Source: Marchantia polymorpha subsp. ruderalis
Lineage: Eukaryota; Streptophyta; Marchantiopsida; Marchantiales; Marchantiaceae
Length of the DNA: 64,000 bases
Reading direction: 5' to 3'
NCBI GenBank assembly: GCA_037833965.1
Contig: AP031356.1
Location: 8,950,501 to 9,014,500, forward strand
The notes beneath the pieces were generated by a model. The model saw nothing but the letters and a program-made list of their open reading frames with translations. It made no database searches and had not been told where the DNA came from. The position numbers were made by a program, and so were the translations under genes. Positions 1 to 64,000 of the stretch are shown one piece after another (the stretch's first letter is position 1; the number at the start of each line of letters is the position of its first letter).

Positions 1-339
1 GGTTGACCTCCCGGTCTTGAACAGCTCCACAAATTGCGCCTCTTCTTGCTTGGTCACCTTGATGCTCTCGCTGTCGAAAAGGAGATGCCCTGGCATGCCA
101 GCACATCTTCCCAACGCCTGCGCCCAATCTTGGACTGTCCACCGGTCAACATGCGGACGCAATCCGCGCGAGGGTGGTCCCTGTGGCTCTAGCCACTCGC
201 GCACCATATTCGCGCAGATGTAATTCCATCCCCATAGCAAGAAATCGAGCTTTCTTGCTATTAAGCGCTCTTCGAAAGCGCGCAGCCCGTTCTGCGGCAG
301 GCGAAGTGGCACCATCCGCAATCTGCTCGGTCTCGTCAT
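1..339 (-). CDS. ORF3 (LTR-encoded protein), N-terminal part only
   Basis: The minus strand from the conserved ATG at 339-337 to the window edge is open and encodes the start of the ORF3 family, including the LDFLLWGWNYIC and LRPHVDRWTVQDWAQ blocks seen in the full copy at 11159-14032. The start was chosen because an ATG preceded by AACGCA is conserved at the same place in all ORF3 copies of this window with a surviving N-terminus, while sequence upstream of it diverges. The function is unknown. The rest of the gene is outside the window, so its integrity cannot be judged. Confidence 0.6.
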   Translation of the reverse strand, partial: MTRPSRLRMVPLRLPQNGLRAFEERLIARKLDFLLWGWNYICANMVREWLEPQGPPSRGLRPHVDRWTVQDWAQALGRCAGMPGHLLFDSESIKVTKQEEAQFVELFKTGRST

Positions 340-1831
340 TGCGTTCCTGGGGTTCGCTCGCCCGCTCATTCTACTTCCACACTGTCCGCGTTTCTTTCTC
401 TCTCGGCAAACTCTAATCGCTCTCAATTCCAAATCACGCGCACTCACTTCTCCCTCAATCAACAAGAAATCTCCTGTGTGGCGACGACGAGAATGTTCCG
501 CAGCCAGCAGATGGATGCGCGCAGCGCGCACAAGAGATTGGAATCGCGAATTCAAGAATGGGACGCTCTCCGCCGCCCGGTCGAAGGTCATGGTCGGCTC
601 TTGGTCGTGAAGAACGTCTCACTTGATGGCCGCGCCGGCTGTACGTTGGAACGGTCTTCGCTCTCACGCGCGGCTTCACGCTCCGCCGTCGTCGATTAAA
701 CTCTCACGCTCGAATTGGCGGATTTGAACTCCGCGAGCGTGTCACCCTGCGGACATGGGGGCGTAGCGCCGAAGGCGAGTTTTCCGCCTTGCGCGGTACA
801 CTTGTTCGTACCGCCCTTCGGCCAATCTCCTTCTGCCTTGACGCGTGCGTCCGCATGTCGGACAAAAATTCAACTCCTGCCTGTGCGCAGGCAGGGGCCT
901 CGGCGGATTCTCCGCCGGCGCGGAACTTGAACATCCTCCTGTGCACAGGCGTTCGCCTGTGCGCAGGCGAACTCCGTCCGCGGCGCTGCGCTGGCGCGGA
1001 AGGCGTTGACCGTGGTCAGCCGTCTCCGTCCAGTCTGTCCGTTCCTTGTCTCTCCGTCGGCGCTTCCGCCGCCGCAACTCCGTCCGTCCAAGAGCGCATC
1101 CACCCGTGCCGTCCGCACGGTCCGTACCTATTGGATTACGGCTCTTCCGACGTACGCTGCGCTGCGCTGGCGCGGAAGGCGCCGTACACTTTCTACCTCA
1201 CAAGGCGCATTTCTAGGGCCCAAGGCGGATTTTCCGCCGACGCCGAAGTGCCTGTGCACAGGCGAACGCCTGTGCGTAGGCGGACTTCGCGCCTTCCCTA
1301 ACCCTACTTCGCCTGTGCACAGGCGAACGCCTTCGTCCGCGCATAGGACAAAACTTGAATCCCCCTTCCACGTAGGCGGAATTCGCGCCGGTGGCGAACT
1401 TCTTCTGCCGTAGGCGACCGCCTCCGTTTCTTCCAGTAGCGATAACTCCCTAAGTCCTCGTCCGTTCCAAGCGTTCTTGGGCTCGTTAGAATCAGCGCGT
1501 CGAGCTCTTTCCAACCGGACCCTAACTTGGTCAAGGCGCCCGAGGGTTTACCTAATTACGGGGGTTTCCCTACAGCCGCGGACGCAACCTCCGAAGGCGG
1601 GTTTTGCGCCTTGCGCCGTAGAGATCCTAACTGCGGAGCTCGCAGGGAGGGTGGTGCCTGTCCTTACTGCGGCACCCCAAATCCCAGATTCTACAAGATC
1701 CCTCGAGAATCCCCGCGATCTTCCGGATTCACTCTGTTTTGATGTACCGAAGGCTATTTACAATGCTGCCAGGGTACAGTTTTTCAAAAATGTTTTAATT
1801 TCCTCAAAATTGCCAAAAGTGGGGTACCACA
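1..1831 (-). mobile_element. B-family LTR fragment (B4), cut by window start
   Basis: This stretch matches the minus-strand LTRs at 17318-17796 and 33330-34673 closely, and it ends at 1831 with the family terminus GTGGGGTACCACA (TGTGGTACCCC on the element strand). It carries the start of the LTR-encoded ORF3 (1-339) and the palindrome-rich upstream part of U3. The other end lies outside the window, so I cannot tell a solo LTR from a full element. Its right neighbour is a more diverged LTR copy in the same orientation, whose sequence picks up at the equivalent internal position. That suggests B4 inserted into B5; CAAAT at 1832-1836 would be the candidate target duplication. Confidence 0.85.
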
Positions 1832-3080
1832 CAAATTCAAGAATGAAGTGTCCGTTCTCCGCTCGCAGGATGTCATGGTCGGCACTTGGTCGTGAGTGTC
1901 GACTCACTTGATGGCTGCGCCGGCTTGGAGGTGTAACGGCCCTCCTCTCGCACGCGCGGCTTCACACTCCGCCGTTACGCGCACTCACACGCTTGAAATT
2001 TCAATTTGAGCTCCGCCATCGTACTTCGCCGCGGCCATGGTTGCGCTGCGCCGACGGCGTCTTTCTCGCCGACGCGCTACTCGCATCCGCTACTCGCATC
2101 GCATCCATCCCGCACCACCTTAGGCGTTCTGCCGCACGCTCCGCCAAAGGCAAACTCCTTCCGCCGAAGGCGGATCCCCGGCGGACTTCCCGCCGGCTCC
2201 GAACTCCCTCCGCCGAAGGCGTTGACTCCCAGCGCCGAAGTTGTCCGTCGGCGTAGCTCCCTCACGTTGTCCGTCGGCGTAGGTGCATCGCCGTAGGCGC
2301 AGCGCCGAAGGCGGCTGTGCCGAATGCGTTGACCGTGGTCAACGGATTTCGTCTCATTGGTCAATCCTCTTGTCTCTCCGCAGGCGCTCTCGTCTCCGGA
2401 GTTCCGTCCCGCCGAGGCGCCTCTGTCTGTTCCGCCGTAGGTGTTGAGCCGAAGGCGGACCGTACGGATTCGCTACCCCGTAGGTACTTACCTAGTTCTG
2501 ATGCGCTGGCGCCGTACGAGCTTCACCCCGGAAGGAGGACTTCTAGAGCCGAAGGCGGATCTTCCGCCGATGGCAAAGTGCATATGCGCAGGCGAATTCC
2601 TTCCGCCGAAGGCGGATTTCCCGGCGGACTTCCCGCCGACGACAAACTACTTCCGCCTATGCGTAGGCGTTTGTCTTCGCATCCTCCGACAATAACAACT
2701 CCCTGTGTCCTCATCCGTTCTAGGCGTTCTTGGGCTCGTTAGAACGAGCGTGTTAAGTTCTTTCCAACGAGACCCTAACCAAGTCAAGGCGTTGTGAATT
2801 GCATGAGCTCTGAGGGATTTCCCTAGCGCCAAAGGCGTATCGCCGAAGGCGGATTATGCGCCTTGCGCCGAAGGAGAACTCCTTCAGAGTCAATCGTTCA
2901 GGTCGGGCGCCTGTTCCGGACATTGCGCCCAACTTCTGGATTCTACTAGATCATGTGAGATCCGCGATTATCCATCTTTACTCTATTTAAATGTACCGAT
3001 CACCATTTACACGGCTGTTGCGGTACTGTTTTCCAAAATTGTTTTAAATTCCGCACAAAAACAAAAAGTGGGTTACCACA
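1832..3080 (-). mobile_element. Diverged B-like LTR fragment (B5)
   Basis: This is similar over its length to the U3 part of the B LTRs, but much more diverged than B4. It contains many CGCCGAAGGCG-type words and ends at 3080 with GGGTTACCACA. That terminus is closer to the one of element A (GTGTTACCACA) than to B. It lacks the ORF3 part, which would lie beyond the B4 insertion. It is probably the older LTR into which B4 inserted. Confidence 0.75.
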
Positions 3081-3538
3081 AGATTGTTCAAGACTGGCAA
3101 CGAGCTAAAAGTCCATTCTGATCTATCTGAAGAAATTTCACGTGAAGAACTTCATCCACCATCTTGCACCGTCATCACCCCATGCACACTTCGACAGTGA
3201 TGGTATTGCGATCAACCGGGCCTTTTTTTTCTATCAGACTAACAGGGACTGCGATCACGTGAACCTCAACCTTGAGCCTCGTTTGATCTCAGTCGCTGTA
3301 AGTCTGAAAAAACAAAAGAATATCATCAAAGGTGATCGGCAGACACGATGAGACAGACAAGAAAATTCACCGAGCTCGATGCGTGCTACGGTAACCCTCC
3401 TGGCCATTTCATGCATAAGACAACAACTCGCAAACTCAAAATTTCATGCATAAATCAGCAGCTAGCAAAGTCCTAGAGGAATATAGTCAATACTGTCCAG
3501 GAAGTGTGCGGTAAAACTTTCACACCTCATTCGATCTC
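3081..3538. other. No gene recognised
   Basis: AT-richer unique sequence between the LTR fragments and the LOB pseudogene. Short open frames here show no motif that I recognise. Confidence 0.5.
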
Positions 3539-3838
3539 ATGACAATCTTCTCCTCCAAATCTCTGCTTGGAGCTCCAAATTACTTTTCTGGATTCTGTAA
3601 AGTTCGCGGGAGCCTTAATCCTTGCCTCGGCCTCGAAACACAACGACCTTACTGCATCCGCTCGGCTCGACTCCGGCAAGTCACGCAACATCTTCCTGAC
3701 ATATTTTTCCCCCAAAGACTCTGTGCACATTTAGAAACTTGAAGAGGAAACTCTGCAGGAAAAAATGTACAGATGGCGCAAATGGGCAATCGTCTGTGCA
3801 CTTCTTGTAAAAGAATTTGCAGGCTCAGCAACGAAATC
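3539..3838 (-). pseudogene. LOB-domain (LBD/AS2 family) pseudogene
   Basis: LOB-domain proteins are plant-specific transcription factors with a C-x2-C-x6-C-x3-C zinc motif, a Gly-Ala-Ser block and a leucine-rich segment. Reading the minus strand from 3830, the zinc motif is visible as C-x2-C, then KFFYKKCTDDCPFAP, followed by FLNVHRVFGG (start of the GAS block). After a frame change near 3710 the reading continues as LRDLPESSRADAVRSL and CFEAEARIKAPA, the typical end of the domain. A TGA lies between the first two cysteines, and the frame change breaks the rest, so this is not functional. The match spans nearly the whole domain without an intron. No intact paralogue is in the window. Confidence 0.8.
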
Positions 3839-4859
3839 CATTACGTCTCTGTCACCGACGATAAACCTCGTCTGCGAGTCGAGCATGAATGGAACATGGT
3901 GAGACTTGTATCCTATAGATCTGAAATCTGCAATCCCATATTGGTACCTGCGGTGCCCCGACCCAAGTCTCGGTCATGGATCCTTCGTAACGGGATTTAT
4001 CACCTACAACTCCGAACTAGAATTTCAAACTCGAATGTTTGTCATCTCATTTTGCAAGGGGATACTCTATTCTCAGATCAGAGAGCTTATTCACATCTGC
4101 TGGCGGCTCCCTCGTACTGCACGATGTTACAGCGTTAGAAATTATAACCGATAAATCTGGCACGCATGAAGAGAACTTCTCTGGGACCACAGACAATGCA
4201 CTTCTTGAGCATCTTGCTTGGCGTGTCTAAATTACGCTCCGGAAATAAATTCCTTATGTAGTCAACATTTTTAAAAATAAAAATTTATTCTTAACATAAC
4301 GAAACAAAAACATATTCTTTTCTTCCGAAAAGTGCATGATTTAATTTTAACTCTCAAAGCATTATATTAATTGTTCGTGAAAATCTTTCCAGAATGTGAA
4401 TTGAGGCAAAATTGTATTTCTTTTTGTTTCTTACTCTATTAGAGACATATTCGCCGAATTTACACCTTCTCTTCATTTGTAATTCTGATAACTGCGGTGG
4501 ACCTGGTTGCCCACTCTCGTGTCTGGAAGCAATGAGCCTCTCGCCGCAAGGGAACCTTCATAATATCTATCATTCTAGTCCACTCCATCTTTCTAATCGA
4601 ATCTTTAGGAATATGTTCAGTGCAAGGTCATAGGCTCAGCTGGTCAAGAATTGGGTCTTTGATTCAAGTGTGGAGCTTACATTACGACCTGAGCTTCAAA
4701 TGTAACTGAATTCCTGAGAGCATCGTCAGCAGCTGAAGGCAAATTGTGCGGTGGGATAGGAGGCAGTTTTCTGATGAAAATAAATGCGACTGAAATTAAA
4801 CACAGGTGGATATACATTCTGGAATGTTTGTGTATAGATCGTTGTGGTGGTCGTTGATG
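3839..4859. other. No gene recognised
   Basis: AT-rich sequence upstream of the LOB pseudogene (it would hold its promoter) and of the P4-ATPase remnant. A few short open frames occur but none shows a known domain. Confidence 0.4.
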
Positions 4860-6480
4860 ACCTTCCTCGATAAATGTAAGGCAGTAACGAGGGAACTGAC
4901 ACGTCTCTCGCAGACTCTTTTGGGAGCAACAGCTGCTGAAGACAAGCTGCAAGCCGGAGTACCGGAAACTATCACAGTTCTTGCGTTGGCTAACATCAGA
5001 GTTTGGGTAAGATGGTTAAGATCGGATGTGCTTTCCTCGTTGCATTTGGATAGAGCAGAAAATTGTCCCACTGGGCATTACTGAAGTCATTCTCAGTCAC
5101 ATTATCCACTGTCAAAGATTTCATCGGTCATATATTATCCACATTATGATTTAAGCCGTGCTCTTCGTCTGTCTCACATACGTAGCAACTTTGTCGGAAA
5201 CGGAGGAGGAAATGTTTTGTAATGTCTCTGGTGGAAGGATCCTGACAATTGGGAGTTGAAGTGATTGCCATACATAAACGAACTGAAAGAGATTCATTCT
5301 CTACTGTGCTCTTCAATTTAATCCCCCATACTATGAGTCCCTTCTTGAGGTTGCGTCTCCCGTTGAATGCTAAAGTTGATGCATTATATTTAAGAGTGCT
5401 CTGGAAATTATTCTTCCGTTTTTGCTTGAACTGTAGGTTTTAACAGGCGACAAATTGGAAACATCCGTCTCGGTGGCTCTCTCTTGCAATCTTCTAGCTT
5501 CTATCTTCTAGCAATCTTCTCTCGGTTCTTACGCTTCTCGCATATGGAAATATTGGTCCTTCACCTTGCATAGAGAAGAATTCCCCCGTAAGATGCTTTC
5601 AGCAGTTCTTCCACCATAACTTAGCTCAACGGCGCTGCTATTAGCAATATCGCTCTTGGGTCAACAACTTTGTACCTTAGTGAGAAAGATATTGTAACAA
5701 GCGGGTATTGAGTTTTATGTGCATTTGTTAGAAAATTAGTACCATTCAGACATGGCAACTGTCATCGAAGGTCATTCATTATCGGTAGCCTTGAAGGATA
5801 GCGACAAACTGGTGTTCTTGGAGCTTTGTCAACTCTGTCGATCCGTCTTATGCTGCAGAGTGTCCCCTTTCCATAAGGGTCAGGTGAAGTAAGTTCTTTT
5901 CCTGAATAGAGTTTATCGTCTAGGTTCTCCAAACGTTGTCAACTTTGCTTCAACTTTGCTTCGTGGTGTCTATCTACAGTCATGAGCATGTGCGTGTAGG
6001 CCCTATCAGCGAATGCCACACAGACCCTCTTACAGCTTCTAGGCTGGCTTAAGATAACTCCTAATACTGACGTCGATGCATGATAATACGTAGTTGGATG
6101 GTTTGTGACTTTCTCTTAAAGATCTAAAGATCTTTTAGTGAAAGTCATTTGAACCATTGAAGTGGTGAATGTATTGGAACATATGTACATAATTTGCTGA
6201 GTTTATTCGAAACGTAAGTAACTTATTGGACCACTTGGAAAATCAACTCGTTCGATTCGTAGGTAACGAGGTAAATCAGAGATCAAGGTAAAGGAATATG
6301 TTTGGCTATCGGAGATAGAGCGAAGGATGTGGGTATGCTGAAGGTTGCCCAAATTGGAGTTGGTATTGGACGTCGTGAATGAATGGCCGCAGTTCTGGCA
6401 AGTGATCATGCTATATCAAAATTCCGACATCTCAGACGTCTTTTGCTCGTTCATGGCAGATGGTCAGTAGACTGTAACCT
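4860..6480 (+). pseudogene. P4-type ATPase (phospholipid flippase) pseudogene
   Basis: P4-ATPases move phospholipids across membranes. Three blocks of the cytoplasmic P domain appear in the right order on the plus strand. Block one (about 4900-5010) reads [19 protein letters not shown] and then NIRVWV, followed by GTAAG, as at an exon end. Block two (5752-5889) reads ATVIEGHSLSVALKD and LCCRVSPFHKGQV, followed by GTAAGT. Block three (about 6290-6475) reads LAIGDRAKDVGM, QIGVGIGRRE, stop, MAAVLASDHAISKFRHL, LLLVHGRW. The hinge motif usually GDGxND is here GDRAKD, and a TGA interrupts block three. The catalytic DKTGT site and membrane parts are not found. It is a truncated, decayed, intron-containing copy, not a retrocopy. 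Confidence 0.82.
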
Positions 6481-6659
6481 TTTGCAATCGCTTCAGTTTC
6501 AATCTTCCCGTTGCAGGCCCCTGTCCTCAATTCACTCAGTACTGATCCAGCCAGCTATTCCACTTTTGATCCCAACAGAAGCAGTTCACTAGGCAGTCTA
6601 GCATTGCATTTCAATTGCGTGCTCTCTGTATGCAGCAAACAAAACTAATTAATGACCAA

Positions 6660-7800
6660 GATAACATTCAGGTGAAGTCATTCACTCAAATTGTTCTAAA
6701 TGACTTGTTAAACTTGCATGTAAAGGAATTAGATGTGAAGACAACATCCTTGATGAAGATCTAGATGAAAATTTACATGGATATACCAAATGAATACTTC
6801 ACATTGAATGAGAAAGCTTGATTGTGTAAGAAAGGTTCGTATGGGCTAAAGCAAGTCCCTAGGAGTTGGTATCATAAACTTGATGCTTATTTAAGAATAC
6901 AAAGCTTTAAACTATTATATCCAGACATGAGGATACGTAGTGTCTACAATCAGGATGACTACTCTATATAGCAATCTGTATAATCTATATGGGATGGAAA
7001 AAGAGTGAGGTGTGAATGAAGAGTGTAATATCCAAGATTTTCTCTATATTTAGAATGGCATTTCTTGATCTACTGTATGTTCACAATGAGAAAACTCAGA
7101 AGGGGAGATGGTTGGGTTTTCCGTTTCAAATAACATTGCGGATATTGTACATAAGTATATGATTAAGGATGCCATAATTGTTTCTACTTCCTTGAACATG
7201 GCTATATGTTGAAAAAGAAGACGGATGAAAATAGGGAAAAAAAATTCTAAGAGACTTGAAGTTCAGTATAATAGAGCTCTAGATTCACTCCTTTTTTCTA
7301 TGGTTTGTCTAAGATCATACAAAGCTTACCTGGTGAGAGCTCCAGCCACTTGAACTAGTCCAACTCAAACAAATTGGAGATGTCAGAAGTGAGTAATTAA
7401 TGTACTATTTGCTACATAGGATGGAGATTAGGAAAGCGTTAGATCCACAAGCAGTTACCTATCTAGTTTGAGAGGTGAAGCTATTATTTGGGGAGTAGAA
7501 AAGCAGATGTCAGTAGCATTGGCCACAGCAAAAGTTATATTGATAGTATTTTAAGTCATTACTCAAGAGGTGAATTGATCCTTGTATTTATATTATGTTC
7601 AAGAAGCTCCAACGTAACTGATTTGTGAAAAAATTGGTACTATTGAGAATTAAAAAAATACCATGTCCATCATCCTTGTATCGAGGAATTCTCAAGATTT
7701 TTAGAAGTGAAAAAAGAGGAAGGATTAGTTACAGTAGAATGATGAAGTGACGGCTGATGTGCTAACAAAGGAGAAGCGTACAAAGTGTAACAGAGTTGTG
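6660..7800 (+). mobile_element. Degenerate Ty1/copia retrotransposon remnant
   Basis: Three plus-strand blocks follow the copia pol order. The reverse transcriptase start is at about 6725-6915, reading KELDVKT, then YMDIP, then KKGSYGLKQVPRSWYHKLDA. The RNase H end is at about 7410-7550 and corresponds to the usual RKSTSGY, GGAISW, KQ-x-VALST series, here YIGWRLGK, SSLRGEAIIWG, EKQMSVALATAK. The terminal pol motif ADVLTKE is at about 7745-7770. Stops and frame changes are frequent. I could not identify LTRs. This element is unrelated to the Ty3/gypsy elements A and B2. Confidence 0.75.
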
Positions 7801-8260
7801 TTGATAGAGATAAGTATGTTCATGTATCTGTAGAGAGAGTCTCGTGAATTTACGTAACAATTTTCATTACGATACAAATTTTTTTTGGGATTGGATTGAT
7901 GGTGAGTAATAAACGGAAAAGGGTAATTTGCTCTTGGTAATTCATTTAGCTGATACATCCTGGGTGAGGATTGACTACCCAATTTCGTTTCATATTTTGG
8001 ATTTGTCTTTCCATGCTCATAGTTGAGCATGAAAGTTGTATACACTGTTGGTTAGTTGGTGATTCAATTAGGTCAAACTCCGGTCCTCAAAGGTTGACTT
8101 CGCTGCAGTCCGACCGTTTTGTCAGGCTTTCGTCAGATTGGGATTAATATAAATTTGCTTTGATTATTTTCTCGTGAGGTATTGTACACGGCATGCATCG
8201 TGTTTCTATTTCGCGTATTTCAAAGGACCATGAAGATAAGGAAAAGTTTTTTTCGTTACT

Positions 8261-8303
8261 TTCACCGTTATTTGAATGATCGGATCATTCAAATAACGGT
8301 GAA
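8261..8303. repeat. Perfect 21-bp inverted repeat with 1-bp spacer
   Basis: The arms TTCACCGTTATTTGAATGATC (8261-8281) and their exact reverse complement (8283-8303) are separated by one G. Homologous flanks of the other PAH copies (near 51475 and 58180) have only a single, non-palindromic version of the arm. The palindrome therefore arose locally at this copy. Confidence 0.9.
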
Positions 8304-8412
8304 AAATGGATAGAAAATAGTAATTAGGTGTCACAAGATTCAGTAATCAAGGATATAGTTAAAATACGAATCGTGGTTCAAGTAGGGACAAGAATGAACA
8401 GCGTATCACATG

Positions 8413-8829
8413 TCAAGAAACATCTCCAATTCTTAACCATATGCGCTCCGAAGTAAGGCTGCAGGTGCTGCTGCCACACTGATCAGAAATTGAGTACTTT
8501 CCGGAAGGAACCTTCCAAGAATCAAATGAGGATAGTGAATGAAGAGAGGTTCGGTTCGGCGATTCGGCATTGCTCGTTTGGTTCGGTTGTTTCGCCAATT
8601 CCGTTTTGTATGCAGGCACTGCCCTACGGATAGACTTGACCCGTACTATAACATCGGTGATATCCAAGTGTCCTTTCTTGAAGCCGTCCATGATCTTCAG
8701 GAACTTTTGAAAAGCTCCTTCGTCATTCATCAATCTCAAAGTGTCCTTGACATTCTGCACGTATTCGACGGCTTCCTCCACCTGCACATTTAGACATGAA
8801 GAAGAACGGCGCGATAGGGAAGGAGCCAT
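8413..8829 (-). pseudogene. SIN3-type PAH-domain copy, broken by an 85-bp insertion
   Basis: The minus strand encodes most of a paired amphipathic helix (PAH), the protein-binding domain of SIN3 corepressors: EEAVEYVQNVKDTLRLMND, then FQKFLKIMDGFKK, then LDITDVIVRVKSI. Compared with the intact copy at 57733-58029, an 85-bp segment (8545-8629) is inserted just after VKSI. It shifts the frame so that the last helix (normally HYPHLILGFRRFLP) is lost, although its DNA is still present. The insert contains repeated GGTTCGG-like words and I see no clear target duplication. Upstream and downstream flanks are also shared with the copies at 51.6 kb and 57.7 kb, so this is a segmental copy rather than an isolated domain. 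Confidence 0.75.
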
Positions 8830-8965
8830 ACATCTGACCGTGTTCTCAGCTTGTTGGCTGCAAACACGTTGATTGACCTAGATTCTTCAATATACCAGAA
8901 ATCAGACACCGTTCAGATGTTGAAATTTCATAAATTCAGGCGTTCCAGTCTTTCTTCCGGAACCC

Positions 8966-9524
8966 ATGGATGTCATCTCATGAAGAATAGCTGTAAGGCC
9001 TTGTAAAAGGTAGTTCCCAGAGAATGGAGAGGAATACTCGTGACCCCCAGGAGAGTTGGAAGTATTAGAGACACAATTTGAACCACTTGTTTATCTTATC
9101 ACGAGATGCTGAAAAACTTGAGAGTCATAGTTTTCAAAAATATTGGCGTCCATCCGGGGATCTTGTTCTTCTAGGGATTTCCGCTCACCAATGATTGATA
9201 TGCCCTCCTTGTTGCATCACTCTTCGGCTCTTCTGTACTTTGCACTTGATCCATGATGCAGTTAGTGAGGAGAAGCCGAGACGCGTCTGCTAAATCCAAG
9301 TCACTACAGGAACCACCGCCTCAAGAACAAGATCCTTGGATGGATGCCGATATTCTTGAAAACTATGACTCTCAACTTTTTTGGCATCTTGTGCGAAGAT
9401 AAAAGAGTGGCTCAGATTGTGTCTCTAATACTTCCAACTCCTGGGAGTCACAAGTATTGCTCTCTATTCTCCTGGAACTACCTTCTACAACGCCTTACAG
9501 GTATTCTTCATGAGATGGCATCCG
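8966..9524. repeat. Fold-back: about 205-bp imperfect inverted repeat around a 150-bp spacer
   Basis: The left arm (8966-9171) and right arm (9322-9524) are reverse complements with scattered mismatches. For example CTCATGAAGAATA near 8977 faces TATTCTTCATGAG near 9503, and GATCTTGTTCTT faces AAGAACAAGATC at the inner ends. The spacer (9172-9321) contains, on the minus strand, a short exon-like stretch starting ATG at 9256 (TEEPKSDATRRAYQSLV, then GTGAGC). That stretch is homologous to the ORF at 50576-50992. A transcript from either strand could form a long hairpin. It lies next to the PAH pseudogene. Confidence 0.8.
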
Positions 9525-9658
9525 TGTTTTGTATTCATTCAATGAATTTGCAATCATTCAAAAGTTCAACGGGCATGCATGACATTCAATCATCTCGCAA
9601 AATTGCAGTTATCTAGATGAATCTTCTATATGTGCTTGACATATTGTCAAGTTTCTGC

Positions 9659-9663
9659 CATAT
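9659..9663 (+). repeat. Target-site duplication CATAT of the outer solo LTR (left copy)
   Basis: CATAT directly precedes the LTR start TGTGGTACCCC at 9664. The same five bases follow the LTR end at 44491, more than 34 kb away. This shows that 9664-44491 began as one insertion. Confidence 0.93.
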
Positions 9664-11158
9664 TGTGGTACCCCACTTTTGGCAATTTTGAGGAAATTAA
9701 AACATTTTTGGAAAACTGTACCCTGGCAGCATTGTAAATAGCCTTCGGTACATCAAAACGGAGTGAATCCGGAAGATCGCGGGGATTCTCGAGGGATCTT
9801 GTAGAATCTAGGATTAAGGGTGCAGCAGTAAGGACAGGCACCACCCTCCCTGCGAGCTCTGCAGTTAGGATCCCTGCGACGCAAGGCGCAAAACCCGCCT
9901 TCGGAGGTTGCGTCCGCGACGGTAGGGAAATCCTCCATAATTAGGTCAACCCTCGGGCGCCTTGACCGAGTTAGGGTCTCGTTGGAAAGAGCTCGACGCA
10001 CTGATTCCAACGAGTCCAAGAACGCTTGGAACGGATGAGGACTTAGGGAGTTATCACTATTGGAAGATACGGAGACGGTCGCCTTCGGCGGAAGGAGTAC
10101 GCCACCGGCGGGAATTCCGCCTACGCGGAAGGGGGAATCAAGTTTTGTCCTATGCGCGGACGAAGGCGTTCGCCTGTGCACAGGCGAAGTAGGGTTTGGG
10201 GAGGCGCGAAGTCCGCCTACGCACAGGCGTTCGCCTGTGCACAGGCGCTTCGGCGTCGGCGGAAAATCCGCCTTGGGCCCTAGAAATGCGCTTTGTGAGG
10301 TAGAAAGTGTACGGCGCCTTCTGCGCCAGCGCGGCGCCGCGGACGAGCAAGGAGCCGCCAGAGTAATTAAATCCGTACGGACCATGCGTACGGGAAGGGT
10401 GGATGCGCTCTGGGACGGACGGAGTGCGGCGGCGGAAGCGCCGACGAAGAGACAAGGAACGGACAGACTGGACGGAGACGGCTGACCACGGTCAACGCCT
10501 TCCGCGCCAGCGCGACGCCACGCACGGAATTCGCCTGCGCACAGGCGAGCGCCTGTGCACAGGAAAATGAAGTTCCGCGCCGGCGGAGAATCCGCCGAGG
10601 AGTCCGCCTGCGCACAGGCAAGAGTTGAACTTTTGTCCGACATGCGGACACACGCGTCAAGGCAGAAGGGGATTGGCCGAGGGGCTGTACGAACAAGTGT
10701 ACCGCGCAAGGCGGAAAACTCGCCTTCGGCGCTACGCTCCCATGTCCGCGGGGTAATACGCTTGCGGAGTTCAAATCCGCCAATTCGAGCGTGAGAGTTT
10801 AATCGGCGACGGCGGAGCGTGAAGCCGCGCGTGAGAGCGAAGACCGTTCCAGCGTAGAGCCGGCGCGGCCATCAAGTGAGACGTCCTCCACGAGCAAGAG
10901 CCGACCATGACCTTCGACCGGGCGGCGGAGAGCGTCCCATTCTTGAATTCGCGATTCCAATCTCTTGTGCGCGCTGCGCGCATCCATCTGCTGGCTGCCA
11001 AACATTCTCGACGTCGCCGCACAGGGGATTTCTTGGTGATTGAGGGAGAAGTGAGTGCGCGGGATTTGGAATTGAGGGCGATTAGAGTTTGCCGAGAGAG
11101 AAAGGAGCTCGGGCGGTGCGGAAGTAGAATGAGCGGGCGAGCGAACTCCAGGAACGCA

Positions 11159-14032
11159 ATGACGAGACCGGGCAGATTGCGGATGGTGCCACTTCGCCTA
11201 CCACAGAACGGGCTGCGCGCTTTCGAGGAGCGCCTAATAGCAAGAAAGCTCGATTTCTTGCTATGGGGATGGAACTACATCTGTGCGAATATGGTGCGCG
11301 AGTGGCTAGAGCCACAGGGGCCATCCTCGCGCGGATTGCGTCCGCATGTTGATCGGTGGACAGTCCAAGATTGGGCGCAGGCCTTGGGACGATGTGCCGG
11401 CATGCCAGGGCATCTCCTTTTCGACAGTGAGAGCATCAAGGTGACCAAGCAGGAAGAGGCGCAATTTGTGGAGCTGTTCAAGACCGGGAGGTCTACCAAG
11501 AATGGGTACAGGACCCGTGATTACAAGGATCGATTTCGCCTGACTTTGTCCGCGGCGCTGATGCAATTACTGCAGCCACACCGCGCCTGCTACATCACAT
11601 TGTGGCAGGTCTCTTTTGTGGAGTGCGTCATCGAGGGAACTCCAATTCACTGGGCGAGCATCCTGCACAGGGTGATGCGACAGCACGCTTTTGAGGAGAA
11701 GGGGGGAACTCTAAACCATCTCTCTCCTTTCCTCATCAATTTTTATCGACAGCGGAATTGTTTGACAGCGGCGGAGCTTGAGCATTTTCCGCCGTTGTCC
11801 GTCGACCATCCCGGGAAGTATGTGCGGGAGAATGAGGTCGACACTGATGCAGAGGAGTCACCGACTTCTACCCCATCAAGGCGGAGGGACGAAGGGAGAA
11901 ACACTCCTGCAGCGCGAGTGCCGCGGAAGCGGCGATGGAGAGAAGAGTCCGAAGAGGAGCAGCATCAAGAACCCTCTGCTCCCATTCGACCGCGGCCGTT
12001 GTACGAGTCATACAGCCGGCCGAAGCAGAAGGCACGCAGACTGGTGTTACCAGCCAACAGTGCGGACACGGCGACGATTGCGACGGAGAAAGGAAGTGCG
12101 TCGCCAGAGGAGCATGAGGAAGCGCGGACGACCGCAGGAGCAACGGACCACGCTGCAACCTCGACGGGCGAGAGGCCGCCTACGGGCCAAGGGCCTCCGG
12201 AGTTACCACGTGCGTTGCGGACAGATGTTCCGTTTGCGCACAGACGAGACTCCGCGGACGGACGAGCCTCCGCGGACAGGCGATCACAAGTGGACGTAGA
12301 TCTACGCTTACGCGTGGGAAGGAGCAGTCAGCCTGTGCACAGGCGCTCGCCTGTGCACAGGTCACCTCCACACGTGCCGCCTGTGCACAGGCAGGAATCA
12401 CCCCCGTTCCAACGTAGGAAGGGGAAGGAGCCGGCGGAAGAGCCGCCTACAAGACACCGGCCCTCGGGGCCAGACCCTCCGGCGCACCACGCGCCGCAAT
12501 TTGCGCCTTCGGCGCCAGGGCCTTCGAGCCGCGGAGATACGAGCAGGGAGTGTACGGAGACCACACTATCGGCGGGTAATCCGCCGGCAGATGCACCTTC
12601 GGCGGTAGGGCCTCAGGGCCAAGGGACATCGGGCGAGCGGCCCCCGGCCATGTCGCCTTTGGCGGTGGACGCCTTCGGCGCTGCGCCTGCGGGGGACAAG
12701 GCGCCGGCATTTGCGCCTGCGCACAGGCCAAGCACAGCCCCCGCGGACCGATCAAGAGAGCAGCAACAGACGGAGGAGCGGAGTGACTGTCCGCGGGATG
12801 AAATTTCGATGCGCGATGCGCAATCAAACCCCGCGCAGCCACCCTCCGCTCGATCGCCTTCGGCGGCGGGCGTCGGCGGCAGAGAGGACACGGTAGACGA
12901 CCAACAAGCGAGCGGCGGGGATGCCGCACGGGCACATTCGCCTACCGCCTTAGACATTTTGGCGAAGAGCAGCGAGGCTGCAGCCGTTCCTTCGCAGGCG
13001 GCACACGTCGACGACGTGCAGCCCCACTCGGGTCAGTCACCGACGCAATCAATGGCGACTGAAATTCTCCACTCGGATGATGACGACGGAGGCTCCACCG
13101 AAGAAATGTCAGGAGCAGAGGACACCGAGGAGGAGGAGGAGGAAATTGTTGGAGCGCCGGCGGCGGCGCTCTCTAAGCAGGTGATTCCGTTGCTGAGGTA
13201 CTTGGATCGCAAAGTCGATAAATACGCCGACCCACTTCAGCCGGGATCTTACATCGAGTTAGTGCGCAGGCGGACTCGCACTAAAGTCCACACCAGCAAG
13301 CTATTAGCTAGAGTGGACCAGGAGTTGAGGAAATTGAAGGAGAAGCATGCATGCTTGTGGGGTCAGTATAAACTTAATCAGAAATTCTGCAAGTACTCCG
13401 AGAAGGTGAGGGATGAGAAACTGGACGAGCTCACCAAGGAGCAGGTGAAGGTCAAGGAAGCACTAATTTCTGAGCAGGCCCAGAATCGGATTTTGTCAGA
13501 GGAGCTCGTGCGACAGACGCGGTTGTTGGAACAATGTCAGCTCGCACGGCAGGCGGATGAGGAGTTAATCCGCAGGTTACAGTCAGAGTGTGGCGAATTG
13601 AGAGCGCAACGTGCTGAGGCCGAATCGCAATTAGTGATAATTGAAGAGGATCGCAGGAAGGAGGCAGATCGCACGAAGGTGGAGACGGCGAGGCGTGTCG
13701 CCCACTGTCTTAGGGGCTACGCCCACTGGGAAGTGAAGGCGCAGGAGAAACTCACACTGCGTGAGTTTGAACTTCGCGCAGCCGGGTTGTTGTCAGGCGA
13801 CAGTAGGAGTCGGCGGAAGGTAGCAAAGAAGCTCGATGCTTTTCTGTCGAAGGCGCAGGATACCATGTCCGCCCTCGAAGTGGAGGTGTCCGCGGCGTTG
13901 CAACGATTGGGACTGCGCAGTCGAGCGGAAGATTGGCAGGGTAGGGAGTTAGTGCGCGGCAGTCCGCCACGCAGGAGACGTAGCACAGGTTCCGCGGAGT
14001 GTAGTGTAGCGTGGTTCCGTGCAGGCGTGTAG
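11159..14032 (+). CDS. ORF3: LTR-encoded protein of unknown function, intact family-B copy
   Basis: An open frame of 957 codons from the conserved ATG; an in-frame ATG at 10907 would give 1041. Residues about 1-230 form a compact region with conserved blocks LDFLLWGWNYIC, RWTVQDWAQALGRCAG, YRTRDYKDRFR and GGTLNHLSPFLINFY. A long Pro/Arg/Ser/Thr-rich, probably disordered, middle follows. Then come an acidic stretch (SDDDDGG, TEEEEEE) and a C-terminal region of about 300 residues rich in charged heptads (coiled coil), with QIARQADEEL-like and GYAHWEVKAQE blocks. It ends only 36 bp before the LTR TATA box. I infer a distant relation to the env-position, coiled-coil ORFs of plant Athila-like elements (Pfam ATHILA ORF-1 or Transposase_32), based on layout and the HWASIL to LSPFLI pattern. 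This is not proven. Being in a solo LTR, it has no element promoter upstream. Confidence 0.72.
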   Translation: MTRPGRLRMVPLRLPQNGLRAFEERLIARKLDFLLWGWNYICANMVREWLEPQGPSSRGLRPHVDRWTVQDWAQALGRCAGMPGHLLFDSESIKVTKQEEAQFVELFKTGRSTKNGYRTRDYKDRFRLTLSAALMQLLQPHRACYITLWQVSFVECVIEGTPIHWASILHRVMRQHAFEEKGGTLNHLSPFLINFYRQRNCLTAAELEHFPPLSVDHPGKYVRENEVDTDAEESPTSTPSRRRDEGRNTPAARVPRKRRWREESEEEQHQEPSAPIRPRPLYESYSRPKQKARRLVLPANSADTATIATEKGSASPEEHEEARTTAGATDHAATSTGERPPTGQGPPELPRALRTDVPFAHRRDSADGRASADRRSQVDVDLRLRVGRSSQPVHRRSPVHRSPPHVPPVHRQESPPFQRRKGKEPAEEPPTRHRPSGPDPPAHHAPQFAPSAPGPSSRGDTSRECTETTLSAGNPPADAPSAVGPQGQGTSGERPPAMSPLAVDAFGAAPAGDKAPAFAPAHRPSTAPADRSREQQQTEERSDCPRDEISMRDAQSNPAQPPSARSPSAAGVGGREDTVDDQQASGGDAARAHSPTALDILAKSSEAAAVPSQAAHVDDVQPHSGQSPTQSMATEILHSDDDDGGSTEEMSGAEDTEEEEEEIVGAPAAALSKQVIPLLRYLDRKVDKYADPLQPGSYIELVRRRTRTKVHTSKLLARVDQELRKLKEKHACLWGQYKLNQKFCKYSEKVRDEKLDELTKEQVKVKEALISEQAQNRILSEELVRQTRLLEQCQLARQADEELIRRLQSECGELRAQRAEAESQLVIIEEDRRKEADRTKVETARRVAHCLRGYAHWEVKAQEKLTLREFELRAAGLLSGDSRSRRKVAKKLDAFLSKAQDTMSALEVEVSAALQRLGLRSRAEDWQGRELVRGSPPRRRRSTGSAECSVAWFRAGV

Positions 14033-14068
14033 CGTAGTGCAGTGTAGTGCTAGTTAGGACTTAGAAGG

Positions 14069-14097
14069 TATAAAATAGTTCCAGGCGTTTTGCCTGG
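14069..14097 (+). promoter_or_regulatory. LTR core promoter: TATA box followed by a hairpin
   Basis: TATAAAATA (14069-14077) is followed by CCAGGC-GTTTT-GCCTGG (14081-14097), a 6-bp stem. Equivalent pairs are in every LTR here that retains this part. In element A and in the solo LTR at 47.7 kb the stem is CAAGGC/GCCTTG, a compensated change. The usual TATA-to-start distance puts the RNA start at or just after the hairpin, so everything upstream, including ORF3, is U3. Confidence 0.75.
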
Positions 14098-14768
14098 GGT
14101 TCTTTCCCATCAGAAGTGCAGATCAGGAACCCATTTCCTTTGCGTGTTTGTGTCCTTGAGTTCTGTCACCACGCACGAGGAGTTACAACTTAGCGTTCCG
14201 CATTTTGTAACTGAACACAGGTCCACACTGAAGGACTCACTGTGAAACATTCCAGTAACACAACAACAGTCTATTGAAGAGTTTGAATTCTCAGGCACTT
14301 GTCATTCCCAGAAATACTACAGGGGTTACCCTCAAGGCACCTGCTGCAGCGTAACCTGAATTTACAACCAAGGCTTACACGAAGTAGCAAAACTTCACTT
14401 TGGCATTCAGGGGAAAAATCCCAAAGGAGTACAATCAGAAAGAAACACTCGAAGGTGTAGGGGCAAAACTGTTCAAGTATCTAACTAGTCACTGGCTCTG
14501 AGCATCGGCAGTCACCCGCAGGTGCAGATCCGAACTACTCAAGTCTCTAACCAATGTACTAGCTCTGAACATTCGGCCGAAGGCCTTCAGCTACAAAATG
14601 CGGAACGCTAAGTTGTAACTCCTCGTGCGTGGTGACAGAACTCAAGGACACAAACACGCAAAGGAAATGGGTTCCTGATCTGCACTTCTGATGGGAAAGA
14701 ACCCCAGGCAAAACGCCTGGAACTATTTTATACCTTCTAAGTCCTACCTAGCACTACACTGCACTACG

Positions 14769-17658
14769 CTACACGCCTGCACGGAACCACGCTACACTAC
14801 ACTCCGCGGAACCTGTACTACGTCTCCTGCGCGGCCGACTGCCGCGCACTAACTCCCTACCCTGCCAATCTTCCGCTCGACTGCGCAGTCCCAAACGCTG
14901 CAACGCCGCGGACACCTCCACTTCGAGGGCGGACATGGTATCCTGTGCCTTCGACAGAAAGGCATCGAGCTTCTTTGCTACCTTACGCCGACTCCTACTG
15001 TCGCCTGACAACAACCCGGCTGCGCGCAATTCAAACTCACGCAGTGTGAGTTTCTCCTGCGCCTTCACTTCCCAGTGGGCGTAGCCCTTGAGACAGTGGG
15101 CGACTCGCCTCGCCGTCTCCACCTTCGTGCGATCCGCCTCCTTCCTGCGATCCTCTTCAATTATCACTAATTGCGATTCGGCTTCAGCACGTTGCGCTCT
15201 CAATTCGCCACACTCTGACTGTAACCTGCGGATTAACTTTTCATCCGCCTGCCGTGCGAGCTGACATTGTTCCAACAACCGCGTCTGTTGCACGAGCTCC
15301 TCTGACAAAATCCGATTCTGGGCCTGCTCAGAAATGAGTGCTTCCTTGACCTTCACCTGCTCCTTGGTGAGCTCGTCCAGTTTCTCATCCTTCATCTTCT
15401 CGGAGTGCTTGTAGAATTTCTGATTAAGTTTGTACTGACCCCACAAGCATGCATGCTTCTCCTTCAATTCCCTCAACTCCTGGTCCACTCTAGCTAATAG
15501 CTTGCTGGTGTGGACTTTAGTGCGAGTCCGCCTGCGCACTAACTCGATGTAAGATCCCGGCTGGAGTGGGTCGGCGTATTTATCGACCTTGCGATCCAAG
15601 TACCTCAGCAACGGAATCACCTGCTCAGAGAGCGCCGCCGCCGGCGCTCCAACAATTTCCTCCTCCTCCTCCTCGGTGTCTTCTGCTCCTGACATTTCTT
15701 CCGTGGAGCCTCCGTCGTCATCATCCGAGTGGAGAATTTCAGTCGCCATTGATTGCGTCGGCGACTACCCCGAGTGGGGCTGCACGTCATCGACGAGTGC
15801 TGCCTGCGAAGGCACGGCTGCAGCCTCGCTGCTCGTCGCCAAAATGTCCAAGGCGGAAGGCGAATGTACCCGTGCGGCATCCCCGTCGCTCGCTTGTTGG
15901 TTGTATACCGCGTCCTCTCTGCCGCCGTCGCCCGCCGCCGAAGGCGATCGAGCGGAGGGTGGCTGCGCGGGGTTTGATTGCGCATCGCGCATCGAAATTT
16001 CATCCCGCGGACAGTCACTCCGCTCCACCGTCTGTTGCTGCTCCCTTGATCGGTCCGTGGGGGCTGTGCCCGGCCCGTGCGCAGGCGCATTTGCCGGCGC
16101 CTTGTCCGCCGCTGACGTAGCGCCGCGGACATCCATCGCCGAAGGCGACATGGCCGGGGGCCGCTCGCCCGATGTACCTTGGCCTATAGGCCCTACCGCC
16201 GAAGGCGCATCTATCGGCGGACTTCCCGCCGATGGTGCGGCCTCCGCACGCTCCCTGCTCGTATCTCCTCGGCTCGAAGGCCCTGGCGCCGAAAGGCGCA
16301 AATTGCGGCGCGTGGTGCGCCGGAGGGTCTGGCCCCGAGGGCCGGTGTCTCGTAGGCGGTTCTTCCGCCGGCTCCTTCCCCTTCCTACGTTGGAACGGGG
16401 GTGATTCTTGCCTGTGCACAGGCGGCACGTGTGGAGGTGTCCTGGGCACAGGCGACCTGTGCACAGGTGAGCGCCTGTGCACAGGCGGACTGCTCCTTCC
16501 CACGCGTAAGCGTAGATCCACGTCCACTTGTGAACGCCTGTCCGCGGAGGCTCGTCCGTCCGCGGAGGCTCGTCTGTGCGCAAACGGAACATCTGTCCGC
16601 ATCGCACGTGGTAACTCCGGAGGCTCTTGGCCCGTAGGCGGCCTCTCTCCCGTCGAGGTTGCAGCGGGGCCCGTTGCTCCTGCGGTCGTCCGCGCTTCCT
16701 CATGCTTCTCTGGCGACGCACTTCCTTTCTCCGTCGCAATCGTCGCCGTGTCCGCACTGTCGGCTGGTAACTCCAGTCTGCGTGCCTTCTGCTTCGGCCG
16801 GCTGTATGGCTCGCACAGCGGCCGCGGTCGAATGGGAGCAGAGGGTTCTTGATGCTGCTCCTCTTCAGACTCTTCCCTCCATCGCCGCTTCCGCGGCACT
16901 CGTGCTGCAGGAGTGTGTCTCCCTTCGTCCCTCCGTCTTGATGGGGTAGAAGTCGGTGACTCCTCTGCATCAGTGTCGACCTCATTCTCCCGCACATACT
17001 TCCCGGGATGGTCGATGGACAATGGCGGAAAATGTTCAAGCTCCGCCGCTGTCAAACAATTCCGCTGTCGATAAAAATTGATGAGGAAAGGAGAGAGATG
17101 GTTTAGAGTTCCCCCCTTCTCCTCAAACGCGTGCTGTCGCATCACCCTGTGCAGGATGCTCGCCCAGTGAATTGGAGTTCCCTCGATGACGCACTCCACA
17201 AAAGAGACCTGCCACAATGTGATGTAGCAGGCGCGGTGCGGCTGCAGTAATTGCATCAGCGCCGCGGACAAAGTCCGGCGAAATCGATCCTTGTAATCAC
17301 GGGTCCTGTACCCATTCTTGGTAGACCTCCCGGTCTTGAACAGCTCCACAAATTGCGCCTCTTCCTGCTTGGTCACCTTGATGCTCTCACTGTCGAAAAG
17401 GAGATGCCCTGGCATGCCAGCACATCTTCCCAACGCCTGCGCCCAATCTTGGACTGTCCACCGATCAACATGCGGACGCAATCCGCGCGAGGGTGGTCCC
17501 TGTGGCTCTAGCCACTCGCGCACCATATTCGCACAGATGTAGTTCCATCCCCATAGCAAGAAATCGAGCTTTCTTGCTATTAAGCGCTCCTCGAAAGCGC
17601 GCAGCCCGTTCTGTGGCAGGCAAAGTGGCACCATCCGCAATCTGCTCGGTCTCGTCAT
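14769..17658 (-). pseudogene. ORF3 pseudogene in the B2 3' LTR
   Basis: This is homologous over its length to the intact ORF3 at 11159-14032. Two lesions break it. An extra A in a GAAAGG run (16291-16296) shifts the frame in the Pro-rich middle. An in-frame TAG (15767-15765) replaces the CAG of the intact copy just before the acidic stretch. The 326-residue coiled-coil C-terminus (14769-15749) remains open and is identical in the two B2 LTRs. Because the TAG is also in the 5' LTR copy (42481-42479), and both LTRs are copied from one template, the parent element probably already carried this stop. Confidence 0.85.
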
Positions 17659-17791
17659 TGCGTTCCTGGAGTTCGCTCGCCCGCTCATTCTACTTCCGCA
17701 CTGCCCGCGCTTCTTTCTCTCTCGGCAAACTCTAATCGCCCTCAATTCCAAATCACGCGCATTCACTTCTCCCTCAATCAACAAGAAATCT

Positions 17792-17796
17792 CCTGC
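17792..17796 (+). repeat. Target-site duplication CCTGC of element A (left copy)
   Basis: CCTGC immediately precedes TGTAATAACCC at 17797, and the same five bases follow the other LTR end at 33325-33329. Removing the element restores a sequence matching the uninterrupted LTR near 470-490. Confidence 0.95.
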
Positions 17797-18710
17797 TGTA
17801 ATAACCCACCAAAGGCTAAAACTGCAGTATGGTGGTAAAAAGATCGAACCCACAGGGACAGAGGCAACACACAGAGTAAAAGTGTCACATTTAACAGACT
17901 TTTGGTAGAGTTTGAATTCTAGGCGACTGTCACTCCCAGAAATACTGCAGTGCTCGACTCGGAGGCTCGACTCGGAGGAGGATCTCAACTCGGAGGATGC
18001 TCGGAGGATGCACGGTACAGCTTGGTCACTTAACACACACACACACACACCTGAAACTGGCAAAAAGCACAACTCGGAGGTCGGTCAGGACCTCCGCTTC
18101 GGATTTCAGGAGGAAAGTGTCTCGCAAGTTCACTCAGAGGTTCTGCAGGAAGTGCCTCCCACTCCGGCTTTTACTGCCCTTCCGCCAGGAACTAGCGGGG
18201 GTACCCGGACTGGACTTCTCACTTCGGAACGAAGCCTCTACGTACGCCGTGGACGTCACCCTCGACTATCACACAAAACGCAGGGAGTGCAGACCCGACT
18301 GAGAACTTACTGAAAACACGATCCAGTAACACACACAACCTGAATTACAAACCAAGGTTTACACGAAGTAATGAAACTTCACATTGGCATTCAGGGGAAA
18401 CTTCCCGTAGGAGTACAATCAGGATATGTCACTCGAAGGAGTAAGGGGGAACTGTTCAAGTATCTAACTCGCAGCCGGCTCTGAGTATCAGAAATCACCC
18501 GCAGGTGCAGATCCGCACTACTCAAGTCTCTAACCGGGTACTAGCTCTGAACATTCAGCCGAAGGCCTTCAACTACAACATACGGTAACTTCGCTATGCT
18601 GCAGCTTCTCTACGTGGTGCCAGGACCAAAATGCACAAACACGCCAAGAAAGTGAGTTCCTGATCTGCACTTCCGAAACTGGAAGAGTCCCAAGGCAAAA
18701 CGCCTTGATC

Positions 18711-18719
18711 TACTTTATA
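18711..18719 (-). promoter_or_regulatory. TATA box of the element A 3' LTR
   Basis: TATAAAGTA lies 34 bp downstream of the ORF3 stop. The identical box in the 5' LTR (29370-29378) would drive the genomic RNA. The same motif at the same distance occurs in the B, B3 and C LTRs. Confidence 0.75.
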
Positions 18720-18752
18720 CTCTCAAAAGATCCTAACTAGCACTACGCTATC

Positions 18753-21308
18753 CTATCTACCACTCGCAGTATCTGCGCGAAACCAAACTACTCTACTGCA
18801 CTCAGCAGATCCGGTGCTGCGCCTCCTGCGCGCCGGACTGCTCCGCGTACTATCTCTACCTTGCCAGTCTTCCGACCGGCTGCGTAACCCCAGGCGTCGG
18901 AGCGCTGCAGTGACTTCCGACTGCAAGTGCGCCATAGTGTCGCGCGCACCCGACAAGAAGGTTTCTAATTTTCTCGCCACTCGCCGCCGACTCCGACTGT
19001 CACCTTCCGTCAATGCCGCCGCCCGAAGCTCGAACTCCCTGAGTGTAACCCTCTCTTGAGCTGCCACCTCCCAATGGGTGTATCCGTTTAGACAACGAGT
19101 CACCCGTGCCGCCAACTCTCCTCGTGCCCTGCAGCTGCTCTCCACCTCTGCCAGCTGCATTTCTAAATCCGCGCGTTGTGTCCTCAAATCCGAGCACTCG
19201 GTTTGCAAGTTGCACAACAACTCCTCATCCTCCTTGCGGGCTTTTTGACTTTCCTCTAAGGCGCGCGTCTGGCGCGTAAGCTCGGCTGCTAGTACTTTGT
19301 TCTGTCTCCGCTCCTCCTGCAGTTCCGACTCGATCTTTGCCCGTATTAGTTCGGCCTCCGCCTGACTCTTCGTCGCCGCATCCTCCTTCTGCTGCTGCAA
19401 GGCTTGGTACAGCTTCTGGGTGACCGCCAGGTGTTGTCTGAGGGCGGTGTTCCTTTCCACATATACTTGGCAACTAGAGGCCCACTTTGCCACCTTGATC
19501 CTCGTCCTTCGCCTGATAGTCTCCACATAAGACTGCGGTTTTAAGGCACTTCCGTATTTGGATGTCTTGCGATCCAGATATCGCAGGAGTGGAACTATCT
19601 GTTCGCACAGCACCCCTGTTGGCGTTTTCTGCACCGAATCCTCTTCTTGCTCTTCCGAGCTCGTCTCATCCTCAGTCTCGAGGATCTCAGTCGCCACCGA
19701 ATCCCTTGGCGACTCCCTGGAACTGTGGCGCGCAGCAGCTTCTGCTGCGACTGCTGCTCCACTGCCTGCTAAAATATCCAGGGCAGTGGGAGATCCCACT
19801 GCTTGAGCCCCTGTTCCGGCTCGATCTTCGGTTTGTGAAGGGGTCGACGCCGCAGTGACTTTTGTCACTCTTGCACCGCCCGCTTCTGCTGCCTGTCCTT
19901 CCGGCGCAATCTGCGCGGAAGGTGTTCTTGCTGAAGGTGCGTCCGCCGAAGGCGTCCGCACGCTGGTCGTTGGCCCCATCCGTCTCGCAGTCGGCGAATC
20001 CGGCTGACTCTCTGTTGTCCGACTCGCAGTCGGCCGACCAGCAGTTGTCCGACTGGGAGTCGGATATACCCTGCGCGTCTTGACTCCACTTGGCCTGTTT
20101 GCTGGTGGCGTTCTTCCAGAAGTGCCTTCCGCCGAAGACGACCCTCTGAGGATTGTTGGCTCGTCAGCCAAACTCTCTTCCGCTTCCGGCCTGCTGTCCG
20201 GTTCAACGCGCCGTTCAGTTGGCCTTCCTTCCGCTTGTCGACCTTCAGTCATCCGACTCGCAGTCGGCCGGTCGTCAGTCCGTCCATCTCCTCCCGAAGG
20301 CCGTGGTGCCTTCTGTGCAGAGGTTTCTGCCGTCTTCCCTAGGACCTGAGCAATTATCTCTTCCTGCGTGAGATTCCGCCGGGTCGGAGTTCGCCTGGTC
20401 TCCTCAGTAACAGTTGGCATTCTGCGTGCCCTCTGTTTTGGTCGACTATGAGGCTCGGGGGTGGGCCGACCACGAGTCGGCGCAGCTGGTACTTCCGGCT
20501 GCCTGTCCTCAGGTCTCTCATCCCACTTCCGCTTGCGCGGAATGCGCTCACTTCGACGTTCTTCTGCTGCTCTGGCTGGAGCCGGAGCCGGAGGCGTACT
20601 GGCAGGTTCCTCGTCCGGATCCGTGTCTACTTCGGCCTCCCTCGAATATCTACCTGGATAAGACCGGCTCAGCTGCGGAAACCGAGTTTTCTCAGCATTC
20701 GTCAAACATCCCATCGCCCGGTAAAACACGATTAAGTAAGGCGATAGATGATTGAGCGTTCCTCCCCTCTCTTCTTGCGCATGTTGGCGCGTCACCTTCC
20801 ACAGGAGCCGTGCCCAATGCACCGGAGCTCCTGACAACACTAGCTCCACGAACTCTACCTGCCAACCATGCATGTAAGCGGTCTTGGTCGGCTGCAATAT
20901 CTGCAGCAATGCTGTCGCGACATTTCTCCGCAATCGATCCTTGTAATCCCGAGTCCGGAAACCGTTCTTGGGATGTCTAGCCACCTTGAAGAGCTCATTG
21001 TAAGAGACTTCTTCCTCCTGGGACACTTTCACGCTGTCGGCCTCGAAGAGGAGATCCCCTTCCTCGCCGGCACACCTGCCCAACACCTGCGCCCAATTGC
21101 AAATTTCCCATCTCTCTGGGTGTGGGCGAAATCCGCGAGAAGGCTTGTGTCTCTCTTGCAGATACTCGCGCACCATCTCCGGACACGTCCAATTCCACCC
21201 CCAGAGGAGAAAATCGAGCTTCAGCCTCGTCAGCACATCTTGAAATGCGCGTAGACCGATCTGCGGCACCCTGAGTGGAGACACTCGCAGCTGGGGAACC
21301 TTCGACAT
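18753..21308 (-). CDS. ORF3 in the element A 3' LTR (U3-encoded protein, unknown function)
   Basis: An 851-codon open frame from the conserved ATG at 21308. A non-ATG extension upstream to 21419 is open but not conserved. It is the A-family homologue of the 957-codon B protein. The N-terminal compact region has LDFLLWGWNWTC, ICNWAQVLGRCAG, FRTRDYKDRLR and GGTLNHLSPYLIVFY. A Pro/Thr/Arg-rich middle includes repeated PTASR-like words made by palindromic DNA. Then come an acidic patch (EDETSSEEQEEDS), the block CEQIVPLLRYLDRK shared with all copies, and a coiled-coil C-terminus with GYTHWEVAAQERVTLREFE and LRRLGLRSRSEDWQG. In genomic RNA this copy follows pol, so it occupies the env-like position. 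No signal peptide or membrane segment is evident. Candidate roles are capsid-related, structural or regulatory; none is shown. Confidence 0.8.
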   Translation of the reverse strand: MSKVPQLRVSPLRVPQIGLRAFQDVLTRLKLDFLLWGWNWTCPEMVREYLQERHKPSRGFRPHPERWEICNWAQVLGRCAGEEGDLLFEADSVKVSQEEEVSYNELFKVARHPKNGFRTRDYKDRLRRNVATALLQILQPTKTAYMHGWQVEFVELVLSGAPVHWARLLWKVTRQHAQEERGGTLNHLSPYLIVFYRAMGCLTNAEKTRFPQLSRSYPGRYSREAEVDTDPDEEPASTPPAPAPARAAEERRSERIPRKRKWDERPEDRQPEVPAAPTRGRPTPEPHSRPKQRARRMPTVTEETRRTPTRRNLTQEEIIAQVLGKTAETSAQKAPRPSGGDGRTDDRPTASRMTEGRQAEGRPTERRVEPDSRPEAEESLADEPTILRGSSSAEGTSGRTPPANRPSGVKTRRVYPTPSRTTAGRPTASRTTESQPDSPTARRMGPTTSVRTPSADAPSARTPSAQIAPEGQAAEAGGARVTKVTAASTPSQTEDRAGTGAQAVGSPTALDILAGSGAAVAAEAAARHSSRESPRDSVATEILETEDETSSEEQEEDSVQKTPTGVLCEQIVPLLRYLDRKTSKYGSALKPQSYVETIRRRTRIKVAKWASSCQVYVERNTALRQHLAVTQKLYQALQQQKEDAATKSQAEAELIRAKIESELQEERRQNKVLAAELTRQTRALEESQKARKEDEELLCNLQTECSDLRTQRADLEMQLAEVESSCRARGELAARVTRCLNGYTHWEVAAQERVTLREFELRAAALTEGDSRSRRRVARKLETFLSGARDTMAHLQSEVTAALRRLGLRSRSEDWQGRDSTRSSPARRRRSTGSAECSRVVWFRADTASGR

Positions 21309-22665
21309 TGCGTTGCCTGCACACACACAAACGTTCTCCCTTTCGCTCGCTCTCTCACAATCGCCACTGTGCGTCGGCCACTCAAGCACTGACTGCTCAC
21401 TCTCTCTGCGCTCGTTCAAGATCGCTACTCACAATTCTTTCAAGGTCCGCCAAGATCCTTGCGCAACTCGTCTCCGCACTCTCTACTCTCACTGCAGGTT
21501 GCTCCGCCCTTGCGCGTAATCTTGGAACTGGAAATCGCAAAGTCAAGAATGAGAGAATGAGACTGGAGCGCAGTCTTTTCTTCTCCGATTTCAAGAACGT
21601 CCAACGTTCTTACTGGTTGCAACGTACGCAGCCGGCTATACGGCTTAACGGTTCGCCCTTTGCATGCGCGAATTCACGTCTCCGCATTGCGCGCATTCGC
21701 ATGCTTAAACGTTGAATTCTCCCGCCGCCGCCACCTTCCGGACTCGAGTCCGCTGCAGGGTATACGTCGGCCCTGTTGTCTTTTCCTAACCCGCCCTTCT
21801 CCGGAGGCGTGTCGCCGCTGGCGCGTTCATTATCCGTCGGCGCCTTGCTGGAGGCGCACATCCAGCCGGAGCGAATTACGCCGGCGCGCAGTCGTACCGC
21901 CTATTTTGTCCTTTATGCCTCGTCCGTTGCTGCCAGCGCATATCCGTCAGCGCAACTCATGCCAGCGCATCCGGCCGTCAGCGCCACGTCGGAGGCGTAC
22001 ATCCGACCGGCGCTTTCCTTCCATGAACAGCCGCCAAGGGCGCTTCCGACTCTGAGTTGGTTTCCTCCTGTGAGCGCGTGATTCCGCCGAAGGCGCATTG
22101 CCGAGGGCGTACGGGAATCCTTTCCGGCTGTGAACCCTAGCGCGAACGGCGCATGTCCGGCTACGAGTTTTCCGACGCTCATAACTTCTCCATTCCTGAT
22201 CCATCTCCGGCGCTCTTGGACTCGTTAGAACGAGCGTCCCGAGCTCTTTCTAATGCAACTTCAACCAACTGGATCTACCGTATATCCCGATTGTTATGAA
22301 GGTTTTCCCTTTCCGCGCTAGCGGCGCTTCGCCGAAGGCGCACTCATGGTCGGATGCCTTTAGAGGTCCGGGCCCTTCTCCTGACGTCTTTAGCAAAACC
22401 TCCTCCTGAGGTGTCTGCGCCGGAAGCGTAGCTTCCTTATACGCTAGAGGCGCGTGAGTAGAGACACCTAAAAAAGGAGCTTTTGCCGAAGGCGCCGAAG
22501 ACGTTGGCGTTGGTACATCCGACTACGTGATTCTTTGTGCCCTCGTGACGATCTCATCAATCCACTCTATTTAGCGTACCCTTCTCTAGCTACAAACACT
22601 GCTTTGGTACTAGTTTTCTAAAATTGTTTAAATTCTGCAAAAAAAACAAAAAGCGTGTTACCACA

Positions 22666-22682
22666 TGCCCCCCTCCTCAATT
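22666..22682 (-). other. Polypurine tract of element A
   Basis: On the minus strand AATTGAGGAGGGGGGCA directly precedes the 3' LTR start TGTGG. This is the expected plus-strand DNA priming site. It lies 20 bp after the pol stop codon. Confidence 0.9.
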
Positions 22683-22702
22683 GTGAGCGCCCACGCGAAC
22701 AT

Positions 22703-25543
22703 TTACACGTGGTATTTCTTCAGACGCCATCCGTTCACGCGGGTGCCTAACCATTCTCCCGTCAGTTCTGCGAGTTGGATGGATCCATTTGGGAAAACTT
22801 CTATCACCTTGTAAGGTCCCATCCACCTCAAGTGGAGCTTGCCTGGAAATCTAGCATGTCTGCTATCGTATAGCAGAGCCAAATCGCCCTTCTCCAGCAG
22901 TACTGGTTTGAGTCTTCGATCGTACTTCTCCTTCCGCCTGAGTTGTAATTGCTTTGTCCGATCTTCGGCCTCTTGACGTCTTTCCTCCAGTGCCATTACC
23001 TCTTGCAGTCGATATGCCTGACTTTCCTCCGCGTCCAGCCTTCTCTGATCTAAGGTCCTCTTCGTAGGTATCTCGAATTCGATGGGTAAGATCGGGTGCT
23101 GCCCATAAACTAGGAAGTAAGGTGTTTGCCTGGTGGTGACTTTTTCTGCCGTTCTATATGCCCATAAGGCGACCGGTAGCTTGGTGTCCCAGTCATGAGC
23201 ATGGTTTACAGTCACCTTGAGGAGTATCTTACAGAGTAATCCATTGGACTTCTCTGTCAGACCATTTGCCTTGGGGTTGTATGGAGTAGTCTTTCGATGC
23301 TTAATCTGGAAGTGCCGCGTCAAACTTTCTATCACCTGATTCAGAAAGTGCGTTCCTCTGTCACTGACTATTTCTAGGGGGCACCCGTAGCGTGTGATGA
23401 TTGATTCGAATAGGAACCGTGCTACTGCGGCTGCGTCGTCGTGCCTTGTGGCTTCTGCCTCCACCATCTTGGTCGCATAGTCTGTTGCTACCAATATGTA
23501 GCGCCTGCGCGTGCCTTTAGTGACAGGTTGTATTGGTCCCACGAAGTCGATCCCCCACTTTTCAAATGGTGCCAATGGCATGATTGGTGTAAGAGGCCAT
23601 CTCGTGGTCGGAGTCGGCCTTCCCGTCCTCTGGCAGCTGTCGCATTTGCGAACGTAGTCGTGTACATCTTTGAACATCGTCGGCCACCAGTATCCTGCAT
23701 TCACAATTTTGGTCACTGTATTTCTGGTGGCGTAGTGACCACCAGCGTCTTCTGTGTGCATGGCTTTGACAACTCGCGGTACTTCAGACTCCTCTAGACA
23801 TCTGCACAACCTCTCGTCTGCCATTTTCTTGAACAAGACCCCTTGTTGGAGCTGGTAAGGTCCCGCTTTATGAACGAAGACTGTGCGCTGCTCTGCATCC
23901 AATCCTTCCGGACATTGGAGTGTGAGCAGGAACCTGTATAAGTCCGCGTACCTGGACTCATGGCTGGCGGACAACTGAAAAAGTTGTTCGTCGGGAAAAT
24001 CATCCACGACTTCCTCCTCTATGGGTTCGGTCCATAGTCGGGAGAGGTAGTCCGCGTTCTCATGGTGAACGCCTTTCCGTGTCTGTACAGTGTAGGTGAA
24101 TTCCTGCAGCAGTAGTACCCACCTGGCAATTCGTCCGGACAGATCCGCCTTCTTCACCAGGTGCTGTAAGGCGTAATGATCTACATGAAACACGAACTCA
24201 TAGCAGATCAAATAATGTCGGAACTTCTTACAGGAGTACACCATTCCCAACGCCTCCCTCTCAGTTGTCGTGTATTTCTTCTCTGCTGCTGACAACTGAC
24301 GACTCGCGAAGTAAATCGGGTAGTCTTTCTTGTTGTCGTCCTTCTGACTGAGAACCACTCCGATTGCAAACGCCGACGTGTCTACATAGACATGGAAAGG
24401 TCTGTTCCAATCCGGACTTCTCAGAACCGGAGCAGTCGTCAGTTTGGCTTTGAGCGTTTCAAAGGCCAGCTGTTGCTCCTTGCCCCACACATAGGGTTCA
24501 TCCTTCTTAAGCAGCTTCGTCAGATCGGCTGCCAAGATGGCATACATATTTATGAACCTTCTGTAATAACCTACATGGCCAAGGAAGGCCCTCAACTCAC
24601 GCAGATTCGTTGGCGGCTGCAGTTCGAGAATAATCTTCACCTTCTCTACATCCACTGCAATGCCATCGGACGAAACTCGGTGCCCCAGCAGGATTCCGCT
24701 GGTCATGAAGAAAAAACATTTCTCAGGGTGTAAGGACAAGCTGCTTTCCCTACACCTGTCTAACGTTTGCCGAAGATGGTTAAGGTGCTCCGACCTCTTA
24801 CCGAAGACACAAAAGTCGTCGATGAAAATTTCTAGGAACTTCCTCAGGTGCTCTTGGAAAATGTTTGTCATCATCCGCTGGAACGTCGCTGGCGCGTTGC
24901 ACAGACCGAACGGCATCTTGTGATAAGCATAGGTTCCCCAGTCGGTTGTGAAGGTTGTTTTGTCCTTGTCCTGTTCCCTGATGGACACCTGGTTGTAGCC
25001 GGAGAATCCGTCTAGGAAACTGTAGCATTCATGCCCTGCTACATGGTCTAAAATAGAGTCCGTGAAAGGAAGAGGGTGATGGTCCTTCCTCGTTGCTGCG
25101 TTCAGCTTTCGGAAGTCCTGGCACACCCGGATCTTACCCGTCAGTTTCTTGGGCACGATCACGATAGGCGACACCCACTCGCTACTGAGTACCGGGTAGA
25201 TGATTCCTGCGCTCAGGTACTTATCGATTTCGTCCTTCACCAATAATGAATATTTTGGGTTGAGCCTGTATTGGCGTTGGCGAACCGGAACTGCCTCGTC
25301 CAACAAGTCGATCCTGTGCTCTCCATACCTTGCAGGTATGCCTTTCATGTCTTCAATCTTCCATGCGAAGACATCCTCATACTGGCGAAGAAACGCCTGT
25401 ACCCTGTTCAACTCTTCTCCTTGTACCTGGCTTGACACCTTCAAGCCTTTACCTGGACTGAGCTGCAGTTCGCAGCAATCACTCGGGTCAACAATCCCCT
25501 CTGTGTGACTGATCTCGCTTCTGCCCAGTCCGGCTGCTAGTTG
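22703..25543 (-). CDS. pol: Element A Pol: reverse transcriptase, RNase H, integrase
   Basis: This is translated as a continuation of Gag after the UAG at 25546-25544, in the same frame. Numbering from residue 1 at 25444, reverse transcriptase spans about 50-240, with FLDGFSGYNQ near 143 and the active-site FIDD at 207-210 (the usual form is YxDD). RNase H has D355, E397, D422 and D465. The integrase zinc site is H563, H570, C601, C604. The catalytic D633, D695, E731 lie in GIDFVGP, VSDRGTHF and NPKANGLTEK. A GPY motif is at 876-878, and the tail is NGWRLKKYH with no chromodomain. The protein copies element RNA into DNA and integrates it. All key residues are present. Part of the RT N-terminus lies in the 33 codons between the UAG and position 25444. 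Confidence 0.96.
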   Translation of the reverse strand, partial: QLAAGLGRSEISHTEGIVDPSDCCELQLSPGKGLKVSSQVQGEELNRVQAFLRQYEDVFAWKIEDMKGIPARYGEHRIDLLDEAVPVRQRQYRLNPKYSLLVKDEIDKYLSAGIIYPVLSSEWVSPIVIVPKKLTGKIRVCQDFRKLNAATRKDHHPLPFTDSILDHVAGHECYSFLDGFSGYNQVSIREQDKDKTTFTTDWGTYAYHKMPFGLCNAPATFQRMMTNIFQEHLRKFLEIFIDDFCVFGKRSEHLNHLRQTLDRCRESSLSLHPEKCFFFMTSGILLGHRVSSDGIAVDVEKVKIILELQPPTNLRELRAFLGHVGYYRRFINMYAILAADLTKLLKKDEPYVWGKEQQLAFETLKAKLTTAPVLRSPDWNRPFHVYVDTSAFAIGVVLSQKDDNKKDYPIYFASRQLSAAEKKYTTTEREALGMVYSCKKFRHYLICYEFVFHVDHYALQHLVKKADLSGRIARWVLLLQEFTYTVQTRKGVHHENADYLSRLWTEPIEEEVVDDFPDEQLFQLSASHESRYADLYRFLLTLQCPEGLDAEQRTVFVHKAGPYQLQQGVLFKKMADERLCRCLEESEVPRVVKAMHTEDAGGHYATRNTVTKIVNAGYWWPTMFKDVHDYVRKCDSCQRTGRPTPTTRWPLTPIMPLAPFEKWGIDFVGPIQPVTKGTRRRYILVATDYATKMVEAEATRHDDAAAVARFLFESIITRYGCPLEIVSDRGTHFLNQVIESLTRHFQIKHRKTTPYNPKANGLTEKSNGLLCKILLKVTVNHAHDWDTKLPVALWAYRTAEKVTTRQTPYFLVYGQHPILPIEFEIPTKRTLDQRRLDAEESQAYRLQEVMALEERRQEAEDRTKQLQLRRKEKYDRRLKPVLLEKGDLALLYDSRHARFPGKLHLRWMGPYKVIEVFPNGSIQLAELTGEWLGTRVNGWRLKKYHV

Positions 25544-25546
25544 CTA
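25538..25546 (-). promoter_or_regulatory. Leaky-stop signal UAG-CAA-CUA between gag and pol (element A)
   Basis: Gag ends in TAG (25546-25544), followed directly by CAACTA; the pol frame continues in phase. UAG-CAR-YYA is the known tobamovirus-type readthrough context. B2 has TAG-CAA-TTA at the same place (37554-37546), which is the exact tobacco mosaic virus core. Keeping the motif while the third codon changes synonymously (CUA/UUA, both Leu) fits selection for readthrough. Confidence 0.85.
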
Positions 25547-28372
25547 TTCCTCATCCGGATACACCTCGTCTCCTTCCTCCTCAATGGAGCAGCAAGTGAC
25601 GTAGCCCACAAAGTCTTCCGACGTTTCGGTCTCTGAAGTGCATGATGAGCTGGTCTCCCCTCCGGTTGTGTAACCGGAGGTGGTGGAAGGTGTTTCGCCC
25701 TCATGGGGTACCTTGGTCCACGGTACGGTAATGACAGTCGGAGGGTCCGCAGGGCTACGGAACTGTAATCTCTTCCTACTCCAGTCACACCTTGCTTTGG
25801 CATCGTATAGCCACGGTCTGCCAAGCAGCACATCATAACCTTTCTTCATCAGAGGTTGCAGTATTATGTAGGACAGTTGAAAGTCCACTCCTCCAATGTT
25901 GGTTCTCACATTGCTCAACATTCCTAGTGGCATTCTGCGTGTTTGATCGGCTAGTCGCAATACTCGGGATGTAGGCTCGAAGGTCTGGAACCCCAAGGAG
26001 TTCGCTGTCTCCTCGGTCATGATATTCACGCCTGAGCCGGAGTCCACTGGTACCTTCTGAATGACGCAGCCTCCGATCTCTACTTCGATCTCTGGAGGTC
26101 CCAGGTCTCCTCCTTCCACTCTGTACACAGCCGGAAGTTTCTCTTTTCGGGGTTTGCGTGGTCGGCGCAACGAAAGCATCAGCATCCTCCTGTACGTCTT
26201 ATTGTCTTCCAACAACTGGTGGAAGGAAATATTTGCCCTCTGGCTCCCCATGTCTTTCACTATGTCGTAGGGAGTGTTGGAAGTCACGGCCGGAAGTTTC
26301 CCTGTACTCGCGGTCGGAAGTGGTGTAGGAGGCCTAACCGCCTTCCGGTCGTCGGATGTCATTCCGGCGCCCAGTGCTTCCTTGATGAGGTGACTCACCT
26401 CATCTTTGATGTCCGGAAGGTAATCTCGAGTCCGGAACTCTTCTGAATACCTGTCCGCCTTTTCTGAGTTCTGCTCCGGCTGGGTGTTTCTCATAGCCGG
26501 AGGTGTACTTGGCGTTCTCCTTTGGCCTTCTCTAACTTCTTTAGACTTCCTCCTCTCTTCCTTACGCTCGAGGCGGCGAGTGTCCTCATGGCCTTCTCCT
26601 CTCCGCTTCGAACTTCGGGTTTCTACCCGGCCGCACATTACTTCTTCCTCTGGCCATACTTCGTCTCCTTCAGCTGGGTCCAGACTCAGTTCTACCTGGT
26701 TGACTTGCACTTCTTCCTTGCCAGGTGTTGATACGAAACGCACGGCTGGCCTAGGGATTTGGGGCTGGTCACATTCAGCTGCTGTATGTCCGGACTTCTT
26801 GCAATTGCTGCACAATGGTGCATACCCCATTGGCTTCCTCGGGTGGGGACAACTTGGCGCGTAATGCCCCATGTCTCCGCAGTTGTAGCAACCATCGAAT
26901 TGTGGTCGAGGTCGGTTGTGATTTCCTGGAGGTGCCATGCGTCTTGGTGGGAGTGTACCCGCCATTTCCCTCGGAACAAAGCGCGGTATATGCACCGGTG
27001 GGTTCGGAGTTGTAGCTGGAGCTGTCTGTACTGAGTAGGCGGTGTCCTCAACCTGCTCAGCATAATACATAGGTGGCTCAGCATAATACATGGGGTTCTC
27101 CCACTGTGGTGCCCATTCGACCGCATTCACTGGGTAAGATGGCCTCGCGGACATGCACTCCGTGTTGGCATGTCCCACCTGTCCGCACGTAGTACACCAG
27201 AGATTCGCTCGTTGTCTCGCAGGTGATTTACGTCGGTCTTGGCCTCCCACCACATGAACTTTCAGGTCCGCAAAATTCTTCACCAGGTTATCTACCTTGG
27301 CTGCGATGTCCCCTTGAGTCTTCACTGGGATTCCCTTACCTCGATCCTTCTTCTTGGTCGCACTGCGTTTCTTCTTTCGTCTTTCTTCTTCTGAAGATGA
27401 CGAGTCCTCTTCCTCTTCCGAGGAAGAACTTGATTCGGAGGAGCTTGATTCTTCTGTCGAGGAAGGCGAGTTCCTTCTCTTCCTACGTCCGCCTTGCGAC
27501 TTCTTCTTCGTCGACCGTCGGTCGCGTCTTCGAGTGTCAAGGGTTGACGTCTCAAAGGTCTCCGCGGAAGCTATCACATCTTGGATTGTGTCAGTCTTGC
27601 CTCTCCTACAGAAGGTCTCCATTTCTCTTGAGAGCCCTGTCACATACCAATCCACTGCCTGTTGTACCGAATACGGTTCTCCCGGGCCTGTCTTCGGAAT
27701 TCGATCTAGGAGGTCTTGGAATCTCTCCGTGTAGTCTCGAAGATTCTCCTTCCGCTCGCGTCGAAGATTTCGAAGCCGGGTCAGAACTCGACTGTCATAT
27801 CCGAGTTCGCGGAACCGCTTCAGAAACTTTTCCTTGAGCTGAGCCCAGGTCCGGATGCCAGTGGGGTCGGTGCTCTCATGGTTGTACCAGCTACGCGCTC
27901 GTCTGCGTAGCAGGCTAGGAAAGATTCGTAATCTGTCTTCATCACTGGTCTCACGATTGGCGATGGAGACAGACTCGAAGAGCTTTATGTATGAATCTGC
28001 ATCATCGTCGTCGCCCGTTCCCGTGTATCTTGGATACGAATGTTTGGTGGTAGGTTGGGAAAACACCTGGCGGAGATTGGCTTGATGTTCTGCCATCGGT
28101 GATCCTGTCGACGGACTGATCCTAGGTTGGCCAAACTCAGGAAGAGTTCCCGTCGGAGGGATGTCCAATAGAACTGTTAGCTCAATGCTCTCGGTAGGTG
28201 AACTGGAACGCCTTTGTCTTCCAGTAGTCGGTGATGGCGATCTTTCTGCAGAGTCCTCACCAGGAGTCTTCTTTTTAGTTCGCCGTTTTGTTTCCACGGC
28301 TTTTTCTGAATCTCGACGGAGTTTCCGTATGGCTCTCGCACTCAGGTTTCCCACACTATCGCTCGTCGACAT
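25544..28372 (-). CDS. gag: Element A Gag-protease
   Basis: A 942-residue protein starting at ATG 28372, 43 bp after the PBS. The capsid-like retrotransposon Gag region is at about 110-275, with WAQLKEKFLKRF and LLDRIPKTGPG. A Ser/Glu-rich acidic-basic tract is at about 300-345. Three CCHC zinc knuckles lie at 393-406, 495-508 and 521-534, where most plant Ty3/gypsy Gag proteins have one. The aspartic protease is at about 760-860, with the catalytic D777-SGS and YDVLLGRPW near 846. The C-terminal 80 residues are Ser/Thr/acidic and end at the leaky UAG. It forms the particle and processes the polyprotein. Gag alone would be the main product, with Gag-Pol as the readthrough minority. Confidence 0.95.
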   Translation of the reverse strand: MSTSDSVGNLSARAIRKLRRDSEKAVETKRRTKKKTPGEDSAERSPSPTTGRQRRSSSPTESIELTVLLDIPPTGTLPEFGQPRISPSTGSPMAEHQANLRQVFSQPTTKHSYPRYTGTGDDDDADSYIKLFESVSIANRETSDEDRLRIFPSLLRRRARSWYNHESTDPTGIRTWAQLKEKFLKRFRELGYDSRVLTRLRNLRRERKENLRDYTERFQDLLDRIPKTGPGEPYSVQQAVDWYVTGLSREMETFCRRGKTDTIQDVIASAETFETSTLDTRRRDRRSTKKKSQGGRRKRRNSPSSTEESSSSESSSSSEEEEDSSSSEEERRKKKRSATKKKDRGKGIPVKTQGDIAAKVDNLVKNFADLKVHVVGGQDRRKSPARQRANLWCTTCGQVGHANTECMSARPSYPVNAVEWAPQWENPMYYAEPPMYYAEQVEDTAYSVQTAPATTPNPPVHIPRFVPREMAGTLPPRRMAPPGNHNRPRPQFDGCYNCGDMGHYAPSCPHPRKPMGYAPLCSNCKKSGHTAAECDQPQIPRPAVRFVSTPGKEEVQVNQVELSLDPAEGDEVWPEEEVMCGRVETRSSKRRGEGHEDTRRLERKEERRKSKEVREGQRRTPSTPPAMRNTQPEQNSEKADRYSEEFRTRDYLPDIKDEVSHLIKEALGAGMTSDDRKAVRPPTPLPTASTGKLPAVTSNTPYDIVKDMGSQRANISFHQLLEDNKTYRRMLMLSLRRPRKPRKEKLPAVYRVEGGDLGPPEIEVEIGGCVIQKVPVDSGSGVNIMTEETANSLGFQTFEPTSRVLRLADQTRRMPLGMLSNVRTNIGGVDFQLSYIILQPLMKKGYDVLLGRPWLYDAKARCDWSRKRLQFRSPADPPTVITVPWTKVPHEGETPSTTSGYTTGGETSSSCTSETETSEDFVGYVTCCSIEEEGDEVYPDEE

Positions 28373-28415
28373 TCACCGAGCATTGCTGCTCAAGGTTTCT
28401 GGTGTTGACGCACTG

Positions 28416-28433
28416 TCCCCGGCAGCGGCGCCA
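28416..28433 (-). other. Primer-binding site (tRNA-Asp type), element A
   Basis: On the minus strand TGGCGCCGCTGCCGGGGA begins 22 nt after the 5' LTR end. It is complementary to the 3' end of plant tRNA-Asp with one mismatch to the usual motif, as in many plant Athila-like elements. B2 has the identical motif at 40433-40450, also 22 nt from its LTR. Confidence 0.85.
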
Positions 28434-28455
28434 AAAAGAAGTTGTCGGCTCCTTA

Positions 28456-31400
28456 TGTAATAACCCACCAAAGGCTAAAACTGCAGTATGGTGGTAAAAA
28501 GATCGAACCCACAGGGACAGAGGCAACACACAGAGTAAAAGTGTCACATTTAACAGACTTTTGGTAGAGTTTGAATTCTAGGCGACTGTCACTCCCAGAA
28601 ATACTGCAGTGCTCGACTCGGAGGCTCGACTCGGAGGAGGATCTCAACTCGGAGGATGCTCGGAGGATGCACGGTACAGCTTGGTCACTTAACACACACA
28701 CACACACACCTGAAACTGGCAAAAAGCACAACTCGGAGGTCGGTCAGGACCTCCGCTTCGGATTTCAGGAGGAAAGTGTCTCGCAAGTTCACTCAGAGGT
28801 TCTGCAGGAAGTGCCTCCCACTCCGGCTTTTACTGCCCTTCCGCCAGGAACTAGCGGGGGTACCCGGACTGGACTTCTCACTTCGGAACGAAGCCTCTAC
28901 GTACGCCGTGGACGTCACCCTCGACTATCACACAAAACGCAGGGAGTGCAGACCCGACTGAGAACTTACTGAAAACACGATCCAGTAACACACACAACCT
29001 GAATTACAAACCAAGGTTTACACGAAGTAATGAAACTTCACATTGGCATTCAGGGGAAACTTCCCGTAGGAGTACAATCAGGATATGTCACTCGAAGGAG
29101 TAAGGGGGAACTGTTCAAGTATCTAACTCGCAGCCGGCTCTGAGTATCAGAAATCACCCGCAGGTGCAGATCCGCACTACTCAAGTCTCTAACCGGGTAC
29201 TAGCTCTGAACATTCAGCCGAAGGCCTTCAACTACAACATACGGTAACTTCGCTATGCTGCAGCTTCTCTACGTGGTGCCAGGACCAAAATGCACAAACA
29301 CGCCAAGAAAGTGAGTTCCTGATCTGCACTTCCGAAACTGGAAGAGTCCCAAGGCAAAACGCCTTGATCTACTTTATACTCTCAAAAGATCCTAACTAGC
29401 ACTACGCTATCCTATCTACCACTCGCAGTATCTGCGCGAAACCAAACTACTCTACTGCACTCAGCAGATCCGGTGCTGCGCCTCCTGCGCGCCGGACTGC
29501 TCCGCGTACTATCTCTACCTTGCCAGTCTTCCGACCGGCTGCGTAACCCCAGGCGTCGGAGCGCTGCAGTGACTTCCGACTGCAAGTGCGCCATAGTGTC
29601 GCGCGCACCCGACAAGAAGGTTTCTAATTTTCTCGCCACTCGCCGCCGACTCCGACTGTCACCTTCCGTCAATGCCGCCGCCCGAAGCTCGAACTCCCTG
29701 AGTGTAACCCTCTCTTGAGCTGCCACCTCCCAATGGGTGTATCCGTTTAGACAACGAGTCACCCGTGCCGCCAACTCTCCTCGTGCCCTGCAGCTGCTCT
29801 CCACCTCTGCCAGCTGCATTTCTAAATCCGCGCGTTGTGTCCTCAAATCCGAGCACTCGGTTTGCAAGTTGCACAACAACTCCTCATCCTCCTTGCGGGC
29901 TTTTTGACTTTCCTCTAAGGCGCGCGTCTGGCGCGTAAGCTCGGCTGCTAGTACTTTGTTCTGTCTCCGCTCCTCCTGCAGTTCCGACTCGATCTTTGCC
30001 CGTATTAGTTCGGCCTCCGCCTGACTCTTCGTCGCCGCATCCTCCTTCTGCTGCTGCAAGGCTTGGTACAGCTTCTGGGTGACCGCCAGGTGTTGTCTGA
30101 GGGCGGTGTTCCTTTCCACATATACTTGGCAACTAGAGGCCCACTTTGCCACCTTGATCCTCGTCCTTCGCCTGATAGTCTCCACATAAGACTGCGGTTT
30201 TAAGGCACTTCCGTATTTGGATGTCTTGCGATCCAGATATCGCAGGAGTGGAACTATCTGTTCGCACAGCACCCCTGTTGGCGTTTTCTGCACCGAATCC
30301 TCTTCTTGCTCTTCCGAGCTCGTCTCATCCTCAGTCTCGAGGATCTCAGTCGCCACCGAATCCCTTGGCGACTCCCTGGAACTGTGGCGCGCAGCAGCTT
30401 CTGCTGCGACTGCTGCTCCACTGCCTGCTAAAATATCCAGGGCAGTGGGAGATCCCACTGCTTGAGCCCCTGTTCCGGCTCGATCTTCGGTTTGTGAAGG
30501 GGTCGACGCCGCAGTGACTTTTGTCACTCTTGCACCGCCCGCTTCTGCTGCCTGTCCTTCCGGCGCAATCTGCGCGGAAGGTGTTCTTGCTGAAGGTGCG
30601 TCCGCCGAAGGCGTCCGCACGCTGGTCGTTGGCCCCATCCGTCTCGCAGTCGGCGAATCCGGCTGACTCTCTGTTGTCCGACTCGCAGTCGGCCGACCAG
30701 CAGTTGTCCGACTGGGAGTCGGATATACCCTGCGCGTCTTGACTCCACTTGGCCTGTTTGCTGGTGGCGTTCTTCCAGAAGTGCCTTCCGCCGAAGACGA
30801 CCCTCTGAGGATTGTTGGCTCGTCAGCCAAACTCTCTTCCGCTTCCGGCCTGCTGTCCGGTTCAACGCGCCGTTCAGTTGGCCTTCCTTCCGCTTGTCGA
30901 CCTTCAGTCATCCGACTCGCAGTCGGCCGGTCGTCAGTCCGTCCATCTCCTCCCGAAGGCCGTGGTGCCTTCTGTGCAGAGGTTTCTGCCGTCTTCCCTA
31001 GGACCTGAGCAATTATCTCTTCCTGCGTGAGATTCCGCCGGGTCGGAGTTCGCCTGGTCTCCTCAGTAACAGTTGGCATTCTGCGTGCCCTCTGTTTTGG
31101 TCGACTATGAGGCTCGGGGGTGGGCCGACCACGAGTCGGCGCAGCTGGTACTTCCGGCTGCCTGTCCTCAGGTCTCTCATCCCACTTCCGCTTGCGCGGA
31201 ATGCGCTCACTTCGACGTTCTTCTGCTGCTCTGGCTGGAGCCGGAGCCGGAGGCGTACTGGCAGGTTCCTCGTCCGGATCCGTGTCTACTTCGGCCTCCC
31301 TCGAATATCTACCTGGATAAGACCGGCTCAGCTGCGGAAACCGAGTTTTCTCAGCATTCGTCAAACATCCCATCGCCCGGTAAAACACGATTAAGTAAGG

Positions 31401-33324
31401 CGATAGATGATTGAGCGTTCCTCCCCTCTCTTCTTGCGCATGTTGGCGCGTCACCTTCCACAGGAGCCGTGCCCAATGCACCGGAGCTCCTGACAACACT
31501 AGCTCCACGAACTCTACCTGCCAACCATGCATGTAAGCGGTCTTGGTCGGCTGCAATATCTGCAGCAATGCTGTCGCGACATTTCTCCGCAATCGATCCT
31601 TGTAATCCCGAGTCCGGAAACCGTTCTTGGGATGTCTAGCCACCTTGAAGAGCTCATTGTAAGAGACTTCTTCCTCCTGGGACACTTTCACGCTGTCGGC
31701 CTCGAAGAGGAGATCCCCTTCCTCGCCGGCACACCTGCCCAACACCTGCGCCCAATTGCAAATTTCCCATCTCTCTGGGTGTGGGCGAAATCCGCGAGAA
31801 GGCTTGTGTCTCTCTTGCAGATACTCGCGCACCATCTCCGGACACGTCCAATTCCACCCCCAGAGGAGAAAATCGAGCTTCAGCCTCGTCAGCACATCTT
31901 GAAATGCGCGTAGACCGATCTGCGGCACCCTGAGTGGAGACACTCGCAGCTGGGGAACCTTCGACATTGCGTTGCCTGCACACACACAAACGTTCTCCCT
32001 TTCGCTCGCTCTCTCACAATCGCCACTGTGCGTCGGCCACTCAAGCACTGACTGCTCACTCTCTCTGCGCTCGTTCAAGATCGCTACTCACAATTCTTTC
32101 AAGGTCCGCCAAGATCCTTGCGCAACTCGTCTCCGCACTCTCTACTCTCACTGCAGGTTGCTCCGCCCTTGCGCGTAATCTTGGAACTGGAAATCGCAAA
32201 GTCAAGAATGAGAGAATGAGACTGGAGCGCAGTCTTTTCTTCTCCGATTTCAAGAACGTCCAACGTTCTTACTGGTTGCAACGTACGCAGCCGGCTATAC
32301 GGCTTAACGGTTCGCCCTTTGCATGCGCGAATTCACGTCTCCGCATTGCGCGCATTCGCATGCTTAAACGTTGAATTCTCCCGCCGCCGCCACCTTCCGG
32401 ACTCGAGTCCGCTGCAGGGTATACGTCAGCCCTGTTGTCTTTTCCTAACCCGCCCTTCTCCGGAGGCGTGTCGCCGCTGGCGCGTTCATTATCCGTCGGC
32501 GCCTTGCTGGAGGCGCACATCCAGCCGGAGCGAATTACGCCGGCGCGCAGTCGTACCGCCTATTTTGTCCTTTATGCCTCGTCCGTTGCTGCCAGCGCAT
32601 ATCCGTCAGCGCAACTCATGCCAGCGCATCCGGCCGTCAGCGCCACGTCGGAGGCGTACATCCGACCGGCGCTTTCCTTCCATGAACAGCCGCCAAGGGC
32701 GCTTCCGACTCTGAGTTGGTTTCCTCCTGTGAGCGCGTGATTCCGCCGAAGGCGCATTGCCGAGGGCGTACGGGAATCCTTTCCGGCTGTGAACCCTAGC
32801 GCGAACGGCGCATGTCCGGCTACGAGTTTTCCGACGCTCATAACTTCTCCATTCCTGATCCATCTCCGGCGCTCTTGGACTCGTTAGAACGAGCGTCCCG
32901 AGCTCTTTCTAATGCAACTTCAACCAACTGGATCTACCGTATATCCCGATTGTTATGAAGGTTTTCCCTTTCCGCGCTAGCGGCGCTTCGCCGAAGGCGC
33001 ACTCATGGTCGGATGCCTTTAGAGGTCCGGGCCCTTCTCCTGACGTCTTTAGCAAAACCTCCTCCTGAGGTGTCTGCGCCGGAAGCGTAGCTTCCTTATA
33101 CGCTAGAGGCGCGTGAGTAGAGACACCTAAAAAAGGAGCTTTTGCCGAAGGCGCCGAAGACGTTGGCGTTGGTACATCCGACTACGTGATTCTTTGTGCC
33201 CTCGTGACGATCTCATCAATCCACTCTATTTAGCGTACCCTTCTCTAGCTACAAACACTGCTTTGGTACTAGTTTTCTAAAATTGTTTAAATTCTGCAAA
33301 AAAAACAAAAAGCGTGTTACCACA
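28456..33324 (-). mobile_element. Element A 5' LTR (4869 bp)
   Basis: An exact positional copy of the 3' LTR shifted by 10,659 bp, with the same termini, TATA box (29378-29370) and hairpin (29366-29350). Here the promoter drives the element's own RNA, and the ORF3 copy lies upstream of the transcription start. A single G/A difference was noticed at 32428. Confidence 0.95.
29412..31967 (-). CDS. ORF3 copy in the element A 5' LTR
   Basis: Its product is identical to that of the ORF3 at 18753-21308 (851 codons from ATG 31967). It lies upstream of the LTR TATA box, so the LTR promoter cannot transcribe it in this position. Any expression would need a separate promoter in the 1.36 kb before it, or read-in from outside. 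It is regenerated at each transposition because U3 is copied from the 3' end of the RNA. Confidence 0.78.
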   Translation of the reverse strand: MSKVPQLRVSPLRVPQIGLRAFQDVLTRLKLDFLLWGWNWTCPEMVREYLQERHKPSRGFRPHPERWEICNWAQVLGRCAGEEGDLLFEADSVKVSQEEEVSYNELFKVARHPKNGFRTRDYKDRLRRNVATALLQILQPTKTAYMHGWQVEFVELVLSGAPVHWARLLWKVTRQHAQEERGGTLNHLSPYLIVFYRAMGCLTNAEKTRFPQLSRSYPGRYSREAEVDTDPDEEPASTPPAPAPARAAEERRSERIPRKRKWDERPEDRQPEVPAAPTRGRPTPEPHSRPKQRARRMPTVTEETRRTPTRRNLTQEEIIAQVLGKTAETSAQKAPRPSGGDGRTDDRPTASRMTEGRQAEGRPTERRVEPDSRPEAEESLADEPTILRGSSSAEGTSGRTPPANRPSGVKTRRVYPTPSRTTAGRPTASRTTESQPDSPTARRMGPTTSVRTPSADAPSARTPSAQIAPEGQAAEAGGARVTKVTAASTPSQTEDRAGTGAQAVGSPTALDILAGSGAAVAAEAAARHSSRESPRDSVATEILETEDETSSEEQEEDSVQKTPTGVLCEQIVPLLRYLDRKTSKYGSALKPQSYVETIRRRTRIKVAKWASSCQVYVERNTALRQHLAVTQKLYQALQQQKEDAATKSQAEAELIRAKIESELQEERRQNKVLAAELTRQTRALEESQKARKEDEELLCNLQTECSDLRTQRADLEMQLAEVESSCRARGELAARVTRCLNGYTHWEVAAQERVTLREFELRAAALTEGDSRSRRRVARKLETFLSGARDTMAHLQSEVTAALRRLGLRSRSEDWQGRDSTRSSPARRRRSTGSAECSRVVWFRADTASGR

Positions 33325-33329
33325 CCTGC
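33325..33329 (+). repeat. Target-site duplication CCTGC of element A (right copy)
   Basis: CCTGC follows the LTR end TTACCACA at 33324 and matches 17792-17796. The interrupted B2 LTR resumes at 33330. Confidence 0.95.
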
Positions 33330-34673
33330 GCGGCGACGTCGAGAATGTTCAGCAGCCAGCAGATGGATGCGCGCAGCGCGCACAAGAGATTGGAATCGCG
33401 AATTCAAGAATGGGACGTTCTCCGCCGCCCGGTCGAAGGTCATGGTCGGCTCCTGCTCGTGAAGAACGTCTCACTTGATGGCCGCGCCGGCTGTACGCTG
33501 GAACGGTCTTCGCTCTCACGCGCGGCTTCACGCTCCGCCGTCGTCGCTTAAACTCTCACGCTCGAATTGGCGGATTTGAACTCCGCGAGCGTATTACCCC
33601 GCGGACATGGGGGCGTAGCGCCGAAGGCGAGTTTTCCGCCTTGCGCGGTACACTTGTTCGTACCGCCCCTCGGCCAATCCCCCTCTGCCTTGACGCGTGT
33701 GTCCGCATGTCGGACAAAAGTTCAACTCCTGCCTGTGCGCAGGCAGGAGCCTCGGCGGATGCTCCGCCGGCGCGGAACTTGAACATCCTCCTGTGCACAG
33801 GCGTTCTCCTGTGCACAGGCGAATTCCGTCCGCGGCGCTGCGCTGGCGCGGAAGGCGTTGACCGTGGTCAGCCGTCTCCGTCCAGTCTGTCCGTTCCTTG
33901 TCTCTCCGTCGGCGCTTCCGCCGCCGCAACTCCGTCCGTCCAAGAGCGCATCCACCCGTCCCGTCCGCATGGTCCGTACCGATTTGATTACTCTGGCGGC
34001 TCTTCCGACGTACGCGGCGCTGCGCTGGCGCGGAAGGCGCCGTACACTTTCTACCTCACAAGGCGCATTTCTAGGGCCCAAGGCGGATTTTCCGCCGACG
34101 CCGAAGCGCCTGTGCGTAGGCGGACTTCGCGCCTCCCCTAACCCTACTTCGCCTGTGCACAGGCGAACGCCTTCGTCCGCGCATAGGACAAAACTTGATT
34201 CCCCCTTCCGCGTAGGCGGAATTCGCGCCGGTTGCGAACTCTTTCCGCCGTAGGCGACCGCCTCCGTTTCTTCCAATAGTGATAACTCCCTAAGTCCTCA
34301 TCCGTTCCAAGCGTTCTTGGGCTCGTTGGAATCAGTGCGTCGAGCTCTTTCCAACGGGACCCTAAATTGGTCAAGGCGCCCGAGGGTTGAACTAATTATG
34401 AAGGGTTTCCCTACAGCCGCGGACGCAAGCTCCGAAGGCGGATTTTGCGCCTTGCGTCGTAGGGGTCCTAACTGCAGAGCTCGCAGGGAGGGTGGTGCCT
34501 GTCCTTACTGCTGCACCCCCAAATCCCAGATTCTACAAGATCCCTCGAGAATCCCCGCGATCTTCCGGATTCACTCCGTTTTGATGTACCGAAGGCTATT
34601 TACAATGCTGCCAGGGTACAGTTTTCCAAAAATGTTTTAATTTCCTCAAAATTGCCAAAAGTGGGGTACCACA
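33330..34673 (-). mobile_element. B2 3' LTR, part proximal to pol
   Basis: The beginning of the B2 3' LTR on the minus strand, from TGTGGTACCCC at 34673 to the A insertion. It is U3 sequence upstream of ORF3 and has no gene that I recognise, but it is dense in CCTGTGCACAGG, CGCCTTCGGCG and CCGCGG palindromes. The corresponding region of the 5' LTR has been deleted. Confidence 0.9.
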
Positions 34674-34690
34674 TGCTCCCCTCCTCAATT
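34674..34690 (-). other. Polypurine tract of B2
   Basis: AATTGAGGAGGGGAGCA on the minus strand immediately precedes the 3' LTR start. It is the same as in element A except for one base. Confidence 0.88.
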
Positions 34691-34710
34691 GTGAGCGCCC
34701 ACGCGAACAC

Positions 34711-37551
34711 TCACATGTGGTATTTCTTCAACCGCCACCCGTTCACTCGGGTGCCTAACAAATCGCCGGCCAGGTCCGCAAGTTGGATGGATCCATTCGG
34801 GAAGACTTCGACAACCCTGTAAGGTCCCATCCATCTTAGGTGCAGTTTGCCTGGGAATCTGGCATGCCTGCTGTCGTAGAGCAATGCCAAATCACCCGCC
34901 TGCAGGAGTACCGGTTTGATCTTTTTATCGTATCTCTCCTTTCGGCGGAGCTGGATTTTCCTGGTGTGATCTTCGGCGTCTCGTCTCCTCTCATCCAGCA
35001 GCGTGACCTCCTGTAACCTGTAGAGCTGACTCTCCTCTGCGCCCATCCTCTGCAAATCCAACGTTCGTTGGGTGGGTACTTCAAATTCGATTGGGAGGAT
35101 CGGGTGTTGCCCATACACCAGAAAGTATGGTGTCTGTTTGGTCGTGATCTTCTCAGCTGTGCGGTACGCCCATAGAGCGGCTGCTAGCTTCGTATCCCAG
35201 TCGTGAGCGTGATTCACCGTGACCTTGAGTAGTATTTTACACAGCAGACCATTGGACTTCTCCGTCAGTCCATTTGCCTTGGGATTGTATGGAGTAGTCT
35301 TCCGGTGCTTGATGTGGAAATACCGTGTCAGATCTTCGATGATCTGATTCAGAAAATGCGTGCCCCGGTCGCTGACTGGCTCTAAGGGACATCCGTAGCG
35401 TGTGATGATTGACTCGAACAAGAATGCTGCCACTGTGGCAGCATCATCCCTTCTGGTGGCTCTGGCCTCTACCATTTTGGTGGCGTAGTCCGTTGCTACC
35501 AGAATGTAGCGCCTTCGTGTACTTCTAGTCACTGGTTGTATCGGCCCTACAAAGTCAATACCCCACTTTTCGAAAGGTGCTAGAGGCATGATGGGAGTCA
35601 GAGGCCAGCGTGTTGTAGGCGTCGGTCTCCCCGTCCTCTGGCAACTGTCGCACTTGCGGATGTAATCGAGAACATCCTTAAACATGGTCGGCCACCAATA
35701 CCCCGCGTTTAGGATCTTTGTGACCGTGTTCCTGGTGGCATAGTGTCCACCCGCCTCCTCTGTATGCATCGCACTCACTATTCTTGGTACTTCTGATTCC
35801 TCCAGGCATCTGCATAAGCGCTCATCCGCCATCTTCTTGAACAAAACCCCCTGCTGGAGTTGATACGGGCCTGCCTTATGAATAAAGACAGTTCGCTGTT
35901 CCAAATCCATGCCCTCGGGGCACTGGAGGGTTAGCAGATATCGATACAGGTCGGCATAGCGGGACTCATGTCCTGCAGACAACTGAAATAACTCTTCATC
36001 TGGGAAATCGTCCACCAATTCCTCCTCTGTCGGCTGGGTCCATAATCGGGACAAGTAATCCGCATTTTCGTGGTGCACCCCTTTCCTGGTCTGGACTGTG
36101 TAGGTGAACTCTTGTAGTAACAACACCCACCTGGCGATCCGACCGGATAGGTCGGCTTTCTTGACTAGGTGTTGCAATGCGTAGTGGTCCACATGGAACA
36201 CAAACTCGTAGCAGATTAGGTAGTGACGAAACTTTTTACAGGAGTACACCATCCCCAACGCTTCTCTCTCCGTCGTGGTGTACTTTCGCTCTGCTAGAGA
36301 CAGCTGTCGGCTCGCGAAGTAGATCGGGTAGTCCTTTTTGTTGTCATCCTTTTGACTCAGTACTACACCGATGGCGAATGCAGATGTGTCAACGTAAACA
36401 TGGAATGGTCAATTCCAGTCTGGACTCCGTAGTACGGGAGCAGTCGTGAGTTTCGCTTTAAGAGCCTCAAATGCTGACTGCTGGTTCGCACGCCAAGCAT
36501 AAGGCTCGTCCTTCTTCAACAACTTGGTCAGGTCCGCCGCCAGTATTGCATACAGGTGTATGAATCTTCGGTAGTAGCCCACATGACCCAGGAATGCTCG
36601 CAGCTCTCTTAGATTCGTGGGTGGCTCAAGCTCGAGTATAACCTTGACCTTCTCGATGTCCACCGCAATGCCGTCTGCCGAGACCCGATGACCCAACAAG
36701 ATCCCACTAGTCATAAAGAAAAAGCACTTCTCGGGATGCAGTGATAAACTGCTCTCTCTACATTTATCGAAGGTCTGCTTCAAGTGACTTAGGTGTTCAG
36801 ACCGCTTCCCAAAGACACAGAAGTCATCTATGAATATTTCCAGGAACTTCCTCAGTTGTTCTTGGAAGATATTGGTCATCATCCGTTGAAAGGTGGCAGG
36901 CGCGTTGCACAGACCGAAGGGCATCTTGTGGTATGCGTAAGTTCCCCAGTCGGTTGTGAACGTAGTTTTATCCTTGTCCTGTTCCCGGATAGACACCTGA
37001 TTGTAACCTGAGAACCCATCCAGGAAGCTATAACATTCATGTCCTGCGACATGGTCTAGAATGGCATCCGTGAATGGTAACGGGTGATGATCCTTGCGTG
37101 TTGCTGCATTCAACTTCCGGAAATCCTGACACACTCGTATCTTACCCGTCAACTTCTTGGGTACAATAACAATCGGCGACACCCACTCACTGCTGAGCAC
37201 AGGGTAAATAATACCAGCACTCAAGTACTTATCTATCTCCTCCTTAACTAGCAAGGAGTATTTTGGGTTGAGGCGATACTGGCGCTGTCGTATGGGTACT
37301 GAGTCGTCCAGCAAATCGATACGGTGTTCCCCATACCGTGCAGGTATCCTCTTCATGTCTTCGATCTTCCAGGCGAAGACGTCGACATAATGGCTAAGGA
37401 ATGCCTGTACTTTCCTTAGCTCGTCTCCTCTCACTGCGCTTGATACCTTCAAGCACTTGTCGGGACTGAGTTGTACTTCGTGACAGTCACTAGGGTCGAC
37501 AATGCCCTCGGTGTGACTCGTCTCACTCCTTCCCAGTCCCACAGTTAATTG
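34711..37551 (-). pseudogene. pol: B2 Pol (RT-RNase H-integrase), one nonsense codon
   Basis: Very similar to element A Pol from end to end, with the same active-site blocks (FIDDFCVFG, VDTSAFAIGV, HHENADYLSRL, WGIDFVGP, SDRGTHF, NPKANGLTEK, WMGPYRV, NGWRLKKYHM). A TGA at 36411-36409 replaces the arginine codon found in A within SPDWNRPF, at the start of RNase H. A single C-to-T change of a CGA codon would explain it. The frame is otherwise continuous on both sides (36412-37551 and 34711-36408). It follows the leaky UAG in phase with gag. No other lesion was seen, so this was active recently. Confidence 0.92.
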
Positions 37552-37554
37552 CTA
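37546..37554 (-). promoter_or_regulatory. Leaky-stop signal UAG-CAA-UUA between gag and pol (B2)
   Basis: TAG (37554-37552) then CAATTA, with pol continuing in the same frame. This is the same nonanucleotide as the tobacco mosaic virus replicase readthrough site. It is distinguished from the two premature TGA codons of B2 by its position at the gag-pol border and its conservation in A. Confidence 0.85.
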
Positions 37555-40386
37555 TTCGTCTTCCGGCTGAATAGCTTTCGGCTCTTCTTCTTCTCCCACC
37601 GAACAGCAGGCAACGAATCCCACGAAATAATCGGATTCGGTACCACTGGAATCCGATCGCGCGGTCGACTCACTGTCCCCGCCCGATGTGTAACCTGCAC
37701 TTGTCGATGGGGTCTCTCCTTCGTGTCTGACCCTATTCCAGGGCACCGTAATGGTTTTGGTCGGTTCCGAAGGATGGGGGAACTTAAGGCGATGCCTTCG
37801 CCAATCACATCTGACTTGCGCGCCATATAGCCATGGCCGCCCGAGCAGAACGTCATAGCCCTGCTTCATCATCGGTTGAAGGATGATATACGTCAACCGA
37901 AAGTCCGCACCCCCGATGATTGTCTTGACATTGCGCAGCATACCTGCAGGCATTCTCCGCGTCTGATCTGCTAATCTCAACACACGCTTCGAGGGTTCGT
38001 ATTGACTGAACCCCAAGGCTCTCGCTGTATCCTCCGTCATTATGTTGACTCCTGATCCAGAGTCGATTGGCACCCTGCGTACACAACACCCTGCTATTTC
38101 CACATCGATCTCTGGTGGCCCTTGGTCTTCGCTCTCCACTTGATATACTTGAGAGGAGGTGGATGCGCGCGGCTTCCGCGGATGTCGTAGCGAAAGCATC
38201 AACATTCTCCGATACGTCTTATTGTCCTCCAAGAGCTGCTTGAACGTGATGTTCACTTTTCGACTCCCGAGATCTTCGACCAAGTCATAGTGGGCGCGTT
38301 GGGTCGCCGGGGTCGGCGGCGACGCTCTGCGAGGTTCCACGGTGGCTGCCAACTTCGCCCCAAGGGAGGATGTCAAGTCTGGCCGCTGTGGGTCTTTTTG
38401 AGTGCGGATCGCTTCCTTCAACAGGTTGGTTACCTCGTTGCGGATATCCGGAGCATAGTCCCGTTTCAGCAGGCGTACTGGCTCGTCCTCGACTGCTGTC
38501 TGGGGGCGCACTGCTGGTGCCTCTCGCGTAGTCGAAGACTTCCGTGCAGGGCGCAAGTCGGACTTGCTGGATGTCTTCTCCTTCCCTTTTCCCGTCAGGT
38601 CGTCGGTTCTCCGTTCGTGCTTGCGAGTGTCACGCTCTTGCTCCTTCGATTTCTTGGAACTACGAGTTTCGACCCGTGCGCACATAACCTCTTCCGCCGG
38701 CCATTCTTCGTCTTCGTCGTCCCCGTCTGAACCTACTTCGACCTGATTAACTTGGACGTCCTCCTTGGCAGGAGTGTTCACAAATCGTACCGCTGGCCGA
38801 GGGACTGGTGGCTGATCACACTCTGGCGCAGTATGCCCGGTCTTCTTGCAATTACTACATGTCGGAGCATAGTCGTTTCGCCTTTTTGGATGGGGACACT
38901 GCGGTGAGAAGTGTCCAACTTCCCCGCAATTATAACAAGCTCGCGGTGGCGGTGGGTCAAACGTCCCTGGAGGTGCTCTCCGCCTCACGGGTACTGTAGT
39001 GGCCCGATCCACCGGAATATATCGTGGGACTTGCATTGCTGAAACTGCAGTAGGGGTAGGAACCGACTGGACGGCGTAGGCTGTCTCTTCGCTAGCCTCT
39101 CCATAGTACTGGGGGTGCTCTCCATAGTACGGTTGTGCCCACTCTACTGCGTTGACTGGATATGACGGGCGGGTGGTAAGGCACTCGGTGTTTGCATGTC
39201 CCACCGCCCCGCACGTAGTACACCATAAGTTCGCTCGCACTCTCCCGGGTGATTTTCGGCGATCATGCCCGCCTACCACTTGAACCTTGAGATCGGCGAA
39301 GTCCTTCACAAGGGTCTCCATCTTCGAGGCTATGTCTCCCGGCGCTCAGTCCGTAGTCACTCGTCGGGTGCCCTTTTTCTTCGCTGCCCCATGCTTCTTC
39401 CTCTTCTTCTCCTCCTCCGACGATGAGGTTTCCTCTTCTTCGGATGAGGAACGGTTCTCGTCCGAAGACGATTCCTCCGATGACGGAGTTGTACCTCTAC
39501 GTCGTCTTCGCCCTCCCTTCGGTTTTCGCTCCTTCAACTCCCGTCTCTCTCTCCCTCTTCGGTTGAGAGTGGAAGTCTCGAAGGCTTCTGCCGATGCAAT
39601 CACATGCTCAATAGTGTCGCACTTGCTGCGTCGGCAAAAAGTCTCCATCTCCCGAGTTAAACCGGTCACGTACCAATCCACAGCTTGTTGTACCGAGAAA
39701 GGGGACCCTGGTCCTGTTTTCGGTATTCTGTCAAGGAGGTCCAGAAATCTCTCAGTGTAGTCACGCAGACTCTCCTTCTTCTCTCGCTGCAAATTACGTA
39801 ACTTTGTCAAAACCCGGCTGTCGTAGCCGAGCTCGCGGAAGCGGCGAAGGAACTTCTCCTTCAGCTGGGCCCATGTTGTCAACCCAGTCGGATCGATGCT
39901 CTCGTGATTGTACCAACTCCTCGCTTTCTTCCGCAGAAGGCTTGGAAAGATCCTTAGTCGGTCGTCGTCTGCGATCTCGCGATTGGCAATAGACACCGAT
40001 TCGAACAACTTGATGTATGAATCTGCATCGTCGTCATCCCCACTCCCTTTGTACTTTGGGTAGGAATGTTTAGTAATCGGCTGAGGTAGCCGCACATTGG
40101 CTTGTCCGTCCGCCATCGGTGTGTCTGTCGACGGTTCTCGGGCGGTCGGTTCTACTTCACGAGGCGGGTCCGTGCAAGGAATATCTAGTAGAACTGTAAG
40201 CACCAAGTTTGGTTCCGAGTCGCCGGGGGTAGGTTCCCCAAGGGTGTCGGCCGAACTAGGCTTAGGTACTCTTTTTGGTGTTTTCTTGTTTTGACGCCGT
40301 GTCTCTTCCACGGCCTTCTCTGAATCTCGTCGGAACCTGCGGACAGCTCTAGCACTTAGGTTGCTCCCGCTAGCCCCAGTCGACAT
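37552..40386 (-). pseudogene. gag: B2 Gag-protease, one nonsense codon
   Basis: Starts at ATG 40386, in the same place relative to the PBS as in A. The capsid-like region (WAQLKEKFLRRF, LLDRIPKTGPG) and Ser/Glu tract are in 39346-40386. A TGA at 39348-39346 then interrupts the frame, at a place where A reads through. The remainder (37552-39345) has three CCHC knuckles (CTTCGAVGHANTEC, CYNCGEVGHFSPQC, CSNCKKTGHTAPEC), the protease PIDSGSGVNIM and GYDVLLGRPW. It ends at the leaky UAG. The similarity to A is high in capsid, knuckles and protease, and lower in the linkers. Confidence 0.92.
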
Positions 40387-40432
40387 TCACCGAGCATGGC
40401 TGCTCGTAAAAACCCCGGTGTTGACGCAACTG

Positions 40433-40450
40433 TCCCCGGCAGCGGCGCCA
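40433..40450 (-). other. Primer-binding site (tRNA-Asp type), B2
   Basis: TGGCGCCGCTGCCGGGGA on the minus strand, 22 nt after the LTR end at 40473. It is identical to that of element A. Confidence 0.85.
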
Positions 40451-40472
40451 AAAAGAAGTTGTCGGCTTCTTA

Positions 40473-43400
40473 TGTAATAACCCACTAAAGGCTAAAACTG
40501 CAATATAGTGGTAGAAAGGTCGAACCCACAGGGACAGAGGAACACACAGGGTACAAAGTGTCACGTTTTAACAGACTATTGAGGAGTTTGAATTCTCAGG
40601 CGACTGTCACTCCCAGAAATACTGCAAGTGTCCACTCGGAGCGCACTCGGAGGTCGCACAGTGCAGCGTAACACACACACACACACACACCTGAAACTAC
40701 AGAAACACAACCCAGAGATCCGTTAGGACCTCTACTTCAAGATTTCAGGGGGAAAGTCTCTCACGAGCACACTCGGCAAAGCTGCGGGCAGTGACTTCCA
40801 ACTCCGGCTTTTACAACGCTTCCACTAGCTTGCTGCTAGTGTAGGAAACCCGGTTTGGACTACCTACTTCGGATCGAAGTCACTCAGACGCGGTGAACAA
40901 CACTCTCAACTCACAAAACGCGCAGAGAACACAGGTCCACACTGAAGGACTCACTGTGAAACATTCCAGTAACACAACAACAGTCTATTGAAGAGTTTGA
41001 ATTCTCAGGCACTTGTCATTCCCAGAAATACGACAGGGGTTACCCTCAAGGCACCTGCTGCAGCGTAACCTGAATTTACAACCAAGGCTTACACGAAGTA
41101 GCAAAACTTCACTTTGGCATTCAGGGGAAAAATCCCAAAGGAGTACAATCAGAAAGAAACACTCGAAGGTGTAGGGGCAAAACTGTTCAAGTATCTAACT
41201 AGTCACTGGCTCTGAGCATCGGCAGTCACCCGCAGGTGCAGATCCGAACTACTCAAGTCTCTAACCAATGTACTAGCTCTGAACATTCGGCCGAAGGCCT
41301 TCAGCTACAAAATGCGGAACGCTAAGTTGTAACTCCTCGTGCGTGGTGACAGAACTCAAGGACACAAACACGCAAAGGAAATGGGTTCCTGATCTGCACT
41401 TCTGATGGGAAAGAACCCCAGGCAAAACGCCTGGAACTATTTTATACCTTCTAAGTCCTACCTAGCACTACACTGCACTACGCTACACGCCTGCACGGAA
41501 CCACGCTACACTACACTCCGCGGAACCTGTACTACGTCTCCTGCGCGGCCGACTGCCGCGCACTAACTCCCTACCCTGCCAATCTTCCGCTCGACTGCGC
41601 AGTCCCAAACGCTGCAACGCCGCGGACACCTCCACTTCGAGGGCGGACATGGTATCCTGTGCCTTCGACAGAAAGGCATCGAGCTTCTTTGCTACCTTAC
41701 GCCGACTCCTACTGTCGCCTGACAACAACCCGGCTGCGCGCAATTCAAACTCACGCAGTGTGAGTTTCTCCTGCGCCTTCACTTCCCAGTGGGCGTAGCC
41801 CTTGAGACAGTGGGCGACTCGCCTCGCCGTCTCCACCTTCGTGCGATCCGCCTCCTTCCTGCGATCCTCTTCAATTATCACTAATTGCGATTCGGCTTCA
41901 GCACGTTGCGCTCTCAATTCGCCACACTCTGACTGTAACCTGCGGATTAACTTTTCATCCGCCTGCCGTGCGAGCTGACATTGTTCCAACAACCGCGTCT
42001 GTTGCACGAGCTCCTCTGACAAAATCCGATTCTGGGCCTGCTCAGAAATGAGTGCTTCCTTGACCTTCACCTGCTCCTTGGTGAGCTCGTCCAGTTTCTC
42101 ATCCTTCATCTTCTCGGAGTGCTTGTAGAATTTCTGATTAAGTTTGTACTGACCCCACAAGCATGCATGCTTCTCCTTCAATTCCCTCAACTCCTGGTCC
42201 ACTCTAGCTAATAGCTTGCTGGTGTGGACTTTAGTGCGAGTCCGCCTGCGCACTAACTCGATGTAAGATCCCGGCTGGAGTGGGTCGGCGTATTTATCGA
42301 CCTTGCGATCCAAGTACCTCAGCAACGGAATCACCTGCTCAGAGAGCGCCGCCGCCGGCGCTCCAACAATTTCCTCCTCCTCCTCCTCGGTGTCTTCTGC
42401 TCCTGACATTTCTTCCGTGGAGCCTCCGTCGTCATCATCCGAGTGGAGAATTTCAGTCGCCATTGATTGCGTCGGCGACTACCCCGAGTGGGGCTGCACG
42501 TCATCGACGAGTGCTGCCTGCGAAGGCACGGCTGCAGCCTCGCTGCTCGTCGCCAAAATGTCCAAGGCGGAAGGCGAATGTACCCGTGCGGCATCCCCGT
42601 CGCTCGCTTGTTGGTTGTATACCGCGTCCTCTCTGCCGCCGTCGCCCGCCGCCGAAGGCGATCGAGCGGAGGGTGGCTGCGCGGGGTTTGATTGCGCATC
42701 GCGCATCGAAATTTCATCCCGCGGACAGTCACTCCGCTCCACCGTCTGTTGCTGCTCCCTTGATCGGTCCGTGGGGGCTGTGCCCGGCCCGTGCGCAGGC
42801 GCATTTGCCGGCGCCTTGTCCGCCGCTGACGTAGCGCCGCGGACATCCATCGCCGAAGGCGACATGGCCGGGGGCCGCTCGCCCGATGTACCTTGGCCTA
42901 TAGGCCCTACCGCCGAAGGCGCATCTATCGGCGGACTTCCCGCCGATGGTGCGGCCTCCGCACGCTCCCTGCTCGTATCTCCTCGGCTCGGAGGGTCTGG
43001 CCCCGAGGGCCGGTGTCTCGTAGGCGGTTCTTCCGCCGGCTCCTTCCCCTTCCTACGTTGGAACGGGGGTGATTCTTGCCTGTGCACAGGCGGCACGTGT
43101 GGAGGTGTCCTGGGCACAGGCGACCTGTGCACAGGTGAGCGCCTGTGCACAGGCGGACTGCTCCTTCCCACGCGTAAGCGTAGATCCACGTCCACTTGTG
43201 AACGCCTGTCCACGGAGGCTCGTCCGTCCGCGGAGGCTCGTCTGTGCGCAAACGGAACATCTGTCCGCATCGCACGTGGTAACTCCGGAGGCTCTTGGCC
43301 CGTAGGCGGCCTCTCTCCCGTCGAGGTTGCAGCGGGGCCCGTTGCTCCTGCGGTCGTCCGCGCTTCCTCATGCTTCTCTGGCGACGCACTTCCTTTCTCC

Positions 43401-43777
43401 GTCGCAATCGTCGCCGTGTCCGCACTGTCGGCTGGTAACTCCAGTCTGCGTGCCTTCTGCTTCGGCCGGCTGTATGGCTCGCACAGCGGCCGCGGTCGAA
43501 TGGGAGCAGAGGGTTCTTGATGCTGCTCCTCTTCAGACTCTTCCCTCCATCGCCGCTTCCGCGGCACTCGTGCTGCAGGAGTGTGTCTCCCTTCGTCCCT
43601 CCGTCTTGATGGGGTAGAAGTCGGTGACTCCTCTGCATCAGTGTCGACCTCATTCTCCCGCACATACTTCCCGGGATGGTCGATGGACAATGGCGGAAAA
43701 TGTTCAAGCTCCGCCGCTGTCAAACAATTCCGCTGTCGATAAAAATTGGGCTCGACGCACTAAAGTGGGGTACCACA
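40473..43777 (-). mobile_element. B2 5' LTR with a 2-kb internal deletion
   Basis: On the minus strand it starts TGTGGTACCCCACTTTA at 43777 and within 30 bp jumps to the end of the conserved N-terminal part of ORF3 (43749), so most of U3 is missing. A 12-base filler lies at the joint. From there to TGTAATAACCC at 40473 it is nearly identical to the 3' LTR. It also lacks 46 bp (at 42990/42991) that the 3' LTR has at 16277-16322. The TATA box (41446-41438), hairpin and R/U5 with an (AC)n tract are kept. Confidence 0.9.
41483..43749 (-). pseudogene. ORF3 pseudogene in the B2 5' LTR (N-terminus deleted)
   Basis: This contains ORF3 only from the NCLTAAELEHFPPL block onward; the conserved compact N-terminal region was removed by the LTR deletion. 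A TAG (42481-42479) splits it into the Pro-rich middle (42482-43723) and the coiled-coil C-terminus (41483-42463). The same TAG is in the 3' LTR copy. The 46-bp deletion removes the run in which the 3' LTR copy has its extra A, so the frame is kept here. Confidence 0.85.
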
Positions 43778-44257
43778 CTACACCTTTGAGTGTTTCTTTC
43801 TGATTGTACTCCTTGGGATTTTTCCCCTGAATGCCAAAGTGAAGTTTTGCTACTTCGTGTAAGCCTTGGTTGTAAATTCAGGTTACGCTGCAGCAGGTGC
43901 CTTGAGGGTAACCCCTGTAGTATTTCTGGGAATGACAAGTGCCTGAGAATTCAAACTCTTCAATAGACTGTTGTTGTGTTACTGGAATGTTTCACAGTGA
44001 GTCCTTCAGTGCGGACCTGTGTTCTCTGCGCGTTTTGTGAGTTGAGAGTGTTGTTCACAGCGTAGGAGTGACTTCGATCCGAAGTAGGCAGTCCAAACCG
44101 GGTTTCCTACACTAGCAGCAAGCTAGTGGAAGTGTTGTAAAAGCCGGAGTTGGAAGTCACTGCCCGCAGCTTCGCTGAGTGTACTCTTGAGAGACTTTCC
44201 CCCTGAAATCTTGAGTAGAGGTCCTAACGGATCTCTGGGTTGTGTTTCTGTAGTTTC

Positions 44258-44295
<38 letters not shown>

Positions 44296-44491
44296 ACGCT
44301 GCACTGTGCGACCTCCGAGTGCGCTCCGAGTGGACACTTGCAGTATTTCTGGGAGTGACAGTCGCCTGAGAATTCAAACTCATCAATAGTCTGTTAAACG
44401 TGACACTTTGTACCCTGTGTGTTCCTCTGTCCCTGTGGGTTCGACCTTTCTACCACTATATTGCAGTTTTAGCCTTTAGTGGGTTATTACA
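43778..44491 (+). mobile_element. Outer solo LTR of family B, 3' end
   Basis: The plus-strand continuation of the LTR at 9664-14215. It begins inside R/U5 at CTACACCTTTGAG (CTACA is probably the B2 target duplication) and runs through a (TG)n tract near 44262-44289 to GGGTTATTACA at 44491. It is followed by CATAT at 44492-44496, matching 9659-9663. Confidence 0.9.
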
Positions 44492-44496
44492 CATAT

Positions 44497-45061
44497 CTTA
44501 GCAGAACTCTTAGATTTGCATCGGTACGTGTGTATTTTTGTATTTTAGGCACAAAAAGAACTGAACGCCTTGCTGATGCCAATCATTGAGGCGTTGAGAG
44601 ACTCCACGCTACTAAAGGCTCAAGCATGCCAAGTTGGACAAGTTCTCGTACTAGAGTCTGCTGGATCATGAGGTCGATGGTCTGAAGTTCTCAGACTCAA
44701 AAACTCAGAAACTCAGCTGATGTTGACGGGAGCTGCGATGAGAACTAACTTGTATACAGAAAACTTCGAAGCACGAATACTACTTGACGATGATTCGTTC
44801 GCGGTCAGCTTCCCTGCAAAAATCATGACAATAGCTCATAAAGTTACCCTGATGTTTAAATATACAAATGCAGTCACTGCAGCAATAGGTGATCAAACAA
44901 AACACGGCTATGGAGAAGATAATTTCATCAAGCTTTTCACCAACCTGAAGCTGTTGAGAGCACGAAAGTAAGTTGAGAATTTCTCCAATCTGCGTAACAC
45001 TTGGTTCAGCAAATTGTGTAAGTGTTTATTCAAACCCGCATTGAAAAGAGCGTAATCACTA
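44497..45061. other. Flank with BTB-like exon remnant (paralogue of 55.5-56.0 kb)
   Basis: From about 44700 to 45061 this matches 55550-56015 closely. It lacks the roughly 135-bp stretch that encodes the BTB-like core in the other copy (the break is near 44782). The plus-strand frame at 44720-44971 is a by-product. It ends at the CACTA where the next solo LTR inserted. Confidence 0.6.
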
Positions 45062-48000
45062 TGTGGGACCCCACTTTTGGTATTTTTGAGGAATTTAAAA
45101 CATTTTTGGAAAACTGTACCGCGGCAGTAGTCTAAATGGCCATCGGTGCATCAATATAGAGCAAAACTGGAGGATCTCGGAAAATCTCGAGAGAACTCGT
45201 AGAATCCAGGAGTTGGGTGCAACGTCTGGGACAGACACCGCCCTAGATGCGGGCTCTGAAGGAATAACCCCTTCGGCGCAAGGCGCGAAATCCGCCTTCG
45301 GCGCTGCGCCTTCGGCGCTAGAGGAATCCTTCAGAACCTGGTCAATTCCCCAACGCCTCAACTTGGTTAGGGTTTCGTTGGAAAGAGCTCAACGCGCTGA
45401 TTCTAACGAGCCCAAGAACGCCACGAACGGAGGAGGAATCCGGGAGTTATGAAGGTCGCAAGACACTCAGCTTCTCGCCTACGAGTAGTCGAGGAAAGTT
45501 TGTCCTATGCGCGGACGAGGGAAGTCCGCCTACGCGTAGGCGAAATAGGGTTTGACGTCGGCGGGGTGTTCGCCGCGAATGTCGCCTACTCGTAGGCGGG
45601 GAGGACTAACACCTCTGCACAGGCGGACGCGCGAAGTTTGCCTACGCACAGGCGCTTCGGCGTCGGCGCGAAATCCGCCTTCGGCCCTAGAAATACCCCT
45701 TCGGGTTGGAAATTGTATGGCGCCTTCGGCGCCAGCGCAGCAGCGCGGACGGGCGAGGACCTAACGGAGTAGTAAAATCCGTACGGACGGAACGGATGAG
45801 TGCGCCTTCAGCCGGTCGGGGTTACAGAGACAAGAGCGCCGACGGAGAGGCGAGAGAAATGGACAGACTGGACGGAGTCTGTTGACCGCGGTCAACGCCT
45901 TCGGCACAGCCGCCTTCGGCGCTGCGCCTACGGCGAGGGACCGGCGCGGACGAACGTTTGATACGCGGACGGAATTCGCCTACGCACAGGCAAATGAAGT
46001 TCCGCGCCGGCGGAGATTCCGCCGGGGATTCCGCTTACGCAGAAGGGTGTTCGATTTTTGTCCGATGCGCGGACGATCGCCTTCGGCTGAGCGGGACTGG
46101 CCAAAGGTAAGTACGAACGAGTGTAGCGCGCAAGGCGAGAAATCCGCCTTCGGCGCTGCGCACCCATGTCCGCGGCGTAGTACGCTAGCGGAGTTCAAAT
46201 TGCCAATTCGAGCGTGTGAGTTAAGTCAGCGTCGGCGGAGCGTGAAGCCGCGCGTGAGAGAGGAGGCCGTTATAGCGCGGAGCCGGCGCGGCCATCAAGT
46301 GATTCGACCCTCACGACCGAGAGCCGACCATGACATTCGACCAGGAGACGGAGGACGCCCCATTCTTGAATTCGCGATTTCACTTTCTAGTACGAGCTGC
46401 GCGCGTCCACCTGCTAGCTGTTAAACGTTCTAGACATTGCCGCGCGTAGGATTACTTGGTGACTGAGAGAGAATTGAGTGCACGCGATTTGGAATTGAGG
46501 GAGATTGGAGTTTGCAGAGGAAGCAAGAAGCTCGAGCAGAGCAGAGAGAGAGTTGTTGCGCAAGCAAATTTCAAGAACGCAATGTCAAGAGTGAACAGGC
46601 TGCGGATGCTACCGCTCCGGCTTCCACAGAACGGGTTGCGTGCTTTCGAGGAGCGGCTGATTGCAAGAAAACTTGATTTCTTGCTGTGGGGGTGGAATTA
46701 CATATGTGTATACATGGTGCGCGAATGGCTGGACGCGGAGCGACAACCTACGCGCGGATTGCGTCCGCACGTAGATCGGTGGACCGTCCACGATTGGGCG
46801 CAGGCATTGGGGAGGTGTGCCGGCAACGACGGGTACCTCCTATTTGATAGTGAGAGCGTCAAGGTGACGAAGTAGGACGAAGCGCAATTCGTGGAATTGT
46901 TCAAGCGGGAGAGGTCTACCAAGAACGGGTACAAGACCCGCGACTACAAAGATCGTTTCCGCCGAACTGTAGCGGCGGCGCTGCTGCAATTGCTGCAGCC
47001 GCACTGCACCTCGTACATCACCTTATGGCAGGTGTCTTTTGTGGAGCTCATCTTGGCCAGAGCTCCACTTCACTGGGCGCGCATCCTACATAGGGTGATG
47101 CGACAGCACGCATACGAGGAGAAGGGGGGAACTCTCAATCACCTCTCTCCTTTCTTGATAAACTTCTATCGACAGAGTGTCAGCTCGCGTGACAGGCGGA
47201 TGAAGATTTGATCCGCAGGCTGCAGTCGGAGTGTGGAGAATTGAGAGCTCAGCGTGCGGAGGCCGAATTGCAGTTGATAGTAATTGAAGACGATCGCAGG
47301 CGAGAGGCAGATCGCACGAAGGCGGAGATGGCGAGGCGAGTCGCCCATTGTCTCAAGGGCTACGCCCACTGGGAAGTGGCGGCGCAGGAGAAATTCACAC
47401 TGCGTGAGTTAGAGCTTCGCGCAGCCGGGTTGTTGGCAGGTGACAGTCGGAGTCGGCGGCGGGTAGCGAAGACGCTAGACTCTTTTCTGTCGAAGGCGCG
47501 GGATACCATGTCCACCCTTGAGTCGGAGGTGTCCGCTGCGTTGCAACGATTGGGACTGCGCAGTCGAGCGGAAGACTGGCAGGGTAGGGAGTTAGTGCGC
47601 GGCAGTCCGTCGCGCAGGAGGCGAAGCACAGGTTCCGCGGAGTGTAGTGTAGCGTGGTTCTGTGCCGGCGTGTAGCGTAGTGCAGTGTAGTGCTAGTTAG
47701 GACTTAGAAGGTATAAAGTAGTTCAAGGCGTCTTGCCTTGGGATCTTTCCCAACATCAGAAGTGCAGATCATGAACTCATTTTCTCTGCGTGTTTGTGTA
47801 CTTAGTTCTGTCACCACGCAAGAGGGGCTACAACTTGGCGTTTCGCATTTTGTAGATGAAGGCCTTCGGCCGAATGTTCAGAGCTAGTACATTGGTTAGA
47901 GACTTGAGTAGTTCGGATCTACACCTGCAGGTGATTGCCGATGCTAAGAGCCAGTGACTAGTTAGATACTTGAATAGTTTCGCCCCTACACCTTTGAGTG

Positions 48001-48695
48001 TTTGTTCCTGATTGTACTCCTTCGGGATTTTTCCCCTGAATGCCAAAGTGAAGTTTTGCTACTTCGTGTAAGCCTTGGTTGTAAATTCAGGTTACGCTGC
48101 AGCAGGTGCCTTAAGGTTAACCCCTGTAGTATTTTTGGGAATGACAAGTGCCTGAGAATTCAAACTCTTCAATAGACTGTTATGGTGTGTTACTGGAACG
48201 TTTCTCAGTGAGTCCTTCCGTGCGGACCTGTGTTCTCTACGCGTTTTGTGAGTTGAGAGTGTTGTTCACCGCGTGTGAGTGACTTCGATCCGAAGTAGGA
48301 AGTCCAAACCGGGTTCCCTACGCTAGCAGAAAACTAGTGGAAGGGTTGTAAAAGCCGGAGTTGGGAGTCACTACCCGCAGCTTCGCTGAGTACTTGCGAG
48401 AGACTTTTCCCCCCCCCCCCCCTGAAATCTTGAGTAGAGGTCCTAACGGATCTCTGGGTTGTGTTTCTGTAGTTTCAGGTGTGTGTGTGTGTGTGTGTTA
48501 CGCTGCACTGTGCGACCTCCGAGTGCGCTCCGAGTGGACACTTGCAATATTTCTGGGAGTGACAGTCGCCTGAGAATTCAAACTCCTCAATAGTCTGTTA
48601 AATGTGACACTTTGTACCCTGTGTGTTCCTCTGTCCCTGTGGGTTCGACCTTTCTACCACTATACTGCAGTTTTAGCCTTTAGTGGGTTATTACA
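45062..48695 (+). mobile_element. Solo LTR B3 with internal deletion, TSD CACTA
   Basis: Starts TGTGGGACCCCAC at 45062 and ends GGGTTATTACA at 48695. CACTA lies on both sides (45057-45061 and 48696-48700). It holds the whole U3 front, ORF3 with its middle deleted, TATA box (47712-47720), hairpin (47724-47740), a C(14) run near 48410 and a (TG)n tract near 48480. A paralogous segment at 56000-56030 (GTCACTGACTGTCC) has the site without the insertion. Confidence 0.94.
46582..47675 (+). pseudogene. ORF3 pseudogene in solo LTR B3
   Basis: The conserved ATG at 46582 is followed by the compact N-terminal blocks (LDFLLWGWNYIC, HDWAQALGRCAG, YKTRDYKDRFR, GGTLNHLSPFLINFY). A TAG at 46873-46875 stands where other copies have CAG. 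Near 47175 the sequence jumps from NFYRQ straight into the C-terminal coiled coil (LIRRLQSECGELRAQR), so the whole disordered middle is deleted. The C-terminus ends normally at 47675 and is well conserved. Confidence 0.88.
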
Positions 48696-48719
48696 CACTA
48701 ACTGTCCTTACACATGAAA

Positions 48720-49469
48720 AAATTAAATTATTGGTAAATTATTCCTCACAATTTTTTCTCCCCTAAGATCAAAATATTCTTCATCCGGAGTAGTGATAGG
48801 TTTGGGTGATATCAAATGCGGCAGAAGATCACAGTTGTCGTTCCGCACAGGTGGTGATTGCTCAACCTAGAAAAAAAAGAGTGAAAGATTAGAGAAAAAA
48901 AATAAAAAGAAAAATCAACTAATGTTAACATACAAGTTACGAAGTAAAAACTCACATCAATTTGTTGATATTCATGTGATATCAAGGCGGGCAGAAGATT
49001 CCAATCTTCGTTCTGCACAGGTGGTGGTTGCTCATCTTAAAAATGAAGAGTGAAAAATTAAGGAAAAAAATTAAAAGCAAAAGTCAATCAATGATAACAT
49101 ACAAATTATGAAGTAAAAACTCACCGCAATTTAGAAAACGGCACGTCCCCAAACGGAGAACAAACAGAGAACAATGGATCGCTAGTAGTTGAGAACTCCT
49201 GAGCAATTTGACCGATTATAAGTCCCCGGACGTAGAACAATGGGATGAATGGAAAGTGACTGGTCGAGCACTTGTGTTCATTGCGTTGGTAGGCCGCTGC
49301 AGCCTCCTTCTTCATTCTGTACGAACCTACCCACTCCCTCTTCTTTGTGTGCGTATTTTAAATTTCCGCAACCCACGTGCCTCAGGTGCGCTGCCGCACT
49401 CCCTTGTACTTGTTATCTCCATTGTCGGATCCTCCCTCGCCTCTAGAAGCTTTCTTCCTCCTTGTCATA
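48720..49469 (-). pseudogene. AP2/ERF transcription-factor pseudogene with duplicated exon
   Basis: AP2/ERF factors bind GCC-box or DRE DNA with one AP2 domain. The minus strand from ATG 49469 reads a basic start (TRRKKASRGEGG), then [14 protein letters not shown] then replaces the Trp codon of the paralogue, followed by TWVAEI, a TAA, THTKKREW, and [14 protein letters not shown]. Two nonsense changes break the domain. The first exon ends about 49126 at GTGAGT. A second small exon (49035-48956, with EQPPPVQNEDWNLLPALIS) and a third (from 48866, with EQSPPVRNDNCDLLPHLIS) are tandem copies about 169 bp apart, each with its intron. The closest relative is at 56151-56447. Confidence 0.8.
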
Positions 49470-49748
49470 TTCCTACCTAAAGAGTAAGGAATATGCAGGT
49501 CAACGAAGACAGTGGTCAACGAACAACGATCGTCTCGTTGTTCGGCGCAGAAACTTGAGCTCTGTCTTTTGCCAAGCTTAAAGGAGATGGGACCCACTGT
49601 CATTACAGAAGGCTCCCATACGATTTTTGGTTTGATTTTTATCTTTCGACGTTCTCAAATGAGTACTTCTCGGCCCAAATCTCAAATAGCTTTGAAAGCC
49701 GAAGCCCAACCTGCATAGCGAGCAATTGACTTATGAGTGCAAAATTCC

Positions 49749-50593
49749 ATGGGAGTAGCGCAATAGGTATAACATACTTACAATAAAGATTCAGAATGAG
49801 ACACGCATGAATCCGGTCCTGTTTCCCAGTACTTTGGAAAAGTTTATAGTAGGGCATATTCCCCGTCCCTTGGAGCAATGAAAGATTCATCGCTTTCTGT
49901 CGTTGTCGGGAGGAATTTATCACGAGGATCTTGTTTGTTGACCACGAGGACCTCGACTCGACTGCACAGTTCCACGATGTTGGAGACACTCAAGAATCTC
50001 AATACCGTAAACTTTTTTTTGGTTGTACATTAAAATATCTGCAAAGTTTTTTACATATAGGGAGTTTCATTTTCTCGCTACTCAACAGTATGTTACTCTG
50101 GACCCTACACCCTTTCCGAGCATAAATATAGGTCCCAAAAATGGTCATGGAAGATTATCTGGACATCAATTTCAGCCAAGACTAGTCACAAGTCTAAAGT
50201 TCTCACGTTAGAATGGAATGAAAGGGCAAAAAGTAAGGTCCGGAGTAACAAACTGTTGAGTAGCGAGAAAACAAAACTCCTTATATGTAAAAAGCTTTGC
50301 AGATATTTTAATGTATAACAAAAAAAAAACTTACGATATCGAGATTCTTGAGCAAATCCGAGATCGTGGAACTGTGCAGTTGAGTCGAAGTCCTCGTGAT
50401 CAACAAACAAGGTACTCGTGATGAACTGCTCTCCAACCACGACAGAGAGCGATGAATCTTTCATTGCTCCAAGGGACAGGGAACATGCCCTACTATAAAC
50501 TTTTCTAAAGTACTGGGAAACTGGATCGGATTTATCCGTGTTCCATTCTCAATCTTCATTGTAAGTATGCTATACCTATTGCGTTACTCCCAT
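49749..50593. repeat. Fold-back: about 360-bp inverted repeat with a 125-bp spacer
   Basis: The left arm (49749-50108) and right arm (50233-50593) are imperfect reverse complements. Both contain the same gene fragment. On the right arm's minus strand it reads SLSVVVGEQFITS, then TLFVDHEDFDSTAQFHDLG, then GTAAGT, a likely exon end. The left arm carries the same in plus orientation. The arms also share the outer ATGGGAGTAGCGCAATAGGT region. A transcript would make a long hairpin with about 360-bp arms. The gene it came from is not recognised. Confidence 0.85.
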
Positions 50594-50992
50594 CAACACC
50601 TTATCGTCGGCGTCAGCGTAGCGCACCAGTGAAATCATCACCTTTGGCTCACCGACAATATGCAACAACCGCGAGAAAAATAAGCAGCGGTTGCCGCTGC
50701 ACACCCTCACCCTTGTCCTGTTTCTTTCGAGAAGCAAACGACATGGTGCAAGAGTTTCTGCAACCTTCCCGAGCACAAACATAGGCCCCGAGCAGCATTC
50801 CACGTAACCTGCATCCTTGTCCTCTTTCTTTCGAGAAGCAAACGAGATGGTGAAAGAGTTTCTGAAATCTTCCGGAACCCAAATATAGGCTCCAAGCAGC
50901 AGTCTATTCTCGTCCCTTCCGCCCACCAATGATTGATATTCCCTCCTTGTTGCACCACTCTTCGGCTCTTCTGTCCTTTGCGCTTGGGCCAA
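50576..50992 (-). CDS. Unknown gene fragment with internal duplication
   Basis: A 138-residue frame starting MAQAQRTEEPKS. Its first part (TEEPKSGATRREYQSLV) is also found, with a splice-donor-like GTGAGC, in the spacer of the fold-back at 9172-9321, so this N-terminus was probably an exon. The middle is a tandem duplication of about 107 bp (around 50710-50920) giving two versions of a CRLLLER or FASRKKE-like stretch. I do not recognise a domain. It lies just downstream of the PAH copy on the same strand and overlaps the outer end of the fold-back. It could be the decayed front of the gene that gave rise to the fold-back arms. Confidence 0.35.
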   Translation of the reverse strand: MAQAQRTEEPKSGATRREYQSLVGGRDENRLLLGAYIWVPEDFRNSFTISFASRKKEDKDAGYVECCSGPMFVLGKVAETLAPCRLLLERNRTRVRVCSGNRCLFFSRLLHIVGEPKVMISLVRYADADDKVLMGVTQ

Positions 50993-51181
50993 TCACGCAG
51001 TTAGTGAGTTGAACTAAAAGTTTTACTAACTGGACTGGGGCTGGGCATTTATTGCAGGGCACTGCGGTGTCGCAATATATACACAGGCACCAAAGCTAGA
51101 GCTGCATGTCGAAATCTTATTTAATCTGACAAAATAAAATCTCACTCTTGTCTCATCATCCCTTGAAAAGAGGGCGTTAGT

Positions 51182-51295
51182 ACACGAACCTTCTAGGCAC
51201 TGATGGATTTCACTAATGAGATTTTGAAACATTTAAGAACACGAACCTTCTAGGCACTCATGGATTTCACTAATGAGAAAATGAAACATTTAATC
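51182..51295. repeat. 57-bp tandem duplication
   Basis: Two copies of a unit beginning ACACGAACCTTCTAGGCACT (51182 and 51239) with few differences. Confidence 0.85.
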
Positions 51296-51635
51296 CGGTC
51301 CTCAAAGGTTGACTTCGCTGCAGTCCGTCCGTTTTGTCAGGCTTTCGTCAGATTGGGATTAAGTTAAATTTGCTTTAACTATTTTCTCTTGAGGTATTGT
51401 ACACGGCATGCATCCTGTTTCTATTTCGCGTATTTCAAAGGAACATGAAGATAAGGAAAATATTTTTTCGTTATTTTCACCGTTATTTATATAGATAGAA
51501 AATAGTAATCAGGTATCACAAGATTCAGTTTAATCAAGGATATAGTTAAAATACAAATTGTGGCGCAAGTAGGGACAAGAATGAACAGCCTATCACATGT
51601 CAAGAAACATTTCCAATTCTTAACCATATGTGCTC

Positions 51636-52019
51636 CTAAGTCAGGCTGCAGGTGCTGCTGTCACACTGATCAGAAATTGAGTACTTTCCTGAAGGAATCT
51701 TCTGAACCCAAGAATCAAATGAGGATAGTGACTGAAGATACACTTGAACCGTACTATAACATCGGTGATATCCAACTGTCCTTTCTTGAAGCCGTCCATG
51801 ATCTTCAGGAACTTTTGAAAAGGTCCTTCCGTCATTCATCAATTTCAAAGTATCTTTGACATTCTGCACATATTCGAAGGCCTCCTCCACCTCCACATTC
51901 GGACATGAAAAAGAACGGCGCGATCCGGAAGGAGCCATAAAGTCTGACCGTGTTCTCAGCTTGTTGGCTGCAAATACGTCGATTGACCTAGATTCTTCAA
52001 TATACCAGATATCAGACAC
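51636..52019 (-). pseudogene. SIN3-type PAH-domain pseudogene (frameshift)
   Basis: The minus strand reads YIEESRSIDVFAANKLR, then EEAFEYVQNVKDTLKLMND. One extra base near 51838 follows, and the rest of the domain is in another frame (51641-51835: FQKFLKIMDGFKKGQLDI, CIFSHYPHLILGFRRFL, ending SVTAAPAA). With that frame change no full PAH domain can be made. The flanks, including the tract with GTATTGTACACGGCATGCATC near 51400, match those of the copies at 8.4 kb and 57.7 kb. Confidence 0.8.
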
Positions 52020-52079
52020 CGCTCAGATGTTGAAATTCATTAATTCAGGCGTTCCAGTCTTCCTTCTGGATCTACAGCA

Positions 52080-55000
52080 CAGGCGACTTGCTATTCTACC
52101 TATAAAATCAAAACACAATCTTGTAAATTGTCCCCGACCAGAACCGCTGAATTAATACACTGTGAATGCAAAGATTCTCCAACAAGAACCAGCAAAGCAA
52201 ATACTGAGATTTTCATATGATCCTTTGCAAGTGCAATCTCTCCTCAAAGTCTCGAAGTTCATATGAACTTTTCACATCAAAATGACAACTGGATGAGTCA
52301 GAGCCACTTCATCCATCAGATAAACAGGACCTCTCTCATCAGTCTCCCCTTCATGTCATACCTGTTTAAAAAAACCCGAGCTCTGGATTTCTTCATCAAT
52401 TCCAAAGGGGCGCTTCTTCACAAAGAGAGCACGAAATGCTCGAGAAAGGGTTTCTCAACAGACCGATTCCTTCGGCTCGAGGGGGAGACTGTGCTCCGTG
52501 TCCGCACCATCCGAACGAGCCGACGACATCCGGCAAGAAGTGCGCTGCTCGGCGAATTGAAGTCTGGCCGCTCGAGCTCTCTCTGTCCGAGGTCCAGGGC
52601 AATTTATAGCCGGCTGGTGGTCACCGGATTTGAATGCACGCGCCTGCAGGAATATGCCCCGCTGATATTCCTCCACCTAGCCATGCAAGCCGTTACGCAG
52701 CCGGGCACGTTCGTCCGGGTATCAGAACGCTGGCCTGCACAGATTCAACTTCCGGTTCGAATTATTTAATTATCGACTTGGACTAATTTTGCCTCAACGC
52801 TTACAATATCGTGAAAATAAATACACAATGACTAGAGATTCACGCACCGGTCATATAGAGAGAGAAAAATAATAAGAGCGGAAATTCGCTATTAAAGTGG
52901 TTTATTGAATTTCTTTCAAATCATTATGAGGTCCACCAATTTAATCACCCTAGGGTCGATTTGTTTTACCAAGACCACAAATTATATTAAGGTATCATGT
53001 CACCCGTGCAACATCCAAAAAAATCCGCTCCTAAAGTATTTCGATATTTATATCCATAAAACATTTCGCGTAACATAGATAATAAAAAGTAGTAGTCAAA
53101 ATAAAGCACTTAGGTTTTTTTGTTCGAGGGTATATTTATTCTTTTCACAGCTCTGAAAGGTAGAACGTGTTAGATTGCAAATAAATGTACGTCTGTTTTC
53201 GGGATGGCCGTCATCATCCTCTTTGGAATCGCAGCACATTGCCTTCAGTCAAGACCTGGAGAAATGCAAGAACATCTGGAACGACATTTACCACGCAAAC
53301 AGTTCTCGAGATTAACACCCGGGAGCCGGCGATTCTTAGTTCACGGTCTTCGAATTGAGTGGAGTGCAAGAGCATTTGAATTGTTTATCTTATTTAAAAA
53401 AACGTTATTCTTAGTCACTTCGGCTGATCATTCCGACTGGAGTAAGTTCATCATGGGCAGGATTGACCCATCATGAACTTACCAAATGCCCACGAATCTC
53501 GAAGGACTGAGGAGGACAAGGAAAATCTCGAAGTACAAAGTGAGGAAATATCTGTGATCAGATTCTAAATTGTGACAACTAATTTTCCAGCTCTCTTAGC
53601 CTACTAATTAACTCAAGTTATACCTTTCATCCCCTTTTAAATAAACACATTTTCTCGTTCTGAATCTCAAGAATGTGAAATTGCTACACAAAGTTTGTGA
53701 ACAGCACTTTGTTAGTAGAGATGAGAAACTAGAACCAAGAAATGAGGGCAATTCCCACGTTCAACATTCGAATCCAAAATTGATAATATGGACAAATACA
53801 AGCGGGCCTCTAAACAGAGGAACTCATTGATGAGATTTTCTTTTAATTCTCAGGAAATTTATCAATGATAACTAATTGCTGCATTAAATAGTCATTTATG
53901 TTCGAACTTCATAGTGAAATTTTTGGAATTTTCAACATATACCGTTGTTGGAGAGCAACAATGAAGCAATAAGGACATACTGATCGATGCCATCGGGCAA
54001 GACAAATCTGGTCATAAAATCCTTCAGGAATAAAAACGTTTAGTATTTAGTAGAATTTGATCCCAACATTTCATAGTTTCGGATGAAACTGAGATCATTG
54101 TTTGGACAAACTACGTACTTCTTGATACTGATGAGCAATTTTCCTGCAACATGGTGTGGACCTCTCACTTTCTTATCTAGTGTAAGACACAATCTGCTGT
54201 AGGCCATAAAGCAGAGTGAAAATCTATGTGATATAGAAAGAGATAACAATGCCATCTTGCAATGTGAATGGCAGTTGTTAATATTCCATTCCGTGCATTT
54301 GATTTTCGCAAACAACCCTCAATCTTGTGAAATAGTTAGAACCTGATCGGATTGCCAATGGAGAGAGGCAAAAAAAATGCAAGAATGTGAGGTTCTCCGG
54401 ATGATGAGACAAATGTAATGGAAGAGGATGGGTACCAGGAACATTATCGAGTTGATAAAAAATATATTCCAAGAGAGCACAAACCCACAAAACTTGCATC
54501 GCCTCTATTTCATCGTGACTATTTCAGCGTCTAAAATATAGTTGTGCGTCTTTTCATTTCGAGCTGCTGGAAATCACACAGAAGATACTGCGTTTCAAAA
54601 CATCCTGAGATGCTTGAGAGTGTTCCTAGGAGATATCACAATCTGAAATGGACACGCATGGCTGATATGGGACTGTCGGTCCTATTAGTTTAGAGCTTCA
54701 TAACACATGAATTATCATCCATCTCTAACCGTCCTGCAAGTTCAAGTTTGATACAATGGGGAGAAACTATGCCCTGGCATGGAGGAGGCTCAGTAGAATG
54801 CACTGATTGGCGGTGATGTGTGACACTCTTTCCCAACATCACGTTAGCATTGTATTGTATAGTCAATTGTTTGCGAAACGTGAACAGTTCAAGCGATCCA
54901 CATGGATACTAGAATCATTCAGCATTTTGCATCGTGGCAAAAATTAACCAGCAAGATTTCAGAATCTGTTCGAAAGTATAAAAATTCAACCACTGATCAC

Positions 55001-55382
55001 ATCTTCATATAACACCAATAACCAAGACTTAATGACGATTATATGCAAAGATGATACTTTCAGTGCAAGCATGTGATGTCCTTGGAACGGTTCAACGCAC
55101 GTTCTGCGACCTTATCATTGTTTCTTTCACAAACTTTCTTCCTTCGAAAGAATTCTTGAAGAAAAATAGCCCGTCTACTGTAAACTAGACCAGGTGGAAG
55201 ATTGATACATGGGAAAACATTCCCTTAAAAGTTAAGAACCTCTAAGCTTCATGAAATGTAAAGTAGGGCAATGTAACTGATAGTGAATAAATCGAATAAA
55301 TGCTACCTACCATGTCTGATAAGAAAAAGAACACTTCACTTTCTTCATCAATAGAGGATTCACAACAAAGTATAAGTGATTT
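52080..55382. other. Long stretch without a recognised gene
   Basis: Mostly AT-rich. A GC-rich patch at about 52430-52740 has an open frame on each strand and, on the minus strand, a TATAAATTGCC near 52600. It could be an old promoter for the PAH locus downstream on that strand. Frames at 53204-53476 and 54040-54499 show no motif that I know. Confidence 0.4.
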
Positions 55383-55590
55383 CAAAGTGGGGCTAAAGAC
55401 GCATTCTATCAAGCTGACAATGACAAGTACAACCCGCTGATGTTGACGTGAGCTGCGATGAGAACTAACTTGTATATAGAAAACTTCAAAGTGGGGCTAA
55501 AGACGCATTCTATCAAGCTGACAATGACAAGTACAACCCTCTGATGTTGACGTGAGCTGCGATGAGAACTAACTTGTATACAGAAAACTT
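55383..55590. repeat. 104-bp tandem duplication
   Basis: Two copies beginning CAAAGTGGGGCTAAAGACGC (55383 and 55487), nearly identical, covering the start of the segment shared with 44.7 kb. Confidence 0.88.
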
Positions 55591-55865
55591 CAAAGCACGA
55601 ATACTACTCCGAATGTGTAGTCTTGGTAGACGATTTTATCTGCTCTACTCACCTCAAGCAGAGCTGCAACTTTGGAAGCTAAAATATCAAGATGACCAGA
55701 ATGAAACAATTCTAGAAGAATGCCAAAAAGAGAAACATCCCAGTCGACGATGATTCGTTCGCAATCAGTTTCCTTGCAAAAATCATGACAATAGCTCATA
55801 AAGTTACCCTGATGTTTAAATATACAAATGCAGTCACTGCAGCAATAGGTGATCAAACAATACAC
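55590..55865 (-). pseudogene. BTB/POZ-like exon fragment
   Basis: The minus strand encodes about 90 residues. The stretch CERIIVDWDVSLFGILLE, then LFHSGHLDI, then SKVAALLEVSRADKI resembles the second half of a BTB/POZ fold (dVS-x-F-x-x-LL-x-x-YsG-x-LdI, then LL-x-xADK). BTB proteins commonly act as cullin-3 substrate adaptors or dimerising scaffolds. No start, signal or partner domain can be assigned, and the paralogue at 44.7 kb has lost this core. The assignment rests on pattern only. Confidence 0.4.
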
Positions 55866-56150
55866 GACTATGGAGAATATAATCTCTTCAAGCTTTTCAC
55901 CAACCTGAAGCTGTTGCGAGCACGAGAGTAAGTTGAGAATTTCTCCAATCTGCGTAACACTTGGTTCAGTGCATTGTGCAAGTGTACATTCAAACCCGCA
56001 TTGAGAAGAGCGTAGTCACTGACTGTCCTTACACATGAAAAATTAAATTACTGGTAAGTTATTCCTTACAATTTTTTCTCCACTAAGATCAAAAAAATCT
56101 TCATCCGGAGGAGTGATAGGTTCATGTGATATCAAGGTGGGCAGAAGATC

Positions 56151-56447
56151 TCAATCTTTTTTCTGTCCCGGAACGGAGATCAATGGATCGCTAGTAGTCG
56201 AGAACTCCTGAGCAATTTTGCCGATTGTAAGTCCTCGGACGGAGAACAATGGGTTGAATGGAAGGGAAGTGGTCGAGAACTTGTGTTCACTGCGTTGGTA
56301 GGCCGCTGCAGCCTCCTCCTTCGTTCTGTACGACCCTAACCACTCCCTCTTCTTCGTGTGCGGATTTCGAATTTCTGCGACCCACATGCCCCAGGTGCGC
56401 TGCCGCACTCCCTTGTACTCGCAACCTCCGATGTCGGGTATCGTCAT
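56151..56447 (-). pseudogene. AP2/ERF domain fragment (domain itself uninterrupted)
   Basis: The minus strand reads [19 protein letters not shown], then [21 protein letters not shown], a full-length AP2 fold with the YRG-type (YKGVRQR) and WLG elements present. It continues [15 protein letters not shown] like the copy at 49 kb. The N-terminal basic segment of that copy is replaced here. Downstream, the duplicated small exons are reduced to one fused remnant near 56080-56150, ending in ISVPGQKKD. It is probably a truncated duplicate; the DNA-binding domain could still fold if expressed. Confidence 0.7.
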
Positions 56448-56459
56448 AATATTCAGATT

Positions 56460-57296
56460 TAGTGTATAGTCATACCGTTAGATCCTAACATTATCCTAAC
56501 AGGACCGGATTCATGCGTGTCTCATTCGAGGAAGCTACCCGAATGAGACACGAGCGCCTTGATGCGGCGCTCGTGTTCAAATACTAAAAAAAAGTAGGCT
56601 TCAAGCTTCAAACCAGCATTAGCTTCAAGTCAAGAGTCCACGTTTAGTACACCACCACCCAAGCTTTATAAATATTCTACATTTGATCTTCGTGGAAAAT
56701 ATGAAAAGCGAAGTACATTGGGATGCAAGAGTGGACGACATGAAAAAGGTTGAAAAAAACCCCACGAGAAAAAATGAATCTGAAAATTATGACTGTACAA
56801 TGAATCTGAATATTATGACTATACACTAAATCTGAATATTATGAAGATACATTTCGGACCTGATCCCAAAGCCATCACGGAGAGAATATGTGTTCAGAGC
56901 ACCGCAAATAAAGGGAGTGTCAGTTTCTTCAAGTATTGGAACCAAACATGATTCCTGCGAGGGTGGTTGCCATAAACCCTGCACCCTAATCGTGAGTTCG
57001 AACATCGTGTGGAGGCCCTGACTTTCGAGTTGCCCAGCTCGAAAGCATTACCTCTAAAAACTGGACGAGCCATTCGTATTGTCCATCCCTCTTGGAAGTG
57101 GGCTTACAAATTGAGAAGTGATCAGCTGCAGCTGACCTCACGTTATCAGAATCATACCTCGCCGATCCTTCCTTGACAACCAGTTTATGGACTTTCTGCA
57201 ATTCCAGCATATCGAGAGAGAAGCATCACTATCATCAAGAGACTCAACGAGATCAGATCGAGAAGAGCATGCACGTCAGTCAAAGCAAGTCTCAAA
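56460..57296. other. AT-rich stretch, possible second exon of a minus-strand gene
   Basis: It contains a piece near 56503-56530 that is the reverse complement of 49795-49822 (fold-back outer region). On the minus strand a frame at 56986-57210 (LELQKVHKLVVKEGSAR, then GTATGA) could be an exon following 57308-57625. No known domain. Confidence 0.3.
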
Positions 57297-57307
57297 TCAA
57301 GGGTGAG

Positions 57308-57625
57308 TTATAGACTTACGAGAAACGAAGTCTTGTTTTGCTCGAATAAAGTCCAGGCTTGAACAGCTGCGAGTCTGCGCCATGTGAAGAAGTCGCTGTT
57401 GAGCCAGGCGGAGTCCTTGCTCAGCACTAGCAGAAACTGGACCACGGGGCTCGTCTTCCCCGGCCAGAATTGCATGAGCTCTGCCAGAGCTGCTCCATTG
57501 TGAGGCGTCGAGTAGTACCTGAGGTCGACGTTTGGAATGCACTGGAATCGTAAGAAATCGAAAACACTCGAGCGCGAGTTCCCTCTTGCAGTAGATCCGG
57601 ACCGAGCCATTGCTGCGGCCAACAC
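57308..57625 (-). CDS. Unknown protein, probable first exon
   Basis: An open frame with natural-looking composition: SRSSVFDFLRFQCIPNVDL, then ALAELMQFWPGKTSPVVQF, then LNSDFFTWRRLAAVQAWTL. It ends at SFLVS with GTAAGT (57316-57311), a good splice donor. The ATG at 57610 (MARSGS) or at 57625 could start it. It is arranged head to head with the intact PAH gene, whose ATG at 57733 is about 120 bp away, so the two may share a promoter. I do not recognise the family. In window order it takes the place of the exon at 50576-50992 next to a PAH copy, but the two sequences are not similar. Confidence 0.45.
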   Translation of the reverse strand: MLAAAMARSGSTARGNSRSSVFDFLRFQCIPNVDLRYYSTPHNGAALAELMQFWPGKTSPVVQFLLVLSKDSAWLNSDFFTWRRLAAVQAWTLFEQNKTSFLVSL

Positions 57626-57732
57626 ACCGAGCGATCGGACTTGTATGCATCCGAATGTTTCGTTGGTATATTGAAGAATCTAGGGCAATCAACGTGTTTG
57701 CAGCGAACAAGCTGAGAAAACGGTCAGACTTT

Positions 57733-58029
57733 ATGGCTCCTTCCGGATCGCGCCGTTCTTCTTCATGTCCAAATGTGCAGCTGGAGGAAGCCGTCGAATA
57801 CGTGCAGAATGTCAAGGACACTTTGAGATTGATGAATGACGAAGGAGCTTTTCAAAAGTTCCTGAAGATCATGGACGGCTTCAAGAAAGGACAGTTGGAT
57901 ATCACCGATGTTATAGTACGGGTCAAGTCTATCTTCAGTCACTATCCTCATTTGATTCTTGGGTTCAGAAGATTCCTTCCGGAAAGTACTCAATTTCTGA
58001 TCAGTGTGGCAGCAGCACCTGCAGCCTGA
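57733..58029 (+). CDS. Single PAH-domain (SIN3-like) small protein, intact
   Basis: A 98-codon frame from ATG 57733; an upstream in-frame extension (YIEESRAINVFAANKLR) is also conserved in the 51.6-kb copy and may be an earlier exon or coding start. It contains one paired amphipathic helix domain: LEEAVEYVQNVKDTLRLM (helix 1), FQKFLKIMDGFKK (helix 2), DITDVIVRVKSIF and HYPHLILGFRRFLPES (helices 3-4). PAH domains bind repressor and scaffold peptides in the SIN3-histone deacetylase complex. Normal SIN3 has two or three PAH domains in more than 1000 residues, so a single-domain protein could only act as a competitor or an interaction module. It is the only intact copy of three. Confidence 0.6.
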   Translation: MAPSGSRRSSSCPNVQLEEAVEYVQNVKDTLRLMNDEGAFQKFLKIMDGFKKGQLDITDVIVRVKSIFSHYPHLILGFRRFLPESTQFLISVAAAPAA

Positions 58030-58299
58030 CTTCGGAGCACGTATGGTTAACAATTGGAGATGTTTCTTGACATGTGATACGCTGTTCTTGTCCGTACTTG
58101 AGCCACAATTTGTATTTTAACTATATCCTTGATTAAACTGAATCTTGTGATACTTGATTACTAATTTCTATCCATTTTTCACCGTTATTTTAATGATCCA
58201 TTAATTTAAATTTGCTTTAATTCTTTTCTCGTGAGGTATTGTACACGGGATGCATCGTGTTTCCATTTCGCGAATTTCAAAGTAGCATGGAGATAAGAA

Positions 58300-59588
58300 A
58301 AAGATTTTTTTCAATCGCGTTTTCCACATTCATTTACACACATCCAATACATTGCAGCCTAACTCATGTCACCTCTCAGACACTAGCTTCTCTACATGAT
58401 CCGGGTGAAAGAATTTTCCTCTGTAATTCTCTTCACCACATCGAGGATCATTTCAAACTTTGCAAATTGCTGAAGATAAATGACATCACCTTTATCGGTC
58501 TACTCCATATTGCCATGCAGAAATAGGCTGTTTATTCATGTTTCTTCATCGTTCACACAGTTGAACCATCTGAAAACATGCTCCAGGCCCAGCAGAATTG
58601 CGCTTTCGTTTCTGCCCGACAATCAGATTCTAAATAAGTTTGATCGTGATTTTTTAATTAGGACTATAAGGCATGTACCAATGCCGACGACCTGGCTATG
58701 CCATTTCATCGAGCCTAGTCTACTTTTGGCATAACGATTGGTTTTCTTCACAGAATATTTATTTGATCCCCTTCTTATCATATCAGTTTGCATTATCACA
58801 ATAACATACTTCTCTTTAGCGCAATCTCACACTATTGCTTCACTTCAGAAGATTGCATCGCATGCATTCTGCTGCTTCATTAGTCTGACAACACTTCTAA
58901 CTTCATTAAATACTCATAGTGCTAACACCATGCCAAAATCACATCATCAAGATCCTCCAATCTCAATAATTTATCTACCATTCAGCCCACTAATTGGGCT
59001 CTGCCACCAGGGCTCGTATAAGCCCTAAGGGCAGACAGTTAAATAACCTCAAGACACCAACGTGGAGACTCTTGCATACTTGCCTTCGATCATGGCATAG
59101 ACCACAAATGTCCTGATAAAAAGGATGAGTTTAGGGTTTAGGGTTTAGTGATTATGTGTGACGATAGACATCCTCAAGTAGAGAACAACACTTGATTGAT
59201 ATTTTGGAAAATAAAAAAGCTCATCCTTTTCATTGTAAAGTAGATACAGGACTGCAAGATATAGGTGCTTGTGATCGACTAGCAATTGGGTAGAATAAGT
59301 AGGGACTGAAACAGTAGTTAATCAGACCAACCAGAGATATACTTTTTATGATCATTGGTACAATGATGGACCAAGTTGGACTTTATGTATTTTTGGTTTT
59401 TTCTTTAATATGTTTTTGGATGTTGTTAAAAGGACTTGTGTGATAATATTTGAACATTGGCTTCTTTGTGCATTTTTGTACTAATGATGTGTACATTTCC
59501 TGCAATATGTGTCAAGGGATTAGATTGATCCATGGTTTGTATGCCATTTCGATTGAACTAGAGTAATGGTGGTGTAATAATAGATAAT
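58300..59588. other. AT-rich stretch without a recognised gene
   Basis: Several short frames on the plus strand (58239-59028) are rich in Leu/Ser/Ile and look like AT-rich noise. The only recognisable item is the telomere-like run. Confidence 0.4.
59130..59148 (+). repeat. Short interstitial telomere-type repeat
   Basis: TTTAGGGTTTAGGGTTTAG, two full and one partial plant telomere units. Confidence 0.85.
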
Positions 59589-62138
59589 TGTAATAACCCA
59601 CCAAAGGCTAAAACTGCAGTATAGCAGCAAAAAGGTCGAACCCACAAGGACAGAGGCAACACACGGAGTACTAAATGTCACGTTTTAACAGACTATTGAA
59701 GAGTTTGAATTCTCAGGCGACTGTCACTCCCAGAAATACTGCAAGTGCTCAACTCGGAGGTCACTCGGAGGACGCATAGTGCAGCGTAGTTCACCCCAAC
59801 ACACACCTGAAACTGGAAAAGCACAACTCATAGGTTGATTAGGACCTCTACTTAAGATTCAGGGGGAAAGTTTCTCAAGAGTACATTCAGAGGATCTGCA
59901 GGTAGTGTTCTCCAACTCGGGATTGTTAACTCTGACTGCTAGAGCAGAGCACCCGGGTTGGACTCCCTACTTCGGATGCGGTACCTTCGTCAAACCGAAG
60001 TCACTCTCAAGCGATGAAGAACACACTCAACTCACAAACCGCGCAGAGAATACAAGAACCGAACTGAGAAACTCAACTGAGAAAAGATCCAGTGTCACAC
60101 CATAACAGTCTATTGACGAGTTTGAATTCTCAGGCACTAGTCATTCCCATATATACTACGGAGGCTACCCCCGAAAGCGCCTCAAGCAGCGTACAACCTG
60201 AATTGTTAACCAAGGTTTACTCGAAGTAACAAAACTTCACTTTGGCATTCAAGGGGAAAAATCCCTAAGGAGTACAAACAGGAACAATCACCCGAAGGTG
60301 TAAGTCCGAACTGCTCAAGTATCTAACTAGTCACTAGCTCTGAATATTCAACAATCACTCTAAAGGTGAAAGTCCGAACTGCTCAAGTATCTAACCAATA
60401 CACTAGCTTTGAACATTTGGCCGAAGGCCTTCAGCTACAAAATGTTGTAACTTCGTCAATCTGTAGCTCCTCTTGCGCGGTGACAGAACTAAGTACACAA
60501 ACGCGCAAAGAAAATGAGTTCCTGAACTGCACTTCCGAAACTGGGAATCCCCAAGTCAAGACACCTTGAACTACTTTATACCTTCTAAGTCCTAACTACC
60601 TAACACTCTACACTACACACCGTGTCATCTGCTATGTCTCTTATGCGACATACGACCCCGCACTAACTCCCTACCCGACCAGTCTTCAACTCTGCTGCGC
60701 AACCCCATCCGCCGAAGTACCGCGGTCACCTCTACCTCGAGGTTCGCAATGGCGTCTTGCGACCTCGACAGAATAGCATCTAACCTCTTCGCGACCTGCC
60801 GCCGGCTCCGACTGTCACCCGACATCAAGTCCGCCGCACGAAGCTCTAACTCGCGTAGTGTGATTCTCTCATGCGCAGCCACTTCCCAGTGAGTGTAACC
60901 TCTGATACAACAATTCACTCGATCTGCCAACTCTTCTCGCGTGCGATCTGTCGCGGGCCGGTGATCGCCTTCAACTTCTACCAACTGCAGCTCTGCTTCC
61001 ACACGCTGCGCTCTCAATTCGTCGCACTGCGATTGCAAGCGACGCAGTAACTCCTCATCGGCCTGGCGTGCGATCTGACACTGCTCTAGCAACCGTGTCT
61101 GCCGCACGAGCTCCTCTGACAAGATGCGATTCTGAGCTTGCTTAGAATTGAGCTCCACCTCGAGCTTCTCCCGCTGCTTCGTAAATTCCTTCTGCGCTTC
61201 GGCCAACTTCTCATCACGCACCTTGTTTACTAACTTCTGCAGTTTCCGCGAGAGTGCGAGGTATCCGCGCAGGGCGTCGTTTTTCAACTCCAAATCCTTG
61301 ACTATCTTGTCTAGGGAAGCCAACAAAGGACTTGTCATGACCTTGGTCCGCGTCCAATTGCGCACCAATTCGACGTAGGACCCCCGATGGCGGGGATCAC
61401 CATACTTCGCCACCTTGCGATCAAGGTATCGCAGCAGGGGTACCACCTCCTCACAAAACACCTGTCGGCGTGCCTTGCACCGACTACTCTTCCTGCTCTT
61501 CCAAACTCGATTCTTTCTCCTCATCCTCTGAATTGAGGATCTCGGTCGCTACAGAAATCCCAGCCGATTCTCGGAAATTGAGTTGTGTGGCTTCTGCTGC
61601 CGCGACCGCCGCTCCACTCCCTGCCAAAATGTCCAATGCGGTGGGAGATCCGGCTTTCGGCAAGTCCGCTACTCCTACCCGATCTGCTAACGCCGAAGGA
61701 GCATCGCCGAAGCTGTCTACCGCCAAAGGCGCTTGTGCTGAAGGCGACCGTGCTGAAGGCACACGTGTCTCCTCCTTCCGGCCTTCGTCCGTTGCCGATC
61801 TCTCATGTTGGGCCTGCGCCGAAGGCCTCTAGCGCCGAAGGCGCTTGACCCGAAGTCCGTTGAGCCGAAGGCTCTTCCTCTCTCATCTGCTGCGTTGAAG
61901 GCTCTTGACCCGAAGTCGAGCCATCGAATGGTACTTGCTCAGCAGCGAAGCACCTGTCCGTCGTCGGCCCGCTCGTCGGTGCCACATGTTGTCTCCCTTG
62001 ACCCGAAGGCCTTCTTGCTTCCTCCGAAGGCGTCTGCGCCTTCGGTGCAGGGAGGTCCGCTGACCTCTCCGTAGCTCGTGCACTCGCATCCTCCCCCGAG
62101 GATGGCGAGTTTCTCCTCTCTGCAGCTCTTCCCCTTTC
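59589..62138 (-). mobile_element. Truncated LTR of a third related family (C)
   Basis: Its end TGTAATAACCCACC at 59589 is shared with A and B. Reading the minus strand upward from there come R/U5, a TATAAAGTA (60580-60572), then the C-terminal half of ORF3. Similarity fades near 62138, where unrelated AT-rich sequence begins. U3 beyond the ORF3 middle, and the other terminus, are missing. The hairpin after the TATA box is weaker (CAAG/CTTG). The middle has CGCCGAAGGCG-type words. Confidence 0.82.
60625..61762 (-). pseudogene. ORF3 C-terminal half in LTR C (frameshifted)
   Basis: The frame 61484-61762 holds the linker and acidic stretch (SPTALDILAGSGAAVAAAE, TEILNSEDEEKESSLEEQE). After a frame change it continues at 60625-61524 with CEEVVPLLRYLDRK, a long charged coiled coil (QNRILSEELVRQTRLLEQCQ), GYTHWEVAAHERITLRELE, GDSRSRRQVAKRL and LRRMGLRSRVEDWSGRE. 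It is the most diverged ORF3 copy, but the C-terminal 120 residues are strongly kept. The N-terminal compact region is absent because the LTR is truncated. Confidence 0.82.
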
Positions 62139-64000
62139 TGTACATGTATTTTACAGAAACATGGAAAATTCTTGATAATTTCTTTTAGACGGTTATGGAA
62201 TGAATCTACATCATGAACAAGTTCTGCAGTCTTCTTTCCAGAGAGGTTGTCAAAAACTGCATTTGAATACTAACTTAGAATGAACTCCGTCAATCGGTTG
62301 TCTTGTAGAGCCTATCTTCATCCAGAAGCGTCGTTCCTGATTGAACATCCATTCTCTTTCTGATCGTATAGGATAAAACTTTTGCAGCTACGAAGCAGGA
62401 TCCGAATCCATTCAAACGTCATTTCACTGCAAAAAACTGCGTCCCGTCATTGATGAATCCAAGATCTAGACTGCAGATAACAGACCAAAGGTAGGCGAAC
62501 ATAGAAGACCTCACCAAACACTGTTGTCTGGCCACTGGCGACAAAGAATTGCATAAGCCGGTGATTGTGGATCGAAATTGTGTACCTTCTAATGAAGACA
62601 GTCGCCGTTCTGTTACAGATATACACAAATGGAAATCTTGATGATAACAACCACCTAAACTATGAGTCTATGGCAGGATGACCAGGGTCTCTGTCTTTCT
62701 CAAATGCTCTATAATCAGAATAAAGTCTGGGCACATAATTGCCTTATGAAATCCGACGTAATAATTCTCAAATGTCTAGAAGCTCGCAGTAAGTACAATT
62801 ACAAATACAAATACAGGTTTCCCATGATTAGTTTATCATGTAACTGCACTGTCTAATGAAGACTACTTTGTTGGCCCATGTTAAAAGTACTTGCTATATC
62901 ACGTATTTATATTTAAAAAGAATGTATTGTCGTTTCATATATAGTCTCGAGAAACTTCCCGTGGGCATGTTTTATGATACTTTTTGATGTTTCACGGTCA
63001 TACACGTCGATCTGTTAGCTTCTTCCATCTGCCACCTGTAAGCTTCTTTTGCTCACAAAGCTTCAGATTGTACAGCAGAGGATCTTCTCTTGCCTCAAAT
63101 TGGTAATACACGAAGCATACTTTTCGTTCGTCCTCGACCGACCTCGCGTCGTAAGCAGCTTGCTTTTCTCACCAGGTCAAATACATTGACGGCACATGTG
63201 GCTGCAATCCCGACATGTCTTCGTAGAGAGAGATGCCAAGACCATGAAACAAACTGAGATTATACTTCGAAGATAACTGAGGTCCAACAAAGTTAATTTA
63301 GTCGCCTTATGGCCACGCAAGGTGAGTTCTGATGCCATGACCTCGTGAGCATGTAATACTCATCAGGCTCAGCATGCCTATGACCTTGCCTTTAACATAT
63401 TCGTCTAAATTCGCCATCAATACTCGGATCGGAACATGGATTAGAAAGGTAATACTTGGAGTGGACTAGAAAGTGGTTCTTCATTAAGATGCATTAAGAT
63501 GCATTCCAAGTGGTTCTTCCATCTTAATGCATCTTGAGTGGTTAATTTTGCTGTTGGTAGAAGAGGTCCAAGCAACCCCAGTTCAAGTTCATAAGCGAAA
63601 GCTGAAACCTCCCATGCTCTCCGATACCTTCTGAAAGTTTTGTAACTTCTTATGCACCATGACTTTGCTTCATGACCGAGCTATTCTTACACAGTCAATT
63701 CAAATCCCCTCCAGCTATTGCACATCATCCAGTTCTCCAATTCCTCCAATCTGCTCTCAGAACCTTCTTTCGAAATTCTTTAGCTTTCATGTTGGGCTTC
63801 ATACGCTAATTCGGCTATTCCATTTCCAAGTGATCCAATGTAAGTGAAAATCTTACTAAAATACAAGAATAAAAAAATTAGCTCCAATCTATTCTGAAGT
63901 AAAATTGCATCAAGGTTGTACAGTATAATTACAGTTCACATCTCTCCCGAGGAATACCTCTTAGTAAACTCTGGCAACTCCTTGAAATTATCAATGGAAA
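62139..64000. other. No gene recognised
   Basis: AT-rich sequence with only short frames and no motif that I recognise. A small local repeat of CATTAAGATG and its reverse complement lies at 63481-63536. Confidence 0.5.

What the first reader, a model, noticed from the sequence alone, without database searches (positions are those of the whole stretch)
17797..33324. A retrotransposon that keeps a complete 851-codon gene inside each LTR (in U3)
Seen: both 4869-bp LTRs of element A hold the same intact ORF3, which ends 34 bp before the LTR TATA box. The TSD, PBS and PPT fix the LTR borders exactly, so ORF3 is inside the LTR and not next to it. The B, B3 and C LTRs have the same layout. Known: plant Ty3/gypsy extra ORFs normally lie between pol and the 3' LTR, or before gag; a U3-borne gene is known in a few retroviruses (MMTV sag). 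Inference: ORF3 is an env-position gene that U3 has engulfed, so it is expressed from the 3' end of the RNA and duplicated at every jump.
Basis: partly seen in the sequence, partly recalled or inferred. Interest (0 to 1): 0.93.

Follow-up and report, generated by a model that had tools for sequence, protein, structure and literature searches.

The report
Complete gene inside retrotransposon end repeats
A very common jumping element in a liverwort genome carries a complete, selectively maintained gene inside each of its two long end repeats, a layout best known from a mouse retrovirus.

Summary
Element A (minus strand, 17797-33324) has two 4869-bp LTRs differing at one base, a 5-bp target duplication, PBS and PPT; each LTR holds the same 851-codon ORF3, ending 33 nt before a TATA box. 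Protein matches identify Marchantia polymorpha. Seven full-length and seven solo insertions with matching duplications hold ORF3 inside the LTR. A family-B element elsewhere has the same layout with an 866-codon ORF3. From listed places, 50 of 53 PBS-PPT pairs enclose 5767-5802 bp, room for gag-pol only. ORF3 is under purifying selection: dN/dS 0.21-0.25 between subfamilies in five copies chosen by non-coding DNA. It has no Pfam family at the curated level, no transmembrane-like stretch, and named relatives only in M. polymorpha, so 'env' is not supported. Best reading: a U3-borne accessory gene copied into both LTRs at every jump, probably with its own U3 promoter. No RNA data were available; RNA start, expression route and protein function are inferred. 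Nearest precedent: MMTV sag. New variant of a known kind.

The parts
28456..33324 (-). 5' LTR of element A, 4869 bp
17797..22665 (-). 3' LTR of element A, 4869 bp, one base different
29412..31967 (-). ORF3, 851 codons plus stop, copy in the 5' LTR
18753..21308 (-). ORF3, identical copy in the 3' LTR
31968..33324 (-). U3 upstream of ORF3 (1357 bp), candidate ORF3 promoter region; short blocks shared with families B and B3
   Evidence: promoter function is inference
29373..29378 (-). TATA box of the 5' LTR, after a 33-nt gap behind the ORF3 stop
18714..18719 (-). TATA box of the 3' LTR
28456..29372 (-). LTR tail, taken to hold R and U5; exact limits unknown
   Evidence: aligned across families; R/U5 assignment is inference
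28416..28433 (-). PBS TGGCGCCGCTGCCGGGGA, 22 nt after the LTR (tRNA-Asp type: recalled, not tested)
25544..28372 (-). gag with protease-like end, 942 aa
   Evidence: protease matches lie below Pfam cut-offs
22703..25444 (-). pol: RT, RNase H, integrase, 913 aa; its stop lies 37 nt before the 3' LTR
22666..22678 (-). PPT GAGGAGGGGGGCA
17792..17796 (.). target duplication, 3' side (GCAGG on the minus strand)
33325..33329 (.). target duplication, 5' side (GCAGG on the minus strand)
33325..34673 (-). start of the 3' LTR of the family-B element into which A inserted; its PPT lies at 34674 onward
11159..14032 (+). family-B ORF3 of copy B1, 957 codons open; its LTR is cut off at 14215

Best explanation
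This is an abundant Ty3/gypsy LTR retrotransposon of Marchantia polymorpha whose U3 region contains a whole accessory gene, ORF3. SHOWN: ORF3 lies within the LTR borders, in sense with gag-pol, between the LTR start and a conserved TATA box; it is in both LTRs and in solo LTRs; it is kept open and under purifying selection. INFERRED: the genomic RNA starts just after the TATA box, so it carries ORF3 once, near its 3' end, and reverse transcription copies that U3 to both ends, making two ORF3 genes per jump. The 5' copy lies upstream of that start, so it can be expressed only from another promoter; most likely ORF3 has its own promoter in the 1.36 kb of U3 before it and uses the LTR's poly(A) site, which would make each LTR, solo LTRs included, a self-contained ORF3 gene. 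The protein (conserved N-terminal domain, Ser/Thr/Pro-rich middle with basic motifs, probably coiled-coil C-terminal part) most likely acts in the nucleus as a regulatory or pre-integration accessory factor, as proposed for additional-ORF proteins of angiosperm Grande and Retand elements.
For: LTR borders, PPT, PBS and target duplication; 7 full-length and 7 solo insertions with matching 5-bp flanks and ORF3 inside; 53 of 53 scored places full length, 48 without a stop; second family with the same layout; 50 of 53 PBS-PPT pairs enclose 5767-5802 bp; 1219 LTR-PBS and 1144 PPT-LTR junctions, controls 0; TATA box aligned in five LTRs of families A, B and C; codon-position bias between A and B; dN/dS 0.21-0.25 in copies picked by U3 DNA; upstream blocks shared with B/B3; no transmembrane-like stretch, RKRK/RKRR and RRRR motifs. 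Precedents read: sag with several promoters, one inside the 3' LTR U3 (PMC4667437 passages); Grande gene23 with its own promoter and a nuclear protein (PMC7264820 parts 1-2).
Against: No RNA data: RNA start, poly(A) site and ORF3 message are unseen; a poly(A)-retrocopy pattern found 0 places. The upstream block nearest the ATG is weak (E 0.033 with B, 2e-4 with B3). Sequence before the ATG also looks like a splice acceptor (my reading). The ORF3 fold is unknown (pLDDT 55, no fold match), and coiled-coil and nuclear roles rest on weak hits and motifs. Of eight 3'-LTR length readings on contig 1, four are 4.7-5.3 kb, three (at two PPT places) are 3.6-3.9 kb, too short to be sure that they hold ORF3. 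Recent within-subfamily differences are nearly even (3 silent, 4 replacement).
Confidence: 0.6

Rival explanations
1. ORF3 is in U3 and functional, but is expressed like a retroviral env: a spliced or otherwise subgenomic message from the R start of the genomic RNA into ORF3 of the 3' LTR, with no promoter of its own.
For: The bases before the ATG read TTTGTGTGTGTGCAG|GCAACGCAATG in A and CTCCAG|GAACGCAATG in B (my reading as an acceptor, not tested). A public gene model, P0089, joins integrase to the ORF3 N-domain. Barley Bagy2 splices its env-like message (PMC7264820).
Against: Gene models are predictions. The acceptor-like run is not conserved in B3 (ATTTCAAGAACGCAATG, read). U3 is unusually long before ORF3 (1357 bp in A), which splicing would not need.
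Confidence: 0.25
2. The main RNA starts upstream of ORF3 in the LTR, so ORF3 is a 5' leader gene in R or U5, before gag, and the box after it is not the main promoter.
For: No RNA start is known; a weak shared block lies about 240 nt before the ATG; model P0015 joins an ORF3 piece to gag.
Against: A TATA box with a well-aligned downstream tail stands directly after ORF3 in A, B and C, where a U3/R promoter is expected. R would have to be several kb long. P0015 also holds a long repeat of Lys/Asp/Glu/Arg between the two pieces, so it looks like a rearranged locus.
Confidence: 0.1
3. ORF3 is a passenger: open because copies are young, with no protein function for the element.
For: Copies are young, and most of the family-A sample was picked by protein score, which favours conserved copies.
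Against: Families A and B, with saturated silent sites, keep the N- and C-terminal domains; dN/dS 0.21-0.25 in copies picked by non-coding DNA, 5 of 6 of them open; shuffled LTRs never exceed 246 codons.
Confidence: 0.04

Closest known systems
MMTV sag (superantigen gene in the U3 of a betaretrovirus)
   Same: A gene in the U3 part of the LTR, carried by solo LTRs as well; several promoters known, one inside the 3' LTR U3 (PMC4667437 passages).
   Different: Retrovirus of mice; 'the majority' of sag is in U3, here the whole frame; no similarity to Sag seen (no Pfam match); ORF3 is much longer (851-957 codons; length of Sag recalled).
Additional ORFs of angiosperm Grande, RIRE2 and Retand elements (TRP28)
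   Same: Extra gene beyond pol, kept in most copies; nuclear or DNA-related proteins proposed; weak coiled-coil or Smc-like content (PMC7264820 parts 1-2, PMC11963269 passages).
   Different: Those lie in the internal region, mostly antisense, beside LTRs of 315-1194 bp in Retand; ORF3 is sense, inside a 4.9-5.1-kb LTR, and has no PF04195 match.
Env-like ORFs of Athila and Bagy2
   Same: Sense extra ORF at the 3' end of the RNA (if RNA starts at the TATA box).
   Different: Theirs is internal, between pol and the 3' LTR, and some have transmembrane domains (PMC7264820); ORF3 is in the LTR and has none.
Retrosat2 (rice; long LTRs and ORF0)
   Same: Ty3/gypsy element with LTRs over 3.2 kb and an extra ORF of unknown function that evolves faster than the rest (PMC3485330 passages).
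   Different: ORF0 lies upstream of gag-pol; the passages seen do not place it in the LTR.
[not shown]
   Same: Reported from both Marchantia genomes studied, without the additional RNase H (PMC10508981 section 5); element A also shows one RNase H region only.

Membership tests
Ty3/gypsy LTR retrotransposon | two LTRs, PBS, PPT and target duplication | tested here: met
Ty3/gypsy LTR retrotransposon | order gag, protease, RT, RNase H, integrase | tested here: met
   gag, RT, RNase H and integrase above Pfam cut-offs, protease matches below them (23.1 against 24.3 bits)
Tat lineage | RT places within Tat on a tree | not tested
   [not shown]
U3-borne gene, as MMTV sag | gene within the LTR borders | tested here: met
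U3-borne gene, as MMTV sag | gene lies upstream of the RNA start (U3, not R or U5) | tested here: inconclusive
   conserved TATA box directly after ORF3, but no RNA ends
U3-borne gene, as MMTV sag | protein related to Sag | tested here: not met
   no Pfam match of that kind in 16 relatives up to E 10
env-like ORF | between pol and the 3' LTR, outside the LTR | tested here: not met
   pol ends 37 nt before the LTR; 50 of 53 internal regions 5767-5802 bp
env-like ORF | transmembrane segment | tested here: not met
   highest 19-residue mean hydropathy 1.22 (A) and 1.14 (B); usual threshold of about 1.6 recalled
TRP28 additional ORF (Retand, Grande) | PF04195 domain | tested here: not met
   not among the 17 families matched by 16 relatives up to E 10
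TRP28 additional ORF (Retand, Grande) | antisense, between pol and the 3' LTR | tested here: not met
   ORF3 is sense and inside the LTR

The most novel reading that the evidence does not exclude
Each LTR is a complete, independently transcribed gene unit, so that solo LTRs (5678 exact LTR ends against 1219 exact LTR-PBS junctions) form a dispersed ORF3 gene family that outlives the elements and acts on them in trans. The usual end of an LTR element, recombination to a solo LTR, would then spread its accessory gene instead of ending it.
Probability: 0.3. Interest if true: 0.86.

Novelty: new variant of a known kind. Interest (0 to 1): 0.74.

Why it matters
LTRs are ordinarily non-coding (so PMC4667437) and are treated as such. 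An abundant plant retrotransposon with a selected gene of 851-957 codons inside the LTR would mean that solo LTRs can be protein genes, and that divergence between LTRs is not always a neutral clock over its whole length (here 2556 of 4869 bp are coding). It would show that the U3-gene layout of MMTV also arose in plants, and it offers a tractable model plant in which to ask what the additional-ORF proteins of plant retrotransposons do.

Tried and rejected
(1) ORF3 as envelope: rejected, no transmembrane-like stretch and no homology. (2) ORF3 as TRP28/PF04195: no match. (3) Relatives outside Marchantia: three protein searches (16, 42 and 101 proteins) gave only M. polymorpha among those with names; the unnamed rows are contigs of unknown origin or the window's own protein. 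Each search scored 8000 candidates at most. (4) Poly(A) retrocopies to map the RNA 3' end: 0 places. (5) Fold of the N-domain: two AlphaFold2 models of low confidence (pLDDT 47.9 and 55.0); the PDB fold search gave 9 matches up to E 10, none at E <= 0.001. (6) Profile search of solved structures: best E 0.028, taken as chance. (7) Rfam and tRNA scans of the window: 0 each. (8) A divergent old family (P0016-like) was listed, but its LTRs could not be read.

Limits. Loci L001-L030 were picked by protein score, which favours conserved ORF3; the check with copies picked by U3 DNA covers six ORF3s. Rows dropped: one search counted 31 distinct sequences of 41 LTR rows (some loci overlap); the dN/dS table has five of the six copies (L051, with gaps totalling 9 nt, was only tested for stops). 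One search used the 100 listed PBS places of 1219, 83 of the 100 listed PPT places of 1144 (the other 17 lie beyond the end of the PBS list) and 100 listed LTR ends of 5678; tandem elements may add pairs. Genome searches score only the best 40-81 candidates, so copy numbers by search are lower bounds. The pattern counts need exact matches.

Literature. None listed a plant retrotransposon with a complete gene inside the LTR; the library is open-access only, so this does not prove that none is in print.

Full report
Check of the observation. Element A lies on the minus strand. Its LTRs (17797-22665 and 28456-33324) are 4869 bp each and differ at one base, LTR position 897. GCAGG is duplicated on the outer flanks, GAGGAGGGGGGCA precedes the 3' LTR, and TGGCGCCGCTGCCGGGGA starts 22 nt after the 5' LTR. 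The internal part codes for gag with a protease-like end (942 aa) and for RT-RNase H-integrase (913 aa); pol stops 37 nt before the 3' LTR. ORF3 occupies LTR positions 1358-3913, and TATAAA begins after a 33-nt gap. The longest stop-free sense run in the LTR is 891 codons; 300 shuffles reached 246 at most.

Where it is from. The window is G000:C7:8950501-9014500 of a 241-Mb assembly in nine contigs. The named protein relatives of ORF3 are all from Marchantia polymorpha, so I take the genome to be that liverwort. Element A sits in the 3' LTR of a family-B element, upstream of that copy's ORF3, within a nest of B-type LTRs.

Is ORF3 inside the LTR elsewhere? A protein search of the genome scored 53 places, all covering 1-851 at 98-100% identity; 48 have no stop and 5 have one. 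In the loci read, seven full-length insertions have matching 5-bp outer flanks (GCAGG, GTGGT, CGGTT, TTCGC, AGGCC, AAATG, GTTAC) and so do seven solo LTRs (CAGTG, TCCAC, GTAGC, GGCAC, CGTCA, CGCGG, AACCC), with ORF3 between the borders in each. Two of those LTRs, L012 (full-length) and L029 (solo), have one stop in ORF3. A family-B element on contig 6 has a 5086-bp 5' LTR, GCTAT on both outer sides, PPT, PBS, an 866-codon open ORF3 in that LTR and a TATA box after a 36-nt gap (of its 3' LTR only the two borders were read). Exact patterns occur 1219 times for the LTR-PBS junction, 1144 times for the PPT-LTR junction and 5678 times for the LTR end, with 0 for each reversed control. From the listed places 53 PBS-PPT pairs could be made; 50 enclose 5767-5802 bp, the others 4208, 4665 and 8013 bp. 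An internal region of 5.8 kb is filled by gag-pol and leaves no room for ORF3. Lengths of 3' LTRs could be read at six PPT places of contig 1: four readings are 4737-5321 bp, one place also reads 6530, and two places read 3566 or 3872, too short to be sure of ORF3. Full-length copies with ORF3 outside the LTR were not found within these limits.

Is ORF3 selected? Between families A and B, silent sites are saturated or nearly so. In the N-terminal domain dN is 0.38 and dS about 2.3 (ratio 0.16); in the C-terminal domain dN is 0.40; the middle is looser (0.69). On the same comparison pol has dN 0.06-0.07 and gag 0.25-0.32: ORF3 evolves several times faster than pol and somewhat faster than gag. 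Mismatches by codon position are 0.36/0.27/0.55 in the N-domain and 0.38/0.28/0.60 in the C-domain. Within family A, 31 distinct LTRs show no gap column in ORF3 against 27 outside it, and 90 silent to 57 replacement variants, where about 1:3 is expected without selection; this sample was picked by protein score and is biased. Six copies picked by their U3 DNA are more telling: four are open without gaps, one is open with gaps totalling 9 nt, one has a stop; five of them give dN/dS 0.21-0.25 against A at dS 0.07-0.08. Two comparisons inside that subfamily have 3 silent and 4 replacement changes each, too few to judge.

What the protein looks like. No Pfam family matched ORF3 of A at E <= 1. Among 16 relatives scanned up to E 10 the scattered hits are mostly coiled-coil proteins (CENP-K in 2 of 16, best E 0.0018); one Extensin hit at E 0.00019 looks like low complexity. 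There is no transmembrane-like stretch; RKRK and RRRR stand in A, RKRR and RRRR in B. The N-domain is predicted helical, but with low confidence (mean pLDDT 55), and no solved fold matched. The reading as a nuclear, partly coiled-coil accessory protein is inference.

How it probably works. The TATA box soon after the ORF3 stop aligns in A, B1, B2, B3 and C, with a well-aligned tail to the LTR end in the LTRs that have one, so the genomic RNA most likely starts there and ORF3 lies in U3. Then one ORF3, that of the 3' LTR, is in the genomic RNA, and reverse transcription makes two from it (established knowledge of LTR elements). The 5' copy lies upstream of that start and could be expressed only from another promoter. 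Upstream of ORF3, A shares short blocks with B and B3: the LTR start, LTR positions about 326-559, and one about 240 nt before the ATG that is weak (E 0.033 with B, 2e-4 with B3). This is compatible with an own promoter and no more. Grande offers a plant precedent for an additional ORF with its own promoter (PMC7264820, part 2), and MMTV sag one for several promoters (PMC4667437 passages). A spliced message is the main rival (acceptor-like letters before the ATG; gene model P0089). No RNA data could be consulted.

Origin. Angiosperm Retand elements carry additional ORFs between pol and a short 3' LTR, mostly antisense, with TRP28 and sometimes Smc domains (PMC11963269 passages). Here the PPT lies directly behind pol, and everything up to the TATA box belongs to U3. 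A shift of the plus-strand primer site from behind an internal ORF to just behind pol would turn such a region into U3 in one step. This is my hypothesis; ORF3 is in the other orientation and has no PF04195 match, so homology with those ORFs is not shown.

Verdict. A real, abundant and selected LTR-borne gene in a plant Ty3/gypsy element, most likely in U3: a new variant of a known kind. Open are RNA start, expression route and protein function.

Noticed in passing
G000:C6:13709682-13712387 (-): A divergent ORF3 (protein P0016) with an open frame of 902 codons and no stop, while most other places of that old family listed (81 scored) carry stops: a young survivor or a host-adopted copy. Its flanks could not be fetched.
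   Followed up: partly
L004, L015, L016, L021, L022: LTRs with a PPT upstream and an LTR-PBS junction downstream: tandem elements that share LTRs, e.g. three LTRs 10659 bp apart at C9:5363400-5387273.
   Followed up: no
L017 and L020 (C7:15.07-15.09 Mb): Same 16-bp upstream flank; one is a 5' LTR with PBS, the other a solo LTR with target duplication CGTCA. This may be one insertion seen in both states after a local duplication.
   Followed up: no
L014 (C6:16049341-16054893): A solo LTR whose outer flanks match the sequence of ORF3 itself: an insertion into another copy's ORF3.
   Followed up: no
G000:C1, about 2.34-2.88 Mb: LTR-PBS places repeat at an offset of about 406,369 bp (e.g. 2336150/2742519, 2412005/2818374, 2474619/2880988): a large duplication on that contig.
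   Followed up: no
window 29350-29366: CAAGGCGTTTTGCCTTG, a short inverted repeat just after the TATA box, kept with paired changes in some of the other LTRs: perhaps a hairpin at the RNA 5' end. Not folded or tested.
   Followed up: no
window 9664-17795 and 40473-44498: Family-B LTRs joined tail to tail at about 14213 and 43750-43778: rearranged, inverted neighbours within the nest.
   Followed up: no
window 28434-28455: 22 nt lie between the LTR end and the PBS, in A and in B: an unusually wide gap, kept across families.
   Followed up: no
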